Shown: positions 1 through 64,000 of the stretch, one piece after another
Layout: every line of letters starts with the position of its first letter
Position numbering within the stretch: the first letter of the stretch is position 1
NCBI GenBank assembly: GCA_020736575.1
Contig: JAGPYM010000024.1
Span: forward strand, 186,001-250,000
Direction: 5' to 3'
Length of the DNA: 64,000 nt
Origin: Thelonectria olida
Taxonomy: Eukaryota; Ascomycota; Sordariomycetes; Hypocreales; Nectriaceae
The notes under the pieces: generated by a model
The model's database searches: none
What the model saw: the letters and a program-made list of their open reading frames with translations, nothing else
What the model was told of the DNA's origin: nothing
Position numbers and translations under genes: made by a program

Positions 1-100
1 AGAGGCTTTAGCAGTGTCTCCCAAAAAGCAAGTCTTTCAACACAACAGCCCTAGGGGCCCAATTGATCCTGTGTATAAGAAACCGACCTATTTTCACTCC

Positions 101-662
101 TTACTTAGAAGAATCAAGAGCTTTTATCCCCCATGATCCAGATCCATCAGGAATTGCGACAATCATGAGGGCCTCCTCAGTCAGCTCTCCTTGTTTCCAC
201 TTGTGTTCGGATATGAAGATGCGCCGCTGCACTTTCTGCTCCTGCTGGAAACAGACGGCGGCCTCGATGTTCATGTTCCACCGGTTCCTGTGCAGCAGCG
301 TCACCACCGTGATACCCGACTCTTGCACACCCTGGCGCACCCGTCTTAGGAGCTACAGCCATAGATCGACAGCGGCACGGACTTTATTTATTTATTCCAC
401 AGAGCATTCGCCATGTCGTCTCGGTACCTCTATTCCGTTCTGAATGATCGTTCTTCGTCCCGCGACGGCCGTACTGGGGAGGAGGATCGCCCTCTCCTGT
501 ATGGGGCGGAACTGGTGGAAAGAAATCTCCGCAGAAGATAATGGGGATCCCGCCGAAGTCGCGGGCGGATCGAGGCTCAAGTATGCCAGCTTGCTTAAGC
601 CCGCATAAGTTGGTGCCATCGACACCTGCAAATTCCCTTCCGCTGCTCAGGGTGATCGTCAA
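101..662 (-). pseudogene. Decayed PIF1-type (Helitron) helicase fragment
   Basis: Two adjoining minus-strand reading frames resemble parts of the PIF1-like helicase found in fungal Helitron elements. The upstream part (about 384-662) contains FGGIPIIFCGDFF, which matches the helicase Walker B/DEAD region that reads GGxPxIFCGDFFQLPPV in the family. The downstream part (101-340) contains NRWNMNIEAAVCFQ and RIFISEHKWK, like the later part of that helicase. The two parts lie in different frames and the sequence between them is far too short, so the copy is truncated and frameshifted. No Helitron 5' TC end or 3' hairpin-CTRR end was recognised. The family call comes from remembered motifs, not from a search. 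Confidence 0.55.
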
Positions 663-1610
663 TAGAATTTTCAGTGTAGAAATGGCTTATTCTCGTATAT
701 CTCTTATAAAAGTCGTGTGTCCCTAGAAACAAAAACAGAAATCATCATCTCATCTTTGGTATATCCAAAACTACCTATTGCATGCGTGGTTCCCGAGACC
801 CCCTTCCCTCACCTTGTCCAACAATGCGACAGCTGGGCGAGCACACACGGCCCGGATTCATCCTGTGGAGGAGTATGATAGTACGCTTTGCGATGGAGGC
901 GACGTCAAAGTGAGCATACGCGCCCATGCGCCAGGCGAAGACTACACCTTTCAGCGACGCCTTGGCTTCACGTCACCAATACGCAGCATGGCTCAGAAAG
1001 GCGCTCGGAAGTATAGTACCGCCGCCACTTAATGCCTCTAGATGACGCCTCAATTATAAGTAGAGGGGGACCCACACCGCCCTCCGTCACGGCGGCCTAA
1101 CAGCATCCCACCATCCAGCGACCACCCATCGCCGCAGAAAGCTTGCACTCTCACAAGCGACAAGAGAAGCACATGCACATGCTTAAAATCAAAAATACCA
1201 AATATGATTCTGTGATAATAGATTCCCTTGCTGGCGCGCGCAGCCGGTCAACCTGTGGCGTTTTCAACGAAACCCGGTCGCTGGCGTTGTTGCCCTTTTA
1301 GCTCCTGGTTCACAGCTCCTCACTCCCAGCTCCCCATCCATCTACACCTTCCATTGCACTCCCACACGCTTCAGCCTTCTTCTATCAGCTTATCGGCTCA
1401 CGCTAGCCTTGCCTAACTCTCATCGCATTGTCTTAACTCACCTGACTACCCAAGGTACCTGACTTGTGGGCTATCGAACCTCCAGCTTATACATCCTTCC
1501 ATCATCCTATCGTCATCGCGACCGGACAGCTTCCTCACCTAACCCACCAAGCTTACGACTCCCATCTTCTGCCTCTTCCGGCCGCCTCACATATCCCCTC
1601 GGCTTTCAAG
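663..1610. other. Non-coding stretch; pyrimidine-rich promoter-like leader at its end
   Basis: No credible gene is visible between the helicase relic and the ATG at 1611. From about 1300 to 1610 the plus strand is strongly C/T-rich, with many CTTC, CTCC and CCAT runs. That composition is typical of 5' leaders of well-expressed genes in filamentous ascomycetes and fits the exon that follows. The remainder is unremarkable. Confidence 0.4.
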
Positions 1611-1667
1611 ATGGCCCCTGCGCAAGTTAATGGCGACAGCCCGACACACGGCTCCGCCTTCATCAAG
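1611..1667 (+). pseudogene. Orphan first exon, possibly of a CAP20/perilipin-like gene
   Basis: An ATG follows a long pyrimidine-rich leader and opens 19 codons beginning MAPAQVNGDSPTHGSAF. They end in AAG directly before GTACGT, a good 5' splice donor. The peptide resembles the N-terminus of fungal lipid-droplet perilipins of the CAP20/MPL1 group, which start with a similar MxPxxVNG segment. A CTAAC branch-like site lies at about 1727, but no recognisable second exon follows. Within about 230 bp the sequence becomes AT-rich and then enters a hAT transposon. The rest of the gene was not found elsewhere in the window, so this looks like the 5' end of a gene cut by rearrangement. The family assignment is tentative; the exon-donor structure is directly visible. 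Confidence 0.35.
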
Positions 1668-1975
1668 GTACGTCTTATCACCACTTCCAGCTCAATGTTC
1701 TAGGGCTCTGCCACCAACTTGATCGTCTAACACCCGCGACTTCCAACACTGCTGTAAGGACTATAAGATAATAATGCACTGATCCTACGGCTTTTTGATC
1801 TTTAAAAATACATTTTTTAAATATATATATAAAGATCCTCCTGGACGGCCGGCTTACCGTCGACGAGGGGCGGTCCGCCTCCTCCCTAGCCGGGTCCCAG
1901 GCTTTCTATCCATATTCCATATTCCATATGGACCCAAATGGATATGGATTACGGAATTCACTTCGTATGGAAGCT

Positions 1976-1995
1976 TATTCCATACGTATGGAATA
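1976..1995. repeat. 20-bp perfect palindrome in hAT subterminal region
   Basis: TATTCCATACGTATGGAATA is its own reverse complement. Variants recur near the other end of the hAT element, around 4395-4412 and 10157-10172. Repeated subterminal motifs of this kind bind hAT transposases in known families. Confidence 0.7.
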
Positions 1996-2032
1996 CGGAA
2001 AATGACGTCATATATTAATTACGCTTTCAGCC

Positions 2033-4270
2033 TCATGAGGAATCCGGTGTAGAGTCTCGCCATCTGGCCATGCCAACATCTTCCCCTTCCTCATTCTCCT
2101 CCTCGTCGATCAATTCGACTGGAATTCCCTGGGTGATGCCGCTTTTAATCCAGCTCTTCATGCACTCCCCCCTCTCAATTGTACGACTTCCTAGCTGACA
2201 TCGATCCCAAGATATTGTGCGTCGTGCACCAGAAAAGACGCGCTCTGGCTCGGCGGACATAGCAGGTACTGAAAGGATATCGACGGCCATTTTGGAGAGA
2301 CGGGGATATCGTTGTTGCTGTTCTTCTCGAAGCCACCAAGCAAGCGGGGAACAGTCGATAGCGACAGGCGTCTGTGTGATGAAGGATTTGTATTCGTCGA
2401 GCTCACTCAGCGCTGGGCTCACGACATCCAGCTCTCGAGCAAGCAGGTCATACTCGTCGAGTGGCTGTAATCTATCTCTCAGTTCGGGCGTCGTGGTGGT
2501 AATCGGCAGCCCCTGGTAATAATCCTCCCAGTACTTCGCCACGCTATCAAGGACTGGTTTGTGCCACGACTTGGGCCAGTTCTTGTTAACATGGGCCATA
2601 CGTCGTGACGGATGAAGCATCATTGCTGCGCCGTAGGCAGGGCTCTCATCCGTAAGCTGGTAATACTTGTCAAACACAACCCAAGAGGCAGCAATGCAGC
2701 TTCGGAGTGAATGGTTGTCGTAGTGCTTCTGAAAAGCTTGTGTGTAATGCTTGTGAAGAACGTCCATGGTGAAAAGCGTGCGGTCAAGGGTGGCGTAGCG
2801 ACCTTCTGTAAGTTGAGTGATCTTCCAGAATGGTTGAAGGAAAGTGCGTGTTTCCCCCAGGATGGCCCACTCGTTAGGGGTGAGATAATCGTCCCGTAAG
2901 TCTTCATAATGCTTCCTCTGGTACCACTCCACATGCTCCTGGAGATTAAGGGCGGCGTCCAAAAGGAGAAACCATGAGTTCCAGCGCGTATCGTTGTCGA
3001 GCCCCAGCGACCTGCCAGCGCGCTTCTTGAATAGATTCCACCGGTAATCATTCTCGCGCATGTGGACTGAGATATTGTGGACTTTGCCAAGGGGCCCTAA
3101 TCTACGCCAACCTAGCGCTCTTTGCGCCTTGACTCGATGAGCAAAGTCGGTGCCGAACGCGATTTCGTCGTCGCCCTCAATCTACTCCAGAGCCGCCCGT
3201 GCAGCTTCTTTGGAGTCCATGAACAGGAAAGCTTGAACAGCGAGGTTGATAACATGGCCATGGCATCGAATCCTTTGTTTTCTTGGCTCCCAGTTAATGC
3301 CTTTCCCCTGTAGATGCTTGCCGAGCAAACGGCATAGCCTGTCGTTCGAGCCGTGGTTGTCGCCGGTGTAGAAGCCTATCTTATTCCAAATGTCGTAGTC
3401 TTCGAGTACATGCTGGAGAAGCTTCCATTGCTCAGCTCCGCCATGGCTACCCGGCCCGTCGAGGCCTGGCAGCTCTGACAGGGCCAGCAATGCTTGCAAT
3501 GACTCCTTGGAGTCCGAGTCAACAAACTTGACGCAAATTCCAAGGAAGGCTTTGTGATTCGGCGCTGACCAGACGTCCGCGGAGAGATGCAGTTTCGATG
3601 GCGAGGACTGCAGCCTTCTCCGCAGGATATCCTTGTGCACACAATAAGAATTGGAGACAAGCTTTTGTATGGAACCATGGGAGAGGCTAATCAGGTCCTC
3701 CGCAGTGTAGTTAACCGCGCAGATAAGCGCGTGCAGCTCTGGCCAAGAACTACAGTTGTAAGAGAGGTTGCGGACGGTGACGAGCTGGATCAGGGCCTCG
3801 AGTGCCGCCTTCCGATTGACTGCAGCTCTCAGAGTTTCTTCTTGCCTTATCAAGTGTTTTGTCGCACTCACCTCACCAGCCTTGGCAAAAGCATCCTGAA
3901 TAAGGCTATCACGCCGCTTCTTGATAGGATGGTCGTGGGCGTCCAATTCAATCCCGTGGATTTTGTGCAAATGATTGCGGAACGTCGTTGAGACAGTCGT
4001 GGAATAGGTCGGATCTATACAGTGCATACAGTAATAGATCTTCTCATTTTTCCGATGACAGCGGGCAGGCTCTGAGTTCTGAGGTTCACGTGCATGGGCC
4101 CAAGTATTTGCGGTTGTCTTGCGTTTTCGCGTCCTCCGACCGTAGAAGCTGGACGGGTTTTGGAGAGCAGAGCTTGCAGATGAGGGGAGCTCAGTGGTGG
4201 ACGAAGCAGAGGCTGCAGAACCCGCACGGTCGCTGGAAGCATTGGAAGAGAGAAAGGACTTTTGCAGCAT
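2033..4270 (-). pseudogene. hAT transposase with one in-frame stop
   Basis: This minus-strand frame starts at an ATG at 4270 and ends at 2033. It is open except for a TAG at 3182-3184, and both halves stay in the same frame, giving about 745 residues. The N-terminal part has a BED-type zinc finger (CMHC followed by HLHKIH). The C-terminal part has the hAT dimerisation region (AVDILSVPAMSAEPERVFS). The interrupting codon reads GAG-TAG-ATT. A former CAG would make it a C-to-T change at a CpA, which is the signature of repeat-induced point mutation. An intron removing the stop is possible but no good splice pair is seen. As it stands the copy is not expected to make a full transposase. Confidence 0.8.
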
Positions 4271-4441
4271 TGCAGGGCTGATTGAATCAAGACGCGGCGT
4301 GTTGCAGACGTGCACAACAGAAATTAGGGGGATTCTCTGCTGAAGCGCCCTGGGCTGGGCTGTACCTTAACGGGATTAATATTCTTCCGATGTATTTCCA
4401 TACGTATGGAATACAAGCATCTCGTATGGAATATGGTTAAT

Positions 4442-4621
4442 TGTCGCAGGCTAGGCATGATCTCAACCAGCCTCAGGAAACAACAGCACTTAGTAATCAA
4501 CCTGTGTGCTTCAAGTAAAACCTGTGGGCTAGAGTACCCCGCACTTTAGACAACAATCAATCAACACATTGCTGCTGCTCATCATATCTACTTTAACCCT
4601 TTAAGCACGCTCAGTGCGACA
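4442..4621 (+). repeat. 5' LTR of Copia element
   Basis: This 180-bp repeat is identical to 9941-10120. It starts TG and ends CA, and is preceded by the TTAAT target duplication. Confidence 0.95.
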
Positions 4622-4634
4622 GTTATGAGCCCGG
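4622..4634 (+). promoter_or_regulatory. Primer-binding site (half-tRNA-Met type)
   Basis: GTTATGAGCCCGG lies directly after the 5' LTR. It is complementary to a methionine tRNA anticodon arm of the form CCGGGCTCATAAC. Priming by an internal 5'-half tRNA-iMet fragment is known for Drosophila copia and related elements. The exact tRNA of this host is not known here. Confidence 0.6.
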
Positions 4635-4994
4635 AGACTCTTTCATTGCCTCTCTCCACTATTATCAGCATCTTCTCTGTCGCAAGCCAAATCTATCACC
4701 ACCAGCATCTTCTGCTGTCAACCCCGTCGCAATGAAAGCTTTCTTTCAACTTGGAAATCTCCTCAGGGGAATCGGCACGAAGTTGAGCCGACTGCGCAAT
4801 GCTGATTTCCGGTTCATAGTCGGATGTATCAGATGAAGCGATGTGAAACAGCAACTTGAAACCCGCAGCAGATTTGATAGAGAAGACTCCTAAAAACTAA
4901 TCATCATGATCTCTTCAATCAGCAAGAAGCTAACACATTAATCAGAAGTCAATTCGAAGAGACGCCATCCTTTTCTTGACTGAAAGTCACAAAA

Positions 4995-7145
4995 ATGTCG
5001 ATCAAGGATCACAACCTCACCTTGCTCAACTCCCGCGAGGACTGGACCAACTGGATCAACTCTATCGAGGACCTTGCTGTGCGCAACGACATCTGGAGCT
5101 ACTGTGATCCAGAAGGGATCGAAAACTTGGTCTTCACTGCGACCAAACCGTCGGACTCAGCAAGCAGGGACACGATCCAGAAATATCACAGCCTCCAGGC
5201 TATCTATGATAGCGAGAAGAAGAAATATGACAAGGTCTCTGATCGCATCGACCTCACGGTGTGTCAGGAGTTTAAGCAACACTACCTCGGAATCCATGAC
5301 GTCCGCGGCAAACTCATCGCGCTGGCTGATAGCATCCAACCCACCGCGAAAGACCAGAAGCAGAATGTCAGGACTGAGTTTGAAAAGCTTAAGAAGGGCC
5401 TTGGCAACACCAGTCTCGACAAATGGCTCAGCCGCTGGCCTGCTCTCGTTAACAACGCCAAGCGTTACAAGATCGAGAACCTCAGCGAGTCGCAGATCTG
5501 TGATGCTTTCATTGAAGCATCTCGCGAAGTCAACCCACCGTTCTACAACTACATGAAGTCCAAGGAAGCTCAGGTCGAGAGCGAGAAAAGCCTCATCAAG
5601 GAGGCTGCAAAAACCATGGAGAAGATCTCAAACGCGTTTCTCACTGCGCTCAACGAGATTAACCCCGACCACGCCAGTAGCGGTTCCGTCACTGTCGCAA
5701 GTTCGACTGATTCTGAAGAGGAAGAAAACGATGAAGATGACGATGTCACCATTGTTCAGAAAGCTCAGAATACAGTGAACAGAGCTCTCAAGACCTTCCG
5801 CAAACTCAATCCAACCCTCTCCGAGAAGAAGATCACGATCGGATTCTGTATTAAGCAGTTCAGGACAATGGCACCACCAAAGGAGACAGCTATTAGAGGA
5901 CGAGCAGCCCACGCCACTCTTCAAGGAAGAAAGCATAGCAATGATTCAGATTCGCAGAACGAAGGGGATCAGCCGCAACAGAAAAGACAGCGAACGGAGC
6001 ATTCATCCTCGAACACGGGTTTCCGAGACTGCGTCTGCGGCATGTCACACAAGTACACCGCTTGTTACTATCTCAATCCTTCGGGTGCGCCAGAAGGGTG
6101 GACACCAGTCGTTCAAATACAGTCGAAAATCATCACTGCAGTCAAGGGAAGCAAACGCCTTAGAGCAAACATCGAAAGGAACCTCAAGAGAAGCAACATT
6201 GACTTGCCTAAGTTCTGGCCGTCAGATACTACAAAGAATCAACCTAAGAATCCAGCAGAGGACGAGACTTCAAACACTGCTACATTTCCATCCAAATCAA
6301 GAGCCGCATTTGTTACGTCGAGGTCTGCGTTTAGCACAACTGCAGAAGACGAGTACGGCGATTGTTTCCGACTCGACAATTGTGCGGATACACATGTCTG
6401 CAACGACCTGTCTCGCTTCACTAACTACAAACCTCTGGATGATGAAATCATAGAGTTTGGCGACTCAGGCACGCACATCGCAGGCATAGGAAATGTCACG
6501 GTCCATGTCGACACTCCATTGGGCTCAGGTCTAATTCAACTCGAGAACGTTGCTCATGTCCCTGGATTTCATTGGAACCTCATCAACACGCACTCTCTCG
6601 AACAACAAGGACTCTACTTCAATACCAGAACCTGTTGGATGGAATACTCGGATGGATCAAATGCCTTCAAAGCAACCAAACATGGTGCCTTTCGAGTGGT
6701 TGAACCTCACATCAAGGACGCTGTTTTCAAGGCCGAATCTCATGAAGAGGCAGCGCAGTCCTTTGCCATGGCTATCAAATCGAGAACGCCTCGAGTTGCC
6801 ACAGCTTCTATGGATATCTGGCATGCAAGGCTAGGCCATATCCGAAAGGAGGCTCTTGAACACGTGCCTCAAGCAGTCGAGGGAGTCGCACTTGGGAGTC
6901 GCGACTTCGAACGAAAGTCTGAACTCTGTCCTGAATGTCAACTCGGACAATCGCATCGGCAAATCTCTCGCGTACCAACCTGGAGAGGAACTTACCCGTT
7001 CGAAAAGATACATCTCGATCTAATCGACATGGAGGAAGCTTTCAACGCTGACTCCTGGGTCGCTCACTTCTATTGCGATTACTCGGCTTATCACGTGTCA
7101 TTCAATCTGCTAAATAAAAAACTCAAGAGGAACTTCTGTCGGTAA
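4995..7145 (+). pseudogene. Copia gag-protease-integrase part, frameshifted
   Basis: The frame opens at an ATG after a 370-bp leader. The gag region covers roughly residues 1-330 and has an acidic stretch near residue 240. A knuckle-like Cys/His cluster CVCGMSHKYTAC lies near residue 348. The protease active site is LDNCADTHVCND near residue 460. The integrase zinc motif is HARLGH followed by CPEC near residues 611-655, and the first integrase aspartate is in HLDLIDM. The frame ends early at 7143. An A-run at 7116-7121 has six A where seven would keep the integrase frame open into the next segment. So the polyprotein is broken by a single-base loss in a homopolymer. Confidence 0.85.
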
Positions 7146-7645
7146 CGCAGGAGTTTCTGGCCATTACAAACGACAACTGGGGTTTCACTACGCGATACAT
7201 TCAATCAGATGGCGAGAAAGGATTGGGGAAGAAGTGGAAGGACTTCATCGCAATAAAGGGAATCACTTTCAACCCATCTCCGCCAGATACGCCAGATCAG
7301 AACGGTCCTGCTGAACGTTCTGGGGGGGTGATCATGACTATCGCTCGCAAGCTTCGAATACAGGGTAATCTACCTCAAAAACTCTGGCCCTACATCGTTG
7401 CTCATGCTACTCGCCTCCTCAATCGCATCCCAGTTCAACGAAAACAATGGCGAACTCCATTTGAAATGGTTCATGGCCGAAAGCCCAACCTCTCTAATCT
7501 CAAAATCATTGGTTCTCTTGCCTACGTCTTGATCAAGAACAAGAAAGCCCGTCCAGCCAGAGCGAAATTACAAGAAAATGCACTCATGGGATGGCTTGTC
7601 GGATTGGACAACCAACATCTACAAAGTTTGGGTTCCACATCTTGA
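7146..7645 (+). pseudogene. Copia integrase core in a shifted frame
   Basis: This frame continues the integrase after the single-base loss at 7116-7121. It carries the second and third catalytic residues, QSDGEKG and PAERSGG, and then the copia-typical region LWPYIVAHATRLLNRIP. It is joined back to the downstream frame by one extra T at 7604-7605. Removing that base would give a continuous reading through GW-TTNIYKVWVP. The two indels have opposite signs, so the polyprotein upstream and downstream shares one frame. Confidence 0.8.
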
Positions 7646-9926
7646 TCGTGTAATTGTATCTCGGGACGTTCAAGTTGATGAGAAAGTCATGTACGATCCA
7701 CAGCTTGCCAAAACTCTTCCCGAATCGGGACAGACTCTCGCGATCACGATCAATGAAGTTGATCTCGACGAAGAGGATATCGAACCATTGCCTGTCATGG
7801 AGAATACAGCAACTTCAGTTCATGTTTCGATACAACCGGAAGCAGAACTACCTCCACCAGGTTTGCTTCTTACACCACAAATCTCACCTGAACGAGCAAC
7901 AGCAGGGGAGATACAGGTTGAACCACCTGTGGATGAACCGCCAGCATTGCCGCGGCCCACGAGTCCAGTGATTCTCCATCAAGCATCACCGCGTCCTCAG
8001 ACAACAATACAACCAGAATCACCTAGAAAGAAAAGGATAACGGACGCTTCAGTGCTCCAGAACCTCAGAACAACTTCTGGAAGGAGTATCAAATTGTCAC
8101 AGAGAGGCCAAGATGCAATCGAAACATTCACACCACGCCTTACTCGGCACCAAATCCACAAGCGAGCGCGAAGACACGCTCATGCTTTACGATTGGAACG
8201 CGCTAAACTGGGACAGCAACTCGCCCACGTTTTCGCATCAGCACGTTCAATACGAACTCAACGAAAGGACTTGCCTCCACCTCCCGACTTTTGGCACCAA
8301 CTGACACGGCATCCTGAGAGAGAAGGTTTCAAACGAGCCTCAGACGCCGAAATCAAGTCACTCAAGGAGAAAGGAACATTCGAGCTAGTCGATTACCCCG
8401 AAGGCAAACAAGTTCTACCACTCAAATGGGTCTTCACGTATAAACTGGACGGTGCAGGTTATCTCATTCGTCACAAAGCCCGCATTTGCGTCAGAGGTGA
8501 TCTTCAAGATCATACCAGCGAAGATATCTACGCAGCAACCGGCGCTTATCGAAGCTTTCGGATCCTGATGGCTCTCGTCTGTGCGTTCGGGCTGATATGT
8601 CATCAAATTGACTTCAAGAATGCCTTCATCAACGCTGACATGGACGAGGAGGTCTACACCACATGCCCACCAGGATATGGTCAATCAGGAAAGGTCTGGA
8701 GACTGCTCAAAGCGCTCTACGGTCTGCGTAAGTCACCAAAGCTCTGGCTCAGCGAGCTTGTCTCGTTTCTTCAAACTCTGGGATTCGAACATTGCCCAGA
8801 TGAACCCTGTATCCTCATCAACAATGAGACCCACCTCATTCTATTTCTTTACGTGGATGATCTTCTCATCATCGCACAACCTGAATACCTTCAACAAATC
8901 GATGAATTCAAAGCAGCAGTACACAGCAAATACGGGATCAAGGATTTGGGCGAAGCAATCTCCTTCCTCAACATCAGAATCCTTCGAGATATCAAAGCCA
9001 AGAAGCTCTGGATCTGCCAGGACGGATACATCGACAAACTCTGTGTCAAGTTCGGGATTGATCAATCAATGAGAACGGCAACTCCTCTCATTTCATCATA
9101 CCGTCCCCAATCTTTCGAAGGACAGGCCACTATTCAACAGATATCAGAGATGCAAGAGAAGGTAGGATCAATTCTGTATGCAGCAGTAGTATCAAGACCA
9201 GATGTCTCCTTTGCAGCCAGCCAGTTGAGCCAGTTCGCCATGAACCCTTCACCTGAGCACCTGCGGTATGCAAACCGAGTTCTCTCATATCTCCAGTCCA
9301 CACAGTACTATGCCATCGAGTTCTCAGGCTCTGTGGATAAGGCCACAGAGGTAGAGACAGGCGATGATGAAGTACTACAGCAGTCAAGCGACGCATCGTT
9401 CGCGGATGATCCAGAGACTCGAAAATCCACCCAGGGCTATCTCATGAAGTTGTTTAGCGGGGCAATCATGTGGCAGTCTTCGAAGCAGAAGACTGTAACC
9501 ACGTCAACAACTGAAGCGGAGCTCTTATCGCTATCTCATACAGCGAGGGAGACAATAGCTCTATACCGATTGTTCGAACAGATACAGTTCGATCCTGAAC
9601 ACGAACCACGCATCCTCTGTGACAATCAACAAACAGTGGGACTGATCCAGAAAGAGAGACCACAACTGACATCGAAGTTAAGACACGTCGACATCCACAA
9701 CTTCTGGCTACGACAGATCCATCGAGACGGCAAAATCACAGTTCAATGGGTTCCCACAACAGACATGCCTGCAGATGGCTTCACTAAACCTCTTTCAGCA
9801 GAAAAGCATTCTCACTTCATAAAGCAATTGGGTCTGGTTGATATCTCATCGCGGATTGATCCAGAATACGCTTCAGGAGAGGATATTGGTCAAGATGATA
9901 TGCAGATCTCATCTGATACAGACTGA
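7578..9926 (+). CDS. Copia reverse transcriptase / RNase H part
   Basis: This is the C-terminal part of the Copia polyprotein. It has the RT start LKWVFTYKLDGAGYLIRHKA, the catalytic box YVDDLLI (nt 8849-8869) and a copia-type RNase H with CDNQQTVGLI and DGFTKPLS near the end. The true translation would come from upstream as one gag-pol polyprotein, so the start given here is only the first ATG of this frame. This part is intact to its stop, 14 bp before the 3' LTR. Confidence 0.85.
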   Translation: MHSWDGLSDWTTNIYKVWVPHLDRVIVSRDVQVDEKVMYDPQLAKTLPESGQTLAITINEVDLDEEDIEPLPVMENTATSVHVSIQPEAELPPPGLLLTPQISPERATAGEIQVEPPVDEPPALPRPTSPVILHQASPRPQTTIQPESPRKKRITDASVLQNLRTTSGRSIKLSQRGQDAIETFTPRLTRHQIHKRARRHAHALRLERAKLGQQLAHVFASARSIRTQRKDLPPPPDFWHQLTRHPEREGFKRASDAEIKSLKEKGTFELVDYPEGKQVLPLKWVFTYKLDGAGYLIRHKARICVRGDLQDHTSEDIYAATGAYRSFRILMALVCAFGLICHQIDFKNAFINADMDEEVYTTCPPGYGQSGKVWRLLKALYGLRKSPKLWLSELVSFLQTLGFEHCPDEPCILINNETHLILFLYVDDLLIIAQPEYLQQIDEFKAAVHSKYGIKDLGEAISFLNIRILRDIKAKKLWICQDGYIDKLCVKFGIDQSMRTATPLISSYRPQSFEGQATIQQISEMQEKVGSILYAAVVSRPDVSFAASQLSQFAMNPSPEHLRYANRVLSYLQSTQYYAIEFSGSVDKATEVETGDDEVLQQSSDASFADDPETRKSTQGYLMKLFSGAIMWQSSKQKTVTTSTTEAELLSLSHTARETIALYRLFEQIQFDPEHEPRILCDNQQTVGLIQKERPQLTSKLRHVDIHNFWLRQIHRDGKITVQWVPTTDMPADGFTKPLSAEKHSHFIKQLGLVDISSRIDPEYASGEDIGQDDMQISSDTD

Positions 9927-9929
9927 AAT

Positions 9930-9940
9930 CTGGGGGGGTG
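9930..9940 (+). promoter_or_regulatory. Polypurine tract of Copia element
   Basis: CTGGGGGGGTG stands immediately before the 3' LTR, where plus-strand DNA synthesis is primed in LTR retrotransposons. Confidence 0.65.
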
Positions 9941-10120
9941 TGTCGCAGGCTAGGCATGATCTCAACCAGCCTCAGGAAACAACAGCACTTAGTAATCAAC
10001 CTGTGTGCTTCAAGTAAAACCTGTGGGCTAGAGTACCCCGCACTTTAGACAACAATCAATCAACACATTGCTGCTGCTCATCATATCTACTTTAACCCTT
10101 TAAGCACGCTCAGTGCGACA
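9941..10120 (+). repeat. 3' LTR of Copia element
   Basis: Identical to the 5' LTR over 180 bp and followed by the TTAAT target duplication at 10121-10125. Confidence 0.95.
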
Positions 10121-10152
10121 TTAATCCATATGGAACGTTCCATATGGATTAA
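10121..10152. repeat. 32-bp perfect palindrome at the Copia target site
   Basis: Starting with the right copy of the target duplication, 32 bases form a perfect inverted repeat centred on AACGTT, with arms TTAATCCATATGG and its complement. It belongs to the hAT right subterminal region. It suggests the Copia landed at the foot of a hairpin-forming sequence. Confidence 0.75.
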
Positions 10153-10184
10153 CTTATTCCATACGTTTATGGATAGAAAGCCTG

Positions 10185-11046
10185 CTGTGTTTGCAGTCTT
10201 CAAATCTCTCCAACTTTACCACATGACTTATATACCGGTAATTAGATGTAATATATTTATTATTTCGAGCCTCTCCTATCTTTAATTATGACCTCTTCAT
10301 GATAGGAACCTATAGATTGCACTTTATGGCCCTAGATGAGTATTGATCCTGCTCTTGGTGGAGAATTAGCACCGTCTGAGATCCGGAACTCAGATTGTAT
10401 AGCCCGCAGGATATACCCGAATACAGGACAATTATGACTATCTGGGAAGCACAAAATTTGGATATTAGTAATCTATAAATATATACTCTATTTATCTAGG
10501 CCTGTATTAAGTGGAAGGAGGTATACTTTCTTATGGGGTTGCGAAAGGATATTACATACTAGCCTGGAGGAGAATAAATATATTAGCAACTGGCTGTGTG
10601 AAGGACTTACTATATTATTATCTTGTAGTAAAGTGCTTGTTGTATACGGCGAAGTAAATAGTTCTATTTAGGTTAATTCAGATGATGATCTACATTATAA
10701 TTGAATGGAATAATGCCCTTTAAACTATATACCGATTGTTACATCATCTCTGCTAAGGCTGCTAAAGCTGCTAGCCTGATATCATCTCTGCTATCCTGCT
10801 AAGCTGATATCGTATCGGATATGATATCAGGATAGGCAAGTCTGCCAACGACCTGGTGTCTTGAGTCTCATCTTCGACTTGGTTAAGGTCGTTCTTAGTT
10901 GACACTGCCCGCTCATGTAGCCGCACGACCCCTATCATATGCGACCCCCAATTCCGCCACCTAGCGCCACTTTCTCTTGTACCTTCAAACAGGAATTCCA
11001 CTATACATATATAGCACCGGCGGAGTCGCCTCGCGCTCCGAGCGCC
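10185..11046. other. AT-rich non-coding stretch
   Basis: No gene is seen. The stretch to about 10740 is AT-rich with many TpA steps. At about 10750-10830 short GCTAAG/GCTGCTA and GATATCA repeats occur. From about 10850 the composition becomes GC-richer toward the 3' end of the methyltransferase gene. Confidence 0.5.
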
Positions 11047-12248
11047 TTACACTTCGCCAGGATATGGCTTCCTCCCCCATACAACGAAGGTAGGCACGTA
11101 GCAGTGTATACGTGGGTTGGTAAGATCCCGTCGAACATCTATGAGAGAAACCTATAAATTCGTGAGCAGACTTGCCCATTTCCTAGTACAATGAAACCAT
11201 GAATGTAGTGGTGCCTTGAGCTATACTTACCTCGATCTGTGCGCTCGTTCGTTCAAACGCCTTATTGAAGAGCTGGTAAGAGAAGCCGGCCATTCCCTCC
11301 AAGAGGTTTATCCCCCACATATACCCTATTTCCTTGAGTCGGGTGTCCTTGGCCCACCCGCCAATGGGCATTTTGAAGATGCGCTGTTGTACATCGACGA
11401 AGCCGACCCTCTCGAAAACCTCCTTAAGGGTGGCCCCAAAGATAGCAGGGCGATTAAGCTTTTCTGATGCGGCGATTAGGTCATTAAACCATGCCGCTAC
11501 GGGTCCGTTAGGATCCAGAGTGCCATCGTCGCAGCAAACATTACAATCGACTTCTTGCGACTCGAACCACCCGCCAGGCTCGAGCGCGGTGAAGGCTTGC
11601 TCTGCAATCTGAGCCTCAAAGGCGGCCCAGCTGCCGGAGGTGGCTCGAGTATGGATATAGTCGAATTGTTGCGAGAAGTCCCAAGGGTCGGTCCTGGAGA
11701 CAGTCAGATGGGATGGCGCAGAGCCGACTTCCATCAGCCACGTCAGCACGTGCTTGGATAGGCACTTACGAATCCTCCACGTAGAAGTGAACGTTAGGAG
11801 GCACGTCCGCTGGTTGTATAGGGGATAGATCCGTGCCAATAACCATGGATTCGGGGAACAAGTCGCCCATCTGGATGGCCCAATCGCCTACGCCTGTGGC
11901 CACGTCGAGGATGGCGCATGGAGGCCTCGAGGTCGAGAGCGGAGCAAGGTACAGCCTGTCGTCCAAGAGCCTCTTGATGCACTCGCCCTGGAGCTGCAGG
12001 CGCTCCTGCTCCGGGGTGTCGTTGGGAAAAGCGTATGCTGAACGCCCACTGTCAGTTGGAACTCTGGGGGGGTAGAGGGGAGGGAGAGGAGGTTTCTTAC
12101 AACCGGCACGATAGGCGTGATAAGTGCGCCCAAACTCCTCGGGAAAGGTTCGCACGCTATCTGACAGGGAGGCTGAGTCGTTCCTGTTGTCACTCCAGTT
12201 AGAATTTGACGATGTCGACGTTGCCTCTCCAATGGAAGACGCTGACAT
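11047..12248 (-). CDS. LaeA-like SAM-dependent methyltransferase (4 exons)
   Basis: Four exons fit one minus-strand frame of 324 codons: 12248-12101, 12037-11770, 11693-11227 and 11138-11047. Introns are 63, 76 and 88 bp. The first two start GTAAGA and GTAAGT; the third uses GTATAG. The protein carries YHAYRAGSYAFPND at the start of the domain. The SAM-binding motif I is ILDVATGVGDW (residues 92-101), followed by GTDLSPIQP and a LEPGGWFESQEV segment. It ends in CYVPTFVVWGRKP, the usual LaeA-family C-terminus. Such proteins are putative methyltransferases linked to LaeA, a nuclear regulator of secondary metabolism; most paralogues have unknown substrates. The third splice was chosen because it restores this conserved C-terminus. 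The start is the first ATG of the frame, and an upstream exon cannot be excluded. Confidence 0.8.
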
Positions 12249-14714
12249 GGTCGAAAACTATCATCACAGGCATCCCACGCCGTCGAGTCAGCTCGCTGCA
12301 TCCTCACAAGATCACATCGAACAGGTCCGCCTACATCCGGCTCGATGAAGCTGCCTGCCCCGCCCGCCTCCACAATCGAGCAGTCAAAGGTGAACTCGAA
12401 GTCCCGCCCATTCGCATCGTCGCCATCGTCGCCATCGCCTCGCCGGCCGCCGTGATGTCTGCTTTCCATGTCCGCCACTGGCTGCAAGGTGTACGAAATA
12501 AAAGAGGAAAATTGTTCGACAAATGCCACCTTAGGATGCGGCTATCATAAGGGCTGCTTGAAGCGGCTCCAAGGAAATGAATTGATCCTGCTCCGCCGAA
12601 TTTTCGAGAGAGGTCCAGAGATGGCGGTGTTGGTGCAAAAAGGGCAGCCAACTGAGATCGACATGACTATCGTCGACCGAGGACCGGATTAACTATTTTC
12701 GGCACGGTAATTGCGAAGAGGCGTCGGCCCTAAAGAAGAAATCGGAAAGTCGGTCAAGGACAATGGAATGACTATTGAAGCCACAATTGCGCTCGGGTAG
12801 CTACGCTAGGCTGCAACCAGCACAGGGGGTACGCAAAACCACACACACATCGACGTCCCTCAAAGTGCGGTATGTGCCTGCCATAATTATCATTCGTCCC
12901 AGTCGGTCGGGAATCCCAATCCCACGGACCTGGTCTAGGCCCTGCCGCATGTTACCGGGAACACGGCATGACGCACGACCCTCCAAATGGCCACCTCGAC
13001 CTGCCAAAACTAGCTTTGGATTTTGTTGTCCGCCCTCAGGGCAGGCAACAGAGAGACCAGACGAAAGGGAGAGATAAGGTTTGCAAAGGGACGAGGGCTC
13101 AGACTGTTCAGAGGAATTGTCTGCGTGCGTGCGTCCTAGCAGATGCAAGCTTTCGGAGCTGACATCTGTTGGCGTGGTGGTTACTGGTCACTTCTCACCA
13201 CCTCATTCATGCACCGAGCGGGGAAACCCTGGCCTCCAAAAAGTGGGTTCCGAAAAGGTAACTGGAACCAGTGGAGGGACGAAGTTGCACTGACGGCAGA
13301 TTCCGGCGTCTTGGCATCAAGCTCCCTAGCACCAAATCTTGGCCATCGTCTATCTCGAGACTATTGCTGCCCACCAGACGGGTTTCGCATGGCCAGTCCT
13401 ACGATTGTTGAAGAACTGGAGACCCGTCCGGCAAACTCTCTGCCAAGATAGTCGTCTCCGCTGAACTCTAGCATTCGAGCCGCCAAAGTTGGTCAGGGGA
13501 GTGTGCCGTGATGGTCCGATCTGCTGGTGGCTGGGATGTGGATACTATGTAAGGAGCTGTGCTCCTCTGAGGCATATGCAACTTAGACCTTTCAATATAA
13601 CTAACATCCCTTTTGTTTTATCATGCCGCGAGTCGCTATTCTAAACGAAGTGCGAATATGTAGCCACTCTATCTTCTCCATGCGCCGGCGTGCACACGAC
13701 GGAGATGCCACTATTCAAGGGATTGACTAGAACGCAATCAGTACACACACCTACTTACCAGCGCGTCCGTGCAAAGTTCTTGGCCCATTCAGCGGTCGGC
13801 AAGTGCCGCTACTGAATGTCAAGTGTCCAGCTAGCTTACTTTAGCCACCTCTGATCTACGCTTTCGTCAACTCGGCAGTTCCCTACGTTCAGGTCTCGAG
13901 AATCCTCAACGTATCCTGCGCCTTATGCCAAAGAGCTACCGACGGCATTCTGTATGAGAGGGGCTCTGTGAATCTCCCATGCACCTCCTTCCAAGGCCGA
14001 CTCTTATCCTCCTTCATCCGAATGAGCGGGTCGTCTGTGTCAGCTGTGCGGGACTGTTCCCATACTCGCAGAATATATGGCATAGATGGATCCCTGAATT
14101 CCACATCATGGTGTCCCTTTCTGCTGGCAGGGGTCACTCGCTTCCTCATGGAGCTTTCTAGAATGTTCAGCACGAGATCCAGTATCCAAACAACCGAGGA
14201 CGAAGGAGAACCGTGAGATGATCGAGACGGTCGCACAGTCCCTCAGGGCGAGGTCAAGAGCTACAGTGGGTGGTAGATGATTAGGCCGTGTATGTACAGC
14301 AGCAGTAATCAATATTGGTATCCAGTCTATGAACTAGAAGTGCCGAAGAAAGTATTCGGAATTTACCAATTCCTCGGAGCTTTTGAACAGGATTCCCAAT
14401 CACAGCTATTCCGTACCGTTTCCCTACCTTCTTTAACTTTTCGAAATAGTCATTACTTATGTCTAAACCGTCGTTATTATTCCCGTCGCCCTCGGTATTA
14501 TTCAAGGACCATTGAAACAGAATTGTTGCATCTAGAAGGCTCTATGATAACAATATCTAATTTGGGTTATAATGAGAGATCAACGGTTGCTTTTAGCTCT
14601 TGTTAAAATAGTCAGTGAATTTGTACTTTTATTATCCTCTCGACATTGGTTTTCCCACAGGGTTTTCCCAATGAACTAGGCTAATGAAATTTATTCCGCT
14701 TGAATATACCTATA
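12249..14714. other. Long stretch without a convincing gene
   Basis: No recognisable gene is seen in about 2.4 kb. A minus-strand frame at 13889-14236 contains LIRMKEDKSRPWKEVHGRF, which loosely resembles a SANT/Myb-type helix. It lacks the rest of the domain, so it may be a remnant. The stretch 12249-12550 has an open frame opposite and upstream of the methyltransferase start and probably holds its promoter. Confidence 0.35.
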
Positions 14715-16574
14715 ACGTATGTGATAAGCATGCGACGCATCCAAGTATGCGACGCACTTTTCCCACCTCCACCTAACTTTTCACTTTATTAAGTAAATCA
14801 CAACCACCAAACATGTCACAGTCAAATACTGAGGCAAAAACCCTTCTTGCACTTCAAGCCCTTCAAAACGATCCAAAACTAAGTGTCCGACATGCCGCTA
14901 GCATCTATGAAGTCTCTGAGCCGAGGCTACGTCGCCGGAGGAATGGCATTCAATCTCGACGCGATTGGATCCCCAAATCACGTCGTCTGACCAATCTAGA
15001 AGAAAAATAATTGTTCAGTTCATTCTCGACCTGGATTCGCGAGGATTTCCCCCGCGACTGCGTGGTGTTGAAGAAATGGCCAACCGACTGCTCGCCGAAC
15101 GCGACGCGTCACCCGTCGGCAAGCGCTGGGCTTCCAACTTCGTCAGGCGACAGCCAGACCTCAAGACGCGTTTTAATCGTAGATACGACTACCAGAGGGC
15201 CAAATGCGAAGATCCGACCATCATTCGCGATTGGTTCAGGCTCGTAGAGAACACAATCGCGAAATACGGTATCAACGTAGCTGACATCTACAACTTTGAC
15301 GAGACTGGCTTTATGATGGGAGTCATTGCAAGCGGAATGGTTGTCACGGGCGCGGAAAGACGTGGAAAGGCGAAATCAGTGCAGCCTGGAAACCGGGAAT
15401 GGGTTACGGCCATCCAGGCGATCAATGCGGAAGGCTGGGCGATCGCGCCGTTCATCGTGGTTGCCGGCCAATATCACCTCGCCACCTGGTACCGAGAAAG
15501 CAACCTCCCGGGGGATTGGGCTATTGCCACGACTCACAATGGCTGGACCGACAATAATATGGGCCTTGAGTGGCTCAAGCACTTCGATCGACACACCAAG
15601 GCCCGATCAACCGGTCGCTATCGTCTTCTGATCCTCGATGGGCACGATAGTCACCACTCGGTCGACTTTGAGAAATATTGCCAGGATAACCACATAATTA
15701 CGTTATGTATGCCGCCTCATTCATCTCATCTACTCCAGCCTCTTGATGTCGGGTGCTTTGGGCCGCTCAAAAAGGCATATGGTCGAGAAATTGAGCAATT
15801 GATCAGGTGCTCGATAAACCATGTTTCAAAGACTGAGTTCTTCACAGCCTTTTATGCCGCCCACGAAGCCGCGATGACAAGGAGTAATATTGAGGGAGGT
15901 TTTCGAGGGGCTGGACTTGTTCCCTTGAACCCGGAAAATGTCATATCGAAGCTTGATGTGCAGCTACGGACTCCAACGCCGGTTAGAGAGGAGGCTGACC
16001 TCCCCGACCCTTGGGTCTCGAAGACGCCAAAGACGGTGCTTGAAGCTAGCTCACAGTCTGAATACCTCGAAAGACGAGTGAGAAGGCATCAGAGCAGCTC
16101 TCCAGCATCAATTCTTGAGGCACTTAAGTCACTTTCAAAGGGAACGAAGGCAATAATGCATCAGAATGCCCTATTGAAGTCGGAGAACCAGATGCTTCGA
16201 CAGGCAAATGAGACTCTTAGCAAGCGGCGTAGAGTAAAAAAAACACGGCTACGGAATGGAGGGAAGATGACTGTAGGTGAGGGAAGGGATGAGATTGATC
16301 AGAAAGACGTTAATGCGCAGGTGATGGCCGAATTATCTAGAAGTGGTGGTCACGGAAGGTCGGCGCCGGCGAGGGAAAGGCGGTGTGGAAAATGTGGTAA
16401 GGCAGGTCATAACTCAAGAACATGTCAGATTATTGTTGAGATGTCTGGAGAAGAGCATAGCGATTAGTTTTAATTGATTGAATGCTGTGTTGTATTTTTA
16501 TTGAAGTTCTTATGTTGAAGATTAGGAGAAAGTGCGTCGCATACTTGGATGCGTTGCATGCTTATCACATACGT
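14715..16574 (+). mobile_element. pogo/Fot-type DNA transposon (copy 1)
   Basis: The element is bounded by 46-bp inverted repeats (14715-14760 and 16529-16574) that differ at one position. It is flanked by TA on both sides (14713-14714 and 16575-16576), the target duplication of Tc1/mariner elements. The host sequence around the target, with the element removed, would read cctaTAtagg, a small palindrome. The repeats contain GCGACGCA twice. One long transposase frame with a single frameshift fills the interior. Confidence 0.9.
14813..16467 (+). pseudogene. pogo-type transposase, one frameshift
   Basis: The first 65 codons from ATG 14813 contain the helix-turn-helix start (LSVRHAASIYEVSEPRLRRR). 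The continuation from about 15003 lies in the next frame. An A-run at 15003-15007 is one base short of keeping LEE-KIIVQF continuous. The rest is intact, with the first catalytic Asp in IYNFDETGFMMG, the second in LILDGHDSHHS and the third in HLLQPLDVGCF (DDD triad of pogo/Fot). A coiled-coil-like stretch precedes a C-terminal CCHC knuckle, CGKCGKAGHNSRTC. The knuckle is unusual for a DNA transposase but occurs in some fungal pogo elements. Repaired length would be about 551 residues. The break could be a real mutation or a homopolymer reading error. Confidence 0.85.
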
Positions 16575-16854
16575 TATAGGAATACCGTTTTTAATTCTTC
16601 TTAACTATTAGTTATAAGGTAATCAAGATAAGGTCTATAACTGCCTATATCCTTAGATCTGGTGTATAGACGCTGTACACTTACGCACCACCCTACATAT
16701 TGTCACGGGCACCTATACTGCTACGACAACAGGGCAAAAGATTAGGCATTGACCGCGATCGTAGCAATCAACTAGGTGCACCAGCCGCTTATCAATCTAT
16801 CGAGCCGTACGGTGGACCAAGCCGTACACATATTGCTCATAAAGTGCATAAAAG

Positions 16855-17345
16855 ATGCTGGTTACTCAAGTTAACTTTACAACCTCAGAGACGGGATTGA
16901 CAAATCACGAGCTTGGAAAGGAGTGGCTCATCGAGTCATCGGTGTTTTCGATCCCTTTACCAAGGCGAAAGCTCGAAACGGTCGTGATTATCGCCTTCTC
17001 ATTACTGATGGCCATTCTAGCCATGTTAATATGGACTTTCTCTTCGTTCTCTCCGGAGAACATTGCGAGTGGGTGGAAACGGACTGGTCTTAGACTCACT
17101 CTTATGCCCTTTGATCCAGAAGTGGTCTTATCACAGATCACTGAGAAAGTAGAAGCTGATTCAGATACAGGCAGCGACTCAGCAGAATCACTAGCCCTCC
17201 AGCAACCTACTGCTCGGGATTTGCGCCGACTTGTTGATAAAGTAGTCGACAAGTCCTCTGGCGATTCTGATCGCAACAGTCGAAAGCTGAAGAGTACTCT
17301 CGGAAGACTCCATTAGATGCACGTCGCCAACGAGAGTTTTACGAT
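16855..17345 (+). pseudogene. Old pogo/Fot transposase relic
   Basis: Fragments of another pogo-type transposase lie in several frames. FTTSETGLTNHELGKEWL is followed in another frame by a segment around RDYRLLITDGHSSHVNMDF, which holds the second catalytic Asp. Then comes the C-terminal region with RTGLRL and PFDPEVVLSQI and a basic helix. The piece between the second Asp and the C-terminal region is deleted and frames shift at least twice. It is not the same family as the neighbour at 14715-16574. Confidence 0.65.
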
Positions 17346-17938
17346 CAGACGTTTGCCGCATCTTCGATTGCGATGCAGTCGGTACTAGCCAACCACCGCT
17401 TTAGGGTCCCGCACATCTTCTCGATCAAGTACCCCTGGGGCCCCGAGAAGACTGTTAGCATATTTGCCGTCATCATGAAGAACGAATACCACATCATCTC
17501 CGTCGGACCCTCGCCTACTTCACCTGGCAGAGAGGTCATTCGGGTTCTTTACGCAACCGATATCAAAACGGGGAACAACATCAAGGAAGCAATCGAGGTG
17601 ACGGACACCAAGAAATATACATCCTTCATGTCTATCTCGTTCAAGGCCTATCTAGTGGCTATTCTGGAGCACCCATACCCTTACCAGTGTGGACCATTGC
17701 CTCGCCCCAATTCCTAGAAGATGACGTTTGGTACGACGTCTTGGTTATCCATAGAGCCGTTCATGTCACCGCCGCGAGTAATTGGTCTCATATTCCGAAC
17801 CCAGCAGTAATATTGACGTCCAATGTTCACGCTTCCTTCAAACCGCGACCTTTCGCATTCCTAGATGTGGTCGACTACGGACACCGCACAAACTCGGCGT
17901 ATTCACTGGCCTGTAAAGTAAAGACAAACTGTGTGTAA
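17346..17938 (+). pseudogene. Unrecognised, probably frameshifted gene
   Basis: Two overlapping plus-strand frames follow each other. One runs to 17717 (containing RVPHIFSIKYPWGPEKTVSI) and the other covers 17687-17938 (containing DDVWYDVLVIHRAVHVTAAS). Both have ordinary amino-acid composition and look beta-rich, so a single broken gene is plausible. No family was recognised. It begins right where the pogo relic ends. Confidence 0.3.
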
Positions 17939-18768
17939 CAATAAGCCGCCACAAAGTTTATACGAGGTGACGCTGAGTCTTGTGTCGTTTCCCCTCGCAC
18001 ATCACGAGAACAGCGGCCAGCAATAATAAGCCGCCGCAGTACTTAGGGATGATAACCTCCCAAGACGTCATACTCGCACACAGCCAGCCGCTTTCCCTTA
18101 GGGATATCGTATAACCAGATTGAAGGAAGTTCCCGGTCAGTTTTAACCGCATTTCTTAGCCGCCACAACTGAGGGTCGGCTAAAATTCAGCACCGACTTC
18201 GATGTTTCAAAGTCAGTTGAGTTTGCGGGTTAGGATTTACTACTGGCCGCCGGTATTGCTTCATGGCTCTTACCTGATCCCTACTGTAGTGATATAACCA
18301 CGGCCGAATGTGTCAGACGGACGAAGTCGTGGTCAAAATATTAGCCAGCTATGGCTATCGCCAATTGGTTCAGAGCTTACGGAGCTCTGTCATGTGAAAA
18401 TCCATCTGCTGCTTTTCTCTTCTGCTCTTATACATTAGCAATAGATCTCTCAAACTTTGGGAGTATCATACGATACATAAGAAGGCGGGTCGAAGTTTGC
18501 AGCTGAACCTGCACCATCCGTGCCGATAGGGTCGGACTTGACTCCACTTTTGACTCATCCCGGCAGATGTAAACAATTCTCCACCTCAGCTTATGTAGCA
18601 TGATGCTTGCATACTCTGTGTATTTCCGCGGAGGACCCGGGGCCCTGCAGTAAGCACGACAGAGCAGGCTCATGATATTTGCTATAAGAAATCCGTGTCT
18701 TGTTCATCAAATCTATACATCAACCAGCTACTCAGGTTTTCAGGCTCTCAAACGTTCCATCATCCATA
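17939..18768. other. Intergenic, promoter side of the hydrolase gene
   Basis: No gene is seen. Around 17941-18035 the phrase ataagccgcc occurs twice, about 85 bp apart. The last 100 bp before 18769 form a C/A-rich leader that probably contains the transcription start of the next gene. Confidence 0.4.
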
Positions 18769-20680
18769 ATGTCTACTCGAAATTGGCAGTCCAGGCATGG
18801 ACTCTCCGGCGCCGAGTTTCAGGCTCTGTTCGATTCTTTGACCTCTCAGGGTTATCGTCTCGTCGACCTCAGCGGTTACACTTCCAACGACAAGGTGCTT
18901 TTCACATGCTTATTTGAGCAGTTCACGGGCCCAGCTTGGTACGCCTACTTTGGCATGACTAGCGCCGAGTACCAGGTCAAGTTTGACGACTTGACGAGCA
19001 AGGGCTATGTGTTGACTCTTGTTAACGGGTATACGTTGCCGGATGGCTCTGATCGCTACATCGGCATTTTCCAGAAAATCGCCAATCCGCCCAGCTGGAT
19101 TGCGCGCCATGGAATGGACTCCCAGAGTACGTTGACCCACATTTAGGAAGCTTAGATGCGAATGTTGACTGATATTTATAGCCTATCAAAGCGAATATAA
19201 TAAATGGGTTGGAGCAGCGGGCTTTAATATCAAGCACGTCAGTGGATACACCTCGGCCGGGCAAGTTCGCTACGCCGCCATCTGGGACAAGAGCCCGCGA
19301 GGTGAAATCAAAGCTCGCCATGGCCTGACTGCTGAGAACTATCAGAGCGAATATGACACTCTAAATTTACTAGGTTTTCGTTTGGTCCACGTCAGTGGTT
19401 ATGGTGTCCACAGCATCGCTTACTATGCGGGAATCTGGGAGAAATCGGGCTCCAACACTCCTCTAAGCGCCCGCCACGGTTTGACTGCTCGGGAATATCA
19501 GAGTGTCAGTACCAACAATTATTACCAAGGGTATCGTCTGAGGCGAGTCTCAGCATACACGATCAACCATTCTGAGCGCTTTGCGGCTATCTGGGAAAAT
19601 CCCAACATGTCACGCCACGACTTGGACACGATCAACAGCAAAATCGTCTCCCTCATGTCCGAGAAAGATATCCCGGCGTTCTCCATGGCTATCACCCAAA
19701 ACGAGAAGCTGGTCTTCGCCAAGGCGTTCGGTTACTCTGACAAGTCCATTAAGGAAACCGCCAATCCCGATAGTCTCTTCCGCATCGCCTCCATCTCTAA
19801 ATTCGTCACTTCCCTCGCTGTTAACAGTCTCATCGACGAAGGCAAATTCACGCTTGACTCAAAAGTGTTCGGCGAAGGTCCCCTTCTCGGCCTGAAATAT
19901 GGCACCCGTCCCTACAGCGAGTGGTACAAAGCCGTCACTGTCAAGCAGCTTCTCAACCATACAGCAGGCGTCCCAAAGAACTTTAACGACGGCTCCACGG
20001 CTGATGAGCTCGTGAGTAATATGCTAGACAGCATGCCCGTCCGCTACCGCCCCGGCACAGCGTACGACTACAACAATACGGACTACGTCGTTCTTGGGCG
20101 CATCGTTGAGGCCAAATCCGGCATGTCGTATGGCAACTATGTCCGCGACGTGGTTCTGCGCAAAGCCGGCATCACGGACATGCAGATTGCCGGGCCCACC
20201 GTCGCCGACCGCAAGCCAAATGAGGTGCTCTACTACGGTGCGGGCAGCTACCCCAGCATCCCGTTCGAGCGCGACCAGCCGGCCGGGTCTTGGATTGCGC
20301 GACCGATCGATCTTGTGGCAATCCTGTCGCGTGCCGACAAGTGGCCCGTTCGCCCAGACAATCTCCTCTCCACCGAAAGCTTGAAAGCGCTGTACACACC
20401 CTCGCATGCGCCTGCCGCCACTCCTGGCGGGAACACAGGTGACACATACGGCCTCGGCTGGATCGTATTCCCCACCTGGCAGGGCCACAACGGCGGCCTG
20501 TCAGGCACCATGTCGTTTCTCGTGCGGCGCAACGACGGGTACACGTATGCCTTTGTCACGAACAACGATTTCCCCGATAGGGACACCTGGTGGATCAAGA
20601 AGAATATTATGGACCCTATCTGTGATGCTAGCATAGTTTGGCCGCAGTTGGATTTCTTCCCCGCTAGCATTTCGGGGTAG
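18769..20680 (+). CDS. Repeat-domain plus beta-lactamase-fold serine hydrolase (polyglycine-hydrolase-like)
   Basis: Two exons (18769-19126 and 19182-20680, intron 55 bp) encode 618 residues. The N-terminal half has about five degenerate repeats of some 45-50 residues built like ARHGLTxxEYQ...GYRLxxVSGYT...YAAIWE, matching the bacterial tandem repeat domain (BTRD1). The C-terminal half is a class C beta-lactamase/transpeptidase-like domain. It has SISK (Ser323, Lys326), Tyr416-N-N as the YxN motif, and HNGG near residue 555. This architecture is that of fungal polyglycine hydrolases, secreted proteases that cut plant class IV chitinases. No N-terminal signal peptide is visible from this ATG or from the upstream in-frame ATG at 18700. 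So the protein may be cytosolic, or an upstream exon is missed. The gene looks intact. Confidence 0.75.
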
Positions 20681-21602
20681 AAAATTTGAAGGGGCAACCG
20701 GACATCCGAAGCAACCTTTGAAGAGTAAATTGGCCTTAAAAGATGATATCTGGCTCGATTTGACTTGTTTTTTTGTATCTTTGGGCTCTTTTGCAGTGTG
20801 CTAGGTCATGGTGAAACTAGTTTGTGTTAATTTGATGAGGAAATGTTGGCAATTTGGACCATTGAATGTCAATTTGAGTCAATACGTGATGGATTAAGCT
20901 GTAACTATCCCAGTTTGACGAATTCGGCATACTTAGGTGCTGGAAGCAGGGTTGAAAGAAGCCACTCCACTCAATCCACTCGTTGATTCCACTGTCCACC
21001 CCTCTGCCAAAACTCTAGTGGACTGGCTAATCAACTGAACCCACTAGACGATCTCGTGGAGTTGGGTGCTGGCTCGCAAAGGTATGAGATCTTGGGCAAC
21101 GTACGTCACTAGAAATCGCTCATCTTAACTTTTCCTAGATATCAACCGCGCACTAGCTCTTTTCCTGTCATATGCCGTTAAGATGAAACTCGTGGAGCTC
21201 TTTAGGGACGTGGGCCTAGAGAAGCTTAAGACACTTCCCGGCGCTTTATGCGACCTTTTTTTGGTAGCTCTAAAGGCAGGACGTGCAGATGACGGGTGAG
21301 GTGAGGTTTTCATTCAGATTATATCTTCGTTATTAATTGCTAGTAGACAAGCTCAAGCGACTTCCATCGAGTTCGGCTCTTATCCAGATTCACAACCAGT
21401 CTTGATTCAGAGGTCCCAAGCTCCACAAGATATTAGAGTATCACTGACCTCTTCTGAAAGCCATCATGTTCAATCTGAGCGCTCGGGAAAACGTCCCATC
21501 GAAGACGCAGGCTGCATTGACGACCGGACACAAGACATACCTAGAGTCTTTGGTCTCAACAAATCAAGACTAGCAACTACATCTAGAGAGCGCCTCATTG
21601 GG
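20681..21602. other. Intergenic with a possible gene remnant
   Basis: Most of this stretch has no coding signal. At about 21139-21300 (+) a frame reads INRALALFLSYAVKMKLVEL and continues to a stop. It is preceded by CTTAAC and a TTTCCTAG acceptor, so it could be the last exon of a lost gene. The upstream exon could not be assigned. Confidence 0.25.
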
Positions 21603-23726
21603 TCAATCTCTACTGGTATCTGCGGATATGGTGACGACCTCGCCACCGTCCTCTGTTATTCTTCGCTCACGAACCTGTTCGCCCCTCCTAAACATTCTAA
21701 GCAGGATCCGTGGCGGAATTCCACTAAACCTCGATATTTCGATCAGCCTAACTTCCGTAGCTGACTGCGGCTTAGAAGCTCGGACAAAGATCTCGCCACT
21801 GAACTTCCTGAAGAAATATCTTTCCTCGTGGCGGAGTCTGCACAATTGAGGCCTTCCCAGAGCTGGCTCTGAGCGTACCATGACGGCAGTCTCTAGCAAG
21901 GGGACCAAGTTAAGCCATGGGCGGGTGGTAGTGCTGCGACATCGTATTTCGGCTGTCTCAAGGCACTTAGGGGTGGCGTATGCAAAAGTTGCCGAGACTG
22001 CGTCGTCAGCAATGAGGCGTACCCATGAGCACTGAGGTGCTTTGACATCGATCTCAAGACCTCGATTGATATCCTTTTCCCATGGCCAGGAGATGAGGAA
22101 GGAATCGCCGGTATCATCGAGGCCAGTGTCGCCGAGTGTGTTCAACAGATTATTTATAAGTCGCAGAACGAGGTCATGCAGGGGCGGGTCCAGCTTGCGG
22201 AGCCATTCCACAATATTATGTTGCCGAAATGCTTCTATGATGTCGTGATCAGTTTTGAGTCGCTCCCAATTGGCGAAGTCGCTAGCAGCCGTGAGGCAGC
22301 TTGCAAACACTAGGAGAAGATCTGCCACCATCTCACGCAGCTGTACGCGCCGAGCAACCCCGGTACAGAGGCTAAACTGGACTCCCCAATAGCTCTCCAA
22401 AGATGAAGGGAGCTCCTGGCTGACGTTTCTGAGGAGCCTCTGCTTTGAGGTCACCCCCGGGGAGCGTTTATACGTGGCATTGGCTTGAACAAGGACATTT
22501 GAGCATCCTTGTAGCCCGAACTGCAACTCCTCAAGATCAAAGCCTGGCGAGCGCGTACCCAACTCGCGTAGAAAATCAGCACAGTCATTGTGGTGTTGTT
22601 CTTCATCCAGCTGACAGCTATCATTCCGTGTGACGGGTGCTCCGATTCTGATCTTGGTAGATAGCTCCATCTTTCCAGTAAGGAGTTTATCCCTGGATGA
22701 ACCTTTGCCCCAGTGAAACTCCCCATTTCCTTGATAAACTGCCCCGTCGTTGATTAGGATAGCAGACGGTTGCCTACTTTCAGGGGGCAAGAGGAATTGT
22801 CCAGGGCCCCATGTATCAATCAAATCCTCAGGGCTTGTGAAAAGATCAAGCTTGGAGCTGGAGTCATCGGCTCCTAGAAGGCAGGTGATGTCTTTTGAGT
22901 CACAGGCGCTGAAGACGAGGACTGGCTTTAGAAGCATCTCTCCCATACACGTCAATTCCATTAGGGTTGCCACCACGAATGGATACTGCTCAGTTGTTGC
23001 TGAAATCCCCAAGAGTTTTACCTTTTTGATGGGGTCGTCAAGGAAACAAGGTTGGAGAGAACCTTCATGGGCTTGGATATACGACTCGAAACCCGTAGTC
23101 AATATCTGTACTGCCAGTGAACAGATATGAAGAATCTCCAGAGGTTTAGCGTTTGTTGAAACTGTTCGATTGTACAGACCAGGAAAGAGATCGTCCACCA
23201 GCTTCGTAGCTGTCCGGAGACCGGCAGGTTGTAAATTGGCGTCATCAGTTATAGCTTGCACTTCAGCCAGCAGCTGGACTGCGAGATTGAAGTCCACTCG
23301 GCTTACCTCGACCACCCAGGGATCTCGCGCGTCTTCATCCTCAAACCAAGCTCGGTATCGGAGTATGGTGAAGGATTCACAGCAAAGTTTACCATCCTGG
23401 GCGACAGCCAGAGCGGTGCGGAACAGTTTGAGGATGTTAACCAGCCGAGATATAATCTTGCCAGTGTCTGGATTGGCGTACGATGCCAAAGCAACGGAAT
23501 TGCCATCTTCAAATTTGACAGACCCATGCCATTTATCCATATCACGGGTTGACGGGGCGATTCCACCTAAGCCACAAAGCCGCTGAATCTGAATTCGCAC
23601 GATCTCTAGGTCCAAATGCTCCGGAGATGGCCTGCTAAGTCCAGTCGTAGCATCATCTTCAGAAGGAGGGCGTAAGAAAAGTTGATGTACCGACAGGCAG
23701 CGATAGGTTGTTTTGTCGTTCGGCAC
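21603..23726 (-). CDS. Long unrecognised protein, N-terminus unresolved
   Basis: One uninterrupted minus-strand frame of about 707 codons shows no recognised domain, signal peptide or membrane segment. The first ATG in the frame is at 23540 (MDKWHGSVKFEDGNSVALAS), giving about 645 residues. The 62 codons before it are open but start after a stop without an ATG, so a short first exon may be missing. Features seen are KWHGSVKFEDGN, GKIISRLVNILKLFRTAL and, toward the end, LISWPWEKDINRG and CSWVRLIADDA. It resembles unnamed families seen in Fusarium and relatives, by memory only. The length, absence of stops and protein-like composition make it likely to be a real gene. Confidence 0.6.
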   Translation of the reverse strand: MPNDKTTYRCLSVHQLFLRPPSEDDATTGLSRPSPEHLDLEIVRIQIQRLCGLGGIAPSTRDMDKWHGSVKFEDGNSVALASYANPDTGKIISRLVNILKLFRTALAVAQDGKLCCESFTILRYRAWFEDEDARDPWVVEVSRVDFNLAVQLLAEVQAITDDANLQPAGLRTATKLVDDLFPGLYNRTVSTNAKPLEILHICSLAVQILTTGFESYIQAHEGSLQPCFLDDPIKKVKLLGISATTEQYPFVVATLMELTCMGEMLLKPVLVFSACDSKDITCLLGADDSSSKLDLFTSPEDLIDTWGPGQFLLPPESRQPSAILINDGAVYQGNGEFHWGKGSSRDKLLTGKMELSTKIRIGAPVTRNDSCQLDEEQHHNDCADFLRELGTRSPGFDLEELQFGLQGCSNVLVQANATYKRSPGVTSKQRLLRNVSQELPSSLESYWGVQFSLCTGVARRVQLREMVADLLLVFASCLTAASDFANWERLKTDHDIIEAFRQHNIVEWLRKLDPPLHDLVLRLINNLLNTLGDTGLDDTGDSFLISWPWEKDINRGLEIDVKAPQCSWVRLIADDAVSATFAYATPKCLETAEIRCRSTTTRPWLNLVPLLETAVMVRSEPALGRPQLCRLRHEERYFFRKFSGEIFVRASKPQSATEVRLIEISRFSGIPPRILLRMFRRGEQVRERRITEDGGEVVTISADTSRD

Positions 23727-23909
23727 GCTCGCGCGTTAATCTAAACGCATACTTATTCATAATCCGACTCGCAGGAGTCAAAAACTCCAACAACTAACAT
23801 AACTATCTTGAGATTGATAAGGATCTTCTACGGAGAACAATAGCTCTCGAAAGCCGTTTCTTCCACGGGTGCTCTCATATTCGGGCTCATCTACTGTATA
23901 CTCGTAATG

Positions 23910-23929
23910 CCCCCCCCCCCCCCCCCCCC
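23910..23929 (+). repeat. Poly-C run of 20
   Basis: Twenty consecutive C are followed by GCGGGGGAG. The length of such a run is unreliable in any sequencing method. The minus strand could form a G-quadruplex. Confidence 0.8.
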
Positions 23930-24270
23930 GCGGGGGAGAAAGGTATACGAGTTAGATCACGTAGGATTTTTGCTGCTTTCGGTTTCGGTTCTTCATAGTC
24001 TTGAATAGGGCTCCCAGGTCGTTGTTGCTGGATCATAGCTTGTTACTGACAAGTGTTAACGGAGAGATATTTTAAAAGTAGGCATTCGGCGTACACCGTT
24101 TTTGAATCCAAGTCCCAAGCCACTCATGTTAAGATTTTCCGAGTCTTATGCGCAATGGATGCCTTCTCAAGAGTTCGTCAACAGCACTCCCCAGTTCGCA
24201 AAGACCATTGCAATTGTTCCCAGTAGTGCAGACCTATGGGTTCTTTCTATTATGCCACGCAATAAAACCG

Positions 24271-24355
24271 GCAGTTAGAAACAGCAGTTAGAAACAGCAG
24301 TTAGAAACAGCAGTTAGAAACAGCAGTTAGAAACAGCAGTTAGAAACAGCAGTTA
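24271..24355 (+). repeat. 13-bp tandem repeat, 6.5 copies
   Basis: The unit GCAGTTAGAAACA is repeated six times without a mismatch, plus seven bases. It is a minisatellite between genes with no visible coding role. Confidence 0.9.
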
Positions 24356-24541
24356 TACTACTATCATAGCAAACCCCCCTCTTTTTGGCCCTTGTATAAA
24401 CATCACCTTGCTCTGTCATTATCTTTAAGCCTTTTCAGATGTTTCTAAATGTGTGGTAAAACCGCAAATCGTTCCCTTGTAATTCTAAGTACATCGAGGA
24501 TGGAGGTTTTGTATTGAATATAAATGATCAAACACTTTTCA

Positions 24542-25213
24542 TCATGATCGATTCTTGCAGCTTGCTTTAGCATTCTGGCGACGCCTCGCTAGTTTCGCGT
24601 GCCAACTGGCAATATCCCACTTCGTTGATCCTATAGCATGGTTTGGCTGCCCAAGATTGAACCGGAGTAGAGCTTGCAATGGGCGAGATGGCCCAGCGGA
24701 TGAAGATAGATTCCGTTGTCTCTTAACTTGGTTCTCGGGATGTACAGACGAATGGCAAGATTGAGTAAGAGTACTCAAGTTATTAGCGCCACACCAGTGC
24801 AACACTTTCCAACAGCTGACAATGTGGTCTCTTGGCCACAGTGTCAATAAAGCCAGACTGGGTTCGAATGCAAGATGGACAATCTTTATCTTCTTGAAGA
24901 GCGCAGCATCCGAAAAGACGAACTCCACAAATAGAGCTTCATTGTCAAAACAAAAGACAAGTCGATCAAATAGAAATTCTGTCGTACGCGAGTACCTGGT
25001 TTCACCATCAGAACAGCTCTCGAGAGACGTAAAAGGACCCGCATACATATAACGGCAAGTGAGTCCGAGAGATAATAAATCCTCGATACCATTATCAACT
25101 TCACTTGAGGACCAAGGGGGCTCCTCGCAGACAAGCCTGCAATAACGAGGCCGCAGCTCCGCAAATATCTTGAAATGTAATTCGGTCGAGAGACGACACC
25201 AAAGGGGACAAGA
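24542..25213 (-). CDS. F-box-like protein, start not resolved
   Basis: The minus-strand frame is open for 224 codons. Its beginning reads LSTELHFKIFAEL, then after 30 residues LLSLGLTCRYMYA. This is the pattern of an F-box (LPxEL...I...L...L..L..TCR.MY), so the protein may be an SCF ubiquitin-ligase adaptor. The rest is an unremarkable fungal F-box C-terminus with FLFDRLVFCFDNEALFVEF. A stop lies just before the F-box and no ATG precedes it. An upstream exon with MNID followed by GTGAGT (about 25282) is suggestive but does not join in frame with a normal intron. The gene may therefore be decayed at its start. Confidence 0.4.
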   Translation of the reverse strand, partial: SCPLWCRLSTELHFKIFAELRPRYCRLVCEEPPWSSSEVDNGIEDLLSLGLTCRYMYAGPFTSLESCSDGETRYSRTTEFLFDRLVFCFDNEALFVEFVFSDAALFKKIKIVHLAFEPSLALLTLWPRDHIVSCWKVLHWCGANNLSTLTQSCHSSVHPENQVKRQRNLSSSAGPSRPLQALLRFNLGQPNHAIGSTKWDIASWHAKLARRRQNAKASCKNRS

Positions 25214-25932
25214 TTACAACGCATGGGCAACTAGGAGCGTAGCTTAATCGAGGCCTCAGGAATACTCACCATCGATGTTCATGCGTTTGTTGTATCACAT
25301 ACAATTCACTACTGGGCCATCAAGGTGATGTGGCTACCTATTGTGCCCCTCGCTTAGCTGCCCTAGCTGATCACGTTTTTAGGGTTAGTTATCTGTTATG
25401 GTTGCTTTCAGATTGGTCGTGATGTGATAAACCGACCATCGACTTGTGGATCACCTCTTACGTCAAGGAATTGATAGTGAGCATCTATCTGGCCCACTCC
25501 CGAACTCTACAAATTACTCTTTCGTACGCGTACATTCATGTCAATGTTCGATACGGGCCTATATTTATGTCATCCAGTGAGCGCTCTCACTACTTACGGA
25601 ATCTGACCATATCACTGCTCCTGCTTTGCTTATCTGCCAATTTAATCCCGTGCTGAGACACAAATGACCATTTGAGATTCTTTTCTTTAAGGTTTCGATT
25701 TGGTTCACATTAATCGTACATTTTAACTATTGATACTGCGAGTTTGACTCCACGTTCGCAACTATCACACGAATCACTTCATGGGCATACAATTTACAAC
25801 CACCTGCCAGGTAGTGAGGGCGTGGCAGTTACGTTTACGACCCGGCCTGGCACGAACATGCTGAGATCCACGGGATGGAGCCCATGCACAGTTTAACTCC
25901 CGGACGGGGTCCGAAAATGAAGCTCTATAGTT
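25214..25932. other. Intergenic, nothing recognised
   Basis: Only short frames are present and none was recognised. Confidence 0.4.
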
Positions 25933-26361
25933 ATGAGGCTCCCGAGCCCGGACAACATTCAAATCATCCGCATTTGGAGGTCGCTGTACGGTACCAAGAT
26001 GCATCTCCGACGCAAGCCTGCTTTCTATCGTCGCCCCGGCAGCCCGATCCCGGCCAAGACGTTCCTGCCCGTCCACCTCAACCGCCATCCAGATTGTGAT
26101 TACGAACCGATAGGCCACCACGGCACAGCGTGGACGGGGAAGCACCGAAGAAGCCGCCAGCTGGTCGTGGTCAAGGAGGTGACCCACGCGAGGCTGGCCG
26201 ACTTCAGCCATTTCGCGGGGGTCGCGCACGTCAACGTGGCCCGCCAGCTCGGCATCTACCACGTGAGGTCGCAGGCGTACCTGGCCTACGAGTACGTGGA
26301 TCTCGACGTGCTCGAGGCTCTACCACTTTCGCAAGAGGAGATTTCGGCCGTCGTGTCGCAG
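25933..26361 (+). pseudogene. Truncated protein-kinase N-lobe
   Basis: From an ATG at 25933 the frame reaches a good donor (CAG/GTGAGC at 26361/26362). The encoded segment KHRRSRQLVVVKEV, then HVNVARQLGIYHVRSQAYLA and YEYVDLDVLEALPLS, has the order beta3, alphaC, beta4, beta5 and hinge of a kinase small lobe. The catalytic lobe (HxD, DFG) is not present downstream. The possible acceptor near 26460 leads into sequence that reads as a different gene on the other strand. So only the 5' part of a kinase gene remains. Confidence 0.5.
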
Positions 26362-26857
26362 GTGAGCGCGCGTCCGATTCCGAGCGCTTCGGGGTGAGGG
26401 GAGTTGAGGGGAGGGGGGGAGACTATTGTCTTTCACGGTCGTGTCCAATTCTGGTGCGCAGGAAGACTGCTGGTGGTGGTACAAACGACAGTCCTTTCCA
26501 GCTGTGTGCGCCAACAGGAGTGCCTTGAGGTTTGCGGACTCTTTCTGCAGCCGAATATTTTCGGCAGCCAGGGTAGCATTCAGTGATCTCAGCCGGTCCT
26601 GGATTTTTTTTTCTGAAGTTGGAATTTCGATGAAGTTATCTTGACGCAACTGCGGTTGGGCCTTGCCGGCTCGTCTCTGGCTTTCCCGGGTCTGGCGTCT
26701 CTGAATCTGCTTGGCCGGTTTCTGAGCAGTGAAGTCACGTCTCTTAGTCTCACTGTTGGGCTGAACCCTTGCCCGACATTTCAGAGCGCTGGCATCTTCT
26801 GAAGCGATGGCGTTTCCGTCCTGCGGGGTCCAGAGTAGTGGCCTAGCTTCGCTTCTC
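26320..26857 (-). pseudogene. bZIP-like exon, incomplete
   Basis: A minus-strand frame is open from a probable 3' splice site (TTTCGCAG at 26865-26858) to a stop at 26320. It encodes a basic stretch (QIQRRQTRESQRRAGKAQ), then a leucine-zipper-like helix (LRSLNATLAAENIRLQKESA), as in fungal bZIP transcription factors. The spacing between basic stretch and zipper is longer than normal. The first exon was not found: an upstream acidic stretch with NDLSEDDSVIYVEVTP precedes a GTGAGC donor but lacks an ATG. The 3' part overlaps the truncated kinase on the other strand, so both are probably broken pieces. Confidence 0.35.
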
Positions 26858-26866
26858 CTGCGAAAG

Positions 26867-27206
26867 TCAATGCGAATTCAAATAGCCCAAAATAAAGGAT
26901 GCTCACAGGTGTGACTTCGACATAGATGACAGAGTCATCTTCGCTGAGATCATTCGTACTAATAGGATGCTAGTTCGCTAAGTGATTGCTCCTTTAGGGT
27001 GGGACTAGCTCATTTTATCATCTTCTGCCCGGGACCAGTGTGGTTCATCACATCATTCGCCAAAGCCATGAATGCAACCCCAGACAAGGTGCTACTAACA
27101 GCACTAAACTAGGCAGAGTTGTCACATTGGCACATTGATCGTCGTAAGTGGCGCGAGGGTACGCGGCTTTATTGGGCAAGCTCGTGATGGGCAGACCGCT
27201 CTGGGA
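26867..27206. other. Intergenic, nothing recognised
   Basis: Apart from a possible upstream exon of the bZIP-like fragment at about 26908-26955 (minus), no feature is seen. Confidence 0.35.
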
Positions 27207-27851
27207 CTAAGGTATTTTGATGTGCCATCTCGCCCTGCCGTGTATGGGCTCTGTTCTTCGATGAAGTAGCTGGCCAAGGGGTCGCCATCTCTCAGCGAAC
27301 GTCTGAAACTGATGTATCGCGCGGTCCTTGATCACGGGCCAGAGTTGTTTCCATACGGCCGCTGGTAGCCCGTCTTCCCCACGCGCGTTCCACGCTTCGG
27401 CTCCCATGACCTTTGCTGCACCCTTCCCAGAGTTAGGTTCGGCATGATTACTTCTCTCCGTTGGGGTCGGAGACCCTAGTCTTCAATGATCATCGGCAGA
27501 GGTGGGAAGAACGTGCTGAGCAGCCTGTTCCGCTTTGTCCTTTGTCGTAGATCCATCCGATCTGTGTAGCGTGGGACCTTGTCGCTCACTGTATCGCCTA
27601 CGGGCTTGAGATACCTTTCTGTCAAATGTTGACCTCGTCTGCAAGGAAGTCGCCCCAGTGGGTTTTCTGCTGCCTCTTGATCGCATCGCGATACTCTTTG
27701 GCAGCTTCTTTGGCCGTTCCCTCCAGATTGGGAACCTTTTGGCCCTCCGAAAAAGTTGTGGTGTGGTAGGGGCTGAGATCACGCCACTATGGAGCAATAG
27801 TGGACTGATCCTAACAATGGCCAAGTCCAGATTAAAGTTTTTCTGACACAA
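27207..27851 (-). pseudogene. Decayed Tad-like LINE ORF2 fragment
   Basis: In several minus-strand frames the sequence matches the region between endonuclease and reverse transcriptase of the intact LINEs in this window. GEDGLPAAVWKQLWPVIKDR corresponds to GEDGLPAMVWKQLWPVVKER. The upstream stretch TTKDKAEQAAQ corresponds to TTQDKAEQAEE, and RYLKP is also recognisable. Frameshifts and stops are frequent. It is an old relic, unlike the three intact copies. Confidence 0.75.
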
Positions 27852-28048
27852 GGCAAAACATGTGAGGGTAAGGCTAATCCCAATTGAGCCCTAACCAAAC
27901 CCCAAATCCCTTTGACTGCGGTAAGCCTCCACCTGGGTCACGAGCAGGGGTGTCTAGCCAATTAAAGAGCATCAAATAAAAGGTACATTACCACCCACCT
28001 AATTTTGGTGGTGCCAAAGGTTCCAGCAATTACCTGTTCTACATAAAG

Positions 28049-28450
28049 CTACATTACACTGTTGACAACGATATCGTGACTGAGGCGCCCGACGCCAATT
28101 ACCACTGACTGCAGACGGAACCCCTGACCTGCCAAGCATTCAGATTTTCCTTTGCGGATAAGATTATGCTGTACCATAGGCGTAAATTCGTCTCCGGTCC
28201 GAAACCTCCGTCTCAACTCGGTCTTGGGCGCATAGGTTTCAATGAGGCTATTCACAATGCGTTGCCGCCAATCAACTTGTGACTTCTCCGGCTTCCACTG
28301 TGGCTGCCCTTGTTGCTGTAAAAGGAAGCTATTGATGAGGGCTATTTCCAGCAAAAAGTCCCAAGCAAGAGCCTTCCAACCGCCCCTTCGAACACGGCGG
28401 TCAGGGCCCCAATAAGCTCGCATTTGGTCACCGCTGTCAACAGCGTTCAT
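28049..28450 (-). pseudogene. piggyBac-like transposase C-terminal relic
   Basis: The frame begins VDSGDQMRAYWGPDRRVRRG and continues GWKALAWDFLLEIALINSFL. This resembles the conserved C-terminal block of fungal piggyBac-type transposases (VDIGDQ...RRGWxALAW.FLL..ALVNSF). A short run around CLAGQGFRLQ stands where the cysteine-rich tail would be. The catalytic part upstream is not seen. The assignment is by motif only. Confidence 0.55.
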
Positions 28451-28833
28451 TTCGTCATTATAGGCAGCTGCGATTGACGGGATAGAATCAGCTTAACAGC
28501 CTCGCCACCAAAAAAACCGCTGTATTGGCCGTGCCGCTGTTTTATCTGTTGTCGGCCGTTTCCTCCAGCCAGGGTAGGGAATCAATCCATCCACGTCAAT
28601 ACCCGGGTTTGTGGATTGAATTGACGGCTTACTCAGCAAAGTGCTCGTGGATTGACGTCCACGGGGCTCTCTGTGGATTGATGTCCATAATATTGAATCC
28701 GTGGAAGACCCCCGTCACACTAAATCAGGTTTCCTATTCGGGAAAACTGTGAAGCTATTCCCTGATCTGTTTTCAATCCCCACATGCCTCAGGACCTGCC
28801 TGTTCAAACACCTCTTCTACGCCAAGCAGTATA
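28451..28833. other. Repeat-derived non-coding stretch
   Basis: No gene is seen. The phrase for a wedge of ccacgtcaat / ggattgac motifs occurs several times at 28580-28690 and again at 29640-29670, suggesting decayed transposon ends. Confidence 0.3.
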
Positions 28834-29348
28834 CTATCGATATTTTTGATAATACCTGCGCGTATCCAATATGGTAGCGTTTTGAATCAGTCCTATTGTG
28901 CCAGCATCTAACCGATTACGGAGAGGTGTAACCATTAGTCCAGTGGTCGAAAACAGCCTCTCGCACTCCGAGCTCATGGCTGGCGCTATCATGACGTCAA
29001 GAGCCATCCGAGATGGCCTAGGATACTCAAGCCTCTTGAGAATCCAATACTTGACTGGGTCTAACAACGTCCCCGTCGCTCCCAGACATGCTGGCTTGCC
29101 AGCGGATGTATTCATCCGCTTGAGCACCGGAGGGTTGGCTTTGACGGTAGCGGTTTCGATACCGATCGAAGGAGGACAAGGTCGTCCTTCGCCTCTTTAC
29201 AACCGGACCTTCGGGAGACTTGTCTGTGGTTTGTAGGTCTCTGTATTCCGTATCCCGAAGATGTTGCACGATATCCTTCGTTGTTGGTCGACAGTTTGGG
29301 GTCAATGGGGAGTAAGTCCGCCATCTCTGTCACGGCGCGTGACAGCAA
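28834..29348 (-). pseudogene. hAT transposase C-terminal relic
   Basis: The dimerisation region is clear: YPRPSRMALDVMIAPAMSSE followed by CERLFSTTGLMVTPLRNRL. The part before it (DEYIRWQASM) lies in a neighbouring frame, so at least one frameshift is present. It is unrelated in detail to the hAT at 1898-10184. No terminal repeats were identified. Confidence 0.7.
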
Positions 29349-29752
29349 GGCTCTATAACAGCTGGAACACCTCGTTGATTGCTAAAATTGCGATCAATGG
29401 CCAATCTTTTGCCCCGTGGCGTAACGGTTAGAGGTGCGCCGTGACAATCTCGAACTTGAACGTTCACCGACCGTACAAATCGAGTAAATGGGGAGACATT
29501 TGGGTTCAGGCGTTATACGTGTCACAACGTGTCAGAACGCGTCCGAGGTACTGCCTGATTAGATATGTTAGTGTTTGCGCAGAGATACGTAGCAAATATT
29601 AACGAAATATATCAGGGCACCCATACCCCTGACTAGCGTCCACGTCAATCCACATCTCAATCCACGAGCCCCCAACCGTGGATGGCGCCGTCTAGGCGCA
29701 CAGGTCCGTGCAGTCACAGGCCCGTACACTTAGTCAGCAGCACCCACTGTAA
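29349..29752. other. Non-coding stretch before the 67-bp repeat element
   Basis: No gene is seen. TGGCGTAACGGTTAGAGG at about 29417 looks like a tRNA A box, but no B box or cloverleaf follows at the right distance. Confidence 0.3.
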
Positions 29753-29819
29753 GGGAGCCCATAGGTTCGCGGTACCCGCGAATTTAAAATTTCACGGGTA
29801 CCGCGAAAATGACTAAGCA
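29753..29819 (+). repeat. Left 67-bp inverted repeat
   Basis: Exact reverse complement of 30356-30422, with internal hairpin potential. Confidence 0.9.
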
Positions 29820-30355
29820 TAAGTTTCGTACCTAAGGATGTTGTATTGCAATATAATCTTAACGCGCATACTGACTTGATACATTAATAGAGTTGCGAAA
29901 CGCACTTGACGGTAGTCTGATTTATTTTTCATTATTGGACTCAAGTCTCAACCGTGATATCAGTAGCAAAATATTGCCCAGCGATAGCCATCTAGAGGAC
30001 AGCAGCCTGTACCCTTGCTGCTTGTCCTAGCCAATTTTGGAACTTGCAATGAGTAATCTGTGTGTGCGGGGACTAGTTTTTAATGGCATTGCCTGCCTTT
30101 CAAGAGGTAAAATCGCAGTATTGCATTAAATTACGCTGTAGAGTATTGGTAATAGAGATGCTAGAAATATCCTGCTTAAAATAGAAATTATGGCAAAGTG
30201 TACCCGAAGAAGCAAAAAGAAGTGACGAGTGAAAAGGAGCCTGATGTCTTAAATCGGATTGATGCACTTGAACAGCAGTGCTATCCCAGCAGGCTCATAA
30301 GGCGAAACCAGTGTGAAAAATGAGAAATCGCTCGCAACTTAATTCTTATACACTG

Positions 30356-30422
30356 TGCTTAGTCATTTTCGCGGTACCCGTGAAATTTTAAATTCGCGGG
30401 TACCGCGAACCTATGGGCTCCC
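30356..30422 (-). repeat. Right 67-bp inverted repeat
   Basis: Exact reverse complement of 29753-29819. Its last 10 bases also form part of the 13-bp LINE target duplication ATGGGCTCCCAAG at 30413-30425. Confidence 0.9.
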
Positions 30423-30425
30423 AAG

Positions 30426-30941
30426 ACACTCTTTACACTCTTTACACTCTTTACACTCTTTACACTCTTTACACTCTTTACACTCTTTACACTCTTTACA
30501 CTCTTTACACTCTTTACACTCTTTACACTCTTTACACTCTTTACACTCTTTACACTCTTTACACTCTTTACACTCTTTACACTCTTTACACTCTTTACAC
30601 TCTTTACACTCTTTACACTCTTTACACTCTTTACACTCTTTACACTCTTTACACTCTTTACACTCTTTACACTCTTTACACTCTTTACACTCTTTACACT
30701 CTTTACACTCTTTACACTCTTTACACTCTTTACACTCTTTACACTCTTTACACTCTTTACACTCTTTACACTCTTTACACTCTTTACACTCTTTACACTC
30801 TTTACACTCTTTACACTCTTTACACTCTTTACACTCTTTACACTCTTTACACTCTTTACACTCTTTACACTCTTTACACTCTTTACACTCTTTACACTCT
30901 TTACACTCTTTACACTCTTTACACTCTTTACACTCTTTACA
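30426..30941 (+). repeat. 9-bp minisatellite, about 57 copies (LINE 1 5' region)
   Basis: The unit ACTCTTTAC is repeated about 57 times with no interruption seen. It sits between the insertion point and ORF1 and is the 5' UTR of the LINE. Copies 2 and 3 have only about 10 and 4 units. The open frames across it in all frames are an artefact of the 3-codon unit. Confidence 0.95.
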
Positions 30942-30985
30942 GGCGAAAGAAGGGGCTGGCGTTGCCGTGAGCGTTGCATCGCGAG

Positions 30986-32452
30986 ATGGATGCGACCGTC
31001 GAGGAGATCCTTGTCGAGGGTGGGGATTCGGTGGCCGCGACGCGTCGCTCGTCGAGAGCCGTGAAACCGACCGCGAAAGCCCAGAAAAGTGTGCAGGCAG
31101 CCGCAAGCAAGGCCGGAACGTCAAAGAATGTTGGCGCAGGGCAAATGGCAGCAGGCGACAACGATCGTGGCAATGCGGTCGAGGGATCACAGGCCATGGA
31201 GAGCGCGGTGAGCGGCAACGAATCGCTCATCCAAATGATGCTCCGGACGATGCTCCAGGAAACGTCGACCCATATAATGAGCGAACAGAAGAAGATGCTG
31301 CAGAGGCTCTGGGATGCGTTGCTGGAGAACCAGGGGTCGGCGACGAAGATGGTGAGCGACCAGCTGGAAATGATTCAACGACTCCAACAGGAGATACAGA
31401 CGGTCAGGGCTGAGGCAGCCGACGACCGGAAGAAGGCCGAAGAAACTAGACGTATGCATGAACAGACCGCCGAGGAACTAAAGGCGATGCGAGACACAAA
31501 CGAGCAACTTAGACAGGCGCAAGAACAAACCACGGAAGAGTTGAAACAACTGCGAGAACAGTTGGATATGGTGGCCCAAAGCATTGCGGCCAATAGTGCC
31601 CAGACGAGCCCTCAGCCATCGTATGCAGACGTAGCGCGTACTCCCCCAACAAGCCAACCAAGCAACATTCGAAGCCTATCGTCTATGCGAACAACACCGT
31701 CCGTGTTCACCGATACTCTCTTCTGTACTATCGACACGTCGCGCGTCAACGAGGAGGAGAAGGGCAAAGCACAAGTGGGAGGAATCCGACAGGCCATCGA
31801 GGAGGAGATGCGAAAGAAGGAGGGCCGACAGGACTGGAGGTGCGCAGCCGTGGTGAAGGACGCGAGGAACACAGACCGCATCAAGGTGATCTGTAGAGAT
31901 GAGGCAGAGATGCAGCTCGTCAAGGACACAGCCGAGAGGACTGCGGTCATGGGTGCGAGAGTACTCAGGGACCAACTCTACCCGGTCAAGGTAGACGGTG
32001 CGAACCGTACGGCGGTACTGGACTCGGACGGCAATATACTGCCAGGAGCGGTGGAGGCACTGGGCAGGGAGAACGAGGTGACGATCACCAAGATCCACTG
32101 GCTCAGCGATAGGGAGAACGGAAAGACGTACGGGTCAATGGTGATCTACGTGACGAAAGGAAACGATGCGAAGCGACTCCTCGAGGAGGGATACTTTCAC
32201 CTGGCCGGGGAGTCGGCCAACACCAACGTCTTTGAGCGGCGTCAAGGACCAGTTCAGTGCTACAAGTGCTGGAACATTGGCCACAAAGCATTCGCATGCA
32301 AGAAAGAACAGGTATGCGGAAGGTGTGCGCAGCAAGGACACCAGCACAGGCAATGCCAAGTAACAGAGCCATCATGTGCTACCTGCGGAGGGCCGCACGA
32401 AGCTTTCAGCCGAAACTGCCGGGCACGGAATGGACAGGGCGGTGCATACTAA
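30986..32452 (+). CDS. LINE ORF1 protein (gag-like, CCHC knuckles)
   Basis: 488 residues start at the first ATG after the tandem repeat (MDATVEEILVEGG). A long coiled coil covers roughly residues 90-200 (QEIQTVRAEAADDRKKAEET and following heptads). A conserved globular region follows, then three CCHC-type clusters near the C-terminus: CYKCWNIGHKAFAC, CGRCAQQGHQHRQC and CATCGGPHEAFSRNC. Such proteins coat the LINE RNA and assist target-primed reverse transcription. The end overlaps the start of ORF2 by 23 bp. Intact, with a protein identical to that of copy 2. Confidence 0.9.
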   Translation: MDATVEEILVEGGDSVAATRRSSRAVKPTAKAQKSVQAAASKAGTSKNVGAGQMAAGDNDRGNAVEGSQAMESAVSGNESLIQMMLRTMLQETSTHIMSEQKKMLQRLWDALLENQGSATKMVSDQLEMIQRLQQEIQTVRAEAADDRKKAEETRRMHEQTAEELKAMRDTNEQLRQAQEQTTEELKQLREQLDMVAQSIAANSAQTSPQPSYADVARTPPTSQPSNIRSLSSMRTTPSVFTDTLFCTIDTSRVNEEEKGKAQVGGIRQAIEEEMRKKEGRQDWRCAAVVKDARNTDRIKVICRDEAEMQLVKDTAERTAVMGARVLRDQLYPVKVDGANRTAVLDSDGNILPGAVEALGRENEVTITKIHWLSDRENGKTYGSMVIYVTKGNDAKRLLEEGYFHLAGESANTNVFERRQGPVQCYKCWNIGHKAFACKKEQVCGRCAQQGHQHRQCQVTEPSCATCGGPHEAFSRNCRARNGQGGAY

Positions 32453-35400
32453 ACTGCAAATATTCCAACTCAACGTACGAAAGAGAGACGTGGTCCAACT
32501 AAGTATGATGAACGACCGGGACCTTCAGCAGTACGCAGTGCTGGCTGTTGCCGAACCATACGCACGAACCATTGACGGTGCGGTGGTGACGACACCGAAC
32601 AGCCATAGCAACTGGACCAAGATGATACCGACGCAGACGCATGATGCGCAGTGGCCAATCCGTAGCATGCTATGGATTCGACGAGACATAGAGGCGGAAC
32701 AGATCCCGATACCATCAGCAGACCTAACGGGGGCGGTGCTGCGACTCCCCAATAGGGATGTGCTGGTGATCTCGGTGTATGTGGAGGGGAAAAACGAGGA
32801 GACGCTGCTTGCCACAATGGAGACGCTGCATACCCAAGTGACGACATTCCGCAACGCAACAGGGAGAAGAACGGATGTGATACTAGCGGGCGACTTCAAT
32901 CGCCACGACCAGCTCTGGGGAGGAGAAGACGTGACAGGCAGGAGGCAAGGTGAGGCGGAACCGATCGTCGGCCTCATGGAGGAGCACAGCTTGCTCAGCC
33001 TTCTCCCCCGGGGGACGAAGACGTGGGAAAACTCGGAGCACTCAAGCACGATAGATTTGATACTGACATCGGCCGAGTTGGCTGAGGAGATGGTAGCATG
33101 CGGGATCCACCCAACGGAACATGGTTCAGACCACAGAGCAATCCGAACCGAGTTCGACCTCAGTGTGCCAGAAAGGAGAGCCAGCGAACGACGACTGTTC
33201 AAGAATGCACCGTGGACAGCGATCAGAGAAAGGGTGGAGGAAAGGCTCCGATGGCTGCCATGGGATGACGACGTGCAGACCCAAACGGACATGCTCATGG
33301 GAGTTGTGCTCGAAGCAACCGACAAGCTCGTGCCACTAGCAAAGCCATCCCCGTACGCGAGGAGGTGGTGGACAACAGACCTAACCCGGCTTCGACGGGC
33401 GTACACGTACTGGAGGAACCAGGCGAGATCACAACGTCGAAGAGGTCAACGGTCGCCAGCTCTGGAAAAGAGAGCCAAAGAAGCAGGCAAAGAATACCAT
33501 GACACGATTAGGAAACAGAAGAAGGCACACTGGGATGACTTTCTCGCGGACGGAGCCAATATTTGGCAGTCGGCAAGATACCTCAAGCCCGGAGGCGATG
33601 CCATGAGCGACAAGATCCCACCGCTCAAGAGGCCGGATGGAACAAAGACAAAGGACAAGGCAGAGCAGGCAGAGGAGCTGCTTAGCGCTTTCTTCCCACC
33701 ACTGCCGGCCGTCATCGAAGATGAAGGGACCCGTCCCCGCCGGGTGGAGGTGGACATGCCGAACATAACCCTGGACGAGGTGGAGCAGAAAGTCATGGAG
33801 GCCAAAGCATGGAAAGCACCCGGGGAAGACGGCTTACCAGCGATGGTATGGAAACAACTTTGGCCAGTGGTCCAAGACCGGGTACTACACTTATTCCGAA
33901 CGTCATTGATAGATGGAGTACTGCCGGACCAGTGGAGAAGCGCCAAGATCATCCCGCTCAAGAAACCAGACAAGGGCGACTACGCGATCGCCAAGGCATG
34001 GAGACCCATCTCACTACTGTCGACGCTGGGTAAGATTCTCGAGGCGGTCGTGGCGGACAGGATCTCGTACGCCGTCGAGACGTTCGGACTCCTACCCACA
34101 AACCACTTTGGAGCAAGAAAACGGAGGTCGACAGAACAGGCACTGCTGCTCCTGCAGGAACAGATCTACAGGGCGTGGAGAAACCGCAAGGTGGTTAGTC
34201 TGATCAGCTTCGATGTCAAAGGCGCATACAACGGCGTATTCAAGGATCGACTTCTGCAGAGACTGGAGGCCAGAGGCATACCACGGTGGCTGGTCAAATG
34301 GATCGATGCTTTCTGCTCAAACCGCACAGCGAGCATCGTAGTGAACGACTACACGTCGGAGCGACAGCCGCTACCCCAAGCGGGCCTTCCGCAGGGGTCG
34401 CCGCTGTCGCCGGTGCTGTTCCTGTTTTTCAACGCGGATCTGGTACAGAGTAGAATCAACCCAACGGGCGGCTCGATGGCATTCGTCGACGACTACTCGG
34501 CCTGGGTGACGGGGCCAACAGCAGAGACAAATAGGGCAGGCATTCAGGCCATCATAGACAGAGCGCTGGACTGGGAAAGACGGAGCGGTGCAACGTTCGA
34601 AGGCGACAAGACGACTATCATACACTTCACGCGCAATGCCGAGCGCACCAGCGACACGCCATTCGTGATCAAAGGAAAAGAGGTCAGACCGACACCAAGC
34701 GCCAAGATCCTGGGAGTGGTGATGGATGCGAAGCTACGGTACAAGGAACACATGGCCAGAGCAGCAGCCAAGGGCTTGGCGGCCGCCATGTGCCTGAGGA
34801 GGCTCAAGATGCTATCACCTCGGACAGCAAGGCAGCTCTTCACGGCCACAGTGGCACCAACCATGGACTACGCCTCCACCGTGTGGGCGCATGCGTGCGG
34901 GATAAGAGAACTGAGTTGGCTGAACAGAGCACAGAAAGTAGGGGCGCAAGCGATCACCGGCGCCTTCCGAACGGCAGCGACGGCTGTGTTAGAAGCAGAG
35001 GCAAGCATCCCCACGATAAGGGAACGGCATGCCCGAGCCGGCACTAGGCTCTGGATCAACCTGCACACCCTACCAAAGACGCACCCACTCGCGGGTCTCA
35101 AGATGTCAAGCAGCCGGAGATACCTGTCTCCGATGAAGAAACTCGCGCTGACACAAGGAGGGAACGCAGCTGAACGAATGGAAACAATCCAGGCATATAC
35201 ACTACCACCATGGCACAGCCGCCTGCCCATCGGGTACGACCTCGACCGAGATATGGCGACAGAAACCGCCAACAGGATGGAGGGCATCCTGGTGGCAACC
35301 AGTGCCTCTGAGAAGGCAGGAAGGGTAGGCATGGGCGGCATCGTCCGTGATACTCTGAGCAACAGACCGGGCGAGGTGGTGGCCAGGTACTCGATTATGA

Positions 35401-36212
35401 TCGGTTCCAGAGACGACCAGAACGTGTACACGGCAGAGCTGGAAGCTATAGCGACGGCGCTGAGATGCATGCCGGATGGACTTCAACATCGACAGTTGAC
35501 TGTTATGACGAGCAGCCGATCAGCACTGCAAGTGATCGCGCGGCCGCAACAGCAGTCGGGACAATGTACCGTCCAGGAGATCCATAGACATGCCGAACGA
35601 CTCCAGAAGAGTGGCAACATCGTCAAAATGCTGTGGGTACCAGCCGGAGACAAGGACTTCCCGATGGGCAGCGAGGCAAAGACGGAAGCGCGAAGAGCCG
35701 CACGAGGAAGACAGAGACCGGAGAAACCAACATACCAAGCGTTTTCCACACGGATGAGACTAGCGATCGCACAGCAACAGCGGCAGAAGACCCTGCCCGA
35801 TGGAGTCGGAAAGTACGCGAGGCGAATCGACAGAGCGTTACCAGGTACACACACGCGCGCCCTGTATGATGGATTGAAGAGGCGCGAAGCAGACATGCTC
35901 TCCCAGCTTCGCACGGGAATGGCTAGGATCAACAGCTACCTGCATAGGATTGGAGCAGCAGAATCGGACAGATGCAACTGTGGACGAGCAGCAGAGACGA
36001 TGGAACATTTTCTGTTCCGGTGCACGAAATGGGACACGCAGCGAGAAGGCATGCGACAAGTCGGACAAACAATGATGGGAAACCTCTCGTTCTTTTTGGG
36101 CGGAAAGGCAGCATCGGATGGACCTAAATGGACACCTCACCTACAGGCGGTGCGGGCGGCGATTAAGTTCGTCATGGACACGAGGAGACTTGAAGCAAAC
36201 CAGACTAGATAA
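32430..36212 (+). CDS. LINE ORF2: endonuclease, reverse transcriptase, RNase H
   Basis: 1260 residues run from the ATG that overlaps the ORF1 stop. An APE-type endonuclease lies at about residues 8-230 (ILAGDFNRHDQLWGG, STIDLILTS, HGSDHRAI). The reverse transcriptase lies at about 450-730, with PLSPVLFLFFNADL and the catalytic FVDD box near residue 685. An RNase H-like region carries TAELEAIATAL near residue 1000. A C-terminal CCHC cluster CNCGRAAETMEHFLFRC sits near 1190. This order is that of the Tad1 clade. No stop or frameshift is present, so it is potentially active. Translation is probably by reinitiation after ORF1. Confidence 0.95.
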   Translation: MDRAVHTKLQIFQLNVRKRDVVQLSMMNDRDLQQYAVLAVAEPYARTIDGAVVTTPNSHSNWTKMIPTQTHDAQWPIRSMLWIRRDIEAEQIPIPSADLTGAVLRLPNRDVLVISVYVEGKNEETLLATMETLHTQVTTFRNATGRRTDVILAGDFNRHDQLWGGEDVTGRRQGEAEPIVGLMEEHSLLSLLPRGTKTWENSEHSSTIDLILTSAELAEEMVACGIHPTEHGSDHRAIRTEFDLSVPERRASERRLFKNAPWTAIRERVEERLRWLPWDDDVQTQTDMLMGVVLEATDKLVPLAKPSPYARRWWTTDLTRLRRAYTYWRNQARSQRRRGQRSPALEKRAKEAGKEYHDTIRKQKKAHWDDFLADGANIWQSARYLKPGGDAMSDKIPPLKRPDGTKTKDKAEQAEELLSAFFPPLPAVIEDEGTRPRRVEVDMPNITLDEVEQKVMEAKAWKAPGEDGLPAMVWKQLWPVVQDRVLHLFRTSLIDGVLPDQWRSAKIIPLKKPDKGDYAIAKAWRPISLLSTLGKILEAVVADRISYAVETFGLLPTNHFGARKRRSTEQALLLLQEQIYRAWRNRKVVSLISFDVKGAYNGVFKDRLLQRLEARGIPRWLVKWIDAFCSNRTASIVVNDYTSERQPLPQAGLPQGSPLSPVLFLFFNADLVQSRINPTGGSMAFVDDYSAWVTGPTAETNRAGIQAIIDRALDWERRSGATFEGDKTTIIHFTRNAERTSDTPFVIKGKEVRPTPSAKILGVVMDAKLRYKEHMARAAAKGLAAAMCLRRLKMLSPRTARQLFTATVAPTMDYASTVWAHACGIRELSWLNRAQKVGAQAITGAFRTAATAVLEAEASIPTIRERHARAGTRLWINLHTLPKTHPLAGLKMSSSRRYLSPMKKLALTQGGNAAERMETIQAYTLPPWHSRLPIGYDLDRDMATETANRMEGILVATSASEKAGRVGMGGIVRDTLSNRPGEVVARYSIMIGSRDDQNVYTAELEAIATALRCMPDGLQHRQLTVMTSSRSALQVIARPQQQSGQCTVQEIHRHAERLQKSGNIVKMLWVPAGDKDFPMGSEAKTEARRAARGRQRPEKPTYQAFSTRMRLAIAQQQRQKTLPDGVGKYARRIDRALPGTHTRALYDGLKRREADMLSQLRTGMARINSYLHRIGAAESDRCNCGRAAETMEHFLFRCTKWDTQREGMRQVGQTMMGNLSFFLGGKAASDGPKWTPHLQAVRAAIKFVMDTRRLEANQTR

Positions 36213-36504
36213 CTTACCAACTAACCACGTTTAGCGGCCAAATCTGGCGATACTAACATCAAACAGCCTCAAGTTGGCAGACCATGCTTCAGCTGCTGAA
36301 GATAGGATGCTGAACACTTGGAGAAATTGGCCTTCAAGCAGGCCTGTCACATCAGAGTCAAGCGAGGCGAGACCAACCAGCTGATGAGGAAGAGTGTGGG
36401 GCTTCTAGGTGATCTCGATCAATCGTTAGAACTGAAAATAGTTTAACGTCATGGCCCTATGAGGCTTGGTCCTCCCGGGCGTAATAAATTTCATTCATTC
36501 ATTC

Positions 36505-36924
36505 AAGCGCCTCCAAAACTGGAGGTATGGTGACCCGATTTTGGAGGCATAGGAGTCCGGAAATGGAGGTCAGTGTTCTGATGATAAGAACTTGACGGGA
36601 TCCAGTATTTCCTAAGGGCTGTGGTCGTATGTGCTGGTCAGTGGAACGTAGGCAGCTTATGTACAGTGTGAGTCCTCGTGGGAGAAGATAGTTGAGCAGA
36701 ATAAGTAAGATGGAGTGAAAGACCAGCTTTATGTATAGGAAGAAGAGAGAAAGGACTGCATGAACTAGCCAGCTAATGGCTACCCGCTCCCTCAGGGCGC
36801 GAGTTGACTGCATGAACATTGTGTTCTCCTATGTCTATATCTAAACTCTCCCTGCATAGTTCTACCTCGTTCATTTACTCTAGTCAATAACAGATGACAC
36901 TCTCACCCAAAGTGATTGAGAGGT
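36505..36924. other. Unique flank after LINE 1
   Basis: No gene is seen. It starts with AAGCGCCTCCAA (36505-36516), the complement of the sequence beside the 5' end of LINE 2 (48315-48326). It begins the 6.15-kb segment between the two LINEs. Confidence 0.6.
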
Positions 36925-37596
36925 CTATTCTCGGGAAATTCGAAATGCCATGATATAGCCCGATCGAGTCGAGTACTTGGCGACAGTGACATCCTCGGGA
37001 AGCAAATGCCCATCGCCATTAGCCAAAAGAGCCTCTGCAAGTGTGCACTTTCCTACAGTTGTAAAGCCCAATTTCTGGTACAAGTGTATCGTTGCCGTGT
37101 TTTCAGGCTTCACCATCAATCTCACAACAATAGTGGGCGAGAGCCGGTTTTCTCGGAGGTAACGTAAAGCTTCCTGACACAGCTTCTGTCCCAGACCCTG
37201 GCCACGATGCTCCGGAAGAGTAAACAGACTCAGCATCTGCCACCTTTCTTCTTGATCATCCGAGTCCGGAAGTGGTTGGCCTGATGCCTCCGGGAGAGTG
37301 AAGTCATGTCGACTGATGGGGCCTCGGATGGTGAGCTGGCCAATCCATTCGACTGAAGAAGCGCCAGCAGGGTCGATCTTCGTTGCAGAGCAAATGAAGT
37401 TTTCTCTGTCTTGTTCCTGCAGACGACTGCTCCAATCTGCCTCCGTCAATGCGGACTCAATTTCGTATGTCGAAGAGAAAGATTGAGGGGATGCTTGGAG
37501 TGCTTTGAGGCGTAAGTCGCGATATTGGCTTGCTAACGTCTCAACCGAATCTGTTTTAGAAACATGAAAGAAGGAATAGCGGCTTTCAGGCGTCAT
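36925..37596 (-). CDS. GNAT-family N-acetyltransferase
   Basis: An intronless frame of 223 codons starts at ATG 37596 (MTPESRYSFFHVSK); the frame continues open upstream but without another ATG. The acetyl-CoA-binding motif is visible as LFTLPEHRGQGLGQKLCQEA, with the Q/RxxGxG/A signature. Later NTATIHLYQKLGF forms the usual motif B. Substrate unknown; the family acetylates small molecules or protein N-termini. The gene looks intact and lies inside the segment bounded by the two LINEs. Confidence 0.85.
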   Translation of the reverse strand: MTPESRYSFFHVSKTDSVETLASQYRDLRLKALQASPQSFSSTYEIESALTEADWSSRLQEQDRENFICSATKIDPAGASSVEWIGQLTIRGPISRHDFTLPEASGQPLPDSDDQEERWQMLSLFTLPEHRGQGLGQKLCQEALRYLRENRLSPTIVVRLMVKPENTATIHLYQKLGFTTVGKCTLAEALLANGDGHLLPEDVTVAKYSTRSGYIMAFRISRE

Positions 37597-37879
37597 GGTG
37601 GCTTGAAGAAGCTCCGTAGCTACACCTAAAAACTTGATGGTTGGGAGGGGAGTCCGAGAAAGGGTCTCAAATGTGACGAGGTGCCGGTAGTCAAGAAATG
37701 GGAGGGGGCGATGGAGCTCATGGAAAGACGGAAAACTCGTCGACTTATATTTCACTCGTGTCCCGATTATTAATCACACGTCGATGGTGTCACTTGTACA
37801 GCCCACCTGCTACACCACGATGCCAACCGGCTCATTTCGTATACGAGCCCGACTAGCAACGCTGAATGTCTCCTCGCAC
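37597..37879. other. Promoter region of the GNAT gene
   Basis: No further gene is seen between the acetyltransferase start and the pogo element. It probably holds the promoter. Confidence 0.4.
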
Positions 37880-37881
37880 TA

Positions 37882-40107
37882 CCATCCAGGACCACCTAAT
37901 GGATAACCCCACCTAATGGATAACCAAAATTTCGCTCCTCCCATACAAAATCTAAATTTTCAATTGCACCGTATTCGGCCAGGAATGAAGATACTTGCAA
38001 ACTAAGACCTGTACTATATTGCTTTTTTCGTAGAATTTTCATATCGGCTTAAATTTTCCCCGTTCCGCCTCGTGGCCTGGTTCTCTAGCCCTTTGAACTT
38101 TTTTGCATTTCACCTCATGTACCCTAGGCGACTCCATCCACTCAAGCCGAGTTTTCACCTAATTTACTCGACGGAACTCCCTCCGCAATGGTTCGTCGTA
38201 ATTATACTGAAGATGACGTAGCTGAGGCTATATTAGATACCACTGATAGAGGCCTCTCACAGAATGAGGCGGCTCAGAAACGTGGAGTGCCTCAGTCGAC
38301 CCTTTCTGGACGACTTTCCGGTCAAGCGAGCAGGAATGAACGTATCCAGGCCCATCAGCGTATTTCCAAGAGCCAGGAGGAGACCCTCATTCGTTGGGTG
38401 TTGCGACAAGAGTCTCTGGGCTATGCTCTCTCGCACAGCCAACTCCGTGCCTGTGTCGAGGCCATCCTCAAACAACAAGGCGATAACAAGCCTCTGGGCA
38501 AGCACTGGACCACCAGGTTCGTCAAGCGTCACCTACAACTATCTACCAAGCTTGGGAAACGCCAGGAAGCCGCCAGGTTTGACGGATTTACTCCGAAGGC
38601 GGTCAATTGGTACTTCGATATTCGGGAGACGGAATACGGCTGGATCAAGCCTGAGAACACGGTTAACGTGGACGAGGGCGGCATAATGGCGGGTTTCGGT
38701 AAGCCTTCTACAAGTACTCTATGGGTTTCCATAGGTCATAACTAATTGGTTGTCCATGAGGCTTGGACAGCCTCGTAATCGGGAGCTCTGACCCGAAGAA
38801 GAAGGCGATGTTGAAAGGCGTCCAGTCGCGCACTTGGACCTCGTTTATTGAGGCTGTCACCGCAACTGGTCGCGCTTTAAAACCGGGCATAATCTTTAAG
38901 GGAAAAGAGCTACAGAAGCAGTGGTTTCTTAACGAATTCGGATTGATAGCGGACTGGCACTACATCACATCACCGAACGGCTGGACCGACAACCACATAG
39001 CTCTCGAGTGGTTGAAAGACGTCTATCTACCTCAAACAGAGCCTCGTGATGCATCAGATGCGAGACTCATTATCCTTGACGGTCACGGAAGCCATGCACA
39101 GGTGAGTCTTTTGGGGTTTTCACCGCAAAGTCTCCCGCTATAAGATCGCTGACGAGCATCCAGGATGAGTGGATAGCTACGTGCTTTCTGAACAACGTTT
39201 ACTGCTGTTACCTACCAGCACATTGTTCCTATGGTTTACAACCGTTAGACAATGGAATTTTTAATGTCATCAAAGGTGCGTATCGGAAAGAACTCCAAAA
39301 GCTGGCTAGTTTGACCGATTCTGCGCCGGTTGACAAAGTCAACTTTATTCGGGCATACGCGAAAGCCAGAGAGGCGGGCATGAGGAAGGAGATTATCTTA
39401 TCCGGCTGGAGATTTACTGGAAATTGGCCTATAAATCGTCACAAGGCTCTAACACATCCTGAAATTCAACCGGACAAAGAAAACGTGGTGGAACGGTTCA
39501 AGACGCCGAGCCCTCCTCCGTTGCACTCAGATGATACGCCGAAAACGAGCCGCCAGGTGAGAGATTTGGCCAAACACCGAAGTCGTCCGACCAGGCGGAA
39601 GTACAGTAAGATCGCAAAGGGGTTGGAAGCTTTAGAGATGAAGGTGGCCGTTCAGAATGCGCGGATTACTGGCCTCGAGGAGCAGATGGCCCAGCTGCGG
39701 CGAGGGAAGAAAAGAAAGGCGGTACCGAACCCGAACCGACGATTCATGGCTCTGGCGGAGGCTCTAGCGGCTGGAGAAGCTTTTCTTGACTCAAAGGAGG
39801 CAGAAATAGAGGAGGATGTGGACGAGGAGGTCGAGTCGGTGATTGAGGTGGGTGTCAGGTCAGAGGACGAAAGTGACGACTTTAGGGTCGTAACAAAGCA
39901 CTGCCAGCGCACACGGAGCGGTCGGGAGGTCAAAAAACCACGCAGAGAGTAAAAATTGATCAATTTTCTAGAGTTTCTCTCCAAAGCTTCGCTTTTTAAT
40001 TGACGACCTGGTGTTTTGTGCACGCGTCAAAATTTGGATTTTGTGTGGGCGGAGCGAAATTTTGGTTATCCATTAGGTGGGGTTATCCATTAGGTGGTCC
40101 TGGATGG
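37882..40107 (+). mobile_element. pogo/Fot-type DNA transposon (copy 2, intact)
   Basis: It is flanked by TA (37880-37881 and 40108-40109). The inverted repeats match exactly over about 57 bp from CCATCCAGGACC and then imperfectly for about 30 bp more. Each repeat contains CACCTAATGGATAACC twice in tandem. The interior is one transposase gene with two introns and no disabling change, so this copy may be autonomous. It is not closely related to the pogo at 14715-16574. Confidence 0.9.
38188..39952 (+). CDS. pogo-type transposase with two introns
   Basis: Exons 38188-38698, 38761-39101 and 39164-39952 give 546 residues in one frame. Both introns are 62 bp, with GTAAGC and GTGAGT donors, ACTAAT and GCTGAC branch sites and AG acceptors. 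The N-terminus has a helix-turn-helix (SQNEAAQKRGVPQSTLSGRL) and a CENP-B-type second DNA-binding part (GKHWTTRFVKRH). The catalytic aspartates are in VNVDEGGIMAG, LIILDGHGSHAQ and YGLQPLDNGIF. The C-terminus is coiled and acidic. The gene looks functional. Confidence 0.9.
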
Positions 40108-40109
40108 TA

Positions 40110-40392
40110 GTGATAAGCAATAAACCATCTCGCAAGAGAAAAAAAAGCGATGAATAAGACACTAGTTATAGCTGTCCGCTCCATCAAGGCGCGAGTTGCT
40201 GGCTCGAATAAGACACATTGCAGCACAGGTGGTCAACGAACTTTGAACAGAAAGGAGAAAGCGGTAATTACCAGAATAACTGCATTTGAACGGATACTGT
40301 GGTCAAAGTCTAGATTGTCACTATGTTGCTAGTCTGTCCCATAGATTGTGTTGACCCTTTCTATAAAAACCGTTGCCTGACTTTCTCTTGCT
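40110..40392. other. Short intergenic stretch
   Basis: Nothing was recognised; it probably contains the 3' end of the SDR transcript. Confidence 0.4.
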
Positions 40393-41309
40393 CTACCATG
40401 GGAGCTCCTTGCCATCGAAGCTGACGAAACGGCCCGAGGTTTCAGCCTTGGTGGAGTTTTCGACCTTGAATTGTACATGTTAGTCCGAGTTATGGTGAGT
40501 TGGAGTGAAGGATGGGAGTATTACCTGCTCGAAAATACCAGTGGAGCTCTCATCCTGCGTGGTGGGTGCTTCCTTCATGCCCAGAATCACGGCAACGCCG
40601 TTGCCCATATCAGTGCTAACCCAGCTTTGAAAATCGTTAGTACTATAAGGCAGATCTCAGAAGGGCAAGAAATTGCTTACCCAGGGTGAATAGGGAAGGC
40701 AGTCAGCGTGGGTTCCTCTTGGTGCACCTTTCCAACGAAAAAGTTGAGGGCTGCCTTGGACATTCCGTATGCAACATCCTGGATCTTCATCTCGCTTTGA
40801 AGCCCAACGCTGCCCAGCGTAGTAGACACGACGACGAACCGGGGGTTCGACGAGGCGAGAAGCAGAGAGCGCACGCCGAGGTACAAAGCGAAAGGACCAA
40901 CAGAGTTAACCTTGAAGTGGTCCTCCACCTCGTTGACAGGGGTCTCAGCGACAAGGTTCCAGTCCTTTCCAATGCCGGCGTTTGCAATCACGGTGTCGAG
41001 CTGTGTGATGCCGTAATGGGACTGGAGAGCTTTGGCTGCGGCCGCTGGGTCTGTAAGGGATGTACTGTCGATCTTGATAGTAATGAGACGGGATCCAGAT
41101 GCAACGGGGAGTTTGCGGATCTCGTCAACAGTCGGGTGTTCGACATCGCGGACCGCTGCAATAGCAGTGGTGTTGGGTCGGTTCAGATACAGCTTTAGGA
41201 GGTTCTTGCCGATACCTGGTGGTGGCATGATGGTTAGTAGAGCAGTGAAAGGAATTGGATTGCGATACACACCTCGGTTGGCTCCAGTGATCAAGACGTT
41301 GTAAGTCAT
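40393..41309 (-). CDS. Short-chain dehydrogenase/reductase (ketoreductase type)
   Basis: Four exons (41309-41273, 41215-40681, 40624-40525, 40464-40393) give 247 residues. Introns are 57, 56 and 60 bp. The NAD(P)-binding motif GANRGIG (residues 9-15) spans the first intron and is a strong check on that splice. NAGIG lies near residue 90, and YGMSK near 155-160 gives the catalytic Tyr and Lys. The sequence resembles the norsolorinic-acid ketoreductase (NOR-1/AflE-like) branch of SDRs, often found in or near secondary-metabolite clusters, but no polyketide synthase is in this window. A 12-bp tandem repeat stands in its 5' leader. It lies in the segment between the LINEs. Confidence 0.85.
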
Positions 41310-41368
41310 TGTGTTTGGTAATTGGTGGATGTCGAAAGTGGAAGAGGAAGAGTGAGTATGGTTAGAAT

Positions 41369-41462
41369 GTGTTGTTGGAAGTGTTGTTGGAAGTGTTGTT
41401 GGAAGTGCTGTTGTAAGTGCTGCTGGAAGTGCTGTTGGAAGTGTTGTTGGAAGTGATGCTGG
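41369..41462 (-). repeat. 12-bp tandem repeat in the 5' leader of the SDR gene
   Basis: The unit GTGTTGTTGGAA is repeated almost eight times with a few substitutions. In the sense of the gene it reads as CAACAAC-rich sequence 60-150 bp before the start codon. It could lie in the mRNA leader or the promoter. Confidence 0.8.
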
Positions 41463-42661
41463 GTAGATGGTAATAAGAGTCTCGAAGCCGTCCCTTTTAT
41501 ACCTGCCATCTTGCTTCACATGATGGTGTCTCCGTTTGATGACCAAGTATGTGTGGCGGAGGAGCCTCAACGGCTAGAACGGCTGCCAGCAAGACAGGAA
41601 CGCGGACTGCATTTCCAATGTGATGTTGATTAATCACTGCCTGATGCTGTGATCTGGCATCTAAGCATCTGCGTATCTGCCTTAAGTCCGGTAGTTGTCA
41701 ATTCGGACGGGCGTCCTGACACTTGCACTGCAATTTGTAAGCCTGAGGAGGGATTGTGCGGGACTTTTGAACGGGTTCACCGGTTGTAGAATCGAGGTTT
41801 CTCTGGAGATTGACTGTTCCTGAAGATAGCTTCAAAGGATGTCACTCCACTCAGCTCAAGCCCTGGTTACTTATCCCGGAATAGCAATACGAGAAAGCGA
41901 CTACCACATGGCGTCTCAGCCCTACGCGACTATTGATTGGATGGCATTAATGAATGATGCAGTAGGGCATGCAGTCTAATCTCGAGAGCTGCGGGCAACA
42001 AGCGGACAAGGTCGGACCAGAGCGGACCAGCGACGGACTTGTCGGGATAAGCGGAATAGGCGGGATAGCGGAGCGGCCCGACTCCTCGCGACATTATTTG
42101 TTTAGTCGACAGTGATGTCACCTTAGTAATTACTCGGACGACTTACCAGGGATCGAACAATCAATATTTGGTCAGCAAAATGGTGGTTTTATTAAAGAGT
42201 ACACCTGCACCCCGAGTAAAGACGTCTCCTCATTCTTCTGCAACCTTCGTGTTGTCCCCATATGTTCCTGGGCCATGTACTTTCGATATCTGGATCTACC
42301 CTTCATTGTCTTTCACACTTTGAGTATCTAAGACCTCTTTATAGAACCAATGTTAGACTGCGTATTCTAATACACCTATTGTGCCTCTCCGTTTCTTGTG
42401 AACTCTGGCGTTGGCAGTTTGGGCCAAAGCTAGGATCCAAGTTGACTGAAGTTGAGGCTACTCTCCAACAGCAGCATGCCATTTATTTCGAGATCCGTCC
42501 AGTATCTATTAATCAACGCCATGTCTTGTACTTACTACGTTCTACATTCCAGCGCAGGCACCCGAATAGCTCACCCCCTCGGACCCGAGTACGATGATCT
42601 CTCGACGGTGATTCGTCACTTTGGAAGCTGAGTCAGCGCAGCTAAGTCCTTGGGAGCCCAT
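41463..42661. other. Unique stretch up to LINE 2
   Basis: No convincing gene was recognised. The part nearest 41463 serves as promoter for the SDR gene. It ends in CTTGGGAGCCCAT (42649-42661), the complement of the sequence at the 5' end of LINE 1 (30413-30425). Confidence 0.5.
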
Positions 42662-42949
42662 GAATGAATGAAATTTATTACGCCCGGGAGGACCAAGCCT
42701 CATAGGGCCATGACGTTAAACTATTTTCAGTTCTAACGATTGATCGAGATCACCTAGAAGCCCCACACTCTTCCTCATCAGCTGGTTGGTCTCGCCTCGC
42801 TTGACTCTGATGTGACAGGCCTGCTTGAAGGCCAATTTCTCCAAGTGTTCAGCATCCTATCTTCAGCAGCTGAAGCATGGTCTGCCAACTTGAGGCTGTT
42901 TGATGTTAGTATCGCCAGATTTGGCCGCTAAACGTGGTTAGTTGGTAAG

Positions 42950-45900
42950 TTATCTAGTCTGGTTTGCTTCAAGTCTCCTCGTGTCCATGACGAACTTAAT
43001 CGCCGCCCGCACCGCCTGTAGGTGAGGTGTCCATTTAGGTCCATCCGATGCTGCCTTTCCGCCCAAAAAGAACGAGAGGTTTCCCATCATTGTTTGTCCG
43101 ACTTGTCGCATGCCTTCTCGCTGCGTGTCCCATTTCGTGCACCGGAACAGAAAATGTTCCATCGTCTCTGCTGCTCGTCCACAGTTGCATCTGTCCGATT
43201 CTGCTGCTCCAATCCTATGCAGGTAGCTGTTGATCCTAGCCATTCCCGTGCGAAGCTGGGAGAGCATGTCTGCTTCGCGCCTCTTCAATCCATCATACAG
43301 GGCGCGCGTGTGTGTACCTGGTAACGCTCTGTCGATTCGCCTCGCGTACTTTCCGACTCCATCGGGCAGGGTCTTCTGCCGCTGTTGCTGTGCGATCGCT
43401 AGTCTCATCCGTGTGGAAAACGCTTGGTATGTTGGTTTCTCCGGTCTCTGTCTTCCTCGTGCGGCTCTTCGCGCTTCCGTCTTTGCCTCGCTGCCCATCG
43501 GGAAGTCCTTGTCTCCGGCTGGTACCCACAGCATTTTGACGATGTTGCCACTCTTCTGGAGTCGTTCGGCATGTCTATGGATCTCCTGGACGGTACATTG
43601 TCCCGACTGCTGTTGCGGCCGCGCGATCACTTGCAGTGCTGATCGGCTGCTCGTCATAACAGTCAACTGTCGATGTTGAAGTCCATCCGGCATGCATCTC
43701 AGCGCCGTCGCTATAGCTTCCAGCTCTGCCGTGTACACGTTCTGGTCGTCTCTGGAACCGATCATAATCGAGTACCTGGCCACCACCTCGCCCGGTCTGT
43801 TGCTCAGAGTATCACGGACGATGCCGCCCATGCCTACCCTTCCTGCCTTCTCAGAGGCACTGGTTGCCACCAGGATGCCCTCCATCCTGTTGGCGGTTTC
43901 TGTCGCCATATCTCGGTCGAGGTCGTACCCGATGGGCAGGCGGCTGTGCCATGGTGGTAGTGTATATGCCTGGATTGTTTCCATTCGTTCAGCTGCGTTC
44001 CCTCCTTGTGTCAGCGCGAGTTTCTTCATCGGAGACAGGTATCTCCGGCTGCTTGACATCTTGAGACCCGCGAGTGGGTGCGTCTTTGGTAGGGTGTGCA
44101 GGTTGATCCAGAGCCTAGTGCCGGCTCGGGCATGCCGTTCCCTTATCGTGGGGATGCTTGCCTCTGCTTCTAACACAGCCGTCGCTGCCGTTCGGAAGGC
44201 GCCGGTGATCGCTTGCGCCCCTACTTTCTGTGCTCTGTTCAGCCAACTCAGTTCTCTTATCCCGCACGCATGCGCCCACACGGTGGAGGCGTAGTCCATG
44301 GTTGGTGCCACTGTGGCCGTGAAGAGCTGCCTTGCTGTCCGAGGTGATAGCATCTTGAGCCTCCTCAGGCACATGGCGGCCGCCAAGCCCTTGGCTGCTG
44401 CTCTGGCCATGTGTTCCTTGTACCGTAGCTTCGCATCCATCACCACTCCCAGGATCTTGGCGCTTGGTGTCGGTCTGACCTCTTTTCCTTTGATCACGAA
44501 TGGCGTGTCGCTGGTGCGCTCGGCATTGCGCGTGAAGTGTATGATAGTCGTCTTGTCGCCTTCGAACGTTGCACCGCTCCGTCTTTCCCAGTCCAGCGCT
44601 CTGTCTATGATGGCCTGAATGCCTGCCCTATTTGTCTCTGCTGTTGGCCCCGTCACCCAGGCCGAGTAGTCGTCGACGAATGCCATCGAGCCGCCCGTTG
44701 GGTTGATTCTACTCTGTACCAGATCCGCGTTGAAAAACAGGAACAGCACCGGCGACAGCGGCGACCCCTGCGGAAGGCCCGCTTGGGGTAGCGGCTGTCG
44801 CTCCGACGTGTAGTCGTTCACTACGATGCTCGCTGTGCGGTTTGAGCAGAAAGCATCGATCCATTTGACCAGCCACCGTGGTATGCCTCTGGCCTCCAGT
44901 CTCTGCAGAAGTCGATCCTTGAATACGCCGTTGTATGCGCCTTTGACATCGAAGCTGATCAGACTAACCACCTTGCGGTTTCTCCACGCCCTGTAGATCT
45001 GTTCCTGCAGGAGCAGCAGTGCCTGTTCTGTCGACCTCCGTTTTCTTGCTCCAAAGTGGTTTGTGGGTAGGAGTCCGAACGTCTCGACGGCGTACGAGAT
45101 CCTGTCCGCCACGACCGCCTCGAGAATCTTACCCAGCGTCGACAGTAGTGAGATGGGTCTCCATGCCTTGGCGATCGCGTAGTCGCCCTTGTCTGGTTTC
45201 TTGAGCGGGATGATCTTGGCGCTTCTCCACTGGTCCGGCAGTACTCCATCTATCAATGACGTTCGGAATAAGTGTAGTACCCGGTCTTGGACCACTGGCC
45301 AAAGTTGTTTCCATACCATCGCTGGTAAGCCGTCTTCCCCGGGTGCTTTCCATGCTTTGGCCTCCATGACTTTCTGCTCCACCTCGTCCAGGGTTATGTT
45401 CGGCATGTCCACCTCCACCCGGCGGGGACGGGTCCCTTCATCTTCGATGACGGCCGGCAGTGGTGGGAAGAAAGCGCTAAGCAGCTCCTCTGCCTGCTCT
45501 GCCTTGTCCTTTGTCTTTGTTCCATCCGGCCTCTTGAGCGGTGGGATCTTGTCGCTCATGGCATCGCCTCCGGGCTTGAGGTATCTTGCCGACTGCCAAA
45601 TATTGGCTCCGTCCGCGAGAAAGTCATCCCAGTGTGCCTTCTTCTGTTTCCTAATCGTGTCATGGTATTCTTTGCCTGCTTCTTTGGCTCTCTTTTCCAG
45701 AGCTGGCGACCGTTGACCTCTTCGACGTTGTGATCTCGCCTGGTTCCTCCAGTACGTGTACGCCCGTCGAAGCCGGGTTAGGTCTGTTGTCCACCACCTC
45801 CTCGCGTACGGGGATGGCTTTGCTAGTGGCACGAGCTTGTCGGTTGCTTCGAGCACAACTCCCATGAGCATGTCCGTTTGGGTCTGCACGTCGTCATCCC

Positions 45901-46732
45901 ATGGCAGCCATCGGAGCCTTTCCTCCACCCTTTCTCTGATCGCTGTCCACGGTGCATTCTTGAACAGTCGTCGTTCGCTGGCTCTCCTTTCTGGCACACT
46001 GAGGTCGAACTCGGTTCGGATTGCTCTGTGGTCTGAACCATGTTCCGTTGGGTGGATCCCGCATGCTACCATCTCCTCAGCCAACTCGGCCGATGTCAGT
46101 ATCAAATCTATCGTGCTTGAGTGCTCCGAGTTTTCCCACGTCTTCGTCCCCCGGGGGAGAAGGCTGAGCAAGCTGTGCTCCTCCATGAGGCCGACGATCG
46201 GTTCCGCCTCACCTTGCCTCCTGCCTGTCACGTCTTCTCCTCCCCAGAGCTGGTCGTGGCGATTGAAGTCGCCCGCTAGTATCACATCCGTTCTTCTCCC
46301 TGTTGCGTTGCGGAATGTCGTCACTTGGGTATGCAGCGTCTCCATTGTGGCAAGCAGCGTCTCCTCGTTTTTCCCCTCCACATACACCGAGATCACCAGC
46401 ACATCCCTATTGGGGAGTCGCAGCACCGCCCCCGTTAGGTCTGCTGATGGTATCGGGATCTGTTCCGCCTCTATGTCTCGTCGAATCCATAGCATGCTAC
46501 GGATTGGCCACTGCGCATCATGCGTCTGCGTCGGTATCATCTTGGTCCAGTTGCTATGGCTGTTCGGTGTCGTCACCACCGCACCGTCAATGGTTCGTGC
46601 GTATGGTTCGGCAACAGCCAGCACTGCGTACTGCTGAAGGTCCCGGTCGTTCATCATACTTAGTTGGACCACGTCTCTCTTTCGTACGTTGAGTTGGAAT
46701 ATTTGCAGTTTAGTATGCACCGCCCTGTCCAT
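42950..46732 (-). CDS. LINE ORF2 (copy 2)
   Basis: 1260 residues with the same protein sequence as ORF2 at 32430-36212: APE-type endonuclease, reverse transcriptase with FVDD box, RNase H-like part and CCHC tail. Intact. Identity with copy 1 over both proteins means very recent duplication or gene conversion between the inverted copies. Confidence 0.95.
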   Translation of the reverse strand: MDRAVHTKLQIFQLNVRKRDVVQLSMMNDRDLQQYAVLAVAEPYARTIDGAVVTTPNSHSNWTKMIPTQTHDAQWPIRSMLWIRRDIEAEQIPIPSADLTGAVLRLPNRDVLVISVYVEGKNEETLLATMETLHTQVTTFRNATGRRTDVILAGDFNRHDQLWGGEDVTGRRQGEAEPIVGLMEEHSLLSLLPRGTKTWENSEHSSTIDLILTSAELAEEMVACGIHPTEHGSDHRAIRTEFDLSVPERRASERRLFKNAPWTAIRERVEERLRWLPWDDDVQTQTDMLMGVVLEATDKLVPLAKPSPYARRWWTTDLTRLRRAYTYWRNQARSQRRRGQRSPALEKRAKEAGKEYHDTIRKQKKAHWDDFLADGANIWQSARYLKPGGDAMSDKIPPLKRPDGTKTKDKAEQAEELLSAFFPPLPAVIEDEGTRPRRVEVDMPNITLDEVEQKVMEAKAWKAPGEDGLPAMVWKQLWPVVQDRVLHLFRTSLIDGVLPDQWRSAKIIPLKKPDKGDYAIAKAWRPISLLSTLGKILEAVVADRISYAVETFGLLPTNHFGARKRRSTEQALLLLQEQIYRAWRNRKVVSLISFDVKGAYNGVFKDRLLQRLEARGIPRWLVKWIDAFCSNRTASIVVNDYTSERQPLPQAGLPQGSPLSPVLFLFFNADLVQSRINPTGGSMAFVDDYSAWVTGPTAETNRAGIQAIIDRALDWERRSGATFEGDKTTIIHFTRNAERTSDTPFVIKGKEVRPTPSAKILGVVMDAKLRYKEHMARAAAKGLAAAMCLRRLKMLSPRTARQLFTATVAPTMDYASTVWAHACGIRELSWLNRAQKVGAQAITGAFRTAATAVLEAEASIPTIRERHARAGTRLWINLHTLPKTHPLAGLKMSSSRRYLSPMKKLALTQGGNAAERMETIQAYTLPPWHSRLPIGYDLDRDMATETANRMEGILVATSASEKAGRVGMGGIVRDTLSNRPGEVVARYSIMIGSRDDQNVYTAELEAIATALRCMPDGLQHRQLTVMTSSRSALQVIARPQQQSGQCTVQEIHRHAERLQKSGNIVKMLWVPAGDKDFPMGSEAKTEARRAARGRQRPEKPTYQAFSTRMRLAIAQQQRQKTLPDGVGKYARRIDRALPGTHTRALYDGLKRREADMLSQLRTGMARINSYLHRIGAAESDRCNCGRAAETMEHFLFRCTKWDTQREGMRQVGQTMMGNLSFFLGGKAASDGPKWTPHLQAVRAAIKFVMDTRRLEANQTR

Positions 46733-48176
46733 TCCGTGCCCGGCAGTTTCGGCTGAAAGCTTCGTGCGGCCCTCCGCAGGTAGCACATGATGGCTCTGTT
46801 ACTTGGCATTGCCTGTGCTGGTGTCCTTGCTGCGCACACCTTCCGCATACCTGTTCTTTCTTGCATGCGAATGCTTTGTGGCCAATGTTCCAGCACTTGT
46901 AGCACTGAACTGGTCCTTGACGCCGCTCAAAGACGTTGGTGTTGGCCGACTCCCCGGCCAGGTGAAAGTATCCCTCCTCGAGGAGTCGCTTCGCATCGTT
47001 TCCTTTCGTCACGTAGATCACCATTGACCCGTACGTCTTTCCGTTCTCCCTATCGCTGAGCCAGTGGATCTTGGTGATCGTCACCTCGTTCTCCCTGCCC
47101 AGTGCCTCCACCGCTCCTGGCAGTATATTGCCGTCCGAGTCCAGTACCGCCGTACGGTTCGCACCGTCTACCTTGACCGGGTAGAGTTGGTCCCTGAGTA
47201 CTCTCGCACCCATGACCGCAGTCCTCTCGGCTGTGTCCTTGACGAGCTGCATCTCTGCCTCATCTCTACAGATCACCTTGATGCGGTCTGTGTTCCTCGC
47301 GTCCTTCACCACGGCTGCGCACCTCCAGTCCTGTCGGCCCTCCTTCTTTCGCATCTCCTCCTCGATGGCCTGTCGGATTCCTCCCACTTGTGCTTTGCCC
47401 TTCTCCTCCTCGTTGACGCGCGACGTGTCGATAGTACAGAAGAGAGTATCGGTGAACACGGACGGTGTTGTTCGCATAGACGATAGGCTTCGAATGTTGC
47501 TTGGTTGGCTTGTTGGGGGAGTACGCGCTACGTCTGCATACGATGGCTGAGGGCTCGTCTGGGCACTATTGGCCGCAATGCTTTGGGCCACCATATCCAA
47601 CTGTTCTCGCAGTTGTTTCAACTCTTCCGTGGTTTGTTCTTGCGCCTGTCTAAGTTGCTCGTTTGTGTCTCGCATCGCCTTTAGTTCCTCGGCGGTCTGT
47701 TCATGCATACGTCTAGTTTCTTCGGCCTTCTTCCGGTCGTCGGCTGCCTCAGCCCTGACCGTCTGTATCTCCTGTTGGAGTCGTTGAATCATTTCCAGCT
47801 GGTCGCTCACCATCTTCGTCGCCGACCCCTGGTTCTCCAGCAACGCATCCCAGAGCCTCTGCAGCATCTTCTTCTGTTCGCTCATTATATGGGTCGACGT
47901 TTCCTGGAGCATCGTCCGGAGCATCATTTGGATGAGCGATTCGTTGCCGCTCACCGCGCTCTCCATGGCCTGTGATCCCTCGACCGCATTGCCACGATCG
48001 TTGTCGCCTGCTGCCATTTGCCCTGCGCCAACATTCTTTGACGTTCCGGCCTTGCTTGCGGCTGCCTGCACACTTTTCTGGGCTTTCGCGGTCGGTTTCA
48101 CGGCTCTCGACGAGCGACGCGTCGCGGCCACCGAATCCCCACCCTCGACAAGGATCTCCTCGACGGTCGCATCCAT
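46710..48176 (-). CDS. LINE ORF1 protein (copy 2)
   Basis: 488 residues, identical in protein sequence to ORF1 at 30986-32452: N-terminal MDATVEE, coiled coil, three C-terminal CCHC clusters. It is intact and overlaps ORF2 by 23 bp. Confidence 0.9.
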   Translation of the reverse strand: MDATVEEILVEGGDSVAATRRSSRAVKPTAKAQKSVQAAASKAGTSKNVGAGQMAAGDNDRGNAVEGSQAMESAVSGNESLIQMMLRTMLQETSTHIMSEQKKMLQRLWDALLENQGSATKMVSDQLEMIQRLQQEIQTVRAEAADDRKKAEETRRMHEQTAEELKAMRDTNEQLRQAQEQTTEELKQLREQLDMVAQSIAANSAQTSPQPSYADVARTPPTSQPSNIRSLSSMRTTPSVFTDTLFCTIDTSRVNEEEKGKAQVGGIRQAIEEEMRKKEGRQDWRCAAVVKDARNTDRIKVICRDEAEMQLVKDTAERTAVMGARVLRDQLYPVKVDGANRTAVLDSDGNILPGAVEALGRENEVTITKIHWLSDRENGKTYGSMVIYVTKGNDAKRLLEEGYFHLAGESANTNVFERRQGPVQCYKCWNIGHKAFACKKEQVCGRCAQQGHQHRQCQVTEPSCATCGGPHEAFSRNCRARNGQGGAY

Positions 48177-48220
48177 CTCGCGATGCAACGCTCACGGCAA
48201 CGCCAGCCCCTTCTTTCGCC

Positions 48221-48314
48221 TGTAAAGAGTGTAAAGAGTGTAAAGAGTGTAAAGAGTGTAAAGAGTGTAAAGAGTGTAAAGAGTGTAAAGAGTGTAAAGA
48301 GTGTAAAGAGTGTC
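48221..48314 (-). repeat. 9-bp minisatellite, about 10 copies (LINE 2 5' region)
   Basis: Same unit as at 30426-30941 (minus strand here), about 94 bp long. It marks the 5' end of LINE 2. Confidence 0.95.
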
Positions 48315-48368
48315 TTGGAGGCGCTTATTCCAGCTGTAAGGTGGGGAACACCCGTCATGCAACTTGAG

Positions 48369-51319
48369 GGGCGCCAATAGGTGCGCACCCGGGTGCGCAC
48401 GTAAGTGTCACGTGTTGCGCACCCGGTGCGTCTGTAAGGAAGTTATGTAAGCCCAACATCCTTGTATGCCAGCCGGCCGCAAGTTTTGCCCGAATTATTT
48501 CTAATCTCGAGATGACGAACTACTATGCAGATTCTTTAATTGGAATATAAGCAATGTGTACATCAACAATAATCTAAGCAGTAACTACGATGCAGTCTTC
48601 AGCCTGGTTATCGTTCGAGTATAGAGCTTGTTGGTCGATCATGTCCTGCTCAACGCTCTTCCAAATCTCCTTCATGCCTCTTCGCCTGTTCGCCAGAGGG
48701 TTGCCGCCCATCTCCTGGGCGACTTGCCTCTCCACACGTTCATCTTCTGCCTTGGTCCAGTCCAAGTACGCCATCATCTCCTCCTTAGTCCACTCCCGGC
48801 CAGGTCTCGTTGATGTGCATCGCTCACCCATCTGCTTATAATCCAAACACCAGCTGTAACTTGTCTTATTATAGCGTTGGGGGAGGCCCATTGCCTTTCG
48901 ATATTGCTGGTTAGTCTTCAAGCTACCTCGAGGCAGCTTGTTATACCATGCCGTCCGTGCTGCAACATATCGATGATATATAGCACAAGGGTCATCATAG
49001 CGTATGTCTGGTTCAGGCGATGGCACCGATGGCGGCACATCTGATGATGGGGGTATATCTGCCGATGAGGATGGCAGTGTTATTACATCTGGCGGAGACG
49101 GTATCATCTCTTGATCAGGTAGTGCCGCTAGCGGCGCTACCTCCTGCTGCGGCAAAATTGAGGATAAGGATGGATCGGGGACTGGCAGTGGAGCTGAAAT
49201 TGGTGTAGTCGCTGACGGCAGCGTATTTGGAGGTGCTGTAGAGGTTGAGGAAGATATAAGATGCGCATATCGCAATGGGCATGCCTTTGAGCTCATCGTG
49301 TGGCCTTGTGTATGACATCTTGAGCATGTGGGGTTAGCTCTCGTCTGTATCTGTGATGCTTGCTCGACGATCTCAAATGCACATGGCTCGCGCTGAGTGC
49401 CAGTCTTCGGCAATGTTGACCTAGCTGCCACCTGATCGAATTGACGGCGGGGCTCTATGAGCAATTGAGGGTTTCCTTCTCGTTGAAGATGCCAATGCGT
49501 ATGGAAGTGGTGTAGCTGAAGCGGCTGCTCTTGTCGTAGAAGAGGCTCGATTGTGTGAGCGCAAGGGAGCCCAAGCGTTGCTGAGAAGACTCCTGTGCAG
49601 GCAGGGAGCCTGTCCTGTTGGAGCCGCTTCCTCTGCGCCTCAACCTTCCGCAATGCCTCGTGAGATACCCAGCCTCGTACGATGCTGTATAGACTCCCTG
49701 AGAGTTCTATGGGCGTCCGGATTTGCTGCTTCGCTTGGTTTGCTCGGAGCTCAGCTACTTGGTTAAGTATCGCCAGCTTGATAGCCCTCCAGGCCTCAAA
49801 GAGATCCAGCTGGGAAGTATCAAGGTACATTTTGATGAGCTGATGAATACCCTCGCCTCGAGACGTCACCACATTCTCAAAGTGAAGATACTGATCAACC
49901 CAAGCTTTGACGAGCTTCGTTTTGTAGAGGTCAAGCCATGTTTCGATGATGTAGGCGACCTCCCGGGCGTGGGCCGAAGCATAGCGCTCTTTGAGCTGTT
50001 GAATCCTGTCTTCAAATGTCTCCTCGTTTGCCGATGCCACGAGCTCATGCCATTTCCCGTAAAAGTCCTTCCACTCTTGGTGGCCTTGAGGCTCTTGAGC
50101 CGCATCGTTATGGCGCATAAAGCTTGGCTGGCAGTAACGCAGGACTGCCTTGTTGGCATGCCAAAGGCATAGAAGCGATACTGCAGTCGGGAAGCAATGA
50201 GATACCGCATTCATGCAGGCGAGACAGCGGTCTGTAAGGATCACAGATGGCAGCCTTGCGCTACAGGCTTCGTACATTGAACGTAGCCGATCTAACGCCC
50301 AGATGTAGTCCTTCTCCTCCTCGCCGCTGAGGAAGGCGAAGGCAATGCAGAATGAGCGTTGACAGGCGTCAACACCGACGATATCGAGAAGAGGCATCTT
50401 ATACTTGTTTGTCTTGTATGTGCAGTCCAATATAAGTATATCCGGGTATGACTTGAGGTATGCTAGCGACTCTGGGTGGGCAAACAACACAGCTGTAACC
50501 CGACCATCCTCATCAAAGCGTATTCGACTCCAGAAACCCTCTGCCTCAAGCTCATTAGCAAGAGCTTGTATTGTGCTTTGACCCTTTTGCTGGTCTCGTT
50601 TGCCTTGTGCAATGCAGTTGTAGATGTCTTGCTGCGTAGCAAGAGACTCTGTGTTCTGACGTAGGTAGGATCTAATCTCTTTCGGTGCTACTCCAGCGTT
50701 CGCAAGGTTGTTGATAGTTGACCTATCTGCATGGGATAGTTGACGATGGACTGGATGTGCAGACATGTTTGTGCTTGGCTCGTGGTTGTGATGGGCAAAC
50801 TCGCTGCCAGGACGGTGCGTAAGGCGCCATGTTGCCTTATCCAAGGCCTCCTTTGCAAGGACTGAGAATTGACACCCTGTACGCCGTGTTGTAGTTGACC
50901 GTTGCCGTGCATCCGAGGATTTGGGAGGTGCTCCTCCACGGTCACAGCTGAAGAAAACAATTCGTCTGCCGCTCCGTGTTTTCTTCGACTTCCCAGTGAC
51001 AAACGCATAGCCCCTGGGAGCTGCCCATGCATTGATCGCAGCGTGTAGGGCTTCCCGAGAGCCATACTCGCGTTCGGGAGGCAGACAGTCGTCAGAAAAT
51101 TGACGAGTAGCTGTAACTGGATTCATTCTGGGAGAGACAATTTGAGAAGATCGTTGCGCGGCGAAGTGAGGCTCTTCATCAACGGAAAAGGGGTAGCTAC
51201 AAGCGATGCGCCTGGCTGGCATACAAGGATGTTGGGCTTACATAACTTCCTTACAGACGCACCGGGTGCGCAACACGTGACACTTACGTGCGCACCCGGG
51301 TGCGCACCTATTGGCGCCC
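48369..51319 (-). mobile_element. Mutator-like element (MULE), complete
   Basis: Inverted repeats of 106 bp (48369-48474 and 51214-51319) are identical and start GGGCGCCAATAGG. A perfect 9-bp target duplication CAACTTGAG (48360-48368 and 51320-51328) is the length typical of Mutator. The repeats are CpG-rich and each contains a 20-bp perfect palindrome GTGCGCACCCGGGTGCGCAC. One long transposase gene fills the element. It sits 33 bp from the target-duplication copy at the 5' end of LINE 2. Confidence 0.95.
48574..51222 (-). CDS. MULE transposase (FAR1/Hop-like)
   Basis: 882 residues, intronless, from an ATG that lies inside the right inverted repeat. Residues about 50-150 form a FAR1/WRKY-GCM1-like zinc region (REYGSREALHAAINAWAAPR through HHNHEPS). 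The MULE catalytic domain follows, with Asp266 in ILDCTYKTNKYKMPLLD and Asp331 in VILTDRCLACMNAV, then LCLWHANKAV. A SWIM-like zinc motif (GLPCAHTIEPL) lies near residue 560 and a CCHC-type knuckle (CSRCHTQGHTMSSKAC) near 645. A proline/serine-rich linker precedes a C-terminal helical part. It belongs with the fungal Hop-type MULEs. No defect is seen. Confidence 0.9.
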   Translation of the reverse strand: MPARRIACSYPFSVDEEPHFAAQRSSQIVSPRMNPVTATRQFSDDCLPPEREYGSREALHAAINAWAAPRGYAFVTGKSKKTRSGRRIVFFSCDRGGAPPKSSDARQRSTTTRRTGCQFSVLAKEALDKATWRLTHRPGSEFAHHNHEPSTNMSAHPVHRQLSHADRSTINNLANAGVAPKEIRSYLRQNTESLATQQDIYNCIAQGKRDQQKGQSTIQALANELEAEGFWSRIRFDEDGRVTAVLFAHPESLAYLKSYPDILILDCTYKTNKYKMPLLDIVGVDACQRSFCIAFAFLSGEEEKDYIWALDRLRSMYEACSARLPSVILTDRCLACMNAVSHCFPTAVSLLCLWHANKAVLRYCQPSFMRHNDAAQEPQGHQEWKDFYGKWHELVASANEETFEDRIQQLKERYASAHAREVAYIIETWLDLYKTKLVKAWVDQYLHFENVVTSRGEGIHQLIKMYLDTSQLDLFEAWRAIKLAILNQVAELRANQAKQQIRTPIELSGSLYSIVRGWVSHEALRKVEAQRKRLQQDRLPACTGVFSATLGLPCAHTIEPLLRQEQPLQLHHFHTHWHLQREGNPQLLIEPRRQFDQVAARSTLPKTGTQREPCAFEIVEQASQIQTRANPTCSRCHTQGHTMSSKACPLRYAHLISSSTSTAPPNTLPSATTPISAPLPVPDPSLSSILPQQEVAPLAALPDQEMIPSPPDVITLPSSSADIPPSSDVPPSVPSPEPDIRYDDPCAIYHRYVAARTAWYNKLPRGSLKTNQQYRKAMGLPQRYNKTSYSWCLDYKQMGERCTSTRPGREWTKEEMMAYLDWTKAEDERVERQVAQEMGGNPLANRRRGMKEIWKSVEQDMIDQQALYSNDNQAEDCIVVTA

Positions 51320-51328
51320 CAACTTGAG

Positions 51329-52176
51329 CTTCTGCTTAATAATCAATGACTTCTACGTAGTAGGTGTTGTGGTGAGTTCTAGAAGGACAGATAAGCTTTC
51401 CGAGAGTCGTAATATTCAACTTTGATTCTTTGATTCCGTGATAGCTAAGAAAAGGTCCTATATTGTCGACGTGACTGACCTATGTTACTGCGTACATTGC
51501 AAGTTGCAACGAGTGGTAGAGGGCCAGAAGGGGAGGTAATACCGTTTAGAATTACCGATTCGACCGTAAAATATTCTGGGAAACCGTTAGAGCGGGTCTC
51601 GTTTGGTGGCCGTTGGATACATTAGGTCTACTCCCCCTCCATCTCCCGCGTATCCCTGTTATGGGTTATGGCCTCCGAAATAGCCCGTCCATCGTACGAT
51701 ACTCTGACACGGACCTCAGTTGAGTGTCCTCCGTTTTCACTTTCCAAAAATTTTGCCCTGCCTGGAGTACGCCTGGAACGTTTCCCCAATTTTGGCGCGT
51801 AATGCTGCCCGACAATTGGGTGAAACACCATCTCGAGCCGCTGTCTTGGCTCAATACGAAGAAATAAAATATTAAATCTCAAAATTTAAAAATAAAAAGA
51901 GAAGAAGAAGAGTTAGTCGAGCTGCCTAGGTCTCTTTACACACCGCCCTGATAGTTCTGGATGCGACCCTTCAGCATCAAAGCCGAAGATGATGAAGTCC
52001 GTGGAGGCATTGTTGAGGGCGACGATGTGGCCGGCAAAGGACTGGGAGAGGGCAACGGCACCCAGCATTGCTTATCGTAATTGCAAGTAAGGAGCTGCTC
52101 GGGTCAGGGAGGAGAATGTATTAGTAAGCATGGGCGACATGTGGGGAGCACCCAGGTTTACGGACATACCCGCTGC
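51329..52176. other. Intergenic between MULE and LINE 3
   Basis: No recognised gene. A short minus-strand frame at 51913-52068 (51 residues, MLGAVALSQSFAGHIVALNN at its start) looks protein-like and could be a gene remnant. The frame at 51628-51882 was not recognised. Confidence 0.3.
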
Positions 52177-52253
52177 CTAAGACTTTGTGTGGACATACAC
52201 AGTCTCACAAAAAAAGACCCCCAGCTAAGGTAGTAGAAGCGGGACGATAGAGG

Positions 52254-52291
52254 ACACTCTTTACACTCTTTACACTCTTTACACTCTTTTA
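52254..52291 (+). repeat. 9-bp minisatellite, about 4 copies (LINE 3 5' region)
   Basis: Same ACTCTTTAC unit as in copies 1 and 2, with the fewest copies of the three. Confidence 0.9.
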
Positions 52292-52335
52292 GGCGAAAGG
52301 ATAGGTTGGGGCTGCCGTGAGCGTGGCATCGTGAG

Positions 52336-53877
52336 ATGGACGCGACCGTCGAGGAGATCCTTGTCGAGGGTGGGGATTCGGTGGCTGCGACGCGTCGCTC
52401 GTCGAGACCCGTGAAACCAACCGCGAAAGCCCAAAAGTTTTGGCAAGTAGCCTCAAGCCAGGCCGGGACATTCAAGAATGCCGGCACAAAGCAAGTGGCA
52501 GCAGGAGACAACGCCTGGGACAATGCGAACGAGGGAATTCGGGCTGTGGATGGCGCGGCGCGCAGCGATTCATCGCTAATCCAGGAGATGCTCCAGACGA
52601 CGCTACAGACGATGCTCCAGGAAACATCGAGCCATCTTATGAGCAAGCAGAAACAAATGCTGGAGAGGCTCTGGGATGCCTTGATGGAGAACCACCAGAA
52701 AGCGACAAAAGTGATGAGCGATCAGCTGGAGATGATCCGGCAACTCCAGAAGGAGATTCGCACGACCAGAGCCGAGGCAGCCGAGGAGCGGAAGAGGACA
52801 GAAGAGCTTAGGCGTATGCACGAACAGACGGCCGATCAGCTCAGGGCCATGCGAGAACAGGGAGCGGAAGATCACAAGCAGCTGCGCAAGCAGATAACCG
52901 AGCAGATAACTGAGCAGATGAACGAGCAGCTTGGGCAAGTACGGAAGGAAGCGGCGGAAGAAATGAGACAGCTACGAGAACAGCTGGACCTGGTGGCCAG
53001 AAGCATCGCAGCCAACAGTGCCCAGACAAGCCCACAGCCATCGTATGCAGACGTAGCCCGCATCCCACCGATGAGCCAACCCAGCAATGTTCGAACTCTC
53101 TCATCTCTGCGAACAACGCCATCCGCGTTTACCGATACTCTCTTCTGCACCATCGACACATCGCGCGTCAACGAGGAGGAGAAGGGAAGAGCACAAGTGG
53201 GAGGAGTCCGACAGGCCATCGAGGAAGAGATGAGGAAGAAGGAGGGCCGACAAGACTGGAGGTGTGCAGCCGTGGTGAAGGACGCAAAGAAGGTAGACCG
53301 CATTAAGGTGATCTGCCGAGACGAGTCGGAGATGAAGCTCGTCAAGGAAGCGGCAGAGAAGACAGCAGTCAAGGGTGCAAGAGTCCTCAGGGACCAGCTA
53401 TATCCGGTCAAGGTTGACGGCGCAAACAGAACAGCGGTGTTGGACCCGATGGGCAACGAGCTGCCAGGCGCGGCGGAGGCGCTGGGAAAGGAGAACGGCG
53501 TGACGATTGCCAAGATGCACTGGCTCAGCGACAAGGAGAATGGGAAATCGTACGGCTCGATGGTGATCTACGTCACGAAGGCGAGCGATGCACAACGCCT
53601 CCTGGAAGAGAGATACTTTCACCTCGCTGGGGAGTCAGCCAGCACCAACGTTTTCGAGCGACGTCAAGGTCCGGCCCAGTGCTACAACTGTTGGGAGCTT
53701 GGCCACAAGGCCTTCAACTGCAACAAACCCCAGCGATGCGGCAAATGTACAGAGACGGGACACCGTCACACACAATGTCAGGCGATCGAGCCCAAGTGCG
53801 CTCTCTGTGGAGGGCCGCACGAATCGCTCAGTCGCAACTGCCGAGTGCGACGAATGCATGGCAACAATGTGTACTAA
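52336..53877 (+). CDS. LINE ORF1 protein (copy 3)
   Basis: 513 residues from ATG 52336. It is homologous to ORF1 of the other LINEs, with a longer coiled-coil part (about 25 extra residues in the repeated KQITEQITEQMNEQ stretch) and three C-terminal CCHC clusters: CYNCWELGHKAFNC, CGKCTETGHRHTQC and CALCGGPHESLSRNC. Intact, overlapping ORF2 by 20 bp. Confidence 0.9.
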   Translation: MDATVEEILVEGGDSVAATRRSSRPVKPTAKAQKFWQVASSQAGTFKNAGTKQVAAGDNAWDNANEGIRAVDGAARSDSSLIQEMLQTTLQTMLQETSSHLMSKQKQMLERLWDALMENHQKATKVMSDQLEMIRQLQKEIRTTRAEAAEERKRTEELRRMHEQTADQLRAMREQGAEDHKQLRKQITEQITEQMNEQLGQVRKEAAEEMRQLREQLDLVARSIAANSAQTSPQPSYADVARIPPMSQPSNVRTLSSLRTTPSAFTDTLFCTIDTSRVNEEEKGRAQVGGVRQAIEEEMRKKEGRQDWRCAAVVKDAKKVDRIKVICRDESEMKLVKEAAEKTAVKGARVLRDQLYPVKVDGANRTAVLDPMGNELPGAAEALGKENGVTIAKMHWLSDKENGKSYGSMVIYVTKASDAQRLLEERYFHLAGESASTNVFERRQGPAQCYNCWELGHKAFNCNKPQRCGKCTETGHRHTQCQAIEPKCALCGGPHESLSRNCRVRRMHGNNVY

Positions 53878-56800
53878 CCTCCAGATCCTCCAGCTCAACG
53901 TGGGGAAGAGGGATGCAGTGCAACTGAGCATGATGAACGATGGAGACTTGCGGGACTACGCGGTGCTGGCAGTAGCCGAACCATACGCGCTGAACATTGA
54001 CGGCGCGGTGGTGACAACGCCAAACAACCACAGAAACTGGACGAGATTTATACCGATGAAGAGACACGAGATGCGATGGCCGATCCGCAGCATGCTCTGG
54101 ATCCGCAGGGACCTGGAGACGGAGCAGGTGCCGATACCGTCAGCCGACCTGACGGGAGCAATAATACGACTGCCCGACCGGGACGTCCTGGTGGTATCGG
54201 TGTATGTGGAAGGGAGTAATGAGAATGCTCTACGCACGGCAATGGAGCAACTGCACAGGGTGATGACGGGCTTCCGCAACAGCACAGGGAAAAGAACGGA
54301 CGTGATCTTGGCAGGCGACTTTAACCGCCACGATCAACTATGGGGAGGTGACGAGGTGACAGGCAGACGCCAAGGGGAGGCAGATGCAATCATCGACCTC
54401 ATGGATGAGCATGGCCTTCTCAGCCTCCTCCCCAGGGGAACGAAAACCTGGGAGAGGGGTGGTGCGGAGAGCACGATCGACCTGGTGCTTGCGTCGTCCG
54501 AACTGGCCGAAGAGATGGTTCACTGCGGCATTCACCAGACCGAACACGGGTCGGACCATAGGGCAATCCAGACAGAGTTTGACCTCACGACACCGGAGAG
54601 GACGATGAGTCCGAGACTGCTCTTCAAGAATGCACCGTGGAATGCGATCAAGGAGAGAGTGAAAGATCAGCTGGCACTCCTCCCATGGGACGGCGGGGTT
54701 CAGACACAGACGGATAGGCTGATGGAGGCAGTCCTCGGCGCAATCCACGCACTCGTCCCGCGAGCGAAGCCATCGCCATACGCCAAGAGATGGTGGACAA
54801 CGGACCTTACTCGACTCCGAAAAACCTACACGTACTGGAGAAACCTGGCGAGGGCGCAGCGGCGGGCAGGCCATAGACAGGAAAACCTAGAGAGCCAGGC
54901 GAAGGTAGCATCCAAAGAGTACCACGACAGTATCAGAAGACAGAAGAAGGCCCACTGGGACGACTTCCTCGCAGACGGCGCCAATATCTGGCAAGCGGCC
55001 AAATACCTCAAACCTGGTGGCGACATGGTCGGCGACAAAATCCCCCGGCTAAAAAGGGCGGACGGGACGACAACGCAGGACAAAGCGGAACAGGCAGAAG
55101 AACTGCTGAGGGCATTCTTCCCGCCGCTACCAGCAACCATCGAAGACGAAGGTCCACGACCGTGGCGGAGAGAAGTGGCCATGCCAGACTTGACGTTGGA
55201 GGAGGTGGAGGAGAAAGTCATGGCAGCCAAGGCGTGGAAAGCGCCCGGAGAAGACGGCCTGCCGGCGATGGTGTGGAAGCAACTGTGGCCGGTGGTCAAG
55301 GAACGCGTGATGCATCTGTTCCGCACCTCACTGAATGAAGGACAGCTGCCAAACCAGTGGAGGAGCGCCAAGATCATCCCGCTCAAGAAGCCGGACAAGG
55401 GCGACTATGCGCTCGCAAAGGCATGGAGACCGATCTCGCTGCTGTCGACGCTGGGCAAGGTGCTCGAAGCAGTGGTGGCGGACAGGATCTCGTACGTCGC
55501 CGAGACGTTCGGGCTCCTGCCTACAAACCACTTTGGCGCAAGGAAACGGCGGTCGGCAGAGCAGGCACTGCTGCTCTTCCAAGAACAAGTGTACAAAGCA
55601 TGGCGGAACCGCAAGGTGGTCAGCCTGGCCAGCTTCGACATCAAAGGCGCGTACAACGGCGTGTTCGATGACAGACTGCTACAGAGGCTGACAGCAAGAG
55701 GCATCCCGAAGAAGCTGGTGCAATGGGTGGAAGCGTTCTGCTCCAACCGTACAGCCAGTATCGTGGTGAACGACTACACATCAGAGCAACGGGAGCTGCC
55801 GCAAGCCGGCCTTCCCCAGGGATCGCCGCTTTCGCCTGTGCTTTTCCTGTTCTTCAACGCAGACCTGGTACAAAGCAAGATTGACTCTAAAGGCGGATCG
55901 ATAGCGTTTGTCGACGACTACTCGGCTTGGGTCACGGGGCCAACAGCGGAGGCGAACAGGGACGGCATACAGGCCATCATCGACCGGGCACTGGCGTGGG
56001 GGAAACGCAGTGGAGCAACGTTTGAGCACGACAAGACAGCAATTGTCCACTTCACGCGCGTAGCTGAACGCACCAGCGAGGCGCCGTTCATGATCAATGG
56101 AGTAGAAGTCAAGCCAAAGACGACGGCCAAGCTCCTAGGGGTGATTATGGACACGGAGCTCAGGTTCAAGGAACACATGGCCAAGGCCGCCACCAAAGGT
56201 CTCTCGGCAGCCATGTGTCTACGGAGACTCAGGATGCTGCCACCACAAGCTGCCAGACAACTCTTCGTCGCAACCGTGGCCCCAGCCATGGACTACGCAT
56301 CTGTCGTATGGTCGCATGCGCGCGGCGAGAGGGAATTGAAAGAGCTCAACAGGGCTCAGAAAATAGGAGCGCGGGCCATCACGGGAGCCTTCCAAACGGT
56401 GGCGGCAACAATAGCTGAAGCGGAAGCCAACATCCAAACAGTACGCGAGCGACATGCTCTGGCCGGAATGAAGTTGTACCTCAATATGCACACGCTGCCA
56501 AAGAAGCACCCGCTCGCGACACTCAAAGTGTCAGTGAGTCGAAGGTACATCTCGCCGATGAAGAGACTGGCGCTTGCCCTCGGCGAGAGCGGAATCGGGC
56601 GGATGGAAACAATCGAAGCCTATGCAGCACCTCCGTGGCACCCCCGCGTGTCGCTGGTGTGTGAGGTAGACCGGAAGGCGGCGATAGCGGCAGCCAACAG
56701 TGTCGAAGACATCACTATCACGACCAGTGCTTCGGACAGAGGAGGAATAGTGGGCATGGGAGGCATCATCAGCCACAAAGCAGCAGGGCAAGCGAACAGG

Positions 56801-57637
56801 GTCGTGGCTAGGTACTCGGTCACTCTCGGCTCGCGAGACGACCAGAACCCCTACACAGCCGAGCTGGGGGCGATAGCGATGGCATTGCGATGCATGCCTG
56901 ACGGATTACGAAACCGAAGACTTACCATACTATCAAGCGGCCAGTCAGCGCTGAAGGCGATCGCACGACCGCGACAACAATCGGGGCAGTGCGCCATCCG
57001 AGAAATCTACAACCACATCCGACGGCTAAGAAAAGGCAACAACAGTGTTAAAATGATCTGGGTACCGTCCCGGGATGACGCGTTCCCCTTGGGTCCCAAG
57101 TCGAAGAGACAGGCCCAGAGAGCAACTGAATCGGGGCGCACGGCAGAGACACAGCCGTACCAAGCTCGATCGACGCGGACAAGACTGGCGAGAGAGCAGC
57201 TGCAACAGCACCAGACACTACCGGACAGAGTGGGCGGCTTCTCCAAGAGGGTCGACAAAGCGCTACCAGGAAAACACACAAAGGTGCTATACGACGGACT
57301 GAAGAGGCGCGAAGCAGACACGCTTTCACAGTTACGCACGGGAATGGCGAGGATCAACAGCTACCTGTCGAGGATCGGCGCGGTGGAATCAGACTTGTGT
57401 GATTGCGGACGGGCAACCGAGACGATGGAACATTTTCTCTTTCGTTGCAGCAAGTGGGATGCACAACGCGAAGGCATGCGGCGAATCGGACAAAGCGAGA
57501 TGGGAAACCTCTCATTCTTTCTGGGAGGAAAGTCGGCGTTGGACGGACCGAGATGGTCACCTAACCTACAGGCGGTGCGAGCAACAATCAAATTCGCGAT
57601 GGAGACGGGAAGGCTAGGGCCAAGGGAGGAGAATTGA
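53858..57637 (+). CDS. LINE ORF2 (copy 3)
   Basis: 1259 residues from the ATG overlapping the ORF1 stop; the frame is open further upstream but inside ORF1. It has the same domains as copies 1 and 2: endonuclease (ILAGDFNRHDQLWGG, STIDLVLAS), reverse transcriptase (PLSPVLFLFFNADL, FVDDYSAW), RNase H-like part (TAELGAIAMAL) and CCHC tail (CDCGRATETMEHFLFRC). Intact. Confidence 0.95.
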   Translation: MATMCTNLQILQLNVGKRDAVQLSMMNDGDLRDYAVLAVAEPYALNIDGAVVTTPNNHRNWTRFIPMKRHEMRWPIRSMLWIRRDLETEQVPIPSADLTGAIIRLPDRDVLVVSVYVEGSNENALRTAMEQLHRVMTGFRNSTGKRTDVILAGDFNRHDQLWGGDEVTGRRQGEADAIIDLMDEHGLLSLLPRGTKTWERGGAESTIDLVLASSELAEEMVHCGIHQTEHGSDHRAIQTEFDLTTPERTMSPRLLFKNAPWNAIKERVKDQLALLPWDGGVQTQTDRLMEAVLGAIHALVPRAKPSPYAKRWWTTDLTRLRKTYTYWRNLARAQRRAGHRQENLESQAKVASKEYHDSIRRQKKAHWDDFLADGANIWQAAKYLKPGGDMVGDKIPRLKRADGTTTQDKAEQAEELLRAFFPPLPATIEDEGPRPWRREVAMPDLTLEEVEEKVMAAKAWKAPGEDGLPAMVWKQLWPVVKERVMHLFRTSLNEGQLPNQWRSAKIIPLKKPDKGDYALAKAWRPISLLSTLGKVLEAVVADRISYVAETFGLLPTNHFGARKRRSAEQALLLFQEQVYKAWRNRKVVSLASFDIKGAYNGVFDDRLLQRLTARGIPKKLVQWVEAFCSNRTASIVVNDYTSEQRELPQAGLPQGSPLSPVLFLFFNADLVQSKIDSKGGSIAFVDDYSAWVTGPTAEANRDGIQAIIDRALAWGKRSGATFEHDKTAIVHFTRVAERTSEAPFMINGVEVKPKTTAKLLGVIMDTELRFKEHMAKAATKGLSAAMCLRRLRMLPPQAARQLFVATVAPAMDYASVVWSHARGERELKELNRAQKIGARAITGAFQTVAATIAEAEANIQTVRERHALAGMKLYLNMHTLPKKHPLATLKVSVSRRYISPMKRLALALGESGIGRMETIEAYAAPPWHPRVSLVCEVDRKAAIAAANSVEDITITTSASDRGGIVGMGGIISHKAAGQANRVVARYSVTLGSRDDQNPYTAELGAIAMALRCMPDGLRNRRLTILSSGQSALKAIARPRQQSGQCAIREIYNHIRRLRKGNNSVKMIWVPSRDDAFPLGPKSKRQAQRATESGRTAETQPYQARSTRTRLAREQLQQHQTLPDRVGGFSKRVDKALPGKHTKVLYDGLKRREADTLSQLRTGMARINSYLSRIGAVESDLCDCGRATETMEHFLFRCSKWDAQREGMRRIGQSEMGNLSFFLGGKSALDGPRWSPNLQAVRATIKFAMETGRLGPREEN

Positions 57638-57930
57638 ACATATTAACACCCAGAACTAGAAAATACTAACACAACACAGCCTCGTTTTGACAGACCATGC
57701 TTCAGCTGCTGAGGATAGGATGCTGAACACTTGGAGAAATCGGCCTTCAAGCAGGCCTGTCAGACAGACTCAAGCGAGGCTAGAAGAAAGCGATTTAAGA
57801 AGAGAGGGTGGGGCTTTATTTTGTGGTTAGGATCAACACGGCGGAAGTGTAAATAGCATAGCGTCTTCCATGGCCCTATGAGATCTGTTCTCCCGGGCGT
57901 AATAAATCTACTACTACTAAGACTTTGTGT

Positions 57931-58352
57931 CCCTAGTAAAATGAATCAAACATCTCCTCGACTAGATCTCGTCTTGCGCTGGCATCTGTCCTCGGAACCA
58001 ATTACATATTTCTCCCTTTGATATCGGCCTAAGGTCAAGCCTGCTACCGCCATGTCGTTCACAAGCCTTTTACAAGTCATTTCGCGTGGGAGCCTTACGC
58101 GTCTGACGGCTCACAGAGGCTTAGCGGAGACAACCAAGTGCACTTTTCTTGCTCCTGCTTGGTCGCCGAATCTTGCTTATGGCACGGTGACCATCTACCA
58201 AGACAGCGACATGACTCTTCCCCTTCAATTGGCCGCCTAAATTGCCTGTGCGCTTTTTGACCAGCTGTGACTTCCGCCTGCTCATGCCATGCCTCCTATA
58301 ACAGCAGCTTCTCATCATCACAATCTCCCGCGTCTTTCGGCAACAACATACC
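57931..58352. other. Promoter region of the NLR-like gene
   Basis: Between the LINE 3 target duplication and the start at 58353 a 62-codon frame (58052-58240, MSFTSLLQVISRG) is open but was not recognised. The C/A-rich last 80 bp look like a transcript leader. The LINE inserted about 420 bp upstream of this gene. Confidence 0.4.
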
Positions 58353-61300
58353 ATGCCTGACAACGACATCCGTCTACTCGCCCTCGATGGCGGTGGAGTT
58401 CGCGGCCTATCCTCGTTAATGATACTACAGAGTCTCATGTCCACCATCGACCCTGACTCCCCGCCCAAGCCTTGCGAGTACTTCGACATGATTGGCGGCA
58501 CCAGTACCGGCGGCCTGATTGCCATTATGCTAGGTCGCCTACAGATGACAGTCAAAGACTGCATCACTGCCTATACGTCCTTATCCGAGATGGTGTTCGA
58601 GAAGAAGAGCCACAGGGTTAAGATCAACGGCCAGTTCCAGGGCAGGTTCAACGCTGCAGCGCTGGAGCAGGCGGTCAAGCAGATTCTGGCGGACAACGGC
58701 TACGACGAGAACGCCCTACTCAAAAGTTCTTCCCACACAGATTGCAAAGTGTAAGTCCTCGTCCGTCTCTCAAGACTACTTTGATTATGGCACGTCTGAC
58801 CGACTAGCTTTGTGTGCGCGACGAGCAAAGAAGCCGGACACACAGTCTGCCTAACGAGTTACCGTTCTCCCCGCGGAGTACCTCACCTATTCGACTCCAC
58901 CACGGTATGCCAAGCTTGTCGGGCCACGTCTGCTGCCACTACCTTCTTCGATCCAATCGCCATTGGCCCCTTTCAAGAGCAATTTGTTGACGGTGCTCTA
59001 GGAGCAAATAACCCCATCAAAGCACTTTGGAACCAAGCCCAGGACGTGTGGGGCGACGACCAGTTGCGGGGTAGTCTTCGGTGCCTGGTGTCGATCGGGA
59101 CGGGCGTACCCGCCGTAAAACCTGTGCGCGATGACGTCTTAGGCATTTGGGCCACCTTGAAAACTCTCGCCACAGAGACGGAGAAGACAGCCGAAGAGTT
59201 TCGGCGCGACAAATCCAGCCTCGACGACGAAGGCCGCTATTACCGCTTCAATGTGGCCCACGGTCTTGATGGCATCGGCTTGGAGGAGTCGAAGAAGCAG
59301 CGGGAAATCGCAGCGGCGACCGGCCGGTATATTGAGTCGCAAGAGGTGTTCAAACAGATGAAGGCATGTGCAAATGGCCTTGCGAGAAAGCAATGTTAGT
59401 TGGTCCTAGTCTTTACATACTAATGTAGTATTTATTACTTTCGATCGTGGTGTGCTGACCTCGCATTACGAGACTTTGGCCCCTACAAAACACCATTCAG
59501 CTTGGAAGGCGTGCCCGTGTCAGGCCACTTTGTCGATAGGCCGTCCGACACTGCCGACCTTGAGAGATGCCTCCTCTCCCACCGATCTCGTTCTGAACGC
59601 AAAATGAAGATCTTCGTGCTATATGGACTCGGCGGCGTCGGGAAGACGCAGCTGGCCATTCATTTCGCTCGCCGTCACCACGCTACCTTTAGCTCGGTCT
59701 TCTGGCTCGACGGCAGATCAGAGGACCGACTCAAACGGAGTATTGCTAGGTGCATCAACAGGATCCCCGAAGGCCAAATCCCTAGTGCGAGCCGCAAACA
59801 GGCCGAGGCTGACAGTGAGGATGATCTCAACGCGGCCGTGGCAAGCGTGATGGAGTGGCTTGCGCGGCCAGATAACGGCGACTGGCTCTTGATTTTCGAC
59901 AACGTCGACCATGATCACGAGCAAGGCGGCGCGACAGGCGCGTACGATCTCAGGTGGTACCTGCCGGGCGACCACGGGTCGGTGTTGGTCACGACGCGGC
60001 TTTCGCGGCTGGCCCAGCTGGGCAAGTCCCGACAGTTGGCCAAAGTCGACGCTGTCCTCGGCAGGGCTATTCTGGAAAAGTGGTACGGCGGCAAGTTCGG
60101 TGAGTGTTTGTGGTTCCGCGCGCCAATTGTAATGTAATGGAATCTTACTTGTATCAGGCACAGGCTCAGACTGTGATCAGCTCCTCGAGCTGCTGGACGG
60201 CCTACCGCTGGCGCTGGCGCAAGCCGCCTCATATCTACGGGAAAAGCCTATTAACGTGGCGACGTACGTGCAGATCTACCAGCAGCAGTGGGACGAGCTA
60301 ATGGGATCTCACGGCGCATTGGACCGCCCACTCCTGGACTACGAACAAGGAAGCATCGCGACGACATGGATAGTATCATTCAGGGAAATCGAGAGTACGA
60401 ACGCTAATGCTACTAACCTGTTGCGGCTCTGGGCGTTTCTTGACAATAAGCAGTTGTGGCACGGCCTGCTGGCACCGGCAGCGGATCTGGCAGATCAGTG
60501 GCCCGAATGGCTCAGCGAGCTGGCCTGCAATACAGTGCGATTCTTAGAGGCAATCGGCCTACTGCTCCGATACTCGATGATCGAAACCCAAGAAGGATCG
60601 AACGGCAGTTACTCCGTGCATCCGGTGGTGCACCGATGGGCATCGTATCTAGAGGGCAACCAGCAGAAGAATGAGTCAGCAAGGCTGGCGCTGATGATCA
60701 TTGGGTTCTCAGTGCCGAGGAAGGAAACAAGGGAGTATTGGGTGCTCCAGCAGAAACTTCTCCCACACGCAGAGAGATGTGCGGGGTGGGTACGAGAGGC
60801 AGCTGAGGGAATTTGGAATAGTGGTGATGAGTCGGCGATAACCTCTTTGCATATGCTAGGGATCCTCTACAAAGACCAAGGCAAGTTCAAGGAGGCAGAG
60901 GAGATGTATGAGCGGGCGTTAGAAGGTTACAAGAAGACGCTTGGGCCCGATCATACGTCGACTCTCGATACGGTCAACAACTTGGGACTCCTCTACTCGG
61001 ACCAAGGCAAATTCAAGGAGGCGGAGGAGATGTATGAACGGGCGTTGGAAGGCTACGAGACAGCGCTTGGACGCGATCATACGTCGACTCTCAATACAGT
61101 TGGCAACTTGGGACTCCTCTACTCGGACCAAGGCAAATTCGAGGAGGCGGAGGAGATGTATGAACGGGCGTTGGAAGGCTACGAGACAGCGCTTGGACGC
61201 GATCATACGTCGACTCTCAATACAGTTGGCAACTTGGGACTACTCTACAAAAACCAAGGCAAGTTCAAGGAGGCAGAGGAGATGCATGAGCGGGCGTTGG

Positions 61301-62071
61301 AAGGCAGGGAGAAGGCGCTTGGACGCGATCATACATCGACTCTTCACTCAGTTCACTGCTTGGGACTCCTCTACAAAGACCAAGGCAAGTTCAAGGAGGC
61401 AGAGCAGATGTATGAGCGGGCATTGGAAGGCCAGGAGAAGGCGCTTGGGCCCGATCATACGTCGACTCTCGCTACGGTCAATAACTTGGGAAACCTCTAC
61501 TTGGACCAAGGCAAGTTGAAGGAGGCTGAGGAGATGTATGAGCGGGCGTTAGAAGGCTCCGAGAAGGCGCTTGGACGTGATCATATGTCGACGCTCGCTA
61601 CAGTCAGCAACTTGGGAAGCCTCTACAAAGACCAAGGCAAGTTCAAGGAGGCAGAGGAGATGTATGAGCGGGCATTGGAAGGCCAGGAGAAGGCGCTTGG
61701 GCCCGATCATACGTCGACTCTCGCTACGGTCAATAACTTGGGAAACCTCTACTTGAACCAAGGCAAGTTCAAGGAGGCAGAGGAGATGTTTGAGCGGGCG
61801 CTCTATGGTTTCCAAACAGCCCTGGGATCTCATCATCCCAAATCATCCATTGTTATGCGCAACATAGAAGCCTCACGGCGAATTCAAGGTATTGACACTC
61901 CCTCACTCGCTCTTATCTGCTGAGGACATTCTAACTGGATTAGAAAATATGTCTATGGACACAACCGAAGAGGCCGAGCCAGGCAGACGAAAAGGGTTGG
62001 GAAGAGTAGCAGCTAGGATCCGCAGGATGGTCAAATCGCATCGTGCAGATGGACAGAATGATTCGACGTGA
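58353..62071 (+). CDS. Patatin / NB-ARC / TPR protein (NLR-like STAND protein)
   Basis: Five exons (58353-58750, 58808-59394, 59473-60099, 60158-61888, 61944-62071) give 1156 residues in one frame. Introns are 57, 78, 58 and 55 bp. The patatin domain has DGGGVRG (12-18), the nucleophile in GGTSTG (Ser51) and the Asp of the dyad in FVDGALG (Asp194). The NB-ARC has the P-loop GLGGVGKT (380-387) and a Walker B-like WLLIFDNVDHD. From about residue 766, eight 42-residue tetratricopeptide repeats (QGKFKEAEEMYERALEG core) follow, then a short basic tail. This architecture is a known fungal NLR-like class, proposed to act in non-self recognition and programmed cell death, with the lipase as effector and the repeats as sensor. 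All catalytic and nucleotide-binding residues are present. Confidence 0.9.
60841..61851 (+). repeat. Array of eight 126-bp TPR-coding repeats
   Basis: Eight units of 42 codons are similar even at the DNA level. Units 2 and 3 are almost identical, and the pair 5-6 resembles the pair 7-8, so unit and two-unit duplications happened recently. This is the concerted, fast-changing repeat pattern known from fungal NLR genes. Confidence 0.85.
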
Positions 62072-62742
62072 TACTGGTGCGAAGATGGGGGGATTTAATG
62101 GCTTTTCGTTATAGGACACGTGGCAGGCCAGATCTGCTGAAGGGGTCGAAGACTAGTGTTTAGTGGTAGCTGGGCGTCAGAAGTTGGTGCCTTTTTAGAG
62201 GAGAGGTGCGGACAAGACTGGGCAAGAAGCAAATCGATGAAGCTTGACCCTCTAGTAATGTCGCTTGGCGGCGGACTATGGACGCCAAGATTGCGAGCCA
62301 GGATATTAATACTTACAGGCTGTGAGAGGTAATTGAGAGGATATAAACTAATACATCTGGGCCATTGAACCGTGCCTTTGCTTTTAGTGTATGGCGTAGC
62401 GGTCAATCGGCAGACGTGGCGTGGGGTTGCCGTTAAAATTGGTGTTGGAGGTTACGCCCAAGATGGTGATGCCCGCCGGGACATTTTGGCCCATTTTGGC
62501 ATCAGTCGGGCAAGGGCCATTTGAGAATCGCGAACACGGAGGCCGTGCACTGCCATTGCACATGTTGTTCAATCGTCGCGCAGACCAACCTAGGTGGTGG
62601 GGCGATTACTGGGCATCTTTGCATCAGGCTTCGTAGGTTGGCATGCCAACTGCAGCTTGCCGTCTAGCTCAGTTTGTCTGCCACTACCCGGAACGCACCT
62701 TGCGAAGTGTAGCACGCATCAGCAGCGCCCCTCTCAACAATC
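62072..62742. other. Intergenic between NLR-like and nuclease-like genes
   Basis: No recognised gene. A minus-strand frame at 62384-62563 (containing CNGSARPPCSRFSNGPCPTD) has four cysteines and is protein-like, but has no known match. Confidence 0.3.
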
Positions 62743-64000
62743 ATGGGCTCGCAGGCAGAGCATTCGACACGAATCGAAAACTGGGTGAACGAAACCCTTA
62801 AAACAAACCTCTCCCTCTATTGTTGGGAATCGTTTCAAGAGACGCCAGGCCACATCCGTCCTCCAAAAGGGTGTATGCCGACGCCTCCGTCATCAGATCT
62901 GAACATGCAACGGGAAGAGTCTCCTTCAAAGAAACGGAGGATTGACAATGATGTCTTCGAGACCCCAACGACGGATACACGCTTAGAACCATACGATATC
63001 GATCGGACGCCGAGATCCAATACCTCGAACGAAGTGAACTTCCCGTATCGACTTGCCAACACATCGCGTTTCTCGACCAATCCCTCATCAACTACATCGT
63101 CCGCCCGTCACTCGACCAGTTCGTCCCGCACGCAGCGCTCACGCAGCCCCACCAAGAGAACACAGAACTTGCAGGCTCTGGAAAAGCCAATACGCTACGT
63201 TGCTTTGAAAGACAATGCAACTGACCAGCTGCCCACAGACGTCCAGCTGTTATACAATCGGATATATGATATCACAGTGGAGCACGACGCAATCTTTCCG
63301 CATTATGCTCGTAAAGAAATCTCTGACGCCATCCGCCGAACGAAGAAGGATTCATGGTTCTATAGAGAACGTACGAGCGAGGAGGGCAAGGTGCAGAAAG
63401 TGGACGAGCATGTGGCTCGATCTCGCGCCTTGGCTGAACTGCAGACACTCAAAGACATCGAATCCGAAGCGCACGATTGTCTGTATCTCGGCCGGGCTGA
63501 AGCCGCATGGAATTTGGATGTCCACGGCCCGCTCCTCAAGCTCGCGTTGGCACAACACCACTGTGTAAAGAAGGAGCTGGTTACCACGGCCCGTATCGCA
63601 TCGCCATTCCTTCCGCCCATGAGCATTCGAGGAAATTCAGTGGAGAGCAAAATGATCGATCTCGTCTTGGTTCTAGGGTTTGATGATGAGACTTCTGACT
63701 CGGATAAGCGATTAGCTGAATTGATCCGCGAGAAGGTCTGGTCGCAACCTGGGGATAAGCAGTTCGTGAACCAGACACAATATCCACCGCTCCAGTTCCG
63801 CCCTGTCGCAGTCAGCATCGAGACGAAGGCAGCAGGGTCGGCGGAAGAGGGCAGGCTACAACTCGGGGTATGGACTACCGCATGGCACCAGCGCATGAAC
63901 GACTTCTTCGATTCAGGTTCAACCAAGCCAAGAGAGAGGGCAAAGCCCAGTATCGTGACAATGCCGCTGCTTCTGATTGTGGAACACGACTGGAAACTCT
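62743..64000 (+). CDS. PD-(D/E)XK nuclease-like protein, cut by window end
   Basis: From ATG 62743 (MGSQAEHSTRIENWVNETLK) the frame is open without a stop or intron for 419 codons to the window end. Residues 1-160 are serine-rich and low in complexity, with a basic SPSKKRR stretch that could be a nuclear signal. From about 160 a folded domain follows. SKMIDLVLVLGF holds Asp306, and VSIETKAAG holds Glu360-Thr-Lys362, spaced as in PD-(D/E)XK folds. The following QLGVWTTAWHQRM is typical of the fungal PDDEXK_12-like family. Function is unknown in that family. The C-terminus lies outside the window. Confidence 0.75.
   Translation, partial: MGSQAEHSTRIENWVNETLKTNLSLYCWESFQETPGHIRPPKGCMPTPPSSDLNMQREESPSKKRRIDNDVFETPTTDTRLEPYDIDRTPRSNTSNEVNFPYRLANTSRFSTNPSSTTSSARHSTSSSRTQRSRSPTKRTQNLQALEKPIRYVALKDNATDQLPTDVQLLYNRIYDITVEHDAIFPHYARKEISDAIRRTKKDSWFYRERTSEEGKVQKVDEHVARSRALAELQTLKDIESEAHDCLYLGRAEAAWNLDVHGPLLKLALAQHHCVKKELVTTARIASPFLPPMSIRGNSVESKMIDLVLVLGFDDETSDSDKRLAELIREKVWSQPGDKQFVNQTQYPPLQFRPVAVSIETKAAGSAEEGRLQLGVWTTAWHQRMNDFFDSGSTKPRERAKPSIVTMPLLLIVEHDWKL

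Follow-up and report, generated by a model that had tools for sequence, protein, structure and literature searches.

Exchanged target duplications are an established footprint of transposon-mediated inversion, as documented in two reports (PMC2775673, PMC2603318). For the Galileo inversion 2z3 of Drosophila buzzatii, exchanged duplications served as the signature of the event (PMC2775673), and for the human/chimpanzee L1-L1 and Alu-Alu inversions the ancestral state was read from the loss of matching duplications, the target duplications of L1 and Alu being 7-20 bp long (PMC2603318). In the literature searched we found no report of a LINE-mediated inversion in Thelonectria, which is not proof of absence. 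The locus described here lies in a 64,000-nucleotide stretch (hereafter the window, whose positions are used throughout) of a contig of Thelonectria olida, an ascomycete of the Nectriaceae. Two LINEs in opposite orientation flank the segment 36505-42661; their target duplications match crosswise, their bodies are identical, and a LINE-free counterpart of one insertion site on contig C165 is continuous with the window when the segment is turned round. The segment is reversed with respect to its orientation at the time of LINE insertion, and was likely turned by homologous crossing-over between the inverted copies.

LINE1 (30426-36504, plus strand) is a full-length non-LTR retrotransposon composed of a 5′ array of 57 units of 9 bp each, ORF1, ORF2 (encoding an endonuclease and a reverse transcriptase) and an ATTC tail, and LINE2 (42662-48314, minus strand) is likewise full-length, its array numbering 10 units. 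The initial annotation had called the two elements identical, which holds for 5,654 common bases aligned on opposite strands with zero mismatches (30849-36502 versus 48313-42660) but not for the number of array units or for one ATTC unit of the tail. PF14529 (endonuclease) and PF00078 (reverse transcriptase) scored above their cut-offs in both copies, both domains lying in ORF2. Tad-like elements are the usual kind of fungal LINE-type (non-LTR) retrotransposon. With fungal LINE-type elements the window LINEs share the endonuclease and reverse transcriptase in ORF2, duplications of 12-14 bp and a simple-repeat tail at the 3′ end, and they differ in that the 5′ end of the family is formed by a 9-bp array. 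A further copy, on contig C98, also shows 100% identity to the window LINE and carries its own matching 13-bp duplication.

LINE1 is preceded by ATGGGCTCCCAAG, the 5′ copy of target duplication A (30413-30425, plus strand), and followed by AAGCGCCTCCAA, the 3′ copy of target duplication B (36505-36516, plus strand). Their mates adjoin LINE2: the 3′ copy of A lies at 42649-42661 (minus strand; CTTGGGAGCCCAT on the plus strand) and the 5′ copy of B at 48315-48326 (minus strand; TTGGAGGCGCTT on the plus strand). All four words were present where the initial annotation had placed them, and the crosswise-only match that it described, 13 bp for A and 12 bp for B, was reproduced, the two flanks within either LINE sharing no word of 6 bp or longer. 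Throughout the 64-kb window ATGGGCTCCCAAG occurs at 30413 (plus) and 42649 (minus) only, and AAGCGCCTCCAA at 36505 (plus) and 48315 (minus) only. When 36505-42661 was turned by script, both LINEs acquired perfect duplications, again as had been proposed.

The joint chance of both junction matches was estimated at about 9e-14 with a first-order Markov model, allowing 7 offsets for each. A shuffle test was also carried out, in which 23 LINE 5′ flanks were paired with 21 LINE 3′ flanks (483 pairings) and compared with 40 letter-shuffled sets. A 12-bp shared word appeared in 0 of the 40 shuffled sets, the longest word being 11 bp (in 3 of 40), and the longest words of the unshuffled set were 14, 13, 13, 12, 12 and 12 bp. 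Below these stood a match of 11 bp between C118:133k and C82:99k and four 10-bp matches, each of the five consisting mostly or wholly of MITE end. Duplication A likewise shares ten of its 13 bases with the end of a repeated MITE (29753-30422), which makes it less distinctive across the genome than a 13-bp word would be expected to be.

The original target of LINE2 is a 5S-headed repeat, the halves of which now lie towards opposite ends of the segment. Its inner half, which matches C165, occupies 36505-36593 (minus strand) and adjoins 39 nt (36594-36632, minus strand) that are identical to the first 39 nt of an intact 5S rRNA gene on contig C104; this head was recognised because of the C104 gene (Rfam, 80 bits), which adjoins a paralogous GNAT gene. 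Rfam analysis of the window itself yielded a single match, to mir-3136, at 26.8 bits against a gathering score of 86, and did not report the 5S head. The outer half begins at 48327 (48327-48367, plus strand), is interrupted by a MULE DNA transposon (48368-51320, minus strand; belonging to a set of no fewer than 17 near-identical copies) and resumes at 51321-51964 (plus strand), where it runs colinear with C165 in descending order (about 6252 to 5620).

Inner (36505-36638) and outer (48315-48348) sequences each match C165, where the two matched stretches lie next to each other with a 12-base overlap. Joined without the LINE, site B aligns to C165 over 173 bp without gaps (147 identical), and when it is turned and both LINE2 and the MULE are removed, 823 bp are colinear with C165:5620-6426 (605/823 identical, 20 gap positions). 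Duplication B is present once on C165, with one C-to-T difference. Of the 196 mismatches between C165 and site B, 154 are C-to-T or G-to-A in C165, a bias whose composition reads as a RIP-like pattern; the first 9.9 kb of C165 have a G+C content of 29%. C165 is a paralogue of site B and not the allelic site.

A 721-bp query carrying the turned join at position 300 was searched across the whole genome and matched C165 over query positions 167-667, 367 bp of the match lying across the join. A weaker match on C2 (query 167-307) crosses the join by only 7 bp, so that the turned-join test rests on C165. LINE-free sites in the present orientation, which the initial annotation had named as the finding that would speak against an inversion, were sought in the same genome with two present-order queries, also joined at 300 (40/42 and 5/5 candidates scored, common words skipped). 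Among the scored matches none crossed the join by more than 5 bp, the longest of 5 bp being a MITE copy on C113, and on C165 the matches of both queries begin exactly at position 301 (301-422 and 301-617). The continuity of LINE-free site B with C165 in the turned orientation thus supports the reversal that the initial annotation had read from the duplications and had attributed to inversion between the LINEs or to a wrong join through 5.6 kb of identical repeat.

The inverted segment, as delimited by the C165 comparison, the turned-join search and the scripted turn, spans 6,157 bp (36505-42661, without strand assignment). It contains the open frame of a GNAT acetyltransferase gene (36925-37773, minus strand), a pogo/Tc5-like DNA transposon (37877-40112, plus strand) whose inverted repeats measure 84 bp, and the open frame of a short-chain dehydrogenase/reductase (SDR) gene (40677-41573, minus strand). 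The transposon, called intact in the initial annotation, has a coding region distributed over three open frames and is present elsewhere in near-identical copies. All three features lie wholly inside the segment, and its ends cut none of their open frames. A paralogous GNAT-SDR block on C104 is 71-78% identical to that of the window at the DNA level, the GNAT paralogue being B0T10DRAFT_522313 of Thelonectria olida. The C104 paralogue is colinear with the inner segment to window position 42646 and diverges beyond. Gene order on C104 was considered as an orientation test and set aside: its flanks scored 12.5-14.0 against the two outer sides, close to the shuffle means of 12.3-13.1, and C104 is therefore uninformative on orientation.

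At site A, LINE1 inserted 3 bp past the right end of a MITE-like element (29753-30422, plus strand) with 67-bp perfect terminal inverted repeats. No unoccupied copy of site A was found in the genome among C104 and eight other MITE copies inspected, the flanks of the eight all differing from those of site A, and the evidence at this site is the 13-bp word alone. Nine-base-pair duplications were present at 4 of the 8 other MITE copies (L020, L021, L024 and L026). The window MITE has no matching duplication, with CCACTGTAA on its left and AAGGACTTA on its right in the turned order, and on C118, where this left flank is present without the MITE, the sequence beyond it is different. The MITE duplications were accordingly discarded as a second test of site A; the unmatched flanks and the divergent C118 copy indicate that a flank of the window MITE was probably changed by another event.

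In the sequence of events that we propose, the copy with the 57-unit array would have inserted beside the MITE end, creating duplication A, and the copy with the 10-unit array would have inserted in the opposite direction inside the 5S-headed repeat, creating duplication B. The two LINEs would then have paired and crossed over somewhere within more than 5.5 kb of identity, upon which each LINE would retain its own 5′ flank and acquire the 3′ flank of the other, and the halves of the 5S-headed repeat would come to lie towards opposite ends of the segment. The assignment of each array to its insertion can be read because each 5′ flank would have stayed with its array. Crossing-over predicts chimeric copies; since the LINE bodies are without differences, any chimerism would be invisible and the point of exchange cannot be placed.

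Considering the crosswise duplications together with the read-through on C165 in the turned orientation only, it is likely that the segment was flipped by recombination between the LINEs. We infer that the event took place in the chromosome rather than in the assembly alone, and by crossing-over rather than by another repair route. The inversion is younger than both insertions, and the insertions are themselves young, with zero difference in the shared body. The presence of identical open-frame LINEs in a genome with a RIP-like pattern suggests a recent date for both the insertions and the inversion, with no effective sexual cycle in the meantime. The case draws on C165 and the reciprocal duplications. 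The evidence base is one assembly of one strain, in which no inversion-free chromosome was seen.

The other members of the LINE family place the window pair in context. In the family search 32 of the 202 candidates were scored, and 43 matches were listed: 26 of them were merged into 21 copies with both ends visible, namely the window pair and 19 more, a further 2 provided 5′ ends only, and 15, being pieces or related LINEs, were omitted. Among the 19 other copies, flanks matching each other over at least 12 bp were found in 2 (C98:12k, 13 bp; C92:109k, 14 bp), and no self-match of that length was found in the remaining 17; of the 6 other copies in which 5′ array and tail are both preserved, 4 have no matching flanks of their own. 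A related LINE at 52177-57930 of the window has its own matching duplication of up to 14 bp and, with C98:12k and C92:109k, served as a control for the method; one of two related copies on C87 has its own 12-bp duplication while the other has none. As 17 of 19 copies are unmatched, a bare mismatch is weak evidence, and it is reciprocity that carries the argument. The only reciprocal pair among the 21 copies is the window pair.

Partial sharing of flanks was also seen. C128:54k (minus strand) and C128:109k (plus strand) share a 12-bp junction word crosswise in one direction only, and the 5′ flank of C128:109k recurs at C93:80k. Apart from these, the self-matching copies and the window pair, the remaining 14 of the 21 copies have no partner of at least 12 bp. 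Common 3′ flanks were found for C93:191k and C93:80k, for C101:44k and C101:245k, and for C113:2.6k and C109:67k. Part of this sharing may reflect segmental duplication or decay instead of exchange. Tentatively, the family could be pictured as a standing recombination network that re-cuts repeat-rich contigs, the window inversion being the freshest of several and flips occurring in clonal growth. This picture draws on the inverted LINE pair of C128, about 50 kb apart with a one-sided 12-bp exchange, and on the other copies that share one flank, and flips are placed in clonal growth because identical open-frame copies have been spared the RIP-like mutation found in other parts of the genome.

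Among the alternatives to a chromosomal inversion, the one that survives best is an assembly misjoin, in which the chromosome would keep the original order and the inner segment would have been joined the wrong way through the identical repeat. The LINE identity of more than 5.5 kb would allow such a join, and perfect duplications on turning are equally expected from it. Conversely, the window contains no N, and the assembly, at 52.5 Mb in 165 contigs, has the contiguity expected of long reads. This genome is probably one of a set of root-associated fungi. For that set PMC8664821 describes PacBio libraries from DNA sheared to 3, >10 or 30 kb and size-selected at >10 kb, Falcon as the assembler and 9-919 contigs per genome. 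Reads from the 3-kb shearing included there among the library types would not span a LINE, whereas size-selected reads of >10 kb would span the 6.1-kb LINE, if the paper covers this genome (PMC8664821). The main text of that paper does not mention T. olida, and its tie to this genome is presumptive. Weighed together, these points make a misjoin unlikely and leave it behind ectopic crossing-over as the explanation; if it were nevertheless the cause, the exchanged-duplication signature would offer an inexpensive way to detect misjoins between inverted repeats.

It is considerably more doubtful that both orientations coexist, the segment flipping repeatedly in the culture or the species and the assembly capturing one state. 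Flipping is favoured by long perfect inverted repeats that lie 6 kb apart, and the shared LINE bodies here are without sequence difference, but the assembly contains one orientation only. Finally, that no inversion occurred, the LINEs having inserted without duplications of their own and the crosswise matches being coincidental, is scarcely credible, since the unmatched flanks of most other copies and the MITE-derived bases of duplication A, which lend it some colour, stand against the minute joint chance and the shuffled sets, and the continuity of C165 with site B in the turned orientation only refutes it for that site.

Returning to a chromosomal inversion as the preferred explanation, the locus resembles Galileo 2z3 in having two element copies in opposite orientation and exchanged duplications; each target is single in the non-inverted arrangement of 2z3 (PMC2775673), as is that of site B on the paralogous C165. 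In 2z3, by contrast, the element is a DNA transposon with 7-bp duplications, the copies are visibly chimeric and non-inverted chromosomes are available (PMC2775673), whereas the LINE copies of the window are too alike to reveal chimerism and the case is known from one assembly. With the L1 and Alu inversions it shares an inverted retrotransposon pair at the breakpoints, mismatched duplications within each copy and an ancestral order deduced from matching duplications (PMC2603318). For those inversions the ancestral state was established in two species from the duplications together with BLAT and PCR (PMC2603318); in the window it is instead a paralogous repeat elsewhere in the genome that supplies the ancestral join, the host being a fungus and the shared body of the LINE pair identical. 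The locus shows that an unoccupied paralogous repeat, taken together with target duplications, can reveal the ancestral order at a breakpoint even where a single strain is at hand. The signature itself is already known, and the window adds to it a clean fungal case or, less likely, a misjoin with an identical signature: a LINE pair that likely turned a gene-bearing segment in a fungus, readable from a single assembly.

The terminal sequence of the MITE, ATGGGCTCCC, was found in LINE flanks at five ends, either abutting the LINE or lying no more than 4 bp from it: at both window copies and, on other contigs of the assembly (contig and approximate position), at the 3' ends of C82:99k and C83:47k and the 5' end of C118:133k. 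In the window, this sharing involves the MITE at 29753-30422, which LINE1 adjoins, and the LINE1 flank at 30413. Recurrence of the terminus at or near the LINE in five flanks suggests that MITE ends are preferred as target by the LINE. The window MITE itself lacks a 9-bp duplication, which is present in four of the eight other MITE copies examined. Its left flank (29672-29762) also occurs without a MITE, at C118:110316-110396, where the sequence continues differently. A further, separate rearrangement has perhaps taken place at this MITE.

A MULE also neighbors the LINE, whose 5' end lies ~17-54 bp from it in three MULE copies (48368-51320 in the window, C98:9060-12010 and C92:115237-118139); near-identical MULE copies number at least 17. 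This closeness may reflect either an insertion preference of one element for the other or chance.

A second candidate LINE exchange is offered by inverted copies on one contig (C128:54255-59947 and C128:109634-113648), in which a 12-bp duplication matches crosswise in one direction only and the 5' flank is common to the copy at C93:80694-84708. Elsewhere in the window, a related LINE at 52177-57930 (75% alike over ~4 kb) retains its duplication intact, at up to 14 bp, and carries a short 9-bp array with extra sequence 5' of the array. Direct repeats at 4442-4625 and 9941-10123 (~184 bp) are 99.5% alike and 5.5 kb apart, an arrangement that looks like a young LTR retrotransposon, and a tandem array with a period of ~126 bp occupies 60854-61800.

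Window pieces of another repeat, at 36505-36632 and 48327-51964, have copies at C165:5620-6426, with RIP-like C-to-T changes, and at C2:959400-959540. This repeat starts with a 39-nt 5S-rRNA-like head followed by other sequence, and is possibly a 5S-derived or 5S-targeting element.

The window GNAT-SDR block (36594-42642) has a paralogue at C104:204837-212580, with 71-78% DNA identity and colinear intergenic sequence; the paralogue is without the pogo element, contains a MULE and ends with an intact 5S gene.
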